Origin: Zanthoxylum bungeanum
Taxonomy: Eukaryota; Streptophyta; Magnoliopsida; Sapindales; Rutaceae
DNA length: 64,000 nucleotides
Assembly: GCA_019454045.1 (NCBI GenBank)
Contig: SKCR01037659.1
Coordinates: forward strand, 1-64,000
Direction of reading: 5' to 3'
The notes below the pieces were generated by a model. The model was not told the origin of the DNA and did not search any database. It saw only the letters and a program-made list of their open reading frames with translations. The translations under genes and the position numbers were made by a program. Positions 1 to 64,000 of the stretch are shown piece by piece; the stretch's first letter is position 1, and every line of letters starts with the position of its first letter.

Positions 1-3000
1 ACTTTAACAATTGAGCCCGTCCAACAAACTCAATCGTTTTCCTTAGCCAACATCATTCATATTTTGTAGAATCCAAATTCCACATCAATATGACTTAGAT
101 GTTATATCAGTATTGTGCTATAGCTATTGAGTTGTCTATGTATTTAGAAATAAAATCCAAATACTATAAGACAACCGCAAGCACTACACTAATATGAAAA
201 CTTCTAATCTATAGGGTCACTATGCAACTTCCTAAGTCAATGCTTCATAAGTTGCAACTGATTCCACTAGTTTAGTAGAATCAACGATGACATTCCCCAC
301 TGCATCTTTTCTGACTTTATATGACATAGACCATCTAATGTCATAATTAGGATCAAAACTAATCTGACACTTTATGGTTTCAGACTAAATTCTCTATGAA
401 TTAGAAACTTGTTTTTAATATCTCAAAAATAAAAAAGAACATGTTTCAAGATCCATCATATGGTCTGCAGCATATCAAAATAACTCGTAATAGTTACGAT
501 TAAATTTATATCTTTAATCGCACATAATATATTATTCATTACGCCATCATCATATGATGTATAAGATTGACTAGACATTCCAATCAATATATCTTTCGAC
601 AAAGGAACCGTCCTTTACGAAAGATGAATACTATATATATATAAAAGACACGTTAACTGTCAAACAGTTATACTAACTGCATACCGATAGACTTACTGTG
701 TCCTTTATTAGATCATATCTAATACGCGATTAATGGGAGTATCTGACAAGTCTCTAGTTTTATATCATATATGAAACTTTATATTAAATATAATATAGAC
801 TACTCCCACTGCTTTCACGAAGAAAAGAAGACTTAAGGATATATAACACTAGAAAGAAATTTGTACGCTCCCACTGACCCTACTGACAAATACATATTAT
901 CTATACTTCGATAAAACCAGACAATCTGAGTGATATCAAAAAACAGAGAACACGGATTTCCGGAAAGCTTATATGAGTCTATAATAGGCTTTATAAGCGA
1001 GTATATCAAACTGTGATCTTAGCAGAATACAAACTCTAGGGCCATTCTAGAATGAACTCTTCAAACAAAGAAATCACAACAGATCTCTCATTCGAAGAAA
1101 TCACTCAAGAACGCCACTTTGTATTCTTTAGCCAAAATCACGGTTTAATATCAACATCAACTAATAGATTCTTAATTTTTCATTAAGTGCGACTAGAGAC
1201 AAGTTTTCTCAGAATTTATAATAGACTACTGAGCATAACCTTTCTCACTGTCATACTATAAAGGTCAAACCTTTATCAAGCTTACTTCGCTTTCGCTGTG
1301 CAAATAATTTGCACATTTTATGAACTATTCATAACGAAAGCCTAATCAAGTTCGAAACTTGATCGTTATAAGCTATGAACAATCTTAGATATATGGTTCA
1401 ATGATAATTTCCGAAATCGATATCAAATATCGCTCCCACTATAAGGTATATGATAATTTTCTTCAATAAGAAAACAACAGAATCATTAAGTATCAAATAC
1501 TTTGGAAATGATTCTGACATCCTACTGAACTTATACAAAAGTTGTCTAAGGGTTTTTTCATCTTATTAATTATATAGTTCCACTTACAGTTTATCATTCT
1601 CACATTTGGCTTCAATAAGTCAAATCTTTTCTATAATCATCAACATCTGATGTTACACACCAAGTAATAAAATAATTTTATTACTCGGGATCGTAGAAAA
1701 AAATATTCCATTAAATAGAATAAATGATAAACCTTTCATTCGTACCTCCGAGGCACAAGTACTTTCAATTATAAATCTGTGGTCCAATGACGATCATTGG
1801 TTCAATGAGATTTAATCACATCCTGAATACAATATTCATTAAATGGATAAGGATATGTGGTGTGAACTCATATCGGACCATCTTTTACCATAAGGAATAA
1901 GCATCCAATGCTTCTGTGATAAAAACTCATAAAACATAATTCTAAGTTATTTATTTAACCGAATATTTTTCTTAATGCTTATCTTTCATTAATGACACTA
2001 CTAGTCATCTTAAAATATATAACAATTGTTTATACAGAACAAGTAACTATCCAATAGTCACAAGTTCTGATATCAAATATCAAAACAGTTATTAAACATT
2101 ATTTTAAATAACTAGACGGGAGATCTAGTATCCAATACCAATAGTTATCGTATTATGAGAATCAATATTCTCTATACACAACTATACGCATCTCTTTTCT
2201 TATGCTTTATAATTTGCGTTCAATTATTCACAATAATTGCAAATAATTGATTAGCGTGTCAGACACGTGACTTCTAAAAGTCACTAAAAGCAAAGAAACG
2301 TCATTAAAAGATAAACAAATACTAAAAGGGTTTTCTTAATACCAGTCAAGAATCTCGAGACAAGAACTATTCAAGTCAATTCTTACAGTATAAGAAACTG
2401 TCCTTTCTAGATATTTATATCCTAAAGCAGATATCCTATTTAGATTACCTATCGTGACTTAGTAACTAAGTCACAAACCATCTTGATTTACAAGGAAATC
2501 AGAACAACGGTTCTCGATGGTTTTAACTAATCTAACAATATCTAAGTCTACTGTCTTTCTAGAACCTATTCTAGAACTACGCAACCACAAGTAAAGTCAG
2601 AAAACCTATATATTCAAGTAATATATCATGCAGTGGATTAGAAGTATAATTCTATAAGCAATATAGAAAAAAAAAAAACGAAGCAGAATTTTCCATAAAA
2701 TTACACACTGCTTAAGTTATGGATTTTTAACCCAGCAGTGTCTCCCACTACTTTACTTAATACCGTAATCCCCAACAGACAACGGGAATTCAATAATTAA
2801 ATCTAATTCCATAGTGAGAGTAGGATCCTATGAATATATTTCGACTCACAACTTTGGCACGATCTCGCCTACGTATATTCATTAGGTAGACAACCCATTG
2901 TCAATCACTCACCAGTGACTCCTGATTTTGGTCCTGACCGTTTCTCGTTATGACAGCTTTGGCACGTCCACAATGAGGCGTATCAAGGCTTCACTTATCA

Positions 3001-3508
3001 ATGATACACTCAAGCTACCGATGTAGTCCTGAAAGCTTTGGCACGTTCAGGATTTCCACTTTCACTTGAATTTGTTTAATATCAATATACAACCGGCATG
3101 AATAAAATCTCATAACCTACACCCTCAAAGCTTTGGCACGATCTCGGATGCAGTTATAGAAAGATACCTATAAACCGTACTGACAAGACGGACCAAGAAA
3201 TATGTATCCAATACACGTCACTTGTCAGCCTTATTTCTAAGCGGGAATTTTCCTAAGGAAGCTATACTCTACATCAAATGTAGAATTTTAATCTAAATCA
3301 TTTTCTAAAAAATTCAATTCTACCTATAGAAAACATAACTCAATTTAACAATTAAATTTCTGTTACATTTTCGTTAGCGTAGAACAGAAAAGTCAAGAAA
3401 CATATCTAGACAACATGCATGTGCGAACATTAAAATTGGATTATATATCATATATAAAGCATGAATAATCTAATGGATGAAGCATCAGACCTGCTCTGAT
3501 ACAATTTT
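1..3508 (-). mobile_element. Decayed internal region of a copia-type LTR retrotransposon
   Basis: This is the internal part of a minus-strand LTR element whose 5' LTR is at 3509-6069. Its 3' LTR lies off the left edge. It is AT-rich with no ORF of useful length. Reasons for the assignment are the primer-site complement ending next to the LTR, and short motifs shared with the better preserved internal region at 22944-28706 (for example 'gctcccact' near 869 and 23690). Four copies of AGCTTTGGCACG or close variants lie at 2850-3140. No domain can be traced through it, so the coding capacity appears gone. I see no host gene here. Confidence 0.6.
3493..3504 (-). other. Primer binding site (initiator tRNA-Met type)
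   Basis: The plus strand reads gctctgatacaa. Its reverse complement is close to the TGGTATCAGAGC used by most plant copia elements. It lies five bases from the LTR start at 3509, which fixes the element on the minus strand. Confidence 0.75.
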
Positions 3509-6069
3509 TGTTGGGGTTTTGGGCAATGGGCGCAGCAGAATGCGCGGTTCGGGCGAAATCGTATTTTAAAACTTTTTCAAAAATACCAAATAAATTATTC
3601 AATATCTAATATGAATAATTTGTTCATATTTCACATCAACCTATTTATTCAATATCAAATATTGACATAAACATAGTTGAAACTTCGCAAAACTTTTACG
3701 AAAACCGATTTTTCGCAAAATGGCCTAAAACGTATTTTTGACCGAACCGACCACCCGACACTTAAGGGGACTGCCCAGGTCAGCCCCAATAGTGTCAGGG
3801 AAGTTCATGGACTGCCCGAATAGTGACAGATTCACTGTTTGGATAGCCGTCACCTGGTTGGCTCAAAATCCACCCGGTAACACCGTTTTTGGCCGTTTTC
3901 GCTTATTTCAACTCTGAAACACTTTCCGGAAATTATTCCAACTCCCAAAACACATCCAATACATTCAAAAGACAAAATTTTCATCACTAAATCTGAATAA
4001 ATTCCAGGTCTGATCAGAAAACAGAAAATGGCCAAAATACATGCTTTAAATCCAATTTTCCAAGATTAATCTAATTAATCAAACACCAATTCAAAGTCAC
4101 CACACATGAATAACTCTAGAACAATTCTAGGCATAATAAGAGTGGCTATTACACTCTAGAATGGCAACAATGTTGTCCAACAATAAATTGAAACAATATT
4201 GCCTAAAACTACTTCACACATGCACTATAGCTTCCAATCCATCCATCAAACCTCAAAACCCCAAATTTTTCAGATTTTAAGAACCCTAAAACCCTTCTAT
4301 ATTGTCAAGAAACAAGATTTCCAAGCTTTGGGTTTTGAAGACTTACCTTAAATCTCCAAAGTTCCTTAAGCTATTTCTTGATTTTCCTTCAATTTTGTGC
4401 TTGAATCATCAAGCATCAATGAAACCCATTTTCATCTTCCTTGTTTGAAGATTTTCGACAGTGAAGGGAAGTGAACAAGAGAGAGAAACAAATTTTCCCT
4501 TTTAATATTGTGTTGACCGAATTAGGGGATATAAGGGCACTTTTGTCATTTGTAAAATTTAATCAAATTAAATGCATTACATTTTATAATATCCAATCAA
4601 AATTGGACACACAAAGACTAAATTAATTCATGTCATGTGTTACCATTAAATAATTACATGTGTGATAACATTTATCACAAATGAAAAAATATTTAATAAA
4701 TTAAATATAAAGTCAAAGTAGTTAAAATCTAAATTTACCACTTTAACCTTAAATTTAATGTCAAGTGTAACCAATAATAATTAAACATTTTTCATAATAA
4801 TTATGAAAAAATTTATCAATTAATTATTATTATATATATGTATTTTATTTACATTAAATAACAAATACATATATTTATGACATTTGTCAAAATTTCATTT
4901 GACGAATAATTAATGTGTCAGATACAAATACACAATAATTATTATCGGACAAAATCCCCTAATTGCATGTGTTATCGTTTAACCAATTAAATGATCCGAA
5001 TTAACTCACTTAATCCGGTGAAGTATTATGAATAATCCGTATTATTCATATCGAGGTTCCCAAGTGCTCAACGAGTACACTTCATATTGTGGGACTCTCT
5101 AAGTTTAGGTTTATCCGTCACGAAATCCAATTTCGTGTCCACAATCCACCCACTCATGGATTATGACGACCACAATTAATCTCGCAAAACTATGCAAGTC
5201 GAGGTCATAGCATACATATAATCCCCCTGTCACAGGCTATCCGTATTATACATGGGATATAGATAACAACGTCAAATTTGTTCGGTATAATACATTCGAA
5301 TTTCAATTTATGATCTCTAAATAACACTCGGAACTGATTTCCAAAGTTATACCACGGCCATGGATTTACTAGATCGTAAACACGTTCGGATGCCTATGTC
5401 CTGTACACAAGACTGACGGATAAACTCAACACCCAACAAACAAGCGGAGGTCTGATCATGACTAGATCATTGACGTGACTGCAATCAAAGTGTGGAGGAT
5501 AACTCATATATCCACAGTGGTATCTCAAGTCGAATGACCACTATGCTCGCTCAACTCGAGAAGGTTCATATTGACGTTGGTGTACCATCTATTAGGAAAC
5601 CTTCAATGAATCGTTCAGTTTCTTATCAAATAAACACCTATATGTCTATACGAGTCTCCCAAGACTCATGGTTCACCGGGATAAACCATCGGACCAAGTC
5701 ACGATATACGACATGTACTAGTCTCATCAGATTTTACTAACTGACACGTGTTAGTAAATCTTGACCAGGAACTTTATTTAAGGATATACATCTTATAGTG
5801 CGCTTCCCAATGTCATTTACAAACTACGTTATAACTGCGCACTATATTGTAAATCATAGGGTCTTTGTCTAATATACACGTATCACTAAACCAGATTTAG
5901 TTTCGATCTAATCGTAATCAGATATCTAATCGTAATTAGATCGAATAAGTGTATAAAAGACAAGGGAGCTACCATTAAATATGTAACAATTATGAAAATA
6001 GAATTGTTCGTATTTATGAATCGAACATAAATACGATCCGGATTGACACTCTGAGCACCAACCATAACA
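3509..6069 (-). repeat. 5' LTR, 2.56 kb (family shared with 38301-40714)
   Basis: The plus strand starts TGTTGGGG next to the primer site and ends CCATAACA, giving matching TG...CA ends. The right part (5430-6069) is the reverse complement of 38301-38900: the ...GAGCACCAACC end and the ...CGGAGGTCTGATC block both recur there. The 2.4-kb solo LTR at 38301-40714 is therefore the same family in the opposite orientation. The left end of the element is outside the window, so no TSD can be checked. Small ORFs in it are unrelated between copies and not credible genes. Confidence 0.75.
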
Positions 6070-6384
6070 ACCTCCCGGACCAGGATCTTCCCCTCGTCGA
6101 GATATGCAAGTTGGACACTTCGTTTGCCCAAATTTGACTTTCGTTTGTTGACGAGAAAAATACAGTAGTTATCATTGTTTTACCGATCATCGGTAACCAT
6201 CGTGCTTCAGCCCACACCACCACCATCACTGAGATCCTTGAGACGTTTAGTGACCAGTGGCTCATTCATTGTGAGATTTAGAGGTCGTTGTAACTAGTTC
6301 CTAGTATCGGTTTACGGAGAAGAGAAGTTAAGTCTTGTTCCTCCGATATTTTCAAAATACATTTTCATTTAATCGACACTGAAA
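6070..6384. other. Unassigned spacer
   Basis: 315 bases between the LTR end and the hAT zinc finger. Two overlapping minus-strand frames of about 80 codons cross it, but neither resembles a known family and one runs into the LTR. It may be the lost 5' part of the hAT element. Confidence 0.4.
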
Positions 6385-8300
6385 ATGAAAGTACCAGGGC
6401 AGTATGCAACCATTGTGGGTTTTCTTACAAATTTACTGGTAGATATGGCAATATGATCAAGCACATGGAAAGACATCATGTCGGTTGAAATAAGACTTGA
6501 TACAACGCAAACTCAAATGGCCTTGTACGCATCATCTAGTAGAGGTACGAGTTCTTTAGATTTATTTAAATATTATGATGCTAAAAATAGAGAAGAATTT
6601 GCTAAATTAACTTGTATGGCACATCTTTCTTTAAATTTTGGTGAAAAAATTACTCTTACTAATTACGTTAAGAATGTTTTAAATCCTGCTGCTTGTAGAA
6701 TGACTAGAAATATAACAAAACATCACATTTTTAAATTATACAAAGATGGTAAAATTATTTTAAATGAAACATTTAAAGATATTAAAGGTCGTGTTTCTAT
6801 TTATTCTGATATTTGGAGTGAGCATTGGAGAACACACTCATACATGGGTGTGACTTGTCATTGGATTGATGCATCATGGAACATGCAAAAATGACTTATT
6901 GCATTTAGATTTTTTGATAAACAACATACTGCACAAAATATTTATAGAATGATGAAGTAATTTTTGATAAATATGATTTGTTAGGTAAAATTTTAACGAT
7001 TGGTTTTTATAATGCATCTGCGCATACTGCATCAATTAAAGATTTAACAGAAATATGCCAACAAAATTTGGGGGGTCAATTTTTTCATGTTCGATGCACA
7101 TACCATGTCCTTAATTTATGTGTTCAATATGGTCTTACTAGTTTAGCATCTTTCATTGATCTTATTAAGAATGCACTTAATTGTATTTGGTCATATTCTC
7201 AAGTTAGGAGAGAATGTGCCAAGTTTTATAAATTAAATAGTATTAAAGCGATAAAATTTTCACGAGATAATCCAACACGTTGGAATTCAACTTATTTTCT
7301 TTTATGTCAAGATTTCCAATACAAAGATGCATTATGTAGTTTTTTCTCAACATGTTGAACATATCACATTTTTTCCTAGTCAATGGGATATTTGTGAAAA
7401 AATTTAGAAATTTTAAAAGTTTTTAATGATGCTATAAATATTTTTAGCGGAGTTTATTATCATACAACACATTTATTTCTTGTTGAAAGTTTGAATATTA
7501 TCGGTATTTTATATGAGCATGTTGAAAGTTATGATCATAATGATATTGTTTTGCTTAAAGCTATTGTTGTTATGAAACAAAAATGATTGAATTATTTTAG
7601 AGACATTCATTACTTTATCTTATTACCGCGATTTTTTATCCTAAATGTAAATTAGAAGGTTTGAATAATGCAATACAAGCTTACTATGGATACCTAAATT
7701 AATAGATGAAATTGATATTACAACAATAATAGCTAATATAAAATTTGATTTAATAGAATTATTTAATGATTATGTTAAGATATAACTTGCTATCAGTAGG
7801 ACAATCTAGTAGTAGCGAACCTGTAATACAAACAAGACTTAGCGTAGGTGATCGTTGGTTACTACAACGAAATAAAAACATAGGGATAACACGACTATCA
7901 ACCCGGAATTAGATAATTATTTATCTATTAATTTTCTAGTTTCTACTGAAAGTTTAGTGTGTAAAAAGTTTCAAATCCTTGACTGGTGGAACCGACATCA
8001 AAATATATATCTTGTATTATCAATTATTGCTAAAGAATTGCTGACATCACCTATTTCCACCGTTGCGGTTGAGCAAGCTTTCAGCATATGAGGCAATGTA
8101 ATTGAAGCGAGACAATTTTCATTACATCCAAGTACTTTAGAAGCAACAACATGTGTGAATGATTGGACCCGAGCTGATCTAAGGCAACAAGAAGATCCCC
8201 CGATGACTTTGAAGACTTGTTCGACAATGCATCTGCAAGTACAAGCGGAACGGGAGCTGAAGGATCAACATGAATTGATAATGATGATTGATGATGATTG
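6385..8300 (+). pseudogene. hAT-superfamily transposase pseudogene (BED finger, Ac-like)
   Basis: A DNA-transposon transposase broken by stops and frameshifts. 6385-6478 encodes a BED-type finger (CNHCGFSYKF then IKHMERHH: C-x2-C and H-x4-H). 6479-6894 and 6978-7358 carry the middle of a hAT transposase, including IYSDIWSEHWRTHSYMGVT and the later HVRCTYHVLNL and DNPTRWNSTY blocks typical of this family. 7950-8200 encodes the C-terminal dimerisation region (LDWWNRHQ, then SPISTVAVEQAFSI followed by a stop). The nuclear enzyme would cut and reinsert its own element. At least four lesions are visible, so it is dead. A run with accgaaccgg at 8590-8630 looks like hAT subterminal sequence, but I could not pair terminal inverted repeats. 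Confidence 0.85.
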
Positions 8301-9014
8301 ATCAACAAGCAAATAATTATAAATTTAAATGGGGAACTATCTTAAAATTGTAATGGAACTACATGAGCTTTGATTCCTCTCATAATTGGAGGATACGTAG
8401 GCAACTAAAGTTTTTAAAAATTGAAATTCAAGCTCTTTAATTTAATAATTTTATTTTTAATTTTATGTAGTTAAGAATTTTATTTGTAATTTAATATAAT
8501 CTAAATTCATAATTTTAAATAAATTTTTTTATCTCATATTTTTTAAAAAATATTTATTAAAATTTGAAAAAAATTTTAAAAAAAATTTGGTTACAACCGG
8601 AACCGAACCGGACTAGCCGGGTCTAGTTAAAACTTGGCACGTGATTATTACTGTTTTGGGGGTATAAATGTAAAAATTTAGAAGTTTTGGACTTAATTGT
8701 TTATTTGCATGATTAAGAGGGTAATTAAATAAATTCTATTTCCCAGTAGTTAATAGGTAATATTTGAGAGTTTTAGGAATATATGAACATAGTAGAAAAT
8801 TTTTGAGACTTAAATAGAAATTTAGAAAATTTAGGGGTAAAATCATAATTTTGGAAAAGTTAAGGGACCTGATCGTAATTTTATAATTTTCAGATTCTTA
8901 TCGAGACTATGGACATATTAAGGACTTTTGCGTGGATTGGGATAAGAACAATGCACGATGATTCCCTTAACATAATTGTTTGTTGATTGATGGTTGCAGT
9001 GAAAGTATTATATA

Positions 9015-9063
<49 letters not shown>

Positions 9064-9184
9064 TATAATTATACTATATATATGTGTATATATTTATATA
9101 TATATATATTTGTGGAGATATTATATTGAGTTATTGAAAGCATGAGAAATATGAATTCAAGATTGTTGAGATGATATTGATGGA
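8301..9184. other. AT-rich non-coding stretch, probable hAT 3' tail plus microsatellite
   Basis: No ORF or RNA gene is visible. It contains the accgaaccgg-type motifs near 8590-8630 that may be hAT subterminal repeats, and a TA microsatellite at about 9001-9110. Confidence 0.5.
9001..9110. repeat. (TA)n microsatellite
   Basis: A long run of alternating TA, interrupted near 9061-9090 by short variants, is seen directly. Confidence 0.95.
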
Positions 9185-9250
9185 TTGGATATGAGATGTG
9201 GTTACTGAAGGAACATATGGTCAATCGACTCTATTCCCTCACCATATAAG
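9185..9250 (-). pseudogene. LINE ORF2 fragment, C-terminal piece of the zf-RVT domain
   Basis: Read on the minus strand this codes for a GEGIESIDHMFL-like stretch. In plant L1-type LINEs the zinc-binding RT domain has the form C-x2-C-G-x-G-x-E-S-x-D-H-L-F. The preceding part of the domain is found across the inserted 10.4-kb gypsy element, at 19669-19876. The insertion cut the domain almost at the CxxC motif. The bases at 9246-9250 (ataag) are one copy of the target-site duplication. No LINE poly(A) tail was found on the left. Confidence 0.7.
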
Positions 9251-11944
9251 TGTAGGACACAGAAGCTGGGCGACGCATGCTGTTCTAGACTCAGGGCCTA
9301 GTTGGGAGTACGGAGTAGCCCACGGGGGACTAAACCGGAGAGTAATGGAGTCGCCACCCGGTGTGAACCGGGAAAATGATTTAAGGCCGCACTCACCCCT
9401 CGCAAGGGAAGACCTCAAACCGTTGGGTTCGGAATGGTCCCTTACTTATGTCATTTGTAATGAATGGATTTGTGCAATATTAACCAAGTCTACTCAACAT
9501 ACATGTTGGTCAAAGTAGTCTAAATTCTAGGTTTGCATGCTTCAACAGTAAACTTTTCATAACGGCAAACATCCGACATCACACATCAAACATGCTACAT
9601 ACATAGTAATCTAAACATGCCTTAATTAAATTCCTAATACAAAAGGTAAATAACTAAAACATGCTTGAAATAAAATAACATTCTAGTAACCTAATCATGC
9701 TCAAATACAAGTTGGACGAAAAGAAATGCGTGAATCTTTCGAGTGGTACGGGGCATTGTATCCCGAGTGCAAACCATAATACCGTCCATTCAGATTCGGC
9801 TATGGAATTTATGTCCGGGTTTCCATCCGATATACCACAAGAAAGAACACATATTTCATTTATCCCGAAATCATATCATATACTAATTCATTATTTCATG
9901 CGAACTAATTCTAAATAACATGCTCAAATAACCATTCAAATTAAACACATAAAAATACATTTCCTAAATCATTATTTTATGTAAATAAATTTAATACAAC
10001 ATACTAAAATAATTGAACACATTAATGCATGAAATACATTTTTTTAAGCCAATTCCAACAACATGCCAAGTTAACTACTCATGCTAAAATACCATAAAAT
10101 ACATTTTTAAATCATTATTGTATGTGAGAAAATTCTGTAATATAAACCCTCAGGTCTAACCTCTTTTGTCGTTGCTCGGAGACGCGTTACACGGCCGTCG
10201 GAAAGGCTAAATCACCACGATCATGCCGGTTCACTGTTTTAGTGTTTTGCTCACTGCTTTGCCGCTTCGCTCGCTGTTTTGAGTCCGCTTTGCTGCGTTT
10301 CAGGTCACCACACTTTGCTCACTGGTTTGCAGTGAATTAAGCGCTGTTTTGGTGATGGTTTGGGCGAGAATATGGAGGGCTAAACTGGGCAGAATGTGTG
10401 CTGGTTCCAGGCAGAATGAGGGCTGATTCACGGTAATCCAGGGGCTGTATGCGGTAGTTTAGGGAGTTATTTTCGGTGATGTACAAGGGCTGTTGCGGAG
10501 GTAGTTTACTGGGTAGTATTTGTGGTAATGCTGGGCAGTTTTTAGGGGTTATTTTTGGTAGTAATAGGCAGTTTTATGGGCATTGTTTGTGGCTTGAAGG
10601 GGGGCAGTATGTGAGGGCTGGTGTGAGGCTTGTTACGTGAGTGTAGGTGAATGTTTGCGTGAAGGCTATGGCTGGCAAAGGCAGTGGCGTGAAGGCTTGT
10701 TTGGGCAAGAGACATTGACGTGTTGTTGAATTGTGGTGGCTTTGTGTGCTGCTGAAGGGTGAAGGATTTCTTGGGCGATGTGGGACTAAATGGAGGCAGT
10801 TTTGTGCGTGGAAATTTGAAGGCAATTAAGGTGGGTAGTTTCCTAATAGATGTGGGATTGAGGGGAGTGATAGGTTGCAGTTTTTTGTTGGTTTGGGGGT
10901 ATATTTGGGCAGATTTTTGGGTTGTTTTGTGCGTGAATGTGGGGGGCTAAATTGAACAGTTTGTGCGTTGGTTATAGTGGCTGGTTGGAGGCTGTGAGGG
11001 GCGTGTATGCAAGGGGCTGAAGTGAGGCAGTAGGTGCGTGAAGATCAAAGGCAGAAGTGAGGCAGTGAATGGCGATAGATGAGGGGCTGTAGTGAGGCAG
11101 TGTGCGCTAGTTCCAGGGGCTGTATGAAGGCTGTTTTTGTGCGTGAGGATGGGCAGTGAAGGAGAGGACTTTGGGCGTGTGTTGTAGGGGAAATAAGGGG
11201 CTGGTTTATTATCTCCAAATGCTAAGTGTATGCTCAAATGTGCTTGATCTCTCTTGGCCTCCACAAGGCAGAAAAATCATGGTTTATATAGGCAATTTAG
11301 AGTGCATTTAATGGGTAGGCCAAGGATATTTATTTTGATACCAAACTTGGTTGAAATAAAATGCATAATTGGATGGCTTTGTTGACATATACAAAAGATG
11401 GTTTGAAAAATGAATCAAAGGTGGTGGGATGGTGATGGGCGTGAGGTGTAGGGAATTAATGGTGTGGGGGGAGTGCTTGACTTGGTGAGGGAGGCTATTA
11501 AATGATGTAGGGTTGGTTTAATAAATGTCTTGGAAAGTTAACATCAGGTAAAAGGCAAGGTCAAATGTTAAAGTGAATAGGTAGAAGGGTAAATCATGAT
11601 GGAATAGTGTAAGGAGGGTAGAAAATGGTGTCAAGGTCGTGGGCCTCCTAGGTGGTGGGCTTGGGGTGCTTGGTTGGTTTTGGTTTTTAACGGGCTTTGG
11701 ATGTGGATTTGGGTGTCTAGGTGGGTTTGGAAGGGTTTGCGGTGATTTTCGAGCTGTAGGAACACTTTGAAACGACCATTCAGCAAGCAAACTCTGAGCG
11801 AACTTAGCGGATTAATTCTGAAATATATCATCTCTTGACTTTACCTTTCCTTCGACCGCTTTCCGCGAACTCCACGACTAAAAAGGCGGTGCCTCCTTTC
11901 AAGACTCTTCATCGGGTTCGGTATGCAAAAATGCAATGCCTACA
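9251..11944 (-). repeat. 3' LTR of the gag-only gypsy element
   Basis: Starts TGTAGGACAC and ends CCTACA. It is nearly identical to 16975-19668. GC-rich G+T segments at about 10380-11200 give antisense ORFs present in both LTRs simply because the LTRs are copies. Related LTR sequence in reverse orientation forms the solo LTR at 32509-36213. Confidence 0.95.
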
Positions 11945-11962
11945 GTCGCCCCCACTTTGATG
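11945..11962 (-). other. Polypurine tract
   Basis: On the minus strand a purine-rich run (AAAGTGGGGGCGAC) abuts the 3' LTR, where plus-strand DNA synthesis starts in LTR elements. Confidence 0.75.
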
Positions 11963-14274
11963 GGATTTGTTCAGTGTGTGACAGTGACAATCCTATCAAA
12001 GTTCGTGCAATGCATTTTTACTTACCTGGCTCGCCAGCTGCCGCATGGTCTGCCTGTTGTGTTGTGTAGATGGTGCTAAGCCCCGTACCTAGGGAGTCGC
12101 GGTTGCGTCTCCGTACCTAGAGTGCCGCAGTGATGATGCTAACCCCGTACCTGGGATTCATTCCTGGATTCCTTCCAAAACTATAACGGTGTGGGCCTCG
12201 GCCTTAGGATTCATTCCTGGATTCATTCAAAATTCTGACAATGCTGGTCTCGACCTTGGGATTCATTCCAAAACTGAGATTCTTTCTCGGATTCATTCCA
12301 AACTGAGATTCATTCTCGGATTCATTCCAAAACTGAGATTCCTTCTCGGATTCATTCCAAAACTGAGATTCCTTCTCGGATTCATTCCAAAGCTGAGATT
12401 CATTCTCGGATTCATTCCAAAGCTGAGATTCATTCTCGGATTCATTCCAAAGCTGAGAGTCCTTCTCGGATTCATTCCAAAGCTGAGAATCATTCTCGGA
12501 TTCATTCCATAGCTGAGATTCATTCTCGGATTCATTCCAAAGCTGAGATTCATTCTCGGATTCATTCCAAAGCTGAGATTCATTCTCGGATTCATTCCAA
12601 AGCTGAGAGTCCTTCTCGGATTCATTCTAAAGCTGAGATTCCTTCTCGGATTCATTCCAAAGCTGAGATTCATTCTCGGATTCATTCCGAAGCTGAGATT
12701 CATTCTCGGATTCATTCCGAAGCTGAGATTCATTCTCGGATTCATTCCAAGCTGAGATTCATTCCCAGATTTATTCCAAAGCTGAGATTCCTTCTCGGAT
12801 TCATTCCGAAGCTGAGATTCCTTCTCGGATTCATTCCGAAGCTGAGATTCATTCTCGGATTCATTCCAAAGCTGAGATTCATTCCCAGATTTATTCCAAA
12901 GCTGAGATTCCTTCTCGGATTCATTCTAAAACTGAGATTCCTTCTCGGATTCATTCCAAAAATTGATATTGATGTTGATGTGGGCCTCGCCCCCAGAGTG
13001 CCATACCCGACAAGGCTGATGTTGATGGTGTGGGCCTCGCCCCTGGAATGTCATATTGCCTCTCATGAGAGAATCTTGATAGCTGGACATACTTTTGTCC
13101 TCAATGAATGCTTTGCGTCGAAACCTGAGAACCTTCAAAGTACTCGATACAACTCAAATCTGACCGTCTGAGTGAATGATCTGAGCTAGACTCCAAGTGT
13201 GTGTGTGCCAAGGATCTTTCACAGCTTATTCCTTAAGTTAGCCAACTTGATGATTTCTCTTTAGAGAATCGGACCAGTGGGTCTAACCAACCTGGATGTC
13301 TTGATCACATTCTGTGATTACTTCATCATACTCAACATGATATGGTCTTCTGCATTTTGCTTTTGTCTCTTTCTTTTCATTTTGAATTTTTCTTTTTCTT
13401 TTTCTTTTTCTCTTTTCTTTTTCTTTTCTTGACACGCCTACCCTTTAAGGTAGCATTTCTCCTCATGGTGGTCCTAATACTCGCCCATGGGTAGCTTCAC
13501 GCTTATTGGTTATAGGTGGTCCTTTTTTTCTTTTTTTTTTTCGGAGAGACTTTTTCTTCGTTCCCAACCATATCATATATCGTAGCATCAGTAAACCAAG
13601 ATGGACATCCAGGCAAACGGTCATTCACCGATTCACCATCTCTTCAACTAGTCATCTTGCCAACCATTCAGGCTTCCACTGTTGAGATCCTGTCAAGTGC
13701 TCGTGAGTCTAGCCGATATCAATCCATTCAGAATACCGGATGAGAGCACATCTCATACTTATTACTTCTAAGGTTTCTCCCTACAGCAAACAATGTCATC
13801 ACCGGACATATGTCTAACTATCAAAGACTTCTCTCCATGGAATTCTTCCTTTCAACTGCCGAAAACATGGGCTTCGCCCCCTGGAATCCACTCCCGACAC
13901 TGATACTGATTCATTATTGAAATTGATAACATTGTTGCTGCTTCTGGTTGGCTTGACTTTGTTGCTTTCCCTTATTTTCTTTGGGACCTGCGAACACAAA
14001 CAAAACAATAGAATAAAACACTTGCATGTGATGTGTACGTATGAAAGTGTAGAGGTCCTCCCTGTTAATGATGGGTTGGATCCTCATTGTGCTCTTTGGC
14101 GCCATATGTTTCTGTTCGCCCCCTGTTGGTTCTCTTTCGTTTGAAATCTGCACAAACAAAACACAAAACAAGGGATGCAAGTTACGTGTATGCATGTATA
14201 CATGGATGAATTTCCTATCCCGTTGGGTTAGGTCTTCTGCTAATTCTCTTGATGACTGCTCAGTTTTCTTTCCT
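11963..14274 (-). other. 3' non-coding region of the gag-only gypsy element
   Basis: About 2.3 kb between the integrase remnant and the PPT, with no credible gene. It holds the 30-bp minisatellite (12260-12960), three nearby copies of 'ccgtacct' at 12085-12155, and several degenerate copies of a 'tgggcctcgccccc' motif (about 12190, 12980, 13033, 13867). A pyrimidine run of ctttt repeats lies at about 13383-13430, with another T run near 13520. Long repeat-bearing 3' regions of this kind are known for Tat/Ogre elements. Confidence 0.75.
12260..12960. repeat. 30-bp tandem minisatellite, about 23 units
   Basis: The unit gctgagattc attctcggat tcattccaaa recurs head to tail with few changes (cattct or ccttct, ccaaag or ccgaag). 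Because 30 is a multiple of three, both strands stay open, giving false ORFs such as a 10-residue MNPRxNLSFG repeat on the minus strand. There are no spacers, so this is not a CRISPR-like array. It lies in the 3' region of the gypsy element, between the integrase remnant and the PPT. Confidence 0.98.
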
Positions 14275-14481
14275 TCAGGCAAAGTACTGTTTCAATCTGT
14301 CCACGTCGATCGGCTCGGTGAACTCATTCTCCTCTAAATCTAGCAGTCTCACTGTCCCGTTTCCCAATTTCTGAATGGCTATCCTGTCTTTTCTGCTTGC
14401 TTCTTCTGAGGATTCCCCGTGTTCTAAACATCGTCGAGTATCATAGTACCAGGGTTGAATGCCTTTGCCAAATATACTCAT
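14275..14481 (-). pseudogene. Integrase C-terminal remnant (gypsy polyprotein end)
   Basis: A 68-codon frame ends with LGNGTVRLLDLEENEF followed by a PIDVDRLKQYFA end. This matches the usual last residues of plant gypsy pol (GNGAYxLxxxEG...NxxxLKxYY), the target-binding tail of integrase. The stop codon after QYFA is the natural pol stop. Only this tail survives: a deletion of several kilobases joined the gag end near 14670 to it. About 190 bases between them match neither side clearly. Retention of the pol end shows the element descends from a full-length parent. Confidence 0.8.
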
Positions 14482-14669
14482 GTTGCAGGTTGAAAGGAGG
14501 AGACTCGGGCAAGTAAGCGAAATGAACGTCTTTATTATTATTGAGAAAAAGGTTCGATCAAACAGACAAAATCAATGTCTTAAAAAATGCAGGATTGCAA
14601 TCAAATAAACCAAGGAAAACATCTTCATTATCTGCGGCATTGTCTCCTTTCTCAGCCTACGGTTCTTCA

Positions 14670-16042
14670 CTACTGCCATCTCCTATCCCCATGTAAGAAG
14701 CTGGGTGTTTGAGAGCTTGGAGGACAAAGTTTTCGGGTAGGCCGGAGTTGATCATGTAGTTGGGTAGAGGTTTCGTATGTTGTGTTGGGTTGTTCTTTTT
14801 CAGGGTCGGGTATTTTACGGGTGTCAATTAGGTCTTGGATCTTATGCCTGAGGCGGGGGCAGTTGTCAGTTTCGTGACCCTTTTGTTGGTGGAAGTAACA
14901 AAATAAGTTCAAATCAAGGTAGTGTGGCACAAGGCTTGGAAGTGGTTTAGGTTCTAAGGGCTTCAGGAGCCCTTGCATCTTCAGCTTTTCGAACACCTTC
15001 GACAGAGGCTTACCAAGGTTGGAGAATCGCCTGTTTCTGATGGTAGTAACCTCGGAACTAACGGGTTTGGTTTCAGAAGGCCCTAAAAAGTCCTTCTATT
15101 CTGGCCATAAAATTTTGGGCTCTCAACTTCTTCTTCCTTAATGTCCATGACAGTCTCCCTCAACTGTCGAAAATCCATGATCATGGAGGCCATCCTCCTC
15201 AGCTTCCCATAAATAGAGGGCTTGGTGCCCTTGATGATCATTTTTATATGGTCCTTCTCTGAGGGCCTAGTCTGAATTTTCAATAACCGACTCCTTCATC
15301 TGTCTACATATTCTTTAAAGTTTTCCTCCAGTTTCTGCTTGATGTTCTCCAGATCTCGGAGTGACAGGTCGATCTCTAAGTCAGTGACATATTGTTTCAG
15401 GAAGGCATCGGCTAACTCCCTCCAGTCTTCTTTCACATTCTTCTCCAAACTGTGGTACCATACCACGGGAGCCCCCTCGAGTGACATCCCAAACATCTTT
15501 TGGGCCTGACGCTGTGATAGGCCTACTGAACTCATAATTGAAACATATTGACGGAGATGGACCCTCGGATCCCCATTTCCATTGAATTTAGCAATATCTG
15601 GCATTTTAAAGTTACCAGGCAATTGTTCTTCAAAAGTCATTGACTCGTAGTTCAACAGATCTTCATCTTTACCCTTCATCTTGCGGGTAACTGTTTCCAC
15701 CTGATCCCTAAGTTTTTGCAACTCTACTTGAGACCCAGTTATTTTTCCAGCAGCATACTCAACCATATCATTATCAAACATTGGAATATCATCGTTAACC
15801 CTGTTCTGAGGCTCTTCACGCCTCTCATTTTCAGAACTACCCCCAGCACGGGGTACAGCCATATTAGATAAGGCAGCAGTTAAAGTCTGGAGCTGTTCAG
15901 TCATTTTAGCAATATTGGCTTCCATCTGATCCATTCGGGACCTCTCATTCACAGATTCACTCATTTTTGCTGCTGATCTTTTGATAAGTCTTTTCCCTTC
16001 CCTAACCCAACAGGTATCTATGATGACTTTTTTGAAACACAA
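14670..16042 (-). pseudogene. gag (capsid/nucleocapsid) of the gypsy element, with stops
   Basis: The main frame 16042-15296 begins with a charged region and a coiled-coil-like helix (MDQMEANIAKMTEQLQTLTAAL). It continues into the retrotransposon gag capsid domain (FNGNGDPRVHLRQYVSIM, then the GAPVVWYHSLE and DAFLKQY motifs). A stop at 15293-15295 stands where the family has Trp after YVDR. The frame continues to 15083 and ends at a frameshift. 14670-14996 carries the nucleocapsid knuckle (CYFHQQKGHETDNC, a C-x2-H-x4-H-x4-C form) followed by IQDLIDTRKI, as in Tat/Ogre-type gags. The protein would form the particle that packages element RNA. At least two lesions inactivate this copy. Confidence 0.88.
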
Positions 16043-16954
16043 GGGTTAGCATGATACATGTATGCATGATATGCGTGAGATGAGTATTAATGCATGAAAT
16101 AAAAATCGGCACATTATCATTTCAAAGTATTTAGTCACACTATTGCGCAGTGTAAACTTGTCCCAGTTGAAAAGGCCCAACAAGTTTACATTTTGCGATA
16201 ATATAACTAAATAACTTCAAATGATAAGAGGCCCAAACACATGATGACCCATTGACACTTTAGAAGCTTTTGGCCCAATGGTCAAAGGACATGAACTTGT
16301 CCCTGTTTAAATGGCCCAACAAGTTTGTCTCTTGACAAAAAGCCCAACCGATTCCAAATGACAAAGGTCCCAAACACAAGCATAAGTAAATAATTTCTAA
16401 GAGTCATAAAACTACGGTTCATGTGTAGGTTTTATGAATGTAAACAAAGGCCCATATTGATAAAGGATTACCCATAACTAGGACTCCCCACTCAAGGGTT
16501 CAAACGACCAAGTGAGCGCACCTTATATGTCAACAAGTTAAGGTATGTGACTAACTGTCAAATGGACTTCCCGTTGTAGATTCCCCAGAGGGAAGGTGGA
16601 GCGAGGCTCTCTTAAGTACCCTAGCCCCTTAGGCTCTTATCGCTTGGTGACAGGAATAAACAACGAGTCCTCCAAATTAGTCTATCACATGAGATGATTA
16701 TCTAGATGCCTTCACATCTTTTCCTTATAAATAGGTAGTGAATGAAGGAAGACACCAACCATCCCCTAGGAAAATGATTATCTAGGTGCCTTCACAGCTT
16801 TTCCTTATAAAAAGGTAGTGAATGAAGGAAGACACCAAACCATCACCTAGCCCTAGCAATGCCTTTGATTAAATTCCATAAACCCACAGTAAACATGGTT
16901 AATTAAGACACAAATCCAAACATACAAGACAATATTTCGAGGCCGATTCTCTAT
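16043..16954 (-). other. 5' leader of the gag-only gypsy element
   Basis: About 0.9 kb between PBS and gag with no ORF. It has two internal repeats. One is a degenerate pair around 16150 and 16290 sharing 'ggcccaacaagttt' with similar flanks. The other is the 89-bp tandem pair at 16692-16860. A 15-nt string cttaggctcttatcg (16629-16643), with similar flanking bases, recurs in the leader-like region of copia A at about 37448-37462. Confidence 0.7.
16692..16860. repeat. 89-bp tandem duplication in the gag leader
   Basis: Two adjacent copies start at atgattatctag (16694 and 16783) and run through gtagtgaatgaaggaagacacc with only a few differences. Confidence 0.9.
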
Positions 16955-16973
16955 CCCCAGTGGAGTCGCCAGA
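16955..16973 (-). other. Primer binding site (TGGCGACTCC type)
   Basis: The minus strand reads CTGGCGACTCCACTGGGGA directly inside the 5' LTR. This is the TGGCG-type primer site common in plant gypsy elements and fixes the orientation. Confidence 0.85.
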
Positions 16974-16974
16974 C

Positions 16975-19668
16975 TGTAGGACACAGAAGCTGGGCGACGC
17001 ATGCTGTTCTAGACTCAGGGCCTAGTTGGGAGTACGGAGTAGCCCACGGGGGACTAAACCGGAGAGTAATGGAGTCGCCACCCGGTGTGAACCGGGAAAA
17101 TGATTTAAGGCCGCACTCACCCCTCGCAAGGGAAGACCTCAAACCGTTGGGTTCGGAATGGTCCCTTACTTATGTCATTTGTAATGAATGGATTTGTGCA
17201 ATATTAACCAAGTCTACTCAACATACATGTTGGTCAAAGTAGTCTAAATTCTAGGTCTGCATGCTTCAACAGTAAACTTTTCATAACGGCAAACATCCGA
17301 CATCACACATCAAACATGCTACAACATAGTAATCTAAACATGCCTTAATTTAAATTCCTAATACAAAAGGTAAATAACTAAAACATGCTTGAAATAAAAA
17401 CTTCATAATAAAAAATAACATCTAATAGCTCAAATCAGTCAAATGGACGAAATGAAATACGTGAATCTTTCGAGTGGTACGGGGCATTGTATCCCGAGTG
17501 CAAACCATAATACCGTCCATTCAGATTCGGCTATTGAATTTATGTCCGGGTTTCCATCCGATATACCACAAGAAAGAACACATATTTCATTCATCCTGAA
17601 ATCACATCATATACTAATTCATTATTTCATGCGAACTAATTCTAAATAACATGCTCAAATAACCATTCAAATTAAACACATAAAAATACATTTCCTAAAT
17701 CATTATTTTATGTAAATAAATTTAATACAACATACTAAAATAATTGAACACATTAAATGCATGAAATACATTTTTTTAAGCCAATTCCAACAACATGCCA
17801 AGTTAACTACTCATGCTAAAATACCATAAAATACATTTTTAAATCATTATTGTATGTGAGAAAATTCTGTAATATAAACCCTCAGGTCTAACCTCTTTTG
17901 TCGTTGCTCGGAGACGCGTTACACGGCCGTCGGAAAGGCTAAATCACCACGATCACGCCGGTTCGCTGTTTTAGTGTTTTGCTCACTGCTTTGCCGCTTC
18001 GCTCGCTGTTTTGAGTCCGCTTTGCTGCGTTTCAGGTCACCACACTTTGCTCACTGGTTTGCAGTGAATTAAGGGCTGTTTTGGTGATGGTTTGGGCGAG
18101 AATATGGAGGGCTAAACTGGGCAGAATGTGTGCTGGTTCCAGGCAGAATGAGGGCTGATTCACGGTAATCCAGGGGCTGTATGCGGTAGTTTAGGGAGTT
18201 ATTTTCGGTGATGTACAAGGGCTGTTGCGGAGGTAGTTTACTGGGCAGTATTTGTGGTAATGCTGGGCAGTTTTCAGGGGTTATTTTTGGTAGTAATAGG
18301 CAGTTTTATGGGCATTGTTTGTGGCTTGAAGGGGGCAGTATGTGAGGGCTGGTGTGAGGCTTGTTACGTGAGTGTAGGTGAATGTTTGCGTGAAGGCTAT
18401 GGCTGGCAAATGCAGTGGCGTGAAGGCTTGTTTGGGCAAGAGGCAGTGACGTGTTGTTGAATTGTGGTGGCTTTGTGCGCTGCTGAAGGGTGAAGGATTT
18501 CTTGGGCGATGTGGGACTAAATGGAGGCAGTTTTGTGCGTGGAAATTTGAAGGCAATTAAGGTGGGTAGTTTCCTAATAGATATGGGATTGAGGGGAGTG
18601 ATAGGTTGCAGTTTTTGTTGGTTTGGGGGTATATTTGGGCAGATTTTGGGGTTGTTTTGAGCGTGAATGTGGGGGGCTAAATTGAACAGTTTGTGCGTTG
18701 GTTATAGTGGCTGGTTGGAGGCTGTGAGGGGCGTGTATGCAAGAGGCTGAAGTGAGGCAGTAGGTGCGTGAAGATCAAAGGCAGAAGTGAGGCAGTGAAT
18801 GGCGATAGATGAGGGGCTGCAGTGAGGCAGTGTGCGCTAGTTCCAGGGGCTGTATGAAGGCTGTTTTTGTGCGTGAGGATGGGCAGTGAAGGAGGGGACT
18901 TTGGGCGTGTGTTGTAGGGGAAATAAGGGGCTGGTTTATGATCTCCAAATGCTAAGTGTATGCTCAAATGTGCTTGATCTCTCTTGGCATCCACAAGGCA
19001 GAAAAATCATGGTTTATATAGGCAATTTAGAGTGCATTTAATGGTAGGCCAATGATATTTATTTTGATACCAAACTTGGTTGAAATAAAATGCATAATTG
19101 GATGGCTTTGTTGACATATACAAAAGATGGTTTGAAAAAAATCAAAGGTGGTGGGATGGTGATGGGCGTGAGGTGTAGGGAATTAATGGTGTGGGGGGAG
19201 TGCTTGACTTGGTGAGGGAGGATATTAAATGATGTAGGGTTGGTTTAATAAATGTCTTGGAAAGTTAACATCAAGGTAAAAGGCAAGGTCAAATGTTAAA
19301 GTGAATAGGTAGAAGGGTAAATCATGATGGAATAGTGTAAGGAGGGTAGAAAATGGTGTCAAGGTCGTGGGCCTCCTAGGTGGTGGGCTTGGTGCTTGGT
19401 TGGTTTTGGTTTAACGGGATTTGGATGTGGATTTGGGTGTCTAGGTGGGTTTGGAATGGTTTGCGGTGATTTTCGAGCTATAGGAACACTTTGAAACGAC
19501 CATTCAGCAAGCAAACTCTGAGCGAACTTAGCGGATTAATTCTGAAATATATCATCTCTTGACTTTACCTTTCCTTCGACCGCTTTCCGCGAACTCCACG
19601 ACTAAAAAGGCGGTGCCTCCTTTCAAGACTCTTCATCGGGTTCGGTATACAAAAATGCAATGCCTACA
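16975..19668 (-). repeat. 5' LTR of the gag-only gypsy element
   Basis: 2694 bp, TGTAGG...CCTACA, followed directly by the right TSD copy ataag at 19669-19673. It is almost identical to 9251-11944; the visible differences are scattered substitutions and short indels, for example near 17400. Confidence 0.95.
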
Positions 19669-20285
19669 ATAAGGTATATAGGCATTGCCCCTCTTCTAGG
19701 AGCCCTAACAACCCTAAATATTGTTTTACCAAGAGCCTCTTTCTTAGGACTTGCCATACCAGTAATTCAACCTCTGGCAGACACCAAACCCTTCCACACT
19801 CTATTTTCCCCTTGAAGATTATTAGAGACATTTGACATAAACATCCTGTAAAAAGAATGAACTTTGAAGAGGCCATTATGAAAATATTTCCATATAATTA
19901 TGTCGTTCTTTCTTTCATTAAAAACAACCTCGGGAGAGTAAAACTCTCAATTCATTCCAAACCTCTTTCTCTCAAAAAGAGGGGTCTTCTTAACTGAATA
20001 TACTAAACCCATCCTTTATCTCTCCAGAAGCCACTCTCACTCACCGTACTTCCTTTAAACTGAGATAATAAATACACTCTTGGAACTACATCTCTTAAAA
20101 GACACTTCTATCAACCATTTATCTTCCCAGAAAGAAAATTTGTACGCCCATTCCCCACCATCATACCAAAACCATCTTCAATGACTTGAGCAAATCTTGA
20201 ATTGTAACTCATGATTGATTTAATTCCTCTAGCAATTGGTGATAGCCTCATGTTATTAAACTGAGCCTCCTGCTATTAAACTGAA
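19669..20285 (-). pseudogene. LINE ORF2 fragment upstream of and within the zf-RVT domain
   Basis: Reading the minus strand in broken frames gives an L1-type ORF2 C-terminal half: SRFAQVIEDGFGMMVGNGR, then TPLFEREVWNELRVLL, then LVWQVLRKRLLVKQYLGLLG just before the zinc-binding cysteines. The chain continues across the gypsy element into 9185-9250. Plant L1 ORF2 has this order after RT, and the domain helps the enzyme grip RNA. Many stops and shifts are present. At about 20286 it abuts copia A sequence. It may be the left half of the LINE whose RT half is at 41191-41960. Confidence 0.75.
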
Positions 20286-20299
20286 GCTTCATAGCAAGA

Positions 20300-20899
20300 A
20301 ACAAAATGTTATATTTTGAAGTCTCTCTCAGATACCTCAAAACTCTTACTATGGCCTTCGAGTGGTTATGTTCTGGATTACTAGTATATCTGCTAAGCTT
20401 GTTCACAGCTTGGGCGATATCAAGTCATGTGCAATTCATGAGATACATCAGACTTCCGATGATCCTTGAATACTCTAATTGCGATACGCTTGAGCCAGCA
20501 TTCTTTGATAGATGAAGAGTTAGGTCTACAGGAGTTCTAGCCACATTTAGATCTCCATTGTTATATTTCTCAAGTATATTCTCAACATAATGTGTCTGAG
20601 ATAATATATATCCTTCCGATGTTCTAGAAATCTTAATTCCTAGGATCACACCAGCTATACCCAAATCTTTCATATCAAATTTGCTGGATAACACTTTCTT
20701 GGTAGACTGAATCATTTCATTATTACTACCAATTATCAGCATATCGTCTACGTAGAGACATACAATGACATATCCATTTTGAGTTGATTTGGTGTACACA
20801 CACTTATCACACTCATTGGTTTTGAACCCACTTGCCAACATCTTTTTGTCAAATTTCTCATGCCATTGTTTAGGTGCTTGTTTTAATCCGTACAAGGAT
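20300..20899 (-). pseudogene. Copia A reverse transcriptase, C-terminal half
   Basis: Begins just inside the nested LTR with KSLYGLKQAPKQWHEKFD and contains the catalytic YVDDMLIIG block, then LGIKISRTSEGYILSQTHYV and GSLMYLMNCT. The next codon is a stop where the family has Arg (the RPDIAxAV motif), after which the frame decays toward the start of RNase H. It copies element RNA into DNA in the family; here it is non-functional. The N-terminal half lies 9.9 kb away at 30772-31130. The first codons contain the target site of the nested element. Confidence 0.92.
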
Positions 20900-20904
20900 T
20901 TCAC

Positions 20905-22943
20905 TGTTGGAGTTTCTAGGTCCATAGGATCGAATACAAGCAATGAAATAATTGCGAATACAAATCGAGAAAGTCACGGAATACTTACATCGAGCGGTTG
21001 AGCGACGCGGAGGCAACAAAAATGAAGTTTCTGCCCACTGGTTTCACGCCCACTGCAGCAGTTCACCTCACTGTTATACGCCATTTTGGTCTCCTTCATC
21101 AAGCTCCAAGCTTCGTCGAATGGTTCTCGGCTCATGGGTGAGCTTCCCTATCACATTCGCATGTCTCTCGGAGTGCTAGCTCTCTAGAAATTTGCCACAA
21201 ATCTCACTGCACTTGCTTCCCATGCTCACGGTTTTTGTGAGAAAACTAGTGAACATTTCAGCCCTCCATGGGCGTGAATGAGGAGAGAAAATGGAGAAGG
21301 AGAGAGAGAGATAAAAGTGTGTAAAATGAATTGGAAAAAATGGTAAATGATTTCCAAAACCTATACCAAATTTTTCCCTCCAAAAACAAAGCATTAAATG
21401 CCAACCACACACATCAACTTGCCATCAATCCATCACTCAGTGAATAGTGACTGGCATCAATCACTCAAAGTGAAAGACATCCATCACTTGATTGACGACT
21501 GATGTGACGTTAGAAGCGACTAGCGATTTGACGCTTGATTTGATTTGCCACACTCGAATTCGAAATGCGAATGCGCTCGCAAATAATCTTGGGCTCGGGT
21601 TCGCTAATTCTAAATTAAAGAATTTTCCGTTGTGACGCAATTAAATGATTACGCCTAGCGAAGTCACTATTCACGTCGCTAACGAATTAATTCGTTCACC
21701 CGAATTAAAATCTAATTTTAATTCCGCGTCGAAATCCAATTTTGTTTAATATATCAAACATATTAATTTACCGATTAATTTCAAATTATTCGTTCTCTCT
21801 CTTTAAATGATATTTTATCCCAGATAAAATATCTCCGCAATTAATCCCAGATTAATTTTTTCTCTCATCTAATTAATCCCAGATTAATTAAAAGTGCGAG
21901 TCATACGTCATCGGTGAATCTTTGGGAAGCGACCCATGAGATCCCCGGATATGTTGGCAGTAAATTCGGTCGTCGGACTATCCGAACACGTAAGTACCTC
22001 GTACTACGTTTATACCGAATTACAAGACAAGGTTGGCTTCTAGCAAAGCGCCATGCCTCCCCAATTCTCCGGAAATATCCTTACAGGAATAATGATCTAT
22101 ATCAAGCGTAATATACCGTAGTATTGCGTATTTCTGTCCAGTATCGGATGATCACATGCAAGGCCTAGGGATGGTACAGTGTCTGCCTCTTACGATGCAT
22201 ATATCGGATAACGAGCAACTAGTCTCTTTAGAATCGAGTAATCATGACCAAGTCATATTATCCCGACGGTTGCAACCTTTATAGAGAACTAGTTTTGTAT
22301 CCCTGCGCGATCATCAACTCCATATGACTGGAGTGACACTTACATCTTAACATCGCACCCAACACACTACGATTCTCGATATACCCAGAATTGGCTTACA
22401 CAGGAACCGGTTAAAGCCCTGGACTACCTCAACCAAAGTATATTGATTGTCGTATGCATTAGCGGTGCAAGTCTCAGGTTAAGACCAAATACACCTACCC
22501 TGATTTCGGACTTCCATAGACACGTAGTCATACTACCAATGGAATTCCGAGGGGGTCTATCCAGAGCGAAGCTGTTTCCCATACCATCGGTGAAACACAA
22601 CCTTCTATTACACTTGCATGAGTATCTTATACCCAAATATATGAGAACTATGCCGTTGTGCCCTCACAATGCGCACAAGTGTAATACTAGTCTTTTACGC
22701 ATTCATCGATGTCCAATCTCGATAATGCTCTGACTAGGGACGTTTAATGATTTATCCTTCGTGGACTGATACTGTCTCATATCGTTCTCTGTCCAGGAGC
22801 AAATCATAGGGACCTCTCATCATTTATACATCTAGGTGATCTAATCACAAATGATAAGAGTGCAATCTCCTTTGTCACATAGTTAATTTGTACAACAACA
22901 CAATGATCTGTACAAATAATGACGCTATGGGAATTGTCCAACA
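20905..22943 (-). repeat. 3' LTR of the nested copia-type element
   Basis: TGTTGGAGTT...TCCAACA, highly similar to 28720-30771 and 49733-51742 along its length. No gene is seen in it. Confidence 0.95.
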
Positions 22944-22956
22944 ATCTCCCACTTGG
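22944..22956 (-). other. Polypurine tract
   Basis: The plus strand atctcccacttgg is the complement of CCAAGTGGGAGAT, purine-rich and directly against the LTR. The same tract follows the LTR at 51742. Confidence 0.8.
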
Positions 22957-23720
22957 CCTATAGCCAGTCACTCGAGTGCTTGACACCCGAACTATGTACG
23001 GTTGGCTCAAATTGCTGTGAAAGGACTTTCGTCTGCGGATTTGCATGATTATTGTCTGATGCGATTTATTCGATCATCACATCCCCACGATGTATGATCC
23101 GAACGAATCAGATGAATATCGAAGTATGTATCTGGATCGTTGATGAGACCATTAATTCTTTAGCATGTGCTGACGCCTAGCTCAGCTGCTAACAGAACTA
23201 TTCCTAATCCAATTGGGATTTATTATCGACCCAGAAGGCTTCTATTGCCGCTTCAGCTGCAGCAATAACCCGCATTTGTTGTTTATACGGTAACAGTATC
23301 TTGCTTGGAAGATTTCCAGCTTACTTTATCGTTATTCAAACTGTATAGTGCCGTTTGCGACTTTCAGTCATCTTTATCGGTTAGGAAACTTGCAACAGTG
23401 ATCCCAGTCACTTCAAGTTCTCCATCTCTATAGTTTAAGACAGCATCCTTAGTTCTCCAAGATACTAACGGATGTTCTTAACATTAATCCAGTGACTATC
23501 ACTCGGATTGGCCTGTTTGTGAATCATATGCTCAAAGCGTATGAGACACCAGGTCGCATACATTTTTCAATGTACGATTCCACGGAGAGTTTTCTCGAAA
23601 GCCAAGCTTTCACCGATTATTTATTGGGAATATCATTACCAAGAAATTACATGGTTTATCATTATTTATTTAGGACATTTATTGTCAGTGCGCTCCCACT
23701 AACCTCCTTATATACACAAG
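22957..23720 (-). pseudogene. Copia RT end / RNase H relic
   Basis: Minus-strand reading with many stops still shows the family pattern: MRPGVSYALS, then SHW-like and VTGIT...SFLTDKDD, and further on AAEAAIEAFWVD. These correspond to TRPDVSYALS, the YTDASF...KDD segment and AASEAAKEAVW of plant copia RNase H. One TGA, directly after ALSI, is shared with the copy at 51743-53165, while other lesions differ. The ancestor was therefore already broken when the family spread. Confidence 0.75.
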
Positions 23721-25810
23721 AATCATTTCGTTTTGAATTAAATCATACTTCATTATGATTACATCAAAACGATAATTCCAAGAACCTATGCTTGCTACAA
23801 TTCAAACATGGATCGAATAACTCGCAAACCTTGTTTGCTAGTTTTGATACTACAAAACCGACATGATGTTATAAACATCCTCCAAAAGGTTTCCTTTTCA
23901 GGAAAGTGATTTTCCCGTAAAGCTGACATATTTCATAAATGAAACATGCAGCATTAGCAAGCTTTATCCAAATGGATTTACCAGGGCAACAGTTAAAAGG
24001 TTGAATCGAAATCAACATAATGTTGATAACGATACCTTTCCGCTAAAAGCCTAGCTTTATACGTTGGTATGTTGCCATCCATGTACGTCTTCCTTGTAGA
24101 CTTATATAGTACCAATAGGCACAATGCCTTGCGGTACAACAACTAGTATCCAAACATAGTTGATATACATGGAATCCATTTCGGACTCATTACACTTTGT
24201 CATAATAGGGAGTCGATACCTTGTATCACTACCTCATGTGTAGTCAGTTGGTATACCTCAAAAGATTTACATCTTTACGAGGTGAGATCAGAAACTCATA
24301 CCCCAGGTTTGTTTTATGACTCTCTTCGATTACACGGTTCTTGTATATATTCAAAGATTATGGTATAGTTACATCCTTGATGAACTATTTGTGTTCCATT
24401 AGGATCTATGCCTGGAATAGTGTTACTCTGATTTTCATCGAGTTTCACTATCCTCCCACTTACCACTGCATATCGGTATTCCTCTTAGGAAAACCACATG
24501 GTGAGCAACAATATAATTGTTCTCATGTGAGATGTATAAGTACAATACTTATGGTATCCTTAGGATAACCTACAATTGGCACTTATCCAATTTGGGTTCT
24601 AGTTTGGTATCATCCAAACATATGCCCAGCATACCCAAATATTCAGGAATGAGAAACCTGGTTTCTTTCCTGTTCATATCTAATATGATATCTGTAAAAT
24701 AGATATTAATGGAACCTTATTCTAAATAAGTTATTGCACTGTTAATGCTTATCTGTTGAAGGAAATGGTAGCTCAGAGCGACTCATGATTAGCTTTATCA
24801 TGTCTAACACAATTCGGTTAATCCGTTCGGACACACCGTCAGAATGACGTGTTCCGGGAGGAGTCCTCATTTGAAAGAATACTATACTCTTTCAAGTATA
24901 TTAGAAACTTATTTCTTAAGTATTTTTCCATTACGATCTTACCGTGACGGTATAATACTTTAGCCGATCTGTTTGTCTATTTCGTGTCGAAACTTAAAAG
25001 TTTCCGATTTGTGTTTCAAAAGAGACACATAACCATTACGCGATGCCACATCCGTAAAGGTCACGAAACATCATATCCACATCTAGCCTAGCTAGACATG
25101 GGTCCACTTGCTTCACTATGAACTATGGCTAACAGATCAGTGGCATTTACACTTTTACCAAGTAAATAGTGTTACATGCACTTTGCCCAATAAACTAGAT
25201 TCATAGACTTTATTTGAATAGAATCAAATTAGTCCGAGTACCCACTCTTCAAAAGTGCGGATATACGATTCTTGTTTATTGTGTCCCAGACTACAATGCC
25301 ACAATTAGTTTCATCTGATCAAATCAGTTGAGCTATTTATTTGTCATGTTATATATTCGAGATTTATTTATATTCAAAATATAAATGCCGTTATTCAAAT
25401 CTAATGTGTGTTATCTCAATATCATCTTATATAATAAAACACTTTAGTGTTCTAGAATATAAAGGTTCACCCGCAGCGGGTTAAACACTGATATAGAGAT
25501 ATGTATCTAGTCAAACTAATACATTATAACAGATTCCAAATTTAGGTACACACCCAAGGGTAGTTCCTAAACTTATATATCTACGGTTAAAACAGCGACT
25601 TTCGTCCCATTTCCAATTCGCAGACAAATCTCTATTAGAGTCAGTATCTGTGCAAAACAGATTCTAAACATCAATATATATTTATATCACACTAAGTATC
25701 TAAAATCCAATTTTAATACTACTAGTGAATATATTTATGACAAATATGTATTCGAAGTCAGAGCCTTGCCCGTCTTCTATTCCTTCATGTATGCTATGTC
25801 CAACCGGCAG
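23721..25810 (-). pseudogene. Unreadable copia pol relic
   Basis: By position this should hold RT, integrase and protease. I can see short copia-like strings but no continuous domain. ORFs of 60-90 codons on either strand are not family-like. Non-coding in practice. Confidence 0.5.
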
Positions 25811-26080
25811 TCACGCTTCCGCGATCCCATTTGCCACAATTAGCAGACATTTTGGGATATGTCCTTTATCTTCCCAGATGATTATAATGATATTGCATTT
25901 GCCCTTTTCAACACTCCAGAAGCCTTTGGCCAAGCCTTGGGTTTCTAGAATATCGAAGTATGGTGCTCCTTGCACTACTTGTCTAATTGCAAAGTTTGAC
26001 TTTATCTCCTCGAGAATAGTCATTAATTCTCCAAGAATTATTAATTGCAATTTAATCCTTCTAAAATCTAAACATAGATT
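25811..26080 (-). pseudogene. Copia gag relic with zinc-knuckle remains
   Basis: A 79-codon frame contains WEDKGHIPKCLLIVANGIAEA. It aligns with the knuckle-and-tail pattern GHWKxNCxxYLxxxxxGIAEA of copia gags, with the leading cysteines lost. It fits between the pol relic and the leader. Confidence 0.55.
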
Positions 26081-28706
26081 TATGAAGATCCTTCAATTTC
26101 TTCATCATACTTTAAGGATCTAATCCTTATTTCTGATTAGGAAATTAATGAGTCTTTTGACAAGTATAATGGATTAAGCATTTTAAGTTATCATTACATG
26201 AAACTTCCAAAGATCATGCTCTACTATTGCTTAATTCAGGGCTTAGGCCTAATATGTATTTTATCAAATAAAGTAACTTATTATTCCAGGACCATCCAGA
26301 AATTTTATTCCCAATTTGAAAATTAAACCATTTAAAACATTTTAATCCAAGATTATATTTTATATGTCCAACTTTCCTTTTTATCTTGATTTTAATAGTC
26401 CAACTATTTAATCAATTATTTCAGGTACTATTTATTATAATGATTACAATAGTCCAACTATTAATCAACTATAATTTTAATTCAATTATATTGATTACTA
26501 TAATCCAATTATAAAATCAACTATTTATTGAATTAGTTTGAATATAGTCCAACTATAGATTAAATCAACATTAAATATTAGTCCAACTAATACTTTTAAT
26601 TCATTTGACGAGTGATATTTATTTGAGCGCGTATGGCGAGTAATTGAACAAATATCACAAATTCAATTCTTGCCTCCCACTATTTTTCGGCGAGCCTCTA
26701 ACTCTCTGTCGAGTACTCGGGAAACCGTGTTTCCTAGCGGGCTTGGATCCCGTTAAATATCACACAATCTTGACTTTGGCCAACAAATTGTATGATAATT
26801 AACTAGGTAGATCTCTAAGTTCAATTGGATCCAATCCAATTCCTAGATCCAGTAGGCGGACATCCAAGTCCTAAACATATATCTTATATATGCCAATACA
26901 TCCAATGTATTACCTAACATTTTTCCTCTGAATCAACTAAGAATCAGCTTTGGCACAACAAACTTAGTGATCCCAGTCAAGCGCGACCCATTGACCATGG
27001 AAAGCTTCGTAATCAATGTCGATGGACAAGAAGTGGTCTTGACTTTGGCCAACAAACCACAACTTGGAAAAGACACTGATATGGAACAAAGCTCTCGTGA
27101 TTCAAACACATCTTCGACAGACAAAGGCCTTGACTTTGGCCAACAAACCAATGCCGTCTTAGATCTTGAGTAAGAATCACTCAATGGAAGGAATGCCGCT
27201 TAATATTTAGTGAGGGTTTTTCGCGTGCAAATTGGAAACCAATTTATTATCTTTGTTAAGGTCTCATCATCATACACCCTTAAACATGCATTCTAAACAC
27301 ATAATAAAGCGTATATGAAAAGTAATAATGATATGCGGATGGATACTTTACACAATGATCCTAAATCAAATCTCTCCATTTCTCTCTCCGCTGCTAGCAC
27401 ATGTATTACTTCTACCCGTTACACTACACTTCTAAAGAAACCTCATTTACATTGAGGGGAATAGGTGATAAGAGAATACAAAGAATAGGAGGTGATAAGG
27501 CTGGACACGCAGGTCCAATTAATAAATCAAATTATTACACAATTTCTAAAATTGTCCCACCCATCTAATATCCATCCGATATACATTATTCATGCATCGC
27601 AACCATGTATTCACACAAGCATGTTATCAATCAATCTAATCAAATTAATTAATCTAATAATTAGTGACCATCCAATTTTCAAACAACGATTTGATTTTGC
27701 TCGAGTCAAACTCGTTTTGCGAATAAGTACTCAAAGTACGAATTCTCGAATTAAATTAAACTACAACATTAAATCTAATTTAACATGCATTTAATTCTAA
27801 TTCGCTTATTTAATTCCAAATTAAATATCATACTTTATTTAATAAACCTTTACGACTTAAATTCCAAATTTAATCGTTACGGGTCTCAAAGCCCGATTAA
27901 CGTCCAACGTCAATTTAATTAAAGTCCAATGGGCTTTTAATTAATTTCTTAAGGCGTGGACTTTTGGTCAATTCAGGTCAAACCGATAACCAAAGTCCAA
28001 TCCGGGAATTACCCCATAAGCCTTTAAATCAATTTTGGCCCATTAGTCCCAATTAAATTACAAATGTCCATTAAGTCGCATTTGGGCTTTATGGATGCGG
28101 TTTTGGGCCCAATTGGATCCAATCCAATTTTCCTTAACCCAACTTTGTACAACAAAGCCCAATAAGCCCATTTGCAACATTCAAGCCCAATTTCACAAAA
28201 TAGGCCCAATTTAATTAAACATAAAAATTCCAAATTTCATACTTTAATTAAACCAAAGTGCATTAACACAATTAATTACCCAATTAACATTTCTAAAACA
28301 TCAATTAACAAACTAATCATGCTCATCTAAATCAATTAGTGTCCAACAAATTAACAAAAATCAAACCCATTTCATGCTTCTAATGTCTCGGCCAAATTGG
28401 GGATTTTATGTCCAATTCAAATTCAATCCAATTAATTTCACAATCGACATTAAATCATATTCCTGAATGATTTCCAACAAATCCAATTGTCAAAAAATCA
28501 AAAATTCCAAGACATATATAAGGCATAACTCTCGGCCAAGCTCAAGATTTTGGGAAATTTGTTCCAAACCAAATTTGATCAAATTGATCCAATCAATCAT
28601 CAATAAAAACACATTTAAACATACTTATTCATCCAATTTCACAAATCATGCTCAAACACATTTTTACCCAAATTTTAACCCTATGTTAAATTTCATGCTT
28701 TTACTC
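26081..28706 (-). other. gag remains and long 5' leader of the nested element
   Basis: No gene is supported. A 19-bp string cttgactttggccaacaaa or a close variant occurs three times (about 26771, 27039, 27129). Between 28090 and 28210 are several 'agcccaat' repeats. Small frames across 26933-27184 are open on both strands only because of these repeats. Confidence 0.6.
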
Positions 28707-28718
28707 GCTCTGATACTA
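28707..28718 (-). other. Primer binding site (initiator tRNA-Met type)
   Basis: The plus strand gctctgatacta is the complement of a TGGTATCAGAGC-like site, one base from the 5' LTR. Confidence 0.85.
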
Positions 28719-28719
28719 T

Positions 28720-30771
28720 TGTTGGGGTTTCTAGGTCCATAGGATCGAATACAAGCAATGAAATAATTGCGAATAAAAATCGAGAAAGTCGCGGAATACT
28801 TACATCGAGCGGTTGAGCGACGCAGAGGCAACAAAAATGAAGTTTCTGCCCACTGGTTTCACGCCCACTGCAGCAGTTCACCTCACTATTTTGTGCCATT
28901 TTGGTCTCTTTCTTCAAGCTCCAAGCTTCGTCGAATGGTTCCCGGCTCACGGGTGAGCTTCCCTATCACATTCGCATGTCTCTCGGAGGGCTAGCTCTCT
29001 AGAAATTTGCCACAAATCTCACTGCACTTGCTTCCCATGCTCACGGTTTTTGTGAGAAAACCAGTGAACATTTCAGCCCTCCATTGGCGTGAATGAGGAG
29101 AGAAAATGGAGAAGGAGAGAGAGAGACATAAAAGTGTGTAAAATGCATTTGAAAAAATGGTAAATGATTTCCAAAACCTATACCAAATTTTTCCCTCCAA
29201 AAACAAAGCATTAAATGCCAACCACACACATCAACTTGCCATCAATCCATCACTCAGTGAATAGTGACTGGCGTCAATCACTCAAAGTGAAAGACATCCA
29301 TCACTTGATTGACGACTGATGTGACGCTAGAAGCGACTAGCGATTTGACGCTTGATTTGATTTGCCACACTCGAATTTGAAATGCAAATGCGCTCGCAAA
29401 TAATCTCGGGCTCGGGTTCGCTAATTCTAAATTAACGAATTTTCTGTTGTGACGCAATTAAATGATTACGCCTAGCGAAGTCACTATTCACGTCGCTAAC
29501 GAATTAATTCTAAATTAATTCGTTCGCCCGAATTAAAATCTAATTTTAATTCCGCGTCAAAATCCAATTTCGTTTAATATATCAAATATATTAATTTAAC
29601 GATTAATTCCAAATTAATCGTTCTCTCTCTTAAATATATTTTATCCCAGATAAAATATCTCCACAATTAATCCCACATTAATTTTCGCTCTCATCTAATT
29701 AATCCCAGATTAATTAAAAGTGCGAGTCATACGTCATCGGTGAATCTTTGGGAAGCGACCCATGAGATCCCCGGATATGTTGGCAGTAAATTCGATCGTC
29801 GGATTATCCGAACACGTTAGTACCTCGTACTACGTTTATACCGAATTACAAGACAAGGTTGGCTTCTAGCAAAGCGCCATGCCTCCCCAATTCTCCGGAA
29901 ATATCCTAACATGAATAAGGATCTATATCAAGCGTAGTATATCGTAGTATTGCGTATTTCTGTCCAGTATCGGATGATCACATGCAAGGCCTGGGGCTGG
30001 TACAGTGTCTGCCCCGTACGATGCATATATCGGATAACGAGCAACTAGTCTCTTTAAAATCGAATAATCATGACCAAGTCATATTATCCCGACGGTTGCA
30101 ACCTTTATAGAGAACCAGTTCTGTATCCCTGCGCGATCATCAACTTCATATGACTGGAGTGACACTTCCATCTTGACATCACACCCAACACACTACGATT
30201 CTCGATATACCAGAATTGGCGTACACAGGAACCGGTTAAAGCCATGGACGACCTCAACCGAAGTATATTGATTGTTGTATGCATTAGCGGTGCAAGTCTC
30301 AGGTTAAGACCAAAACACCTACCCTGATTTCGGACTTCCATAGACACGTAGTCATACTACCAATGGAATTCCGAGGGGGTCTATCCAGAGCGAAGCTGTT
30401 TCCCGTACCATCGGTGAAACACAACCTCCTATTACACTTGCATGAGTAACCTATACCCAAATATTTGAGAACTATGTCGTTGTGCCCTCACAACGCGCAC
30501 AAGTGTAATACTAGTCTTTTACGCATTCATCGATGTCCAATCTCGATAATGCTTTGACTAGGGACGTTTTATGATTTATCCTTCGTGGACTGATACTGTC
30601 TCATATCATTATCTGTCCAGGAACAAATCATAGGGACCTCTCATCATTTATACATCTAGGTGATCTAATCACAAATGATAAGAGTGCAATCTCCTTTGTC
30701 ACATAGTTAATTTGTACATCAACACAATGATCTGTACAAATAGTGACGCTATGGGTCATAATTGTCCAACA
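28720..30771 (-). repeat. 5' LTR of the nested copia-type element
   Basis: 2052 bp, TGTTGGGGTT...TCCAACA, followed by TSD ttaac. Compared with 20905-22943 it has scattered substitutions and short indels such as the extra 'tctaaattaattcg' near 29508. Confidence 0.95.
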
Positions 30772-31160
30772 TTAACAAGTTTGCACAACTTCTGTTCTTA
30801 TCCAGGAACATTAAACCCTTCTGGTTTTTCCATGTAAATCTCTTCATCCAATTCACCATTCAAGAATGTCGTTTTGACATCCATTTGATGTATTTCAAGA
30901 CCAAATATAGCTGCTATGGCTATAAGCATTCTTATCGATGTGATACGAGTCACTAGTGAATATGTGTCAAAGTAATCAAGGCCTTCTTTTTGTCTATAAC
31001 CTTTTATGACAAGTCTAGTCTTGTACTTATCTATTGATCCATCCGGTTTCATCTTCCATTTGAATATCCATTTGTAGCCCAATGGCTTACAACCTGGAGG
31101 AAGATCAACCAACTCTCAAGTATGGTTCTGTAGGATGGAATCAATCTCACTATTGATAGC
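30772..31160 (-). pseudogene. Copia A reverse transcriptase, N-terminal half
   Basis: Carries LPPGCKPLGYKWIFKWKMK, YKTRLVIKGYRQKEGLDY and HQMDVKTTFLNGELDEEIYM, the palm and fingers start of copia RT, ending with EKPEGFNVPG and an in-frame stop. The reading then meets the nested LTR at the codon before KSLYGLKQ. Typical RTs of this group have Q or K at the stop position. The C-terminal half with YVDD is at 20300-20899. Confidence 0.93.
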
Positions 31161-32503
31161 CTATTTCCACAAAGGTGCCTCCGGCGAAGACATTGCTTCT
31201 TTATAGCTTTGAGGCTCATTTTCTAACAAGTATGACAGAAAATCGGGACCAAACGACTTAGATGTTCTAGCTCTTTTTCTATGTCTAGGTTCGATTGTCT
31301 CAACGTTTACGTGTTGATCTGACTCTCGGTCAATCTGATCAATGTCTTTGACAGTATCAATCGTTCTTTTGAGAGACTCTATTCTTTTTCTTTCCTTACA
31401 AGGAAACGTCTCTTCAAAAAATGTCGCATTCCTTGACTCAATTATCATATTCGGATTGATGTCAGGAATCTTAGACTTGTTTACCAAGAATCGATACGCA
31501 CTACTGTTACGAGCATATCCAATGAATATACAGTCAATAGTTTTGGGTCATATTCTAACATTCTTAGGTTTAGGAACCATTACTTTGGCAAGACACCCCC
31601 ACACTTTAAGGTATTTGTATAAAGGTACATGAATTTTCCACAACTCATATGGTGTCTTGTCCAATCTCACGTGAGGAAGCTTGTTTAGAACGTAGTTCGC
31701 GGAAAGCAAGGCTTCCCCCCACAACTTCTGGGGTAAACCAGAACTTGTCAAAATGGCATTCATCATTTTCTTCAACGTTCAGTTTTTGCGCTCAGTAATC
31801 CCATTTTGTTGAGGCGAATAAAGAGCAGTGGCTTTATGAATAATTCCATGAACAGAACAATATCACCGAATGGTGACACATATTCACCACCTCTATCACT
31901 CTTGATTTTCTTGTCAAGTTGATTTTCAACTTCGTTCTTATATTGTACAAAGCTCTCAATAGCTTCATCTTTGCTCCTCAGCAAATACACATAACAGAAT
32001 CTTGTGCTATTATCGATAAAAGTGACAAAGTACTTTTTACCGTCTCTTGTTTGCACAATATTCATATCACACACATCAGTGTGTACAAGTTCTAAGGGTT
32101 CAGAACTTCATTCAATGGAATGAAATGATTTTCTATGCATTTTTGCTTCAACACATGCCTCACACTTATGATGGCTATCAATTGCAAATTTAGGTATAAG
32201 GTCCATGTTAATTAATTTATGCATTGTATCATAATTAACATGTCCTAACCTCACATGCCATATATTTTGTGACTAAATAATATAAGCAGAAGTTGTAGAT
32301 TTATTAATAGCATTATTTCGATCGACAGTCATTACATTGAATTTGAAAAGGCCCTCAGTGAGGTATCATTTTCCTACATACTCATCATTTTTGGTCAATA
32401 CAAATTATCAGAAACAAATACAAGCTTAAAACCAGCCTTACTAAGGAGAGAGCCCGAGACAAAATTCTTCCGAATATCTGGAAAATGCAATACATTCTTC
32501 AAT
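31161..32503 (-). pseudogene. Copia A GAG-pre-integrase and integrase
   Basis: In minus-strand order: [16 protein letters not shown] (end of the protease spacer, abutting the solo LTR), a HH-CC finger region near 32140-32260, then the catalytic core with DGKKYFVTFIDNSTRFCYV and SDRGGEYVSP. After a frameshift at about 31770 come MNAILTSSGLPQKLWGEALL and KTPYELW, then the C-terminal part KSKIPDINPNMIIESRNATFFEE. The protein would join element DNA to the chromosome. At least two frameshifts and stops are present (for example at 31772 and 31161). Confidence 0.92.
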
Positions 32504-34559
32504 GTAAGTGTAGGCATTGCATTTTTGCATGTGAAACCCGATGATGAGTCTCATTTGGAGGCACTACCTTTTAAGTCGTGGAAACCGTGGGGAACAGATG
32601 TCGGAAGGGAGGAGTCAAGAATTGACTCATAGTCGGATTAAGTTCGCTGGTTTAGCTTCGGGTTACTTGTTGGTGTGCCGTTTTAAAATTTATTCTCGGC
32701 CCAAAACCCAGTAAATCACTTAACCTTAGTCCAAGCCCAATCCAAAGAAATAATTAATGTATGTCACAAATTAAAATAATTAAAACATCAAAACACCTAG
32801 CCAAGCCCACCCACCTAACCAAGGCCCACACGCCCATAGCCTTTAATACACACCCCAAATTAAATAATTATTAATTAAATTAAAACATTAACTAAATAAA
32901 ATATTAATTATATTAATTAAATAAATAAAATATTTACCAAACATAAAATAAGTATATGCCTAATTTAAACAAATCAAATATAATTATTCCTAACTAAATA
33001 AAATTATAAACCAATCTAAAATATTGACTTCCTAATATAACAAATTAAATATATTGTATTCCTAATCTAAACCAATCAAATATTCAACCTTCCTAATTAG
33101 CCAAATTTTGTCCCCCAATCAAATATATTTTCCTTTTGTGACACTAATTAGATATAACAAATCTCTATCCATGCAAACCCTAATTGACAACTATAAAACA
33201 CACACTAAATCAACCCTAGACTCCTCTCTCTCACGGCCAATAAGAAAAACAAAACAAAAAAAACCTAAAATCCTCTCTTCAAATAGACAAACCCCCTATC
33301 TTCATCTCCTTCACGTAACAGAACATTGCTGCCTTCACTCATCACCATTAGGGTCTCTCGTAGCAACACTTCATCAGCCAATTCACTCATCCAGATTTGA
33401 TAATCGACTAAGCAAACCCTAACTCACAAATCACGTCCACGCCTAACCTTCTGACTAGCCTTCATCCAGCCTCCCCTCTGCACGTCCCTCACGCCATTAA
33501 ACGGCCACATCAACCCTAGCCAACACGCAGCAACAAGCCACCAGCCCCCCACGTTCACGTCACCAGCCCTCACCAACTCAACCCCACTACCTTCAAAAGC
33601 TCAAGCCCTCACGCATAGCCCCACTATCAACACACGCCACCTGCCCTTGCCACATCCCTCACACACCATAGACCTCATGCCACAGTCCACTCAATAAACG
33701 CAACAAACAACCCATTAACGCATCAACACATTGCCTAAATCAACGCCTGAAACTGCCACACAAACACAACGATACAGCCCTAAAGTCGCACAAAATACCC
33801 TCCAAACACAGCCCCATTCGCAGCCCCAAAACAGTCATAGAACATGCCCCCACTGCACAACTGAACTGCTATAGTTTAGCCCACTGACCTGATCGTTTTT
33901 GCAGTGATTTAAGTCTATAAAATAGTCCTAAAATCACATAGAAACCACCCTAAAAACCTCCATAAAGTTTCCCTAAAAAATCACAAAAATATCTGCACAA
34001 TAAGCCTCCCAAAAATGCAAAAACAGCCCCTTAAAACACAAAACGTGACCTGAAACAGTGAGCAGAAAACACCGAGAAATTAGCAGCAAAGTGAAGCCAA
34101 AATAGCGAGGAAAACAGTGGAACAACAAGTTAAGACGCTAAGCTAGTGAACCGGAAGAATAAGGAGATTTTACCCCTTCCGATCTCCGCGAAAAGCAAGT
34201 CCGAAGACGACTTAAAAGGTTAGACCTGAGGGTACCTTTCACACTTGTTTTTTATTTGATTTTTATTGATTCTTTTAATTGTGTTTTAATTATTTATTGA
34301 ATATTGTTTGCATGTGATGTGTGTTGTGGCCATTGATTAAAACGGAAAATACGTCGTCTCTCGTGGTATATAGGATGGAAACCCAGACGTAAATTCCGTA
34401 GCCGATTCCGAATGGACGGTAGTGCGGTCTATACTTGGGATACAACTCCACGTACCACTTGAGTAAACGACGTATATTTCGCTTTATGTTATTTTGATTA
34501 TTCTCACTTTATTATTCCGTCTTTTAATTTCTGCATGTTATTTATTTATGTTATGATGC

Positions 34560-35320
34560 GATCGAGCGCATGGGCTTAGTAAGTGGAATGAAAGATCCCC
34601 TATGGGGAAGGGTTAAAGCCCTTTACCACGATGCTTTGCCGCGCCGGTTGATGTGTGTTCGGTTGAATGCAAGACACGTTCAATCGGACATATTAAGTTT
34701 GATATGATTGTCTTTATTTTTGTATGTATGATGCGATCGAGCGCATGGGCTTAATGAGTTAGTCCAAAGGTCCTCTATTTGAGAGACGAAGAGCCTAAAA
34801 GGCCACCTTTGTGACACTACTTCGCCGCGCCGGACGAAGTGTGTTTGGGTTGAATGTACGTTCAATCGGGCATACGAAGTCCTACACTTTTATTGTCTTT
34901 ATTTCATGTATTGTGATGTGACGCGCATGGGCTTAGTATGTTGGTCTAAAGGTCCTCTCTTTGAGAGACAAAGAGCCCCAAAAGGCCACCTTTACGGCAG
35001 TACTTCGCCACCCCCCTTTATTTTGTTGTTTAGTATGACGTCTTCTTACATGACCATGCATCATATCACATTGCGCATGGGCTTAGTATGTTGGTCTAAA
35101 GGTCCTCTCTTTGAGAGACAAAGAGCCTAAAAGGCCACCTTTACGGCAGTACTTTGCCGCACCTCTTTTATTTAGTTATTCGCTTCATAACGTCTTTTTG
35201 AAAATTCATGCATCATATTGCATTGCGCATGGGCTTATCAAGTGAGATTAAGGGTCCTCCACTTTGAGGGGTGAAAATGCTTGAAAGCTACCTTTGCTAT
35301 AATGATTTGCCGCGCCCCTT
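34560..35320. repeat. Five tandem units of 150-180 bp inside the solo LTR
   Basis: Each unit starts gcgcatgggctta (34567, 34741, 34922, 35073, 35224; spacings 174, 181, 151, 151). It contains a cctctctttgagagacaaagag hairpin-like core and ends near ttcgccgcgcc. The middle units are the most alike. Confidence 0.93.
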
Positions 35321-35410
35321 AATCTGTTGTTATGTACGAGAACTCATATATTCATCTGTTCATGTATGTGTCATGTCGTTTACTGCATTTTGGAGGTCAC
35401 TACTATAACC

Positions 35411-35560
35411 CCGTTCGAACGCGTTCCGAAACGCCGCACGAACGCATGTTTTTTGTCTGGTCCCGTTCGAACGCATTATCAAACGCTATACGGATGCGAA
35501 CCTTCTGTCTACCGTTCGAACGCGTTTACGAACGCTACACGAACGCGAATACACTGAATT
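35411..35560. repeat. About 50-bp tandem repeat with cgttcgaacg core, 3 units
   Basis: ccgttcgaacgc begins units at 35411, 35463 and 35512. Each continues with ..acgaacgct.cacgaacgc. The same unit in the opposite orientation is repeated at 37908-38240. Confidence 0.9.
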
Positions 35561-36218
35561 GAGTCATTTTCATCACATGTGCGTCTGTGTCTATATATAT
35601 CTTCTTTTGCACCACGTCATAGCATGCTCACTTTAATGCCTAATTGCATCCCTAAGCGTCTTTTTGCATTACGTACTTAGTTGGCTCTTTTATTTATGCA
35701 TGGACATGTAATGACTATTTGTTTATGATATGTCTATGAAATCACATGTTCGCCATTATTTGATTCGCCTCTATGTGTGCTTGTGTGGTTAGTGTGTACT
35801 TGTGTTTCCATGAATACAATATGCCAATGAAGTTGCATGTTCGTTGCTATTTTGATGTACTTTCAAGCATGCAATTTTAGATGTGAAATATATGCAAATT
35901 TAGGTGTAAGTTTTATTTTTGTGCATATGGATTTAGAAGCATGATACTCTTGGAAATAAGTGTTACTTAAGCTTGATTAAATTATTACAAAAATCCTTTC
36001 ATTACAAGTGACATAAGTAAGGGACCATTCCGAACCCAACGGTTTGAGGTCTTCCCTTGCGAGGGGTGAGTGCGGCCTTAAATCTCATTTTTCCGGTTCA
36101 TACCGGGTGGCGACTCCATTATTCTCCGGTTTAGTCCCCCGTGGCTACTCCGTACTCCCGATCGGGCCGCGAGCCCGGGACAGCATGCGTCGCCCAGTTC
36201 CTGTGTTCCCACAGTAAG

Positions 36219-36640
36219 CTCATTTCCGGATGTCATCTTCAGAACCACTGTGCCTTGTCCAACCACTCTGAAGGTAGACGAGTTTCCCATTGTCAGATGA
36301 TCGCCTCCATCGACCTTCTGATACAAGGAAAATATCTTGCTATCTGCACAGATATGATGAGTAGCCCCAGTGTCTACCCATCATTCTCTCGGATTCCCAA
36401 CCAAGTTCACTTCAGTTGCCACTGCTGATAAGTTCATCTCTGAGATCTCATCAGTCAGCTGCTCATCTTCAGTGACATAGGCCTCATTTTTCTTTTTCTT
36501 GCCCATGTCCTGAGACTTTTTGTTTCTGCATTCCTTTGCCATGTGACCGCTCTTTCCACAGTTTTAGCACTTCCCCTTGAACTTCTTGTTAGCTTGGGAA
36601 GAATCAGATCCACTGTTCTCTCTTATTGCTACCCTTCACA
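36219..36640 (-). pseudogene. Copia A zinc knuckle and protease
   Basis: 36535-36580 encodes the nucleocapsid knuckle (C-stop-NCGKSGHMAKEC; the first variable residue is now a stop). 36220-36400 encodes the protease start WVDTGATHHICADS with an intact DTG catalytic triplet. It continues DGGDHLTMGNSSTFRVVGQG and is then cut by the solo LTR after NELT. The aspartic protease would process the polyprotein. A stop lies just before WVDTG. Confidence 0.9.
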
Positions 36641-36809
36641 CCCTCGACGATGTTGGCCTTAGACTCCATAGTCTTGTAGCTGGCTTTCTCGAACTTCCTG
36701 TTATCCTCTTCGATCCTCAATCGAACTCCAAGGTCTTCAAGGCTCATCTGCTTCTTCTTGTGTTTCAGATAGCTCCTGAAGTCATTCTATGATGGAGTCA
36801 ATTTTTCAA

Positions 36810-37212
36810 TTATGGTGGCAACTTGAAACGTCCACAGAGTTTCATTCCTTCATCCAGTATTTCATGAATGATCAATTGCAGTTTACCCAACTGAGACATC
36901 ACTGTTCTTGAATCTACCATATTGTAGTCCAGGAACCTACCCATGACAAATTTATTTTGACCGACATCCTCTGTTTTGTATTTCTTCTCGAGATATTCCC
37001 AGAGAATCTTCGCAGAAGTCATGCCTTGGTACACATTGTACATGGTATTGTCAAGTCTACCCAAAAGGTAGTTCTTGCACAGGAAGTCTCCAGACAACCA
37101 TGTCTGTTCTCGCTGAACAGCATCTTGCTCTGCCATTGTTTAAAGTTTTCCCCACCAAACTTTTTGGCTTTTCTCCATGAGAGACTAGTACTGTGATGTT
37201 TCCACTAGCCAT
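36810..37212 (-). pseudogene. Copia A gag N-terminal part
   Basis: The likely start ATG is at 37212 (MASGNITVLVSHGEKP, a standard opening for this gag group). A frameshift follows, and the 37136-36810 frame gives TWLSGDFLCKNYLLGRLDN, ILWEYLEKKYKTED and KFVMGRFLDYNMVDSRTVM, the UBN2/copia gag domain. It forms the coat of the element's particle. 36641-36809 links to the zinc knuckle in shifted frames. Confidence 0.9.
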
Positions 37213-38295
37213 GCGTAACTGGAAAACCAACAGGGGTCAATAAGTCTACAAAAGACAAATTGCACAACGATCAACAAATGATATTGTTCAAAGCGATATA
37301 CCAAGTATCCACTCGTTGTTCTATTGGACAGTAGTACCAATAAACACAAGTCTTTGAATTTCGACTAAAGTTTCTTATGAAAAGTATATAAAGGAATATT
37401 CCTAGAGGATGAGGGGGGTCCAGAGTAACCACTTAAATCCCTGACCACTTAGGCTCTTATCGTCTTTTTGACAGAATATCATTTAAACACTTTCTCAAAA
37501 GAATCTCTTAGCAATTCAAACTTTGTAATACACTTTCAATTTTACAATACAATATTCGATATGTGTAGATATATGTGTAAGTGTCAACCAAGATTGGATG
37601 GAATTACTTCTGTATAATTACACTTTAAAATCTCAACCAAGTATGCAACACACAATTAATTTTCAACTTTACCACTATGTGTATGCTTGTGATAATTGAA
37701 CAACATAATTTTAACTTAAATCTATACTACCAAGATTATTGTGATACAGTATATGATCTTACTAAGTTAATATTATGAATAATTAGATTAATCTAAGTCT
37801 ATTTCAGTTTAAAAACAATTCCAGGACTTAGTTCTTTAGTGTCACGTTCGTATCTATGTTCAAACAAGACTGTCCAGTGTGTGTACGTTAACGTTGCGTT
37901 CGAGAATGCGTTCGAACGAAGTGTTCAAGAGAGTTCACGTTCGTGGAGCGTTCGATAACGCGTTCGAACGAAAAAATTCCAGAGAGTTTACGTTCGTGTG
38001 GCATCCGAAAACACATTTGAACGAAATATTCCAGAGGATTCACGTTCGTGTCCCGTTTAGGACGCGTTTGAATGTTTTAAGTCAGAGAGCTCGTGTTCGA
38101 TTTGCGTTTGAATATGCGTTCGAACGTTCTTAGGCAGAAGGCTTGCGTTCGAGTTGCGTTTGAAGACTCGTTCGAACGTTCTTACGAAATTTCAGATTTT
38201 TGCCTTTGCGTTCGTCGGGCGTTCGAACACCCTTACGTATTTTTCATGCACAGACGCTATTTTCCAGAAATTTTCTTATCTAAGCATGTGAATTT
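37213..38295. other. Non-coding, probable copia A leader/LTR remnant
   Basis: No gene is seen. 37213-37480 looks like a retroelement leader; 37440-37475 matches the leader of the gypsy gag element (see 16629). The rest is AT-rich up to a 52-bp tandem array at 37908-38240. No primer site could be found. Confidence 0.5.
37908..38240. repeat. 52-bp tandem repeat with gcgttcgaacg core, 7 units
   Basis: Cores at 37908, 37960, 38012, 38063, 38116, 38168 and 38219 give a steady period of 51-53 bp, with the second motif (acgttcgtg) between them. The units are diverged by several bases each. It is the reverse complement of the units at 35411-35560. Confidence 0.93.
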
Positions 38296-38300
38296 CTATA

Positions 38301-40714
38301 TGTTGGGGTTGGTGCTCAGAGCGCCAATTCCCGGTTGTATTTCTGTTAAATACTTCTGTAAAACATTATTATTATGAATAATATATGCAGTTTCTATAGT
38401 ATAATCTATCTTACTATATGGTAAAGACGTAAAGACCCTAGAATGATTAGTCATAATACAGTTGCAAAAGCGTCGCAACAGACATTGAGAAGTATCATGA
38501 CGTTGTCATTCTCAGACAGTTCCTGGTCAAGGTTTACACTACTTGGTCAGTATAGTAAACCCGTTGAGACCGGTACATGTCGTATACTGGAATATTTGAT
38601 TCCAATGGTTTCTCAATGAACCATTAGTCTTGGAGACTAGAATAGACGTGTAGGTGTTTATAGCGGATAAACACTGAACGACTCACCGAAGATTCTTAAT
38701 GGATGGTACACTAGCGTCAATAAGAATCTTCTTGGGTTGAGTAGCACTTGTGATTCTTAGACTTGTGATGCCATTGTGGACACATGAGACATCTTCTACA
38801 CTTAGACGGCAGTCACGTCACCGATCTATTTAGATCAGACCTCCGCCTGTTCGTTGGGTGTAGACAGATCCTCAGGGTGTCCTATGTGTATCAAGATAAG
38901 ATCCGTCAGTTCTGTGTATCAGAGCATATGTAGTCCATATGATTAGCAATCAGATAAAACCATGTGCCCGTGGTAAAGTTTAGAAGCTAGTTCTAAACAT
39001 TCTTTTTGAGATTGCTAATAGAATAGTCGACTGGATAATCCCGATAGAGATTTGACGTTTGCATTTATATCTCTGGGTTTTATCCGGATACCTGTGACGG
39101 AGGAATTATACATTTTCCATGACCTCGACCTGTATGGTTCAACGAGATTATCCGTGATCGTCATAATCTACGGGTGGATAGATAATGGACACGAAATTTG
39201 ATTTCGTGACGGATATACCTGAATCTAGAGAGTCTCAATAATGAAACATACTCGTAGAGCACTAGAGCAACATTAATAAATAATATTGATTATTTATAAA
39301 GTCGTTTAAAGGTTAAACCCAAGATACGTGCTAAATGGACTAGATAGTCATTTGCCTAATTATTGTGTATTTACATTTAATACTTGATTAATTTAAATAC
39401 ACATTAATTAATAGTCAAAATGAGTTATTTGACTTATATCCTAAATGAATATATGTTTTTAATATTTAATGTAAATATTATACATATATTTAATATATTT
39501 GAATTTGATTAATTAATTAATTATTTAATTGTTAAATGATTAAATAATTAAAATATAAATATCTTACATTAGGATATATTAAGTAAATGATGATTAGTTG
39601 CCTTTGTTGACTTAAATAAATATCTAATAAAGTTGTATTAAGATATTTATGCAAGTTGATAACATGTTTTTGAAATGAAATTGAAATGAAAATAATTTGG
39701 TAAATGCTTGTCATTTTCGGCCAAGGGCAAATTATTACAAGTATATATTGTTTTCATTTCATCTTCATTTGGTTAACCTAATACACTTTAACAAAAAGAA
39801 ACTCCATTGAAGATACTTAAAGGAAGCTTGAGAAAGAAAGAAAGATCAAAGAAAAGCTTGATTTTAGTAAGTTTTTTCCAACTTGCTATTAGTAAGGAAA
39901 TTGTTCCTTAGGATCTAGGCTTTAATATATGATATCCTTAGGTTATTTCTTTCTTTTTTCCTTGTGGTTTTTTGTTGATGGAAGTTTTGATGGAGGTGTA
40001 AAGCATGTATGATGAAGGAAGTGTATGACTATTGTAGTTATAACTATTCTTTTAAGATTTTGGAAACCATGTTGCTAATCTAGAGTTATTGACCCACTCT
40101 TAAATGACCTAGATTTGATCTTGAGTTGTTTCATTGTGTTGAGACTTGGATTGGATGGAAGAATGATGATTGAAGTAATTGATTTAATGTATTTGGTCTA
40201 ATTTGTCCAATTTGTGGAAATTGAAAAATTAGGGTTCATGACCAATTCCAAATTTGGGGGTTTTCATATATGTTTTGTATTTGTGTGTGTATATGATTCA
40301 TATAAAGTTTCATGTTCATTGGATTACATCTTGATGTGTTTTGAAGCATGAAATCACAAAATGCACAATTGTGCTCCTTGGAGGGGCTCTCGGCCTTGTG
40401 AGGGAAATTTGGGATTTTTGGTGCTTTTGGTGTTTTGATGTTTTGAACATGCTAAGTTCATCTTAGAAATGATTTAGAATCATTCAAAATTGATTAGATA
40501 AATTTCGGACTAAAAATGGACAAAATACCAAAGTAAGGGTAATTTGGTAAATTCACTTAAATATGATTTATTGAATTTTGTTTCATAATTTGATTATTGG
40601 AATATTAAATAAATATGTTTATTTAATTAATCCGAGAAAAAGTTTTGAAATTTGAAAATCGGATTTTCACCGCTTCCGCTGCGTTACCGGATTCACCCTC
40701 TAAAAACCCATACA
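38301..40714 (+). repeat. Solo LTR, 2.4 kb (family of 3509-6069)
   Basis: Starts TGTTGGGGTTGGTGCTCAGAG and ends AAAACCCATACA. The exact TSD ctata occurs at 38296-38300 and 40715-40719. Its first 600 bp match the reverse complement of 5430-6069, and a diverged third copy is at 47426-49585. It has no internal region, so it formed by LTR-LTR recombination. Confidence 0.93.
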
Positions 40715-40719
40715 CTATA

Positions 40720-41190
40720 TAACAACACTTGTTAATAAGTTCTTAAGATTGTTGTTAGTATGGTGTCATTAAACATGAATTAACATGCATCTGAACAAAT
40801 CAAAATCAGAAAACAATCAAACTATGCCAATAAACCCTAAGACTAGGAACTTAAAGAGAAACCTGGAAAATGTGAGATTATTAGTGAAATTGAATCCAAG
40901 TCGAGATCTCTCTGTCCTTAAGAACTTATTAGCCTCCGTCTCGGTGCTCTACGGATGCAAATGGCTAACGTTTTCCAAGGAATCCTTGGATAATTCTTGA
41001 GAAGGGCACTCTTCACAAGAACACGAACTGGAAAATGTTGGATTAACTCTCTCAGAAAACCGAAATATATGAGACTCAAGATATGTTATTATCAAAATTG
41101 GACATGGAAGGGTGCCTTAAGGGCACCCTTTGGTTTGGGGTGCAACCCTCCTAAGGGTTGTACCCCTTCCATGTATCATTTGTAAGTGTT
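40720..41190. other. Unassigned non-coding stretch
   Basis: No family-like ORF. 41100-41170 has complementary runs (aagggtgcc/ggcaccctt and caaccctcctaagggttg) that could fold into two hairpins, as in some LTR R regions. It may be the far part of a copia A LTR split by the solo LTR at 38301. Confidence 0.4.
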
Positions 41191-41960
41191 ATTATAAATT
41201 GGAGGACATATCCCCATGAGGTAACATTCAAGGGATATGTCTCTCCTCCATCCAAAATCAATATTTTTTGAAGAATTTTCAACAAATTCTTTAGTCGGAG
41301 AACCTTGTACGATAACATATAATCCAACCGACACACACTCATGAATCCATTTTCTCCATTTCGCACCGAATCCCATAACCAAAATTATATTATCCAATAA
41401 CCCTATGCTAACATTATCATAGGCTCCAAAGGACGGGATTTGGTGGTATAGGGTTCAGGATCTCAGCTTTAAGTTTTGGGTTCGAATCCATATAGTACAT
41501 TTCTTATAAAAGTCTGAGACAACTGGAGATTTTACCTGCTCCGTTTAAGTCCAAAAAAATGATTTGACGATAGAATTTCCAATAATTTAAAAAAATTAAT
41601 AATAAACATTATCATAGGCTTTCTCAAAATCCTGCTCTATCATCTTTTTTAAGAAAATCTACCACCTCCGCTGCTATTACATAACAATCCAATATTTGCC
41701 TACCTTTCATAAAGGAAAATTGACTATCACCCATCACATATCTCAATAACCGGACAAATTCTATCAAACTGACACCTTAGCCAAGACCTTGTACACACAT
41801 CCCACCATTGAAATTGGCCTGAAATCCTTAATTGACGGGCACCTTTTTTGGGAATAAGGGCCAAAAAGGAAGAATTCAAACCTTTTTGAAGTTTCCCATA
41901 CTTGCGAAATTCTTTTAAAAAAAACCTACAAAACCGTCCTTCAGCATCTCCCACTTCTTT
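41191..41960 (-). pseudogene. LINE (L1-type) reverse transcriptase pseudogene, split by a SINE
   Basis: The minus-strand frame 41954-41727 reads FFLKEFRKYGKLQKGLNSSF then LALIPKKGA. This is the opening of plant L1 RT (FFxEFxxxGKLxKGLNSSFIxLIPK). 41397-41285 reads LVMGFGAKWRKWIHECVS then VQGSPTKEF, the later WIxxCvSS...VNGSPTxEF block. The two are separated by frame loss and the SINE at 41426-41604. The enzyme would prime on nicked chromosomal DNA. The downstream LRQGDPLSP block is absent, so the LINE stops near 41285, possibly at the copia A boundary. Bases 41191-41284 are of unclear origin. The fragments at 19669-20285 and 9185-9250 could be its C-terminal part. Confidence 0.8.
41426..41604 (+). 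mobile_element. tRNA-derived SINE, 179 bp
   Basis: The head has an internal pol III promoter: an A-box-like tggtggtataggg at about 41441-41453 and a perfect B box ggttcgaatcc at about 41479-41491. The tail is A-rich (aaaaaaattaataataaa). It is flanked by an exact 16-bp TSD aacattatcataggct at 41410-41425 and 41605-41620, the length expected of LINE-type integration. It lies within a LINE RT pseudogene, so it is younger than that copy. Confidence 0.9.
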
Positions 41961-42337
41961 TGAATAAAGAAGTAAAAAAAATTATATTTCAAAAAATATT
42001 AGTTATTTTGTGATGTGTGGTATAAATGATAAGAAATTAATTTTTTTATAAAATTATATTAAATGATATGTGAATGGGCGCTTATTTTTCATGAAATGGG
42101 TCCCCATTTTTCATGAAGTGAGCACCTGTTCGGACGCCCACTTAATTTTGGGAACCCGTCTTGACGCTCACCCTAATTTTTTTAATATTACATCTCACCC
42201 TCATTTTTTTTACTATGACTTGAATGAATAATGTCTCCAGAATGTCTGGTGGTTGTTTTAATTTTAATTAATTAATTAAAATATATGAATATAATAATGT
42301 ATATAGACACACAATATATATATATATATGTGTGTGT
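41961..42337. other. AT-rich stretch left of copia B
   Basis: No gene is seen. It contains two copies of 'tttttcatgaa.tg' (42088, 42109), then a short TA/GT microsatellite at 42308-42340 where the copia B LTR begins. Confidence 0.5.
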
Positions 42338-42647
42338 AAACCGAATTCGTTCTATTACTATACAAGAATATGGTACACAAAGTTTACAAAAACCTCTCTT
42401 TCTCTCTCTGTTATCTACTCTCTGGGACGGTTTTACAACTGAGAATTGGACTCAATTTATAGTACAAAGTTTGGTTACTGTAAAACCTAATCACTGCCAC
42501 CATTTACTCCTTGAATCATGCAATCACTTTGTTTGTTTCTTCAATCTTCAAAGCACCACCGAAAGTCTCATTGGCTTCTTGCATGGTAGTTGGCACTTGC
42601 ATAATCCATGCATGGCAGCTTGTGGATGCATGCTGGATATCATTACA
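42338..42647 (-). repeat. 3' LTR of copia B (first bases missing)
   Basis: Matches 47333-47425 from 'gaattcgttctattac' on and ends ...ATTACA, the inverted counterpart of the TGTAAT start at 47297. The expected start is replaced by a GT/TA microsatellite. Confidence 0.85.
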
Positions 42648-42648
42648 A

Positions 42649-42662
42649 TTCTCCCCCTCCAG
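42649..42662 (-). other. Polypurine tract of copia B
   Basis: The minus strand reads CTGGAGGGGGAGAA against the LTR. Confidence 0.85.
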
Positions 42663-42680
42663 CTGCATCTGAAATAATCG

Positions 42681-42983
42681 TCATCTGACAGCTATCCCGA
42701 TTATGTCTCTGCACAACTCTAGCTTGTCTCGAGTAACCACATATGTTAACATGTCGGATGGATTCTCATATGTATGGATCTTCACTAGTCTCAACAGTTG
42801 TTGATCCATCACCTCGCGTATCCAGTGATAGCGAATAACAATGTGTTTCATTCGGGAATGATACATTGAATTTTTGCTCAAGTCCATAGCACTCTGACTG
42901 TCACAATGTATCTTGTATTTTGTTTGCTTGATCCCTAACTCTTGGAGAAAACGCTTTAGCCACAAAATTTCTTTTCCTGCCAC
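42681..42983 (-). pseudogene. Copia B RNase H
   Basis: 100 codons: LWLKRFLQELGIKQTKYKIH, then CDSQSAMDLSKN and HIVIRYHWIREV, ending near the pol stop. This is the second half of copia RNase H with the conserved CDSQSA block. The enzyme would remove RNA from the RNA-DNA hybrid. The first half lies in shifted frames between 42983 and 43113. Confidence 0.92.
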
Positions 42984-43112
42984 AGCTATAGCAATGTACT
43001 CAACTTCTGTTGTGGATAATACAATACACCTCTACAATCTTGACTGCCATGACACAGCTCCCCCTACAAAAGTATAGATGAATCCTGATGTAGATTTCCT
43101 ACCATCAAGATC

Positions 43113-44168
43113 TTATTCCATATCTGAATCTGTATAGCCTTCCAAGATCGGATCAGCTCCCCCGTAACACAGATGAAACTTCGATGTACCCTTGAGGTAC
43201 TTGGGAATCCATTTGACTTCTCTACCAGAACGGCTCACTACACCCACTGCGTGTGCAATATCTGGCCTAGTACAAACCATTGAATACATCAGACTTCCGA
43301 CAGCTGAAGAATATGGTATTGATGACATCTTCTCTATCTCTTTCTTGGATGAAGGACGCAAACTCTTGCTCATTTTGAAATGGTGCGCTAGCGGAATGCT
43401 GACTGGTTTGGCTTTCTGTATATCGAACCTTCTGATAATCCGTTCAATATAACTCTCCTGTGAAAGCCACAACTTTTTGTTCTGTCTGTCACGAACAATC
43501 TCCATTCCCAAAATCTGTTGAGCTGGTCCTAAATCTTTCATGTCGAGAGATTTAGAGAGTTCATTCTTCAGCTGGCTGATCTTCGCTGCTTCTTGTCCAA
43601 CAATCAACATGTCATCTACATATAGTAGAAGAGCAACGAAATTTCCATCTTGAAACCTCTGAATGTATACACACTGATCTGCTGCAGTTCTTTTGTATCC
43701 TTGACCCACCATGAATGAGTCGAACTTCTTGTACCACTGTCTCGGTGCTTGCTTGAGTCCGTACAAGCTCTTTTTCAGCTTGCAGACAAGGTTTTTTTTT
43801 CCTGAAACCTTGAATCCTTCTGGCTGCTCCATGTAGATTTCTTCATTCAGATCACCATGAAGAAAAGTTGTTTTGACATACATCTGTTCAAGCTCCAAGT
43901 TCAATCTGGCTACCAATCCTATGATGACTTGGATAGAAGCCATTTTTACCACTGGTTAAAATATCTCATCAAAGTCAATTCATTTTTTCTGTAGGAATCC
44001 TTTGACTACTAGCCGAGCTTTGTGTTTCACCACTTTTCCGCTGCCATCTTTCTTGAGCTTGAACACCCATTTATTCTTCAGTGCCTTCATTCCATGTGGG
44101 AGGTTGACTATCTCATAAGTGTTATTTTTCTGCAGAGATTCCATCTCATCCTGCATTGCGTGCAGCAA
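43113..44168 (-). pseudogene. Copia B reverse transcriptase
   Basis: 44168-43980 encodes the RT start (LQKNNTYEIVNLPHGMKALK, then KWVFKLKKDG). A frameshift separates it from 43952-43113, which runs through TTFLHGDLNEEIYMEQPEGF, LYGLKQAPRQWYKKFD, the catalytic LLYVDDMLIVG and MVCTRPDIAHAVGVVSR to the YTDSD at the start of RNase H. Of all RT sequence in the window this 279-codon frame is the longest. The catalytic YVDD is intact, but the upstream shift and downstream stops prevent a full product. Confidence 0.95.
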
Positions 44169-44306
44169 TTTGTCTTTGTCTTTGTAAGATACAGCTTCAT
44201 TGAAGGTTTCCGGCTCCCCCTCGTCAGTAAGCAGAATATATTCAGATCCTGAGTATCTCGATGATGGAATATGGCCACTCTCAGATCTTCGTATTGGAGG
44301 TTCTGG

Positions 44307-45504
44307 CTATCTGTTGTTATCTGGATCTGTGGATGATCCTGAAGCCTCTGATGGAGCAGGCTGCAGCTCCCTCTGCTCAACACCTCCTTCCTCCTCCGGT
44401 TCTGCTTCTAGCATGTCTTGCACCCCATCATCATCGGTGGCCACTGGTGTTGGTGCCGGGGTTGTGTATGGATTTGCATCATCTTTGTTGGCACTGGATT
44501 TAGAAGATATTTTGGGCTTTTCAATGTCTTCCAATGTCTGGTCTTCAAGAAACATTACATCTCTACTTCTGATGACCTTCCTTTCCTTCGGGTCCCATAA
44601 CCTGTATCCAAATTCCTCATCTCCATAGCCTATGAAGGTGCATGGGGTGGTCTTTGCATCGAGCTTCTGCCTGAGCTTCTTGGATACATGTGCAAATGCT
44701 AAACATCCGAATATTCTGAGGTGAGAATATGAGGGATTCTTACCAGACCACACTTTCTCCGGATTCTCGAAGTTCAACGGTACAGATGGTGATCTGTTGA
44801 TAGTAGACGGCACGAACAGCTTCTCCCCAGAATGGCTTTGGCAGCTTAGCCATGCTGATCATGGTTATGACTTTCTCCATAATGGTGCGGTTCATCCTTT
44901 CAGCGATACCATTGTGTTGTGGGGTGCGTGGAACAGTCCTCTCGTGTCAAATACCGTGGCTTCCGCAGTAGGCATCGAACTCTCTGGAAGTGTATTCGTC
45001 TCCATTGTCTGTGCGAAGGCATTTCAGTTTCTTCCCTGTTTCACGCTCGACCATGGCATGGAACAATTTGAAATAATACAGGACCTGATCCTTTGATTTC
45101 AGAAAATACACCCAAACTTTCCGAGAAGCATCATCAATGAAAGTCAGAAAATATTTATTACCTCCTAGTGAGTTTACCTCATGGGGACCACATACATCAG
45201 AGTACACCAGACTGAGTAACTCTGATTTCTTTGTAGAAAAGAAATTGAAAGAGACTCAGTGTTGCTTACCGAATAGACAGTGGTTGCAAGGATCCATAGC
45301 AGCATTTTTTGAGACAGAGATTAAATACTTCTTTGTCAAGGTAGACAACCCTCTTTCACTCATGTGACCGAGTCTATGGTGCCATTTATTCTGAGAAGCC
45401 TCTGGTTTAGCTACACTGAGGCTTTCTGCACATATCTTCACATGAGTCTTGTATAAGGTTCCACAGATGTGTCCTCGGGCGATGACCATGGCACATTTTA
45501 TCAT
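44307..45504 (-). pseudogene. Copia B GAG-pre-integrase and integrase
   Basis: 45504-45256 has the HHCC finger (WHHRLGHMSERGL...PCNHCLFGKQH). 45207-44947 has the core VYSDVCGPHEV, FLTFIDDASRKVWVYF and LRTDNGDEYTSREF, so the first two acidic residues are present. 44813-44307 has the C-terminal part (NFENPEKVWSGKNPSYSHLR, IFGCLAFAHV, CTFIGYGDEEFGYRLWDP). Frames shift between these blocks, so three pieces are needed. Integrase would insert the DNA copy. Confidence 0.93.
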
Positions 45505-45599
45505 CCTCCAAGTGTCGTTGCTGAAATGGCTAGCATAACCCTGTTTGTCAAGGGCTACCCCCGAGAGTAAGTTGAGCCGAAGTTCTGAAACATGTCTGA

Positions 45600-45960
45600 C
45601 CTCCTATAGGGTTATTGTATACCCTGCATTTTTTCGCAACTGTATTTCGCCAATTCCCATTATCTGAGAAGAACTAGTATTCCTCATCTTCACTGCTCCA
45701 AAGTCTTCTGCTTTGTATGTTGTGAAGAAATCCCTATGAGGAATGACTTGGTAGGATGCTGCAGTATCTACCACCCACTCGACATCTTGAGTTGCGGTGT
45801 GAAGGCATGCTTCTTCCTGGCCGGAGCATATAGCTACATCTACCGTAGTAACTACTAGTGTCTCCGCATCATTCTTCTTCGGCTAGTTATTGCCTTGTCC
45901 CTGCTCCCGTTGCAGTTTCCGGTAATTTTTCTTCAAGTGGCCTTCTATGCCACAGTGGAA
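45600..45960 (-). pseudogene. Copia B zinc knuckle and protease
   Basis: Minus-strand reading gives a knuckle near 45900-45960 (KCFHCGIEGHLKKN, with the last Cys replaced). It continues into the protease near 45720-45800, where VVDTAASYQVIPH stands in place of the usual VDSGAS/VDTAAS opening, and into LRLNLLSGVALD. Stops interrupt it near 45603. Confidence 0.75.
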
Positions 45961-46050
45961 GCACTTGTATGTCTTTTTCTCGTCCTTGGATTTGCCTTTA
46001 CTTTTGCTTCTGCCTCTCCTCCTACCTTGATGTTTCTCATGTTTTCTTCC

Positions 46051-46666
46051 TCACTGCTCCGAGACAAGGGCTTCTGTTTGATCTGAGCCCACGTCTTTTC
46101 TTCTTGCTTCTTCATTTGACAAGGCGTCTTTTACCATAGGCATGGTAAGTTTGCCTCCTGGAGCTGAGTTGCTGAGAGTAACCACCAGAGTCTCCCAGCT
46201 ATCAGGAAGAGAGCTGAGTAGCAAGAGGGCTTGAACTTCGTCTGCTAGTTGCATGTCTACTGCAAGCAACTGGTTCACCATGCTTTGGAACTCGTTGGTG
46301 TGTTCTGCAACGGAAGTTCCACTCCGCAGCTTCAGGTTCACCAAACGCCTCATGATTAAGGCTTTATTCCGAGCTGTTTTGGCCTGGAACATGTCTTCCA
46401 ATTTCCTCAACATTTATAAGCATCTGTGTCCTGTGCTACGTGGTGGAAGACATTATGGCCGATCCATTGCCTAATCGACCCAGATTTCTATTATTGAGTT
46501 TGTTCCAGTCATATTCTTTAATAGATTTTGGTTTCACTCCCTTCAACTCGATGACATCAAACAGATCTTTACAATGTAAGAAATCTATCATCCGAGGTCT
46601 CCAGATGGAGTAATTAGTTGCAACAAATTTAATCATTGCACCAGAAGATGAATCTTCCATTTCCAT
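46051..46666 (-). pseudogene. Copia B gag
   Basis: 46666-46436 holds the N-terminus (FVATNYSIWRPRMIDFLHCKD) and 46413-46051 the UBN2 gag domain (MFQAKTARNKALIMRRLVNL, then LLLSSLPDSWETLVVTLSN and MVKDALSNEEARRKD). A frameshift between 46413 and 46436 divides them. This coat-forming protein is otherwise well kept. Confidence 0.93.
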
Positions 46667-47280
46667 TTTAAGTTTTAAAGTTTAAAATGAAAATAGGTTA
46701 AAATCGGGGCTGAATTTCACAAATCAGAGGTCACTGTTCGTCCGGAATGGTCGAAAATGGTGGAATAGACACTTCGTTGGTCTAAATCCGACACATGGGC
46801 TGATTTGTAAATTCCTAAAAGTTATGGGGCAAAATTGTAAATTTCAAAACTTCAGGGGGCTAAATGAAATTTACCAGGCTACTGACGTGGCAGTGTTGAT
46901 GTGCCAATGTGAGACCGACTAGCTGACGTGGCAGACACGTGGGTGATGACATGGCGGCTGACGTGTATGCTGACTGGGCGCTGACGTGTCACTGGCTGGG
47001 CGCTGACTAGACTGCTGACGTGGCGCTGGCTGGACTCGTCTTCAACCTTGGTAAAGCGCGTGGAGCGCGTGCGTGATAGTCTCCCTCACTCGCCGGCGCG
47101 TGTAGACGCGTACGGCATCATCCTTCCTCCGTTTGGTCGCCGGAAAATACCACCGAACTCGTATCGACGTGAACTAGCTGATGGTACCCTCAAATTATAT
47201 TTTTGACAACTTTCATCGGAACCAGTTTTCTGAACAGAAGCTCTGTTATTCGGTTTTAAAACCCCAAAGAACAACCGAAA
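46667..47280 (-). other. Copia B 5' leader with repeated ACGT motifs
   Basis: No gene is seen. 46870-47030 carries repeated gctgacgtgg/gctgacgtgt units: about three TGACGTGG, two TGACGTGT and one CACGTG. These are bZIP-type core sites. They lie downstream of the LTR, so a promoter role is uncertain. Confidence 0.7.
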
Positions 47281-47292
47281 CTCTGATACCAC
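47281..47292 (-). other. Primer binding site of copia B
   Basis: The plus strand ctctgataccac is the complement of GTGGTATCAGAG, an initiator tRNA-Met site, four bases from the LTR start at 47297. Confidence 0.9.
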
Positions 47293-47296
47293 TTTT

Positions 47297-47425
47297 TGTA
47301 ATTCACCGATCACTTTAGAGAGTACTTGAGGAAAAACTGAATTCGTTCTATTACTATACAAGAATAGGGTACACAAATTTTACAAATGAAACTTATACAA
47401 AAACCTCTCTTTCTCTTTCTGTTAT
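47297..47425 (-). repeat. 5' LTR of copia B, truncated
   Basis: Starts TGTAATTCACC and follows the 42338 LTR through ctctctttctctttctgttat. It then switches abruptly to unrelated LTR sequence. About 220 bases of LTR are missing. Confidence 0.85.
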
Positions 47426-49585
47426 AACCTAAGACTAGCACATATCGTATATTGGAATTGGAGTTCCAATGGTTTAACCCGATGTACCGTGAGCTTTGGA
47501 AGCTCGTATAGACATGTGGGTATCGGTTGAACCGAATATTGAATGAGTCATAAGTGATTCCTAATAGTTGGAAGTACACACCACCGTCAATATGAATCTC
47601 TTCGAGTCAAGTAGCATATGTAATCCTCTGACTATAGGATAGTATTGATTTTGTGTGAGATCCACCACACTTTGATGCCATGTATGTCAAAACCTTTCAT
47701 GGTTTGGCCTCTCAATGTTCGTTGGGTGTGGACCGATACACTCAGTAATCAAGTACGAGTCAATATAGTATATGTCGGCTATGTGTACCATAGGGGGTTT
47801 AGGTATCCATGTGAGTAAGTCACGATTCTTAAGACTGGCCAAAGCTGATCACCTATGGTGGATCACATCGGTTGTAAAGAATCGTGGACATGTCGACATG
47901 AGATGTGCACCTTTGGAAATATGACGGTGTATTCTATGTTTCCTAAACACAACTCGGATAGCCTACGACGGAGGGATTGATAAACATATATGATGACCTC
48001 GACTTGTATAGTTCATAAAGGTCATTCGTGTTCTTCGCGAATTTGGTGGTGGTTGAATTGCGTACATATTAGCTAGGCTTATATGATGAACGTGTCTGAA
48101 CTTAGAGAGTCCCAATATGAAGTGTACTCGTTGAGCACTTAGGTAGCCGATTATTTTTTATAAGAGATAATATTCGATATAATAACTATAAACTAAGATA
48201 ATCAAGTGTTATTGGATAACATTGATTATTTACTTTGACCTAATTGGATTAATTAGATTAATTCAATAATTAGACAATGGCTTAATTGTAAAATCATAAT
48301 TATCTCTATCATTTGAGGATATTATGGTAATTGTAAGTATGTAATAATAAGTGGTTTTAACTTGATTTAATTGGATTAAATCAAAGTGGCAAACATTTAA
48401 CTAATTCATTTCCTAATCCTTGCCTTGATTTAATTGGATTTAATCAAAGTGGGAGACAATGGAGATTAGTCACACTTAATTATACATATTTGGAAAAAAA
48501 AAAAAGATTAAGCCCACATAAAAGTTGATTACAACTTTTATTAATTAAAAATTATCTAAGTTTTTCTATAAATAGTAAGCATTATGAAGGTTTTAATTAA
48601 GAAAAACAAAATTTTGAGAAAGCTAAATACAAGCAAGAATTAGAGAAATTAGCCTAAGTTAGAGAAGTGTTTAGAGAAGCTTTATGAGGTCTCTACAACA
48701 TTTCAATTAGGAGAAATCAAGATTGGATCTTGGGGTGAAGCTTGCTAGCATTGGAATCAAGATTGGACCTTGGAGTCAAGCTTGCTAATCCTTGGAAGTT
48801 CTCCAAATATTTCAACAAGGAGAAGTAGATTGGATCTTTAAATCAACCTTGCTAGGTAAGTTTGATATTCTCCAAAAGCTATATTTTCATTAGTGAGACA
48901 AATGGTTTTATATTATGTATTAGATACATATTGTTGAAATTAGGCTAATTAAATGTGTTAGGATGCTTTGGAAGTATAAACACAATATGCTTATAATTAG
49001 GTCAAAATATTTATGTTAGACATAAACAAAAAATTAGAGTTTGGAACTCTAGATTAAAGCTTAGAGTTATGGCTACCATTCTAGAATCACTTGACCACAT
49101 TTAGGTGACCTAGAATTGTTCACGAGACATTTCTTATTGGGATTCTAATTTGGTTTATGTATTGGATTCAAAATTTACGCAAGTGCGTATTTAGAATAAA
49201 TTTATGTTTTTGTAAAAATATTTGATATTTTGAAAAACTTGATTTTTATCTTATAATATGTGTTGATGTTGGTTTTGATGTTAAAAATTAATTTTGGGTG
49301 TTTTGAAAGTGTTTATGAGAGATTAAAAGTTTATTGGGTTAAAAACCCAAGTATGAGCTCTCATTCCAGCTCTCTGGAATAAGAGCTGATACTTGAGGAA
49401 AAATAATAATAAAAAAAAGGCAAAATCAGTTCAAACATGAGCAGTGCGCGCGCGCACTGTTCACACGCACAGTGCGCACGTGCACTGTTCACGTACACTT
49501 AATAAGTGCACGCGTGCTGTAATTTATTTTCGCTCATTCTTGAGCTTCTAGACTCCGATTCAGTCCCAGTGTTTTCCTATACACT
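47426..49585 (+). repeat. Truncated diverged LTR (family of 38301-40714)
   Basis: From 47430 the sequence follows 38565 onward: 'catatcgtatattgga' against 'catgtcgtatactgga', 'gttccaatggttt', then a cgttgggtgtggac block and later a gcactagagcaac/gcacttaggtagcc block. It lacks the first roughly 260 bases of the family LTR. The right limit is approximate: tataca at about 49580 may be its CA end. Confidence 0.7.
49443..49515. repeat. GC-rich palindromic cluster
   Basis: agtgcgcgcgcgcact is a perfect palindrome. It is followed by cagtgcgcacgtgcactg (near-palindrome) and gtgcacgcgtgc. Alternating purine-pyrimidine tracts could form hairpins or Z-DNA in otherwise AT-rich sequence. Confidence 0.85.
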
Positions 49586-49598
49586 CGTAATAGAATAT

Positions 49599-49732
49599 TG
49601 TTGGACAGTTATGACCCATAACGTCACTATTTGTAAAGATCATGATGTTGTTGTACAAATTAACTATGTGACAAATGAGATTGCTCTTTTATCATTTGTG
49701 ATTAGATCACCAAGATGTATAAATGATGAAAG
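49599..49732 (+). repeat. 134-bp LTR-end fragment in inverted orientation
   Basis: TGTTGGACAGTTATGACCC... is the reverse complement of the end of the neighbouring LTR (about 51605-51742). It is the start of a plus-oriented LTR of the same family, cut at 49732 where the minus-oriented copy begins. Confidence 0.85.
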
Positions 49733-51742
49733 TGTTGGTTTCTATTAAGGTCCCAAGATCAATAATAAGCATGAATCAAGTACGAATACACATTGAAGAA
49801 GTTGCGGAATACTTACATCGAGCGGTTGAGCGACGCGGAGGCAACAAAAAATTTAGATTATGCCTCTCCACTGGTTCGACAGTGAGCTAAAACAACTCAC
49901 TGGTTTAGCCTCTGTTTGGGTCTTTCGTCAAGCTTCAAGCTTCGTCGAACGATTCCCGGCTCATGGGTGGACTTCCATATCACCTTCGCATGTCTCGTAA
50001 GTGTGCTAGCACTTGTGATTTTGCCATAAAATCACACTATTGGCTTCCCACTCTCTCGGTTTTTGCTGAACAGAAAACCAGAAAGTTTGCCCCTTTGGGC
50101 GTGAAGAGAGAAAGAGAATGGAGAGAGAGAGTTATGTTTGGTTTGTCAAATTTGTGTATTAAATACACACATTTGAATTTCAAATGCATTTCACTTGAAT
50201 TTGGCTTTTAAAAGTCAAACCATTAAAGCCCCAACCACTCACATCACTCAATCCATCAAGTTGTCAAGTCACATCACTCAAAGTGACTTGTGATTTGACG
50301 TTTGACGCGACTAGCGATTTGACGCTTAATTTGACGTGCCGCACTCGAATTCGAAATGTGAATGCGCTCGTAAATAATCTTGGGCTCGGGTTCGCTAATT
50401 CCAAATTAACGAATTTTCCGTTGCGTCGTAATTAAATGATTACGCCTAGCGAAATCACTATTCACATCACTAACGAATTAATTTTAAATTAATTCGTTCG
50501 GCCGAATTAAAATCTAATTTTAATTCCGCGTCGAAATCTAATTTCGTTTAATATATCAAATATATTAATTAATCGATTAATTCCAAATTAATCATTATCT
50601 CTCTTTTAATGATATTTTATCCCAGATAAAATATCTCTGCAATTAATCCCAGATTAATTTTCTCTCTCTTCTAATTAATCCCAGATTAATATAGAGTGCG
50701 AGTCATACGTCATCGGTGAATCTTTGGGAAGCGGCCCATGAGATCCCCGGATATGTTGGCAGTAAATTCGGTCGTCGGACTATCCGAACACGTAAGTACC
50801 TCGTAGTACGTTTTACCGATTTACAAGACAAGGTTGGCCTCTAGCAAAGCGCCATGCCTACCCAATTCTCCGGAAATATCCTTACAGGAATAAAGGATCT
50901 ATATCAGGCGTAGTATACGTAGTATTGCGTATTTCTGTCCAGTATCGAATGATCACGTGCTAGGCCTAGGGCTGGAATTGTGTCTGCCCCGTATGAAGCA
51001 CATGTCGGATGTCTGGTGACTAGTCTCTATAATCGGATAAACATGACCTTGTCATTTTATCCCGATAGCTGCAGCATTTAAGAGAACCAGTCCTGTATCC
51101 TACGTGACCATCATCTCCATATGACTGGAGTGACACTTCCATCTTGACATCACACCCAACACACTACGATTCTCAATATACCCAGTATTGGCGTACACAG
51201 AACCTGTTAAAGCCCTGGACGACCGCAACCAAAGTATATTGATTGTCGCAAGTATTAGCGGTGCAAGTCTCAGGTTAAGACCAAATACACCTACCCTGAT
51301 TTCGGACTTCCATAGACACATAGTCATACTACCAATGGAATTTCGAGGGGGTCTATCCAGAGCGAAGCTGTTTCCCGTACCATCGGTGAAACACAACCTC
51401 CTATTACACTTGCATGAGTATCCTATACCCAAATATATGAGAACTATGTCATTGTACCCTCACAACGCGCACAAGTGTAATACTAGTCTTTTACGTATTT
51501 ATCGATGTCCAATCTCGATAATACTCTGACTAGGATATTTAATGATTTATCCTTCGTAGACTGATACTGTCTCATATCATTCTCCGTCCAGGAACAAATC
51601 ATAGGGACCTCTCATCATTTATACATCTAGGTGATCTAATCACAAATGATAAGAGTGCAATCTCCTTTGTCACATAATTAATTTGTACAACAACACCATG
51701 ATCTGTATAAATAGTGATGTTATGGGTCATAATTGTCCAACA
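49733..51742 (-). repeat. 3' LTR of the truncated copy
   Basis: 2010 bp, clearly homologous throughout to 20905-22943 but more different from it than those two LTRs are from each other, mainly in 49750-50280. Confidence 0.93.
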
Positions 51743-53165
51743 ATCTCCCACTTGGCCTATAGCCAGTCACTCGAGTGCTTGACACCCGAACTATGTACGG
51801 TTGGCTCAAACTGCTGAGAAAAGCTTTCGTCAGCGGATTTGCATGATTATCATCTAATGCGATTTATTCGATCATCACATCGCCACGATGTATGATCCGA
51901 ACGAATCAGATGAATATCGAAGTATGTATCTGGATCGTTGATGAGACCATTAATTCTTTAGCCTGTGCTCAAGCTTAGCTAAGCTGCTAACAGAATTATA
52001 TCTAATCTAATTAGATTTATTATCGACCCAGAAGGCTTCTATTACCGCCTCAACTGCCAGCAATAACCCGCATTTGTTATTTATTCGGTAGCAGTATCTT
52101 GCTTGGAAGATTTCCAGCTCACTGTTCCGTTATTCAAACTTTGTAGTACCGTTTGCGACTTATAGTCATTTTATCGGTTTAGGAAACTTGCAATAGTGAT
52201 CCCAGTCACTTCAAGTTCTCCTTCTCCTCAGATTAAGACAGCATCATTAGTTCTCTAAGATACTAACGGATGTTCTTAACATCAATCCAGTGACTATCAC
52301 TTGGATTGGCCTGTTTGTGACTTCATATGCTCAAAGCGTATGAGACACCAGGTCGCGTATATTTTTCAATGTACGATTTCTCGGAGAGTATTCGAAAGCC
52401 AAGCTTTCGCCGATAGTTTATATGGGAATATTATTTCCAAGAAATGACATATTATCATTATTTATAGGACAATCACTGTCAGTGCGCTCCCACTAACCTC
52501 CTTATATACACAAGAATCATTTTCGTTTTAAAATAAAATCATAAACCATTATGATTACATCAAAACGATAATTCCAAGAACCTATGCTTGCTTCAATCCA
52601 AACATGGATCGAGTAACCTGCACACCTTGTTTGCTTGTTATGGTACGACAAAACCGTCAGGATGTTGTAAACATCCTCCAAAAGGTTTCCTTTTCAGGAA
52701 AGCGATTTTCCTGTTAAGCTGTCATATTTCATAAATGAAACATGCAGCAATAGCAAGCATTATCCAAATGGATATACCATGGCAACAGGTAAAAGGTTGA
52801 ATCGTAATCAACACAATGTTGATAACGATATCTTTCCGCTAAAAGCCTAGCTTTATACGTTGGTATGTTGCCTTCCATGTATGTCTTCCTTGAAGACTTA
52901 TATAGTACCAATAGGCACAATGCCTTGCGGTAAAACAACTAGTGTCCAAACATAGTTGATATACATGGAATCCATTTTGGATTATATGGCACTTTGCCAT
53001 AATAGGGAGTCGATACCTTGTATCACTTCCTCATACGTAGTCAGTTGGTATACCTCAAAAGATAGACATCTTTATGAGGTGAGATCAGAAACCCATACCC
53101 CAGGTTATTTTCTGACTCTCTCCGACATACGCGGTTCTTGTGTATATGAAGATTAATGGTATAGT
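49733..53165 (-). mobile_element. Truncated second copy of the 20905-30771 family
   Basis: LTR 49733-51742 (TGTTGG...TCCAACA), PPT atctcccacttgg, and 1.4 kb of the same decayed internal region as 22957-24370. It stops at 53165, where the Athila-like element is inserted: gtatagtta in both copies, then divergence. The rest of the element must lie beyond the window. Remains of RNase H are visible as in the other copy, with at least one shared stop. Confidence 0.88.
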
Positions 53166-53790
53166 TAATGAGCGGAAAATATATCAATATTTACCGCCCC
53201 TTTTACTTAATATTTTTTTTAGTTTCTCGGGTTTGATTAACGTTTTGATATGTTTTAGTTTATTTTGCACATAAAATAATATTGGGACTTAATGAAATCA
53301 TTTAGGACGAAATATGGGTCAAATAAGGGCAAAAATTGGACTTGACATATTAATTTTGGAGATTGGAAACTTGAAAGGGCGTTTTAACGAAGTGCAGTTT
53401 TGGAAATTCCAGTTTTGTGCATCTGTCGTATTTTGGGCAGAACTTCTTACTCCGGTATTGGATTGAGCTGATTCAAGTTCCAGATTAAAGAAGACTCAAA
53501 GATATACAGCTTTGAAAGACAAAATAATTTCGAATTCTGAATATTTCATGCCCGAAATTGATGAACCATCCAGAAGTGTGTTGTGTGTAATTATTAAAGT
53601 CACTTTCAATCATTTTCAAAGCAAAAAAATAAATTAATAAATAAATAATAAAAATTATCAAATCATCAACAAACATGATAAGAGATTAGTGGAGCAATTA
53701 ATAATGGATTTGGTGGAGCAATTAGTGGAGCAATTAGTGGAGCAATTAATAATTGATTTGGTGGATGATTTGATGGAGGCAAAATTTTAC

Positions 53791-53800
53791 CTATAAATAC
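53791..53800 (+). promoter_or_regulatory. LTR TATA box
   Basis: ctataaatac sits mid-LTR and is repeated at 63596-63605 in the 3' LTR. It is the probable U3 promoter driving the element, with transcription starting some 30 bases downstream. Confidence 0.7.
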
Positions 53801-53984
53801 CAAGTCATGAATTTGTAAAATTCATACTTTCTTCTAATGAATTCCTTAAGAATACTAAGAAGATTGTATCTTGTTTGTTTATTTACAGCTTTCAGTAATT
53901 AATTTCCGCTTTCTCACTTTCTTTTCTTTACTTTTCTGTTTTTACTTTCCGCAATTTACTTTTACGCACAGTACTTTTCTTTCT

Positions 53985-54130
53985 TTATTTTTCAGTTTTT
54001 ACTTTTCAGTAATTTACTTTCAGCAATTTACTTTTCAGCAATTTACTTTTCGGCAATTTACTTTCAGCAATTTACTTTTCAGCAATTTACCTTCAGCAAT
54101 TTACTTTCAGTAATTTACTTTCAGCATTTA
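53985..54130. repeat. Short tandem repeat of caatttactttcag type
   Basis: About ten 14-16-bp units (caatttacttt(t)cag) run in tandem. Copy number differs in the 3' LTR at 63820-63900. Confidence 0.92.
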
Positions 54131-54982
54131 ATTTTCAGTATTTAATTTCAGCATTTACTTTTCAGCATTTACTTTTCATTATTTAATTTTCAGTATTTTA
54201 CTTTATGTCTTTTATTTTATTTAAGTTTTTTTACTACCCGTAAATATGTGTCGTAACTAAGCCAAGTTATATGGGGTTGTGATGAAATCCAATATCACCG
54301 GTTTATAAGGGGTTAGATTATAGCTTGGGTAATATAAAGATTTATTTATTGAGTCTTAATCTTAATGCTTTTTCATTAACTGACCATTAATAAAATTGAA
54401 CTGGGAAACTTAAAATGAACTAGACATAGGGATTTTAAGTTTAAGACATTAGACTCAATAGTCCACGATCTTCCTTGGGGATAGATAACCCTTTAATAGA
54501 TTTCCTTACAGGATAGACATATACCTGTCGGGCGGGGGTAGCCATAATTGGAACTTAAACTTAATGAATCCAGATAATTTGGTTGACATACACATATGGT
54601 TCAATTGGGTTAAACAGGGTATTTGTGTCTTGACCATCGACATAGGCTTACACATAATTTAGTGTTCCAGGTTAATAAATCAATATATTACCCAACTTTA
54701 AGATAACCACTTCATCTTTAAAATGATATTGGAAGAAATCACAACCCTAGATAGTTTTTAATATTGAATTTTCTTAAATCTACTTTCGAACAATTTTATT
54801 TATTTTTTTTTAGAATCGTCACCATTTCAAATCAATCCAACAACCTGTTAGATACTAGTAATCATTTGACCTCATAAAATTAATAGATTAGATATTAAGT
54901 CCTCATGGGATCGATATTTTTATACTACTTGAACGATACGTGCGCTTGTGTTATACGCGTGTGTAAGCACCGGTCAAGTTTT

Positions 54983-55000
54983 TGGCGCTGTTGTCGGGGA
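54983..55000 (+). other. Primer binding site (TGGCGC type)
   Basis: tggcgctgttgtcgggga, two changes from the TGGCGCCGTTGCCGGGGA site of Athila-type elements. Confidence 0.92.
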
Positions 55001-55067
55001 CTTATTTATCTTTCACTATTAGTTTTGAGGTTAGATACGTTACTTGTATCTAATTTCTTTTTACTTA

Positions 55068-55092
55068 TTGTTTTTGTTTTCTTGTGTTTCAG
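55068..55092 (+). promoter_or_regulatory. Possible splice acceptor before gag
   Basis: A long pyrimidine-rich run ends ttgtgtttcag with the first gag ATG (55108) 16 bases downstream. This is inferred only from sequence. Similar acceptors precede the Cys-rich ORF and LOG. Confidence 0.4.
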
Positions 55093-55107
55093 GTTCTCAG
55101 AAACTAC

Positions 55108-56505
55108 ATGAGACGAACCAGAAGCTTTGAACTCCGACCGCTTGACCCAGAAATTGAAAGAACCATCAGACAGTTGAGAAGGGAAAGGCGAGAAGGCCAA
55201 GAAGCAATCATTAACATGGAACCTGAACCGTTGGAGGTTGCACCACCAATTCCCATTCGAGACAGAACCATTCTGGTGGTTGACAGACTCATTTCCTGTA
55301 TTGTACTTCCTCTCTTACCAGCAAATGCGTGTGACATCAAAACACGCATTCAGATGATTCAGCAATCAGTTCATTTCGGGGGGAATGCAACTGAAGATCC
55401 TAATACCCACATCAGTAACTTCCTGGAAGTTTGTGGCACTTTCAACTACAACAGAGCATCAAAAGAAGCAATAAGACTGCGAGTTTTTCCATATTCCCTG
55501 AAAGACAGAGCTAAAGCTTGGCTACATTCACTACCAGCAGGTTCTATCACAACTTGGAACACTTTAGCCACCAAATTTCTTGCAAAGTACTTTCCACCAG
55601 CCAGAACTGCAAAGTTGAGGAATGACATCACATCCTTCGTGCAACAAGATTCAGAATCCATTTTCGAAGCTTGGGAAAGATTCAAAGATTTACTCCGGAA
55701 ATGTCCTCATCATGAGATCACAAAATGGCTTCAAGTCCAAACATTCTATAATGGACTTTCTGGAATAATGAGAACCACAATCGATGCTGCTGCTGGAGGA
55801 GCTTTAATGGCAAAAGGAGAAGATCAAGCCTGGGACCTAATCGAAGAAATGGCCAACAACAATTCCTTGTGGCCAACAGAAAGGAGCATGATCCAAAGAA
55901 TTGCAGGAATTTAAGAAAGTGGAGCCAATACAGCAGTCAACGCCAAGCTAGATCAGATATGCAAATTCATGGAGACTCTTACCACTGGATCCACAATTTC
56001 ACCATATGGAGGAGCACCAGAGTCGAACCAACTTGAAGAGACTGTGAATTATGTCAACAATTTCAACAGACAGAGGAACAATCCATATTCCAACACCTAC
56101 AACCCAGGGTGGAGGAATCATCCCAATTTTTCATGGAGCAACAATTCAGGCCAACAGTAGAACTATCCACCATCTGAATTCCAGCAACAGAACAAAAGCC
56201 AGGAGCATGCAAATGAACCAGGAATAACAGAAGTGTTGACCCACTTGAAAAAGATAGAAGCAAAACACGACTCTCAAGCAGCAAGATATGATACTATGTT
56301 TCAATCTCAAGCAGCAAGATATGATGCTATGTTTCAATCCCAAACAACATTAATTCAAAGTCAATCTGCTTCTATTAAAGCACTCGAGAATCAAATTGGA
56401 CAACTGGCAAATGCTCAGAGTTACAGACCACCAAGTACCCTTCCTAGCAACACAGAGCCAAATCCAAGGAACATGGGAAGGAACAATGTCATGCCATCAT
56501 GTTAA
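55108..56505 (+). pseudogene. Athila-type gag with two in-frame stops
   Basis: Starts at ATG 55108 (MRRTRSFELRP), since upstream in-frame codons have no ATG. The capsid domain shows HFGGNATEDPNTHISNFLEV, LRVFPYSLKDRAKAWLHSLP, ITTWNTLATKFLAKYFPPA and RKCPHHEITKWLQVQTFYNG, all Athila hallmarks. A TAA at 55912 and a TAG at 56158 interrupt it. The frame then continues to 56505 with a coiled-coil-like tail containing a 33-bp duplication (SQAARYDTMFQ / SQAARYDAMFQ). It would build the virus-like particle. Apart from the two stops the reading frame is open, suggesting relatively recent inactivation. Confidence 0.93.
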
Positions 56506-57440
56506 AAAGCGGTACTGAAATCAACAAAGATTTTGGAGCCAAAACAACTGCTGAGGAAGTTCCAAAAGAAACAAAGCAACAGATGGAGGAAAAAGAAGCA
56601 AAGGAAAAAGAACAGATCATTCCACCTCCATCTTTTCCTCAACGTCTTCAGAAGAACAAATTGAACAAGCAGTTTTCTCGGTTCCTGGAAATCTTGAAAA
56701 AGCTGCATATCAACATTCCATTTGCAGAAGCGTTGGAACAAATACCCAGCTATGCCAAATTCATGAAAGACATTCTTTCACGAAAGCGGAGATTGGGAGA
56801 TTACGAGATAGTAGCATTATCAGAAGAATGCATCGCTATCATTCAGAGGAAACTTCCCCCAAAGTTGAAAGATCCTGGCAGTTTCACTGTTCCTTCCACC
56901 ATAGGAGAACATGACTTCGGTAAGGCTCTGTGTCATCTAGGTGCGAGTGTTAACTTGTGCCTTTTTCTATTTTCAGGAAATTACAGATTGGAGAAAAAAT
57001 GTCAACTTCAGTCTCACTACAACTTGCTGATAGAACGCTCGTATTTCCAAGAGGCGTAGTTGAGGATGTGCTGGTCAAGGTTGACAAATTCATTTTCCCA
57101 GTAGATTTTATTGTCCTTGATATGGAGGAAGACGCAGACGTGCCAATCATCCTCGGGAGACCATTCTTGGCTACAGGTCGAACCATTATTGATGTACAAA
57201 AAGGAGAACTAACCATGAGGGTACAAGACCAAGAAGTAACATTCAATTTTTTCAAAGCCATGAATTTCCCAGATGATGAAAAGAAGGAGGAATGTTTCAG
57301 ACTTGATGTGATACATAGTACCGTTCAGAACTCTGATGAAAGACAAAGTTCTACTGACAAACTTAAAGCATGTCAATTACCTGTGGAGCCTGAAGATAAA
57401 GCACACTGCGTACTGAAGAAGCCTATTCTTGCACTACAAG
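56499..57440 (+). pseudogene. Athila-type protease, frameshifted, active-site Asp lost
   Basis: 56499-57059 reads through FPQRLQKNKLNKQFSRFLEI, KKLHINIPFAEALEQIPSYA and KDPGSFTVPSTIGEHDFGKA to CHLGASVN. Athila proteases have CDLGAS here, so the catalytic Asp is now His (codon CAT at 56934-56936). About 20 bases later a frameshift moves the reading to the frame starting near 56957, with SIFRKLQIGEK, VEDVLVKVDKFIFPVDFIVL and DVPIILGRPFLATGRTIIDV up to KAMNFPDDEKKEE. The RT expected next is missing. The sequence goes over to integrase C-terminal codons around 57440 through a short linker. Confidence 0.9.
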
Positions 57441-57806
57441 AAACAGAAGAGAAAAAGTTCCACCAGCTCAACGAATTGGAGGAATTTCACAATCAGCCTT
57501 TTGAGGATGCCAAATTGTACAAAGAAAAGGGCAAGAAAAGACATGATGAGAAGTTAGTGCGCATACAACTGGAACCAGGGCAGAAGGTACTGTTAAACAA
57601 ATCAAGGGGAAATTCTTCCCACGGAAGCTAAAATCACGGTGGTCAGGTCCATTTGTGATCACCAAGGTTTTACCAGACAGAGCCGTTGAGATACATGATC
57701 CTGACTCCAACAAAACTTTCAAGGTTAAAAACAAGTGTGTTAAGCACTACTGGGGAGAATCATTTGAGCTACAAAAAGAAAGTGTTACACTTTCAGATTC
57801 AGCTTA
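57441..57806 (+). pseudogene. Integrase C-terminal remnant of the Athila-like element
   Basis: FHQLNELEEFHNQPFEDAKL, then EKGKKRHDEKL and LEPGQKVLL are the usual residues after the integrase core. A frameshift at about 57600 leads to LKSRWSGPFVITKVLPDRAV and the pol end with a stop at 57804-57806. Joined to the protease without RT, RNase H or the integrase core, it marks a large internal deletion. The gggaggcaaccca motif that follows (57856) is typical after Athila pol. Confidence 0.88.
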
Positions 57807-57897
57807 ACGATCGAGAAGTCAAGTCTGGCTGACAACTCTAAACTTAGCGCTAGCAGGGAGGCAACCCATGCAATTTTTGAATATATTGTGATCTTGT

Positions 57898-58380
57898 ATG
57901 TTTTATTTTTGTCTGTTTAATTTTTGCAGGTTTAGTCATTTCAAGAAGGAAGAAACTCTCGCAAATCTTCGCAAGCAATTTCCTTCCCTCCCTAAAAAAT
58001 CTCTGATGAAAGTTTACAAAGCTCACTTAGAACGGATGAGGTTACTGATGATCAAAGGTATTCCTACTGACATTCGTTGGTTAATTGAAGCACGGGTCCG
58101 ATTGGCAGGTGAGTCTTCTGACTCTTTTATTTCACATCTGCCTGGTTTAGGAAAGAGCACATATGCTAAAAAGAGAAGAGCCAAAAGAATGTGTGTTTGT
58201 TATAAATGTGCTCGTATGTTTTGTAATACTCGTTGTCGTTCTTTAGGAATGGTGTCTGATAACCGCGAAAATAAGATTAATTTCATTAGGGATGGCTTGA
58301 GTAGGGAGTCTTTGGATGACATATCTAAAACTCTTGAGATGCATCCTAGTGGATGTATGAAATTCGCATGTTATATGTGA
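57898..58380 (+). pseudogene. Cys-rich accessory ORF, C-terminus replaced by a solo LTR
   Basis: I do not recognise a described family. The 160-codon frame starts at ATG 57898. If the acceptor ttttgcag at 57929 is used, the first Met would be residue 37 (58006). Visible features are a basic helix-like N-terminal half (KKEETLANLRKQFPSLPKKS), a basic patch KKRRAKR at residues 91-97, a cysteine cluster at 99, 101, 104, 109 and 113 (C-x-C-x2-C-x4-C-x3-C), and FIRDGLSRESLDDI at 129-142. Its stop codon is the first three bases of the inserted LTR; before insertion it ran nine more codons (60641-60667) to a TAA at 60668-60670. It sits where Athila elements often carry an env-like third ORF, but shows no signal peptide or membrane segment. 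Confidence 0.65.
57915..57929 (+). promoter_or_regulatory. Possible splice acceptor before the Cys-rich ORF
   Basis: ctgtttaatttttgcag is a good plant 3' splice site in form. A subgenomic spliced mRNA would be needed to express an ORF this far downstream of gag. Inference only. Confidence 0.4.
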
Positions 58381-58589
58381 TGAGTGATATTTATATCACT
58401 ATTTCCCACTCATTTAATCTAATATTTTGTATAGTTTCTTGAGTTTTGTGAATGTTTTGATGTGTTTTGTGTTATTTTGCAGATAAATAAAGTTTGGACA
58501 GCACTGGAGGCAATTTTGGGCAAAACCGGACAAAAATGCGTCAATAGGGATATTTTCGTCTTTTGCGCGTCGCGCCGCCCAGACCTTCC

Positions 58590-59183
58590 GCGTCGCGACG
58601 CCCAGCGTGAGCCGAATCTGCTAACGTGCGCCTGGTCAACTGATCAGGATTGGAGAAGTTTGACTTTGCTAAAATGCGCCGTGCCACGTGTCACCATCAC
58701 AACGAATCTGCTAACGTGCGCCGTGCCACGTGTCAACATCATATGCTGCCGACACTTTGACTTGACACGTGTCGCCTTGTCATCAGCCATGTCAGCGGTC
58801 AACGAGTCAACATGCCATGTGTCATGCCACGTCATCAGCCACGTCACAAGGTCAACCAAGTCAACTTGACACCTCAGCATCAGCCAATCACCGCGTGACA
58901 CGTGTCGCCACGTGTCGCAATCCTATTGTGCCGACAATTGCAACACACGCCACCACACGCCAACACACGCCAGCGCCACGTCATCGCCACATCAGCGCCA
59001 CGTCATCGCCACATCAGCATGACGTCATCAATGACGTCATCACAATAATTGAGTCTTAGCCGCCTTGACACGTGTCGCGTGAACAGTCAGCCGCCATGCC
59101 ACGTGTCGCCTTCTCAGCGTGCCACGTCGACAAACAGTGACAAATCCAGCGTCGCGACGCTGAGGTCCTTGGCGTCGCGACGC
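58590..59183 (+). promoter_or_regulatory. Dense ACGT-core (G-box/ABRE, C-box) cluster in the LTR U3
   Basis: CACGTG occurs seven times (58685, 58727, 58766, 58898, 58908, 59068, 59100), mostly as cacgtgtc. TGACGTCA occurs at 59020-59027 and 59032-59039, and there are further ccacgtca copies. Three perfect 12-bp palindromes gcgtcgcgacgc are at 58590, 59149 and 59172. These are binding cores of plant bZIP (ABF/TGA/HY5) and bHLH (PIF) factors. The cluster ends just before a TATA box at 59202. Confidence 0.85.
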
Positions 59184-59201
59184 TGGAACAGTGAAAAATA
59201 T

Positions 59202-59211
59202 TCTATAAATA
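59202..59211 (+). promoter_or_regulatory. TATA box of the solo LTR
   Basis: tctataaata, followed 25-60 bases later by pyrimidine-rich ctctctctc, the usual context of a plant LTR start site. Transcripts would run toward the LOG ORF 1.8 kb downstream. Confidence 0.65.
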
Positions 59212-60640
59212 CTGCGCGAATTTCAGAATTTTAATATACCTCTCTCTCTCTGATTTCTCTCTCTAGAGAGAGTTTCTCTCTCTAGAATTTTTATTTTTAT
59301 TTTTAGTTTTTTTTAATTTATTTATTTGTAATTTATTTTAATTACCATTTGTAATAATAGTAATTTAATTTTTACTTTTTACTTTTTACAGTTTTTACTA
59401 TTCATGAGAAAGTAATTTCCCAGCTATGGTGAAAGGTAATTCTTTTACTGTTACTATTTAGATTAATCTCCCTTAAAAATAATATATTTACACTTTAAAA
59501 TACTGATTAATAAAGGATACCGCTATATTGGTCGGTTGGTATATTTATTTTCTGTTGGTTTGAACCTGATTAATCAAGGATACCGCCAGATTGGTCGGTT
59601 GATAAATTTATTTTGGTACCGCCTTTATGGCTGGATTATGGATAAATATTACCGCCTATATGGCTGGTTGGACTTAATTGGACTTAATCAGGATACCGCC
59701 AGATTGGTCGATTGGTTAAATAATATCACAAGTTTATATATTATTTTATGGGAGATATCTAAATTAGTAGTAGTAAAAGTAATTCATTTTACCTTAGCAT
59801 TTTATTTTATTGCAATTTACTTTTCAGTATTTACTTTTCAGCATTTTTACTTTATGTCTTTTATTTTTCAGTTATTAGTCCTAATTATGTGTCATAACTA
59901 AATAGTTATCTGGGGTTGTAATGAATTTCAATATCACCGGTTTATAAGGGTTAGATTATAGTTTGGGTAATATAATGATTTATTTATTGAGTCTTAATCT
60001 TAATGCTTTTTATTAACCGATCACTAATAAAATTGATTAGGTAAACTTAAAATGAACTAGACATAGAGATTTTAAGTTTAAAACCTTAGACTCAATAGCC
60101 CACGATCTTCCTTGAGGATAGATAACCCTTTAATAGATTTCCTTACAGGATAGGAATATACCTGTCGGGCGAGGGTAGCCATAATTGGAACTTAATCTTA
60201 ATGAATCCAGATAATGTGGTTGACATAGGAATATGGTTCAATTGGGTTATACTGGGTATTTGTGTCTGACCATCGACAGATGCTTTCGCATAATTTCGTG
60301 TCCCAGGTTAATAAATCATTGTATTTCCTAACTATATAATAATCACTTCATCTTTATAATGATATTGGAATAAATCACAACCCTAGATCTTTGTGTCGTT
60401 TGTTATTTTCCTTAGTATTTTCTTTTGTCTTTTTATTTATTTATTTATTTTGCAAAGCCACATTCAACCAAACAAACAAACAATCTCTCTCATCTCCATT
60501 TAATTAGATATTTATAAATAAATAGATTCAACAATTAATAACAACAGTAGGAATTAAGTCCTCGTGGGATCGATATTTTTATACTACTTGAACGATACGT
60601 GCGCTTGCGTTATACGTGTGTGTTTACGCCGGTCAATATG

Positions 60641-60670
60641 CACAATTCCAAAAGGAAAGACAACTATTAA
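60641..60670 (+). pseudogene. Displaced 3' end of the Cys-rich ORF
   Basis: Nine codons and a TAA in the frame that was contiguous with 57898-58377 before the solo LTR came in. The TSD copy at 60636-60640 separates it from the LTR. Confidence 0.65.
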
Positions 60671-61021
60671 GTCTCGGGAATCTGACTCAAAAAGACCCTG
60701 TTTGCCAATTTATAAGAAAATTGGATGGGAAGCTTGTCCCTGACGCATAGACGTCAATCAAGCCGTTACTTTTCTTGTAAATATTATATCTCTTTGTCTT
60801 TTCCTAATAATTGTAATTTGTTTTGTTGTTTTTCTTTTTATTTTCTCCGACATGATCCAGACCTTTTTGACTACCATGATTTATTTTACTGTTTAACTAA
60901 TAATTGTCATTTGGAAGGTACTAGTGCTATTATTTTACTCACCATTTTTCAGTAACTATAAATTCAGCCCGTCATTGCACTTTTGAAGACATACAGAGTT
61001 GAGAAAGAAATACATAAAAAA
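60671..61021 (+). other. Upstream region of LOG
   Basis: Non-coding and AT-rich. The part 60720-60770 resembles sequence seen after Athila pol genes. 60925-60952 is a pyrimidine-rich run ending tttttcag, a possible splice acceptor. An in-frame TAA at 60959-60961 means LOG is not an exon continuation from the element's earlier ORFs. Confidence 0.55.
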
Positions 61022-61675
61022 ATGGAAGCCACTTCAAGAAGACGAGTTGAAAACATCTGTATGTTTTGCGGTAGTAGTGTTGGTGTTAAGCCACAATACG
61101 TAGAAGCAGCACAAGAATTGGGTCGAGTCTTAGCTGCAAGAAATATGCACTTAATATATGGCGGAGGCAATCTTGGACTAATGGGGATCGTTTCAAAGGC
61201 TGTACAGGAAGGAGGCAGTCACGTTTTGGGAATCATCCCAAAACCCTTGGCAGAAGCAAATCTTATTGGATCATCAAACGGAGATGAACTGATCGTACCA
61301 GGTATGTCTGAGCGACTGGTAGAAATGATTAACCGTGCTGATGCTTTTATTGCTTTGCCAGGTAGCTTAGGTACATTGGAGGAAATTTTTATTGTGCTAT
61401 CTTGGGCGAACCTGAACATACACCAGAAACCAATTGGGCTGTTTAACGTTGATGGATTTTATGATTTTGTTTGTGTATTTCTTGATGATGCCCGGATAAA
61501 TGGGTTCGTGTCAAAACCTTTGAAAGAACGACTCTTTACTGCCAGAACTGCTCCGGATCTAATAGACCAACTCTTAGCCTATGAACCACAAGTTGACCCT
61601 ATCCTTTCAAAGATAAATTGGTCTGAGGACGATCGTGGTAAGAGGCGTCGTGTTAATCTGGATCTTAACCTTTAA
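61022..61675 (+). CDS. LOG-type cytokinin riboside 5'-monophosphate phosphoribohydrolase, intronless
   Basis: 217 residues, the usual LOG length. LOG enzymes release active cytokinin bases from their riboside monophosphates in cytosol and nucleus. The Rossmann-type fold is clear: ENICMFCGSSVG (10-21), HLIYGGGNLGLMG (43-55), GGSHVLGIIPK (64-74), SERLVEM with Arg98, then ALPGSLGTLEE (111-121) and NIHQKPIGLFNVDGFYDF (132-149). The signature PGGxGTxxE has Ser115 in place of the second Gly; the acidic Glu121 and Arg98 are kept. The C-terminus is GKRRR followed by LDLNL (213-217). The start is the first ATG (61022, aaaaaATGG); frames upstream have no ATG. Plant LOG genes normally have several introns; this one has none, as expected of a reverse-transcribed copy. 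It lies between an ORF and the PPT of an LTR element. Resembles the LOG10/LOGL10 subgroup. Confidence 0.92.
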   Translation: MEATSRRRVENICMFCGSSVGVKPQYVEAAQELGRVLAARNMHLIYGGGNLGLMGIVSKAVQEGGSHVLGIIPKPLAEANLIGSSNGDELIVPGMSERLVEMINRADAFIALPGSLGTLEEIFIVLSWANLNIHQKPIGLFNVDGFYDFVCVFLDDARINGFVSKPLKERLFTARTAPDLIDQLLAYEPQVDPILSKINWSEDDRGKRRRVNLDLNL

Positions 61676-62203
61676 TTTCTTGTTAAATTTTAGCTAACCA
61701 GGTACTACCTTCTAAACTCTTCTTCTACTGTTTAAGACATTGGGGACAATGTCTCATTTAGGTTTGGGGGAGGGAATTAGTTGATCAGTACCTTGTTTTT
61801 AGTTTGTGTGTTATTTTGATTTTTTAGTCTAAAATTTTTCGAAAAATACAAAAAAATTTGAAAATTTTCAAAAATTACAAAAATATTTTGCGTTTTTGTT
61901 TTTATTTTGACTAAAAATGTGAAATTGGTAAAAGATAGCTGAGTAAGGAGTTTCCACTCCTGAGACGTATCTCAAGCCTATTTTCGAAATAAGCTAATTT
62001 TTGTTTATTTCCTTTTAAATTATTTAATTTGTAAATTCTCCATAAAACGGACTAAAATGGATTTTCATATGCTCAGTTGACAGGTATTATCAACATGCAT
62101 AGTAACATACGGACATGAACTAAAATTGAAAAGTTTGTAATATTCAGTGCTCTAGTTTGATTAGAGGAATCATCTAAAAAAGTAATGGAGTAAAAAAAAA
62201 CAT

Positions 62204-62433
62204 CTGAGATCCGAGTTATTAAGTCTGTAAGGGTGTTTTAACACCTAGTGCCCTAAAACCAACTGGTTTGGGAGTCACTGGCCCAAAGCTCGTTACATGG
62301 ATCAAAGATGCTGCAAAAATATATATATTTGAAGTCTGAGTAATTAAGTCCGTAGGGGTGTCTTAACTCTCGGTGCCTTAAGGCCAACTGGTTTGGGAGT
62401 CACCGACCCAAAGCTCGCTACATAGATGGAAGA
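62204..62433. repeat. 125-bp tandem duplication in the 3' tail
   Basis: Two units (starting about 62204 and 62330) share gagt.attaagtc.gta.gggtgt.ttaac and aactggtttgggagtcac, ending with aaagctcg.taca. They are diverged by about one base in six, so they are old relative to the element. Confidence 0.9.
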
Positions 62434-62969
62434 TATTGTATAAAAAAAAATAGAGAAAAATCAAAGAAAAAATCAGAAAAATTATTCCATTGCTACAAAA
62501 AAATGTGAATTCTGATAAAACTTTAGGACAAAAATATTACTCTCTTATCAACTACACATGTGACTGTTGTGGGCGAAAATGAGTTGATTAAAATTTTGTC
62601 GACTGTGTATATGGAGAATGGTAAAAATAATCGGAGAATTTACTTATTCAGTAATTTAGAATGAAACAAAACAACTATTGACTTGGAGTAGAAGTTTCAC
62701 CTGATTAGTCACTAATTTCTTTTTTCTCTTGTCTTTTTACTTTTGTGTGCATTAGTTTTATTATCTTTTTACTTTTGTAAAACGTTTGTGGGTATCGTTG
62801 CTGTAAGCCCTCACGAGACTATAACTCGTCCACTAGGGACACCTAGGGGTTTAAAGGCTTGTTGCATATGCTAAATGCAACCGTGATCCCTAAGAAAGTG
62901 GCTTAGTTTAATTTTAATTGTTTCTTGTATTTTATTTTGTTGTTTTGCTCGAGGACTAGCAAAATGTTA

Positions 62970-62981
62970 GGTTTGGGGGTG
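62970..62981 (+). other. Polypurine tract of the Athila-like element
   Basis: ggtttgggggtg directly before the 3' LTR start TAATGAG. Confidence 0.88.
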
Positions 62982-64000
62982 TAATGAGCGGAAAATATAT
63001 CAATATTTACCGACCCTTTTACTTAATATTTTGTTTAGTTTCTCGGGTTTGATGAACGTTTTGATATGTTTTAGTTTATTTTGCAGATAAAATAATATTG
63101 GGACTTAATGAAATCATTTAGGACAAAATATTGGTCAAATAAGGGCAAAAATTGGACTTGACATATTAATTTTGGAGATTGGAAACTTGAAAGGGCGTTT
63201 TAACGAAGTGCAGTTTTGGAAATTCCAGTTTTGTGCATCTGTCGTATTTTGGGCAGAACTTATTACTCCGATATCGGATTGAGCTGATTCAAGTTCCAGA
63301 TTAAAGAAGACTCAAAGATCTACAGCTTTGAAAGACAAAATAATTTCGAATTCTGAATATTTCATGACCGAAATTGATGAACCATCCAGAAGTGTGTTGT
63401 GTGTAATTATTAAAATCACTTTCAATCATTTTCAAAGCAAAAAAAATAAATTAATAAATAAATAATAAAAATTATCAAATCATCACCAAACATGATAAGA
63501 GATTAGTGGAGCAATTAATAATGGATTTGGTGGAGCAATTAGTGGAGCAATTAATAATTGATTTGGTGGATGATTTGATGGAGGCAAAATTTTGCCTATA
63601 AATACCAAGCCATGAATTTGTAAAATTCATACTTTCTTCTAAGGAATTCCTTAAGAATACTAAGAAGATTGTATCTTGTTTGTTTATTTACAGCTTTCAG
63701 TAATTAATTTCCGCTTTCGCACTTTCTTTTCTTTACTTTTCAGTTTTTACTTTCCGCAATTTACTTTTACGCACAGTACTTTTCTTTCTTAATTTTCAGT
63801 TTTTACTTTTCAGTAATTTACTTTCAGCAATTTACTTTCAGCAATTTACTTTCAGCAATTTACTTTCAGCAATTTACTTTCAGTAATTTACTTTCAGCAT
63901 TTAATTTTCAGTATTTAATTTCAGTATTTTACTTTCAGCATTTACTTTTCATTATTTAATTTTCAGTATTTAATTTTCAGTATTTTACTTTATATCTTTT
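62982..64000 (+). repeat. 3' LTR of the Athila-like element, cut by the window edge
   Basis: 1019 bp aligned base for base with 53166-54200, with about 2-3 percent substitutions over the first 650 bp and one fewer copy of a 'gtggagcaatta' repeat. Contains the TATA box ctataaatac at 63596-63605. Confidence 0.95.

What the first reader, a model, noticed from the sequence alone, without database searches (positions are those of the whole stretch)
53166..64000. An LTR retrotransposon that carries an intact cytokinin-activating LOG gene
The LOG ORF lies inside the element: 5' LTR, PBS, gag, protease and integrase remnants and another ORF are upstream, and the PPT and 3' LTR are downstream. It has no introns, although plant LOG genes usually have several, so it looks like a processed host mRNA captured by the element. 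The retroviral-type genes around it have stops, frameshifts and a deleted RT, yet the 217-codon LOG is open. If the family has multiple copies, it could spread a hormone-activating enzyme through the genome. Host-gene capture by plant LTR elements is known (maize Bs1), but I know of no described LOG carrier.
Basis: partly seen in the sequence, partly recalled or inferred. Interest (0 to 1): 0.92.

Follow-up and report, generated by a model that had tools for sequence, protein, structure and literature searches.

The report
Plant retrotransposon carrying a LOG-family gene
A broken plant LTR retrotransposon carries an open, strongly diverged gene of the cytokinin-activating LOG family, and also an unexpected gene resembling a nucleic-acid-binding protein of plant RNA viruses; LOG-carrying elements have been reported before, while I found no report of the second gene in such elements in the few texts I could search.

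Summary
The anatomy is real: one plant Ty3/gypsy-type element with 5' LTR, PBS, gag, protease remnant, pol mostly gone, an open LOG-family ORF (61022-61675), PPT and a partial 3' LTR. First, 58378-60635 is a nested solo LTR with target-site duplication ATATG. Second, the 'other ORF' (57892-58380) scores above Pfam's cut-offs for the nucleic-acid-binding protein of carlavirus-type RNA viruses; the solo LTR truncates it. The novelty claim fails: a 2022 survey reports the LOG ('YgdH') domain in gypsy elements of Citrus and Populus, citing a 2011 paper. 'Recent capture of host mRNA, intact cytokinin enzyme' is doubtful: the protein is 47% identical to Arabidopsis At2g37210, has the longest end branch in the tree, and keeps the catalytic Arg/Glu but has changed three of five residues proposed to hold the cytokinin side chain, plus the second Gly of PGGxGTxxE. 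Divergence with an open frame and 40 of 49 conserved columns kept (29 of 38 without search-biased columns) indicates long purifying selection, in the host or in the element. Openness since this insertion proves nothing (neutral P 0.62-0.76). Copy number, donor gene and expression are untested: the genome search did not complete.

The parts
53166..54976 (+). 5' LTR (start uncertain by about 3 nt, ends ...CGGTCA)
   Evidence: aligned to the right LTR, 97.8% of 723 columns before the repeat tract
54983..55000 (+). primer binding site, tRNA-Asp type (assignment of the tRNA recalled)
   Evidence: exact single match, 0 in 100 shuffles
55054..55911 (+). gag, first open stretch; the frame goes on after stops at 55912 and 56158
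   Evidence: PF03732 E 5.6e-25; stop-to-stop ORFs
56448..57628 (+). end of gag and protease remnant, frameshifted (56448-57056 and 56954-57628)
   Evidence: weak RVP_2, E 0.013, below Pfam cut-off
57470..57807 (+). integrase C-terminal remnant, frameshifted; RT, RNase H and integrase core not found
   Evidence: Integrase_p58_C E 0.12 only, below cut-off; assignment by position and by eye
57892..58380 (+). ORF like the nucleic-acid-binding (cysteine-rich) protein of carlavirus-type viruses; its stop is supplied by the inserted LTR
   Evidence: PF05515 33 bits (cut-off 23), PF01623 23.7 bits (cut-off 20.9); 0 of 10 shuffled or reversed controls match either
58378..60635 (+). nested solo LTR of a related but different family
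   Evidence: similar to LTR1 (66% overall, 83% in the 3' third), PBS and PPT words absent at its ends
58373..58377 (+). target-site duplication ATATG, left of the solo LTR
60636..60640 (+). target-site duplication ATATG, right of the solo LTR
61022..61675 (+). LOG-family ORF, 217 codons plus stop
   Evidence: PF03641 E 3.2e-32; TIGR00730 157.5 bits (cut-off 96.35); model pLDDT 86.6; best Foldseek match 2a33
62970..62979 (+). polypurine tract
62982..64000 (+). 3' LTR, cut by the window end

Best explanation
A non-autonomous, Athila-like (OTA-type) Ty3/gypsy retrotransposon with two accessory genes in the env position between pol and the 3' LTR: a viral-NABP-like gene and a LOG-family gene. Shown: the anatomy, the LOG profile and catalytic pair, a confident LOG-like model, the NABP profile match, the nested solo LTR. 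Inferred: LOG entered the element lineage through RNA long before this insertion and was kept because its product helped the element. Its core probably still hydrolyses a nucleoside monophosphate, but the side-chain pocket has changed, so the substrate may no longer be a cytokinin nucleotide. It would be made from full-length or spliced element RNA, while Gag and Pol come from intact relatives. The NABP-like protein would bind RNA and might blunt silencing, as its viral relatives do (recalled). This copy is gutted and probably inactive.
Against: No second copy, donor gene or transcript was seen: the genome search did not complete (12 tries); LOG, gag and the NABP-like ORF each match only themselves in the window and had no relatives in viral contigs. 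Selection cannot be placed in the element rather than in a host gene before capture. Frame openness since insertion is expected by chance (P 0.62-0.76). K99, G115 and E124 are invariant in 38 of 38 relatives and H96 is present in 37 of 38, but the element has L, S, I and S, which fits loss of function as well as changed specificity; the excess of changes in the pocket is not significant (pocket columns are 4 of 9 changed and 6 of 40 kept, Fisher P 0.07). The cytokinin-specific NCBI equivalog NF058542 is not met (110.8 bits against a cut-off of 300). The first half of the NABP-like ORF alone has no Pfam hit, and its model is useless. RT was not found, so the Athila placement rests on PBS, PPT, gag and layout.
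Confidence: 0.6

Rival explanations
1. Recent transduction of a divergent host LOG paralogue: a plant gene that had already diverged was copied into one element, is a passenger, and has no role for the element.
For: Intronless and open; neutral survival since insertion is likely; Vicient and Casacuberta note that transduced genes are present in one or a few copies (abstract).
Against: More diverged than the two Arabidopsis LOGs in the PDB are from each other (47% and 41% against 68%); residues K99, G115 and E124, fixed in 38 of 38 relatives, are changed; LOG domains recur in gypsy elements of several species. Only two plant LOGs could be compared.
Confidence: 0.2
2. The LOG is a pseudoenzyme or decaying remnant: an old accessory gene whose substrate pocket has been lost and whose frame is open by luck.
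For: K99L, H96S, E124I and G115S; alanine changes at the AMP-binding and catalytic residues of CgLOG almost abolish activity (the text says 'these crucial residues' without listing them).
Against: 40 of 49 conserved columns kept (29 of 38 outside the search patterns), including both catalytic residues; a confident LOG-like model.
Confidence: 0.3
3. The LOG came from bacteria rather than from the plant.
For: The tree puts it next to Chloroflexota rows (weak, 33/86); identity to bacterial relatives (38-48% in the 80 loci) reaches that to plant LOG; At5g11950 scores no higher than the best bacterial rows (171 bits each).
Against: Highest bit score is to At2g37210 (193 against 171 for the best bacterium); grouping with the two Arabidopsis LOGs is not rejected (p-AU 0.27); the long branch makes the place unsure; plant origin needs no transfer.
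Confidence: 0.1
4. LOG is a host retrogene that landed in, or between, elements by chance.
For: It is intronless; three LTR copies in a row could be read as separate insertions.
Against: PBS after LTR1 and PPT before LTR3 make one element; the middle LTR has its own TSD; the only A-runs of 8 or more between LOG and the PPT lie at 62192 and 62442, over 500 nt past the stop, so there is no poly-A tail at its end.
Confidence: 0.04

Closest known systems
Ty3/gypsy elements with a YgdH (LONELY GUY family) domain in Citrus sinensis, C. clementina and Populus trichocarpa (Alvarado-Marchena et al. 2022, PMC9289625, section 12 read; citing Steinbauerova et al. 2011, not held)
   Same: LOG-family domain carried by plant gypsy-type LTR elements
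   Different: Their sequences and the position of the domain could not be compared here; the main text has 'nucleic acid binding' 0 and 'carlavirus' 0 times (supplements not seen); this copy seems to lack RT, on which their screen was anchored
Athila / OTA non-chromovirus elements (Neumann et al. 2019, PMC6317226, passages and section 3 part 4)
   Same: extra ORFs, large LTRs, tRNA-type PBS other than tRNA-Met
   Different: no Pfam ATHILA ORF-1 match in the ORFs scanned (that domain is in 16% of Athila elements per the paper); no RT to place it
Orchid gypsy elements with an AlkB m6A demethylase (PMC9289625, abstract and passages)
   Same: an extra enzyme gene kept by a gypsy element; AlkB too has relatives in RNA viruses, Betaflexiviridae among them (passage)
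   Different: different enzyme; shown active in vitro there, nothing assayed here
Maize Bs1 (recalled, no paper read)
   Same: host-gene sequence inside an LTR element
   Different: different gene
Endogenous RNA-virus sequences of plants (Chiba et al. 2011, PMC3136472, passages)
   Same: betaflexivirus-related sequence in a plant chromosome, there near a retrotransposon-like sequence in cucumber
   Different: there a replicase-like piece, here a NABP-like ORF inside the element

Membership tests
LTR retrotransposon (single element) | two LTRs, PBS after the left one, PPT before the right one | tested here: met
LTR retrotransposon (single element) | target-site duplication around the whole element | not testable with these tools
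   3' LTR runs off the window and the genome search did not complete; left junction supported by an uninterrupted second copy of the target
Athila lineage | RT/RH/INT phylogeny | not testable with these tools
   RT, RH and INT core not found in the ORFs scanned or listed
Athila lineage | tRNA-Asp-type PBS and Athila-type PPT (motifs recalled) | tested here: met
   TGGCGCTGTTGTCGGGGA and GGTTTGGGGG
Athila lineage | ATHILA ORF-1 (PF03078) | tested here: inconclusive
   absent from Pfam hits of the ORFs scanned, but only 16% of Athila elements have it
LOG (type I) cytokinin phosphoribohydrolase | LOG family fold and profile | tested here: met
LOG (type I) cytokinin phosphoribohydrolase | catalytic Arg and Glu (R99, E122 in CgLOG) | tested here: met
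   R98 and E121
LOG (type I) cytokinin phosphoribohydrolase | PGGxGTxxE motif intact | tested here: not met
   PGSLGTLEE; G115 invariant in 38 of 38 relatives
LOG (type I) cytokinin phosphoribohydrolase | prenyl pocket M, H, K, E, W (M96, H97, K100, E125, W129 in CgLOG) | tested here: not met
   M95 and W128 kept; H96S, K99L, E124I
LOG (type I) cytokinin phosphoribohydrolase | hydrolyses cytokinin nucleotides | not testable with these tools
   needs an enzyme assay
Carlavirus-type nucleic-acid-binding protein (PF05515 / PF01623) | profile match above the curated cut-off | tested here: met
   33.1 bits against 23 and 23.7 against 20.9; 0 of 10 controls
Carlavirus-type nucleic-acid-binding protein (PF05515 / PF01623) | fold | tested here: inconclusive
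   single-sequence model with pLDDT 43.7

The most novel reading that the evidence does not exclude
A plant retrotransposon lineage has assembled a two-gene module against its host: a nucleic-acid-binding (silencing-suppressor-type) gene taken from, or shared with, carlavirus-like RNA viruses, and a LOG-fold enzyme whose catalytic pair is kept but whose pocket has been re-shaped for another nucleotide.
Probability: 0.2. Interest if true: 0.85.

Novelty: new variant of a known kind. Interest (0 to 1): 0.5.

Why it matters
LOG domains in gypsy elements are on record, but the text I read offers no role for them. This copy adds a testable reading (old, selected, pocket changed) and a second accessory gene that resembles an RNA-virus protein. 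If the pair recurs in related elements, it would show plant retrotransposons recruiting virus-type functions and would make the purpose of their extra genes directly testable.

Tried and rejected
Middle LTR as a real boundary of the element: rejected (no PBS or PPT word at its ends, own TSD). Poly-A-tailed retrocopy: no poly-A at the end of LOG. Recent capture of a standard host mRNA: disfavoured by 47% identity and the long branch. Openness of LOG as proof of present selection: rejected by computation. Pocket changes as a significant cluster: not significant (P 0.07). Conserved-column count: my first figure (40 of 49) is helped by the way the relatives were fetched, since the two search patterns came from an alignment that held the element; without those columns it is 29 of 38, P 3e-4. 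Structure of the NABP-like ORF: model useless. Splice acceptors: a loose rule gives 17 acceptor-like sites in 8 kb, so nothing is claimed; sites before gag (55093) and before LOG (60953) are on the list, one I had eyed near 57929 before the NABP-like ORF is not. Relatives in viral contigs: none confirmed for LOG, the NABP-like ORF or gag (10, 5 and 4 pattern matches). Plasmid records: 168 with a LOG relative, all under 60% identity, 5 listed; phage records: no match to the NABP-like ORF. NCBIfam: no hit for the NABP-like ORF.

Literature: 12 searches were attempted. Nine failed and three answered. 'LONELY GUY' alone: 529 papers, 5 listed, none opened from it. 'LONELY GUY' with 'retrotransposon': 23 papers listed, one opened (PMC9289625: abstract, section 12, passages). 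'carlavirus' with 'retrotransposon': 14 (13 listed), two searched for passages; neither puts a NABP in a retrotransposon in the passages seen. That I found no report of the NABP-like gene in such elements rests only on these, on Neumann 2019 (0 occurrences in the main text), and on section 4 and the abstract of Vicient 2020. No supplement was seen, nor Steinbauerova 2011.
Full report
OBSERVATION. The claimed element is real and, as far as the window shows, one element. LTR1 (53166-54976) and the right LTR (62982 to beyond 64000) match at 97.8% over 723 columns before a 14-nt repeat tract (K80 0.022) and 96.2% over the 1018 columns available (K80 0.039). A tRNA-Asp-type PBS lies 6 nt after LTR1 and the PPT GGTTTGGGGG right before the 3' LTR. 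With a recalled plant rate of 1.3e-8 per site per year this gives roughly 0.9-1.5 million years, from a partial LTR. The element entered a copia-like sequence: a second copy of that sequence in the window (21500-24371, matching 50291-53167 at 90%) runs through the site without the insert. The outer target-site duplication lies beyond the window.

THE MIDDLE LTR. 58378-60635 resembles LTR1 (66% overall, 83% in the 3' third), has no PPT or PBS word at its ends, and is flanked on both sides by ATATG. It is a solo LTR of a related family that landed in this element later.

CODING CONTENT. gag is recognisable (PF03732, E 5e-25) but has in-frame stops at 55912 and 56158 and then frameshifts. Protease and integrase C-terminus are weak remnants below Pfam's cut-offs (RVP_2 E 0.013; Integrase_p58_C E 0.12); RT, RNase H and the integrase core were not found in the ORFs scanned. 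The ORF 57892-58380 matches PF05515 (Viral_NABP, 33.1 bits, cut-off 23) and PF01623 (Carla_C4, 23.7, cut-off 20.9); its second half alone also passes both, its first half alone has no hit. Nine shuffles and one reversal give no such match (0 of 10). A single-sequence structure model was useless (pLDDT 43.7). That carlavirus proteins of this type bind nucleic acid and can suppress silencing is recalled, apart from the Pfam names.

SELECTION. Of 49 columns conserved in at least 90% of 38 relatives, the element keeps 40 (P 9e-7 if each were kept with chance 0.475). The relatives were fetched with two patterns from an alignment that held the element; outside the columns these span it keeps 29 of 38 (P 3e-4). 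Neutral drift of the ORF to 47.5% identity leaves 6.4 stops on average and none in 0.2% of 1000 runs. The protein was therefore under constraint for much of its divergence, in the element or in a host gene before capture.

ACTIVITY. Seo et al. 2016 (PMC4979012, passages seen) name R99 and E122 as the proposed catalytic pair of C. glutamicum LOG and M96, H97, K100, E125 and W129 as the likely prenyl pocket. The element keeps the pair (R98, E121), M95 and W128, but has S96, L99 and I124, and S115 in place of the second Gly of PGG; the numbering differs by one, read off the motif. K99, G115 and E124 are invariant in 38 of 38 relatives and H96 in 37 of 38. The clustering of changes in the pocket is not significant (P 0.07). 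Cytokinin activation cannot be taken for granted: changed substrate and loss of function both remain open.

PRIOR ART. Alvarado-Marchena et al. 2022 (PMC9289625; section 12 read whole; passages) found the YgdH domain of the LONELY GUY family in gypsy-type LTR consensuses of Citrus sinensis and C. clementina and, without their filter, Populus trichocarpa, in line with Steinbauerova et al. 2011 (not held). LOG-carrying plant gypsy elements are thus known. I found no mention of an NABP-like gene in such elements in the texts searched; their supplements were not seen.

LIMITS. The source species was not identified. The genome search failed in 12 of 12 tries, so copy number, donor gene, dN/dS and the right flank are untested. 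No expression data were available.

Noticed in passing
   Followed up: partly
9251-11944 and 16975-19668: 2.7-kb direct repeats, 97.7% identical, each holding GGTTTGGGGG, with a gag-like ORF on the minus strand between them (15296-16045; gag-like by eye): perhaps the LTRs of another element.
   Followed up: no
12154-12961: Array of roughly 30-bp units, open in frame on both strands over much of its length.
   Followed up: no
21500-24371, 29317-30771, 50291-53167: Related copies (90-91%) of a copia-like sequence; the last is the target of the LOG element (copia RT read by eye from ORF 20425-20973, minus).
   Followed up: partly
62192-62441: Two tandem 125-bp copies (77%) between LOG and the PPT.
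   Followed up: no
61658-61672: LOG ends in LDLNL, an LxLxL (EAR-like, recalled) motif after a basic KRRR; could well be chance, and not tested.
   Followed up: no
58600-59150: G+C-rich stretch with repeated CCACGTGTC-like words in the solo LTR, unlike the 5' LTR (by eye).
   Followed up: no
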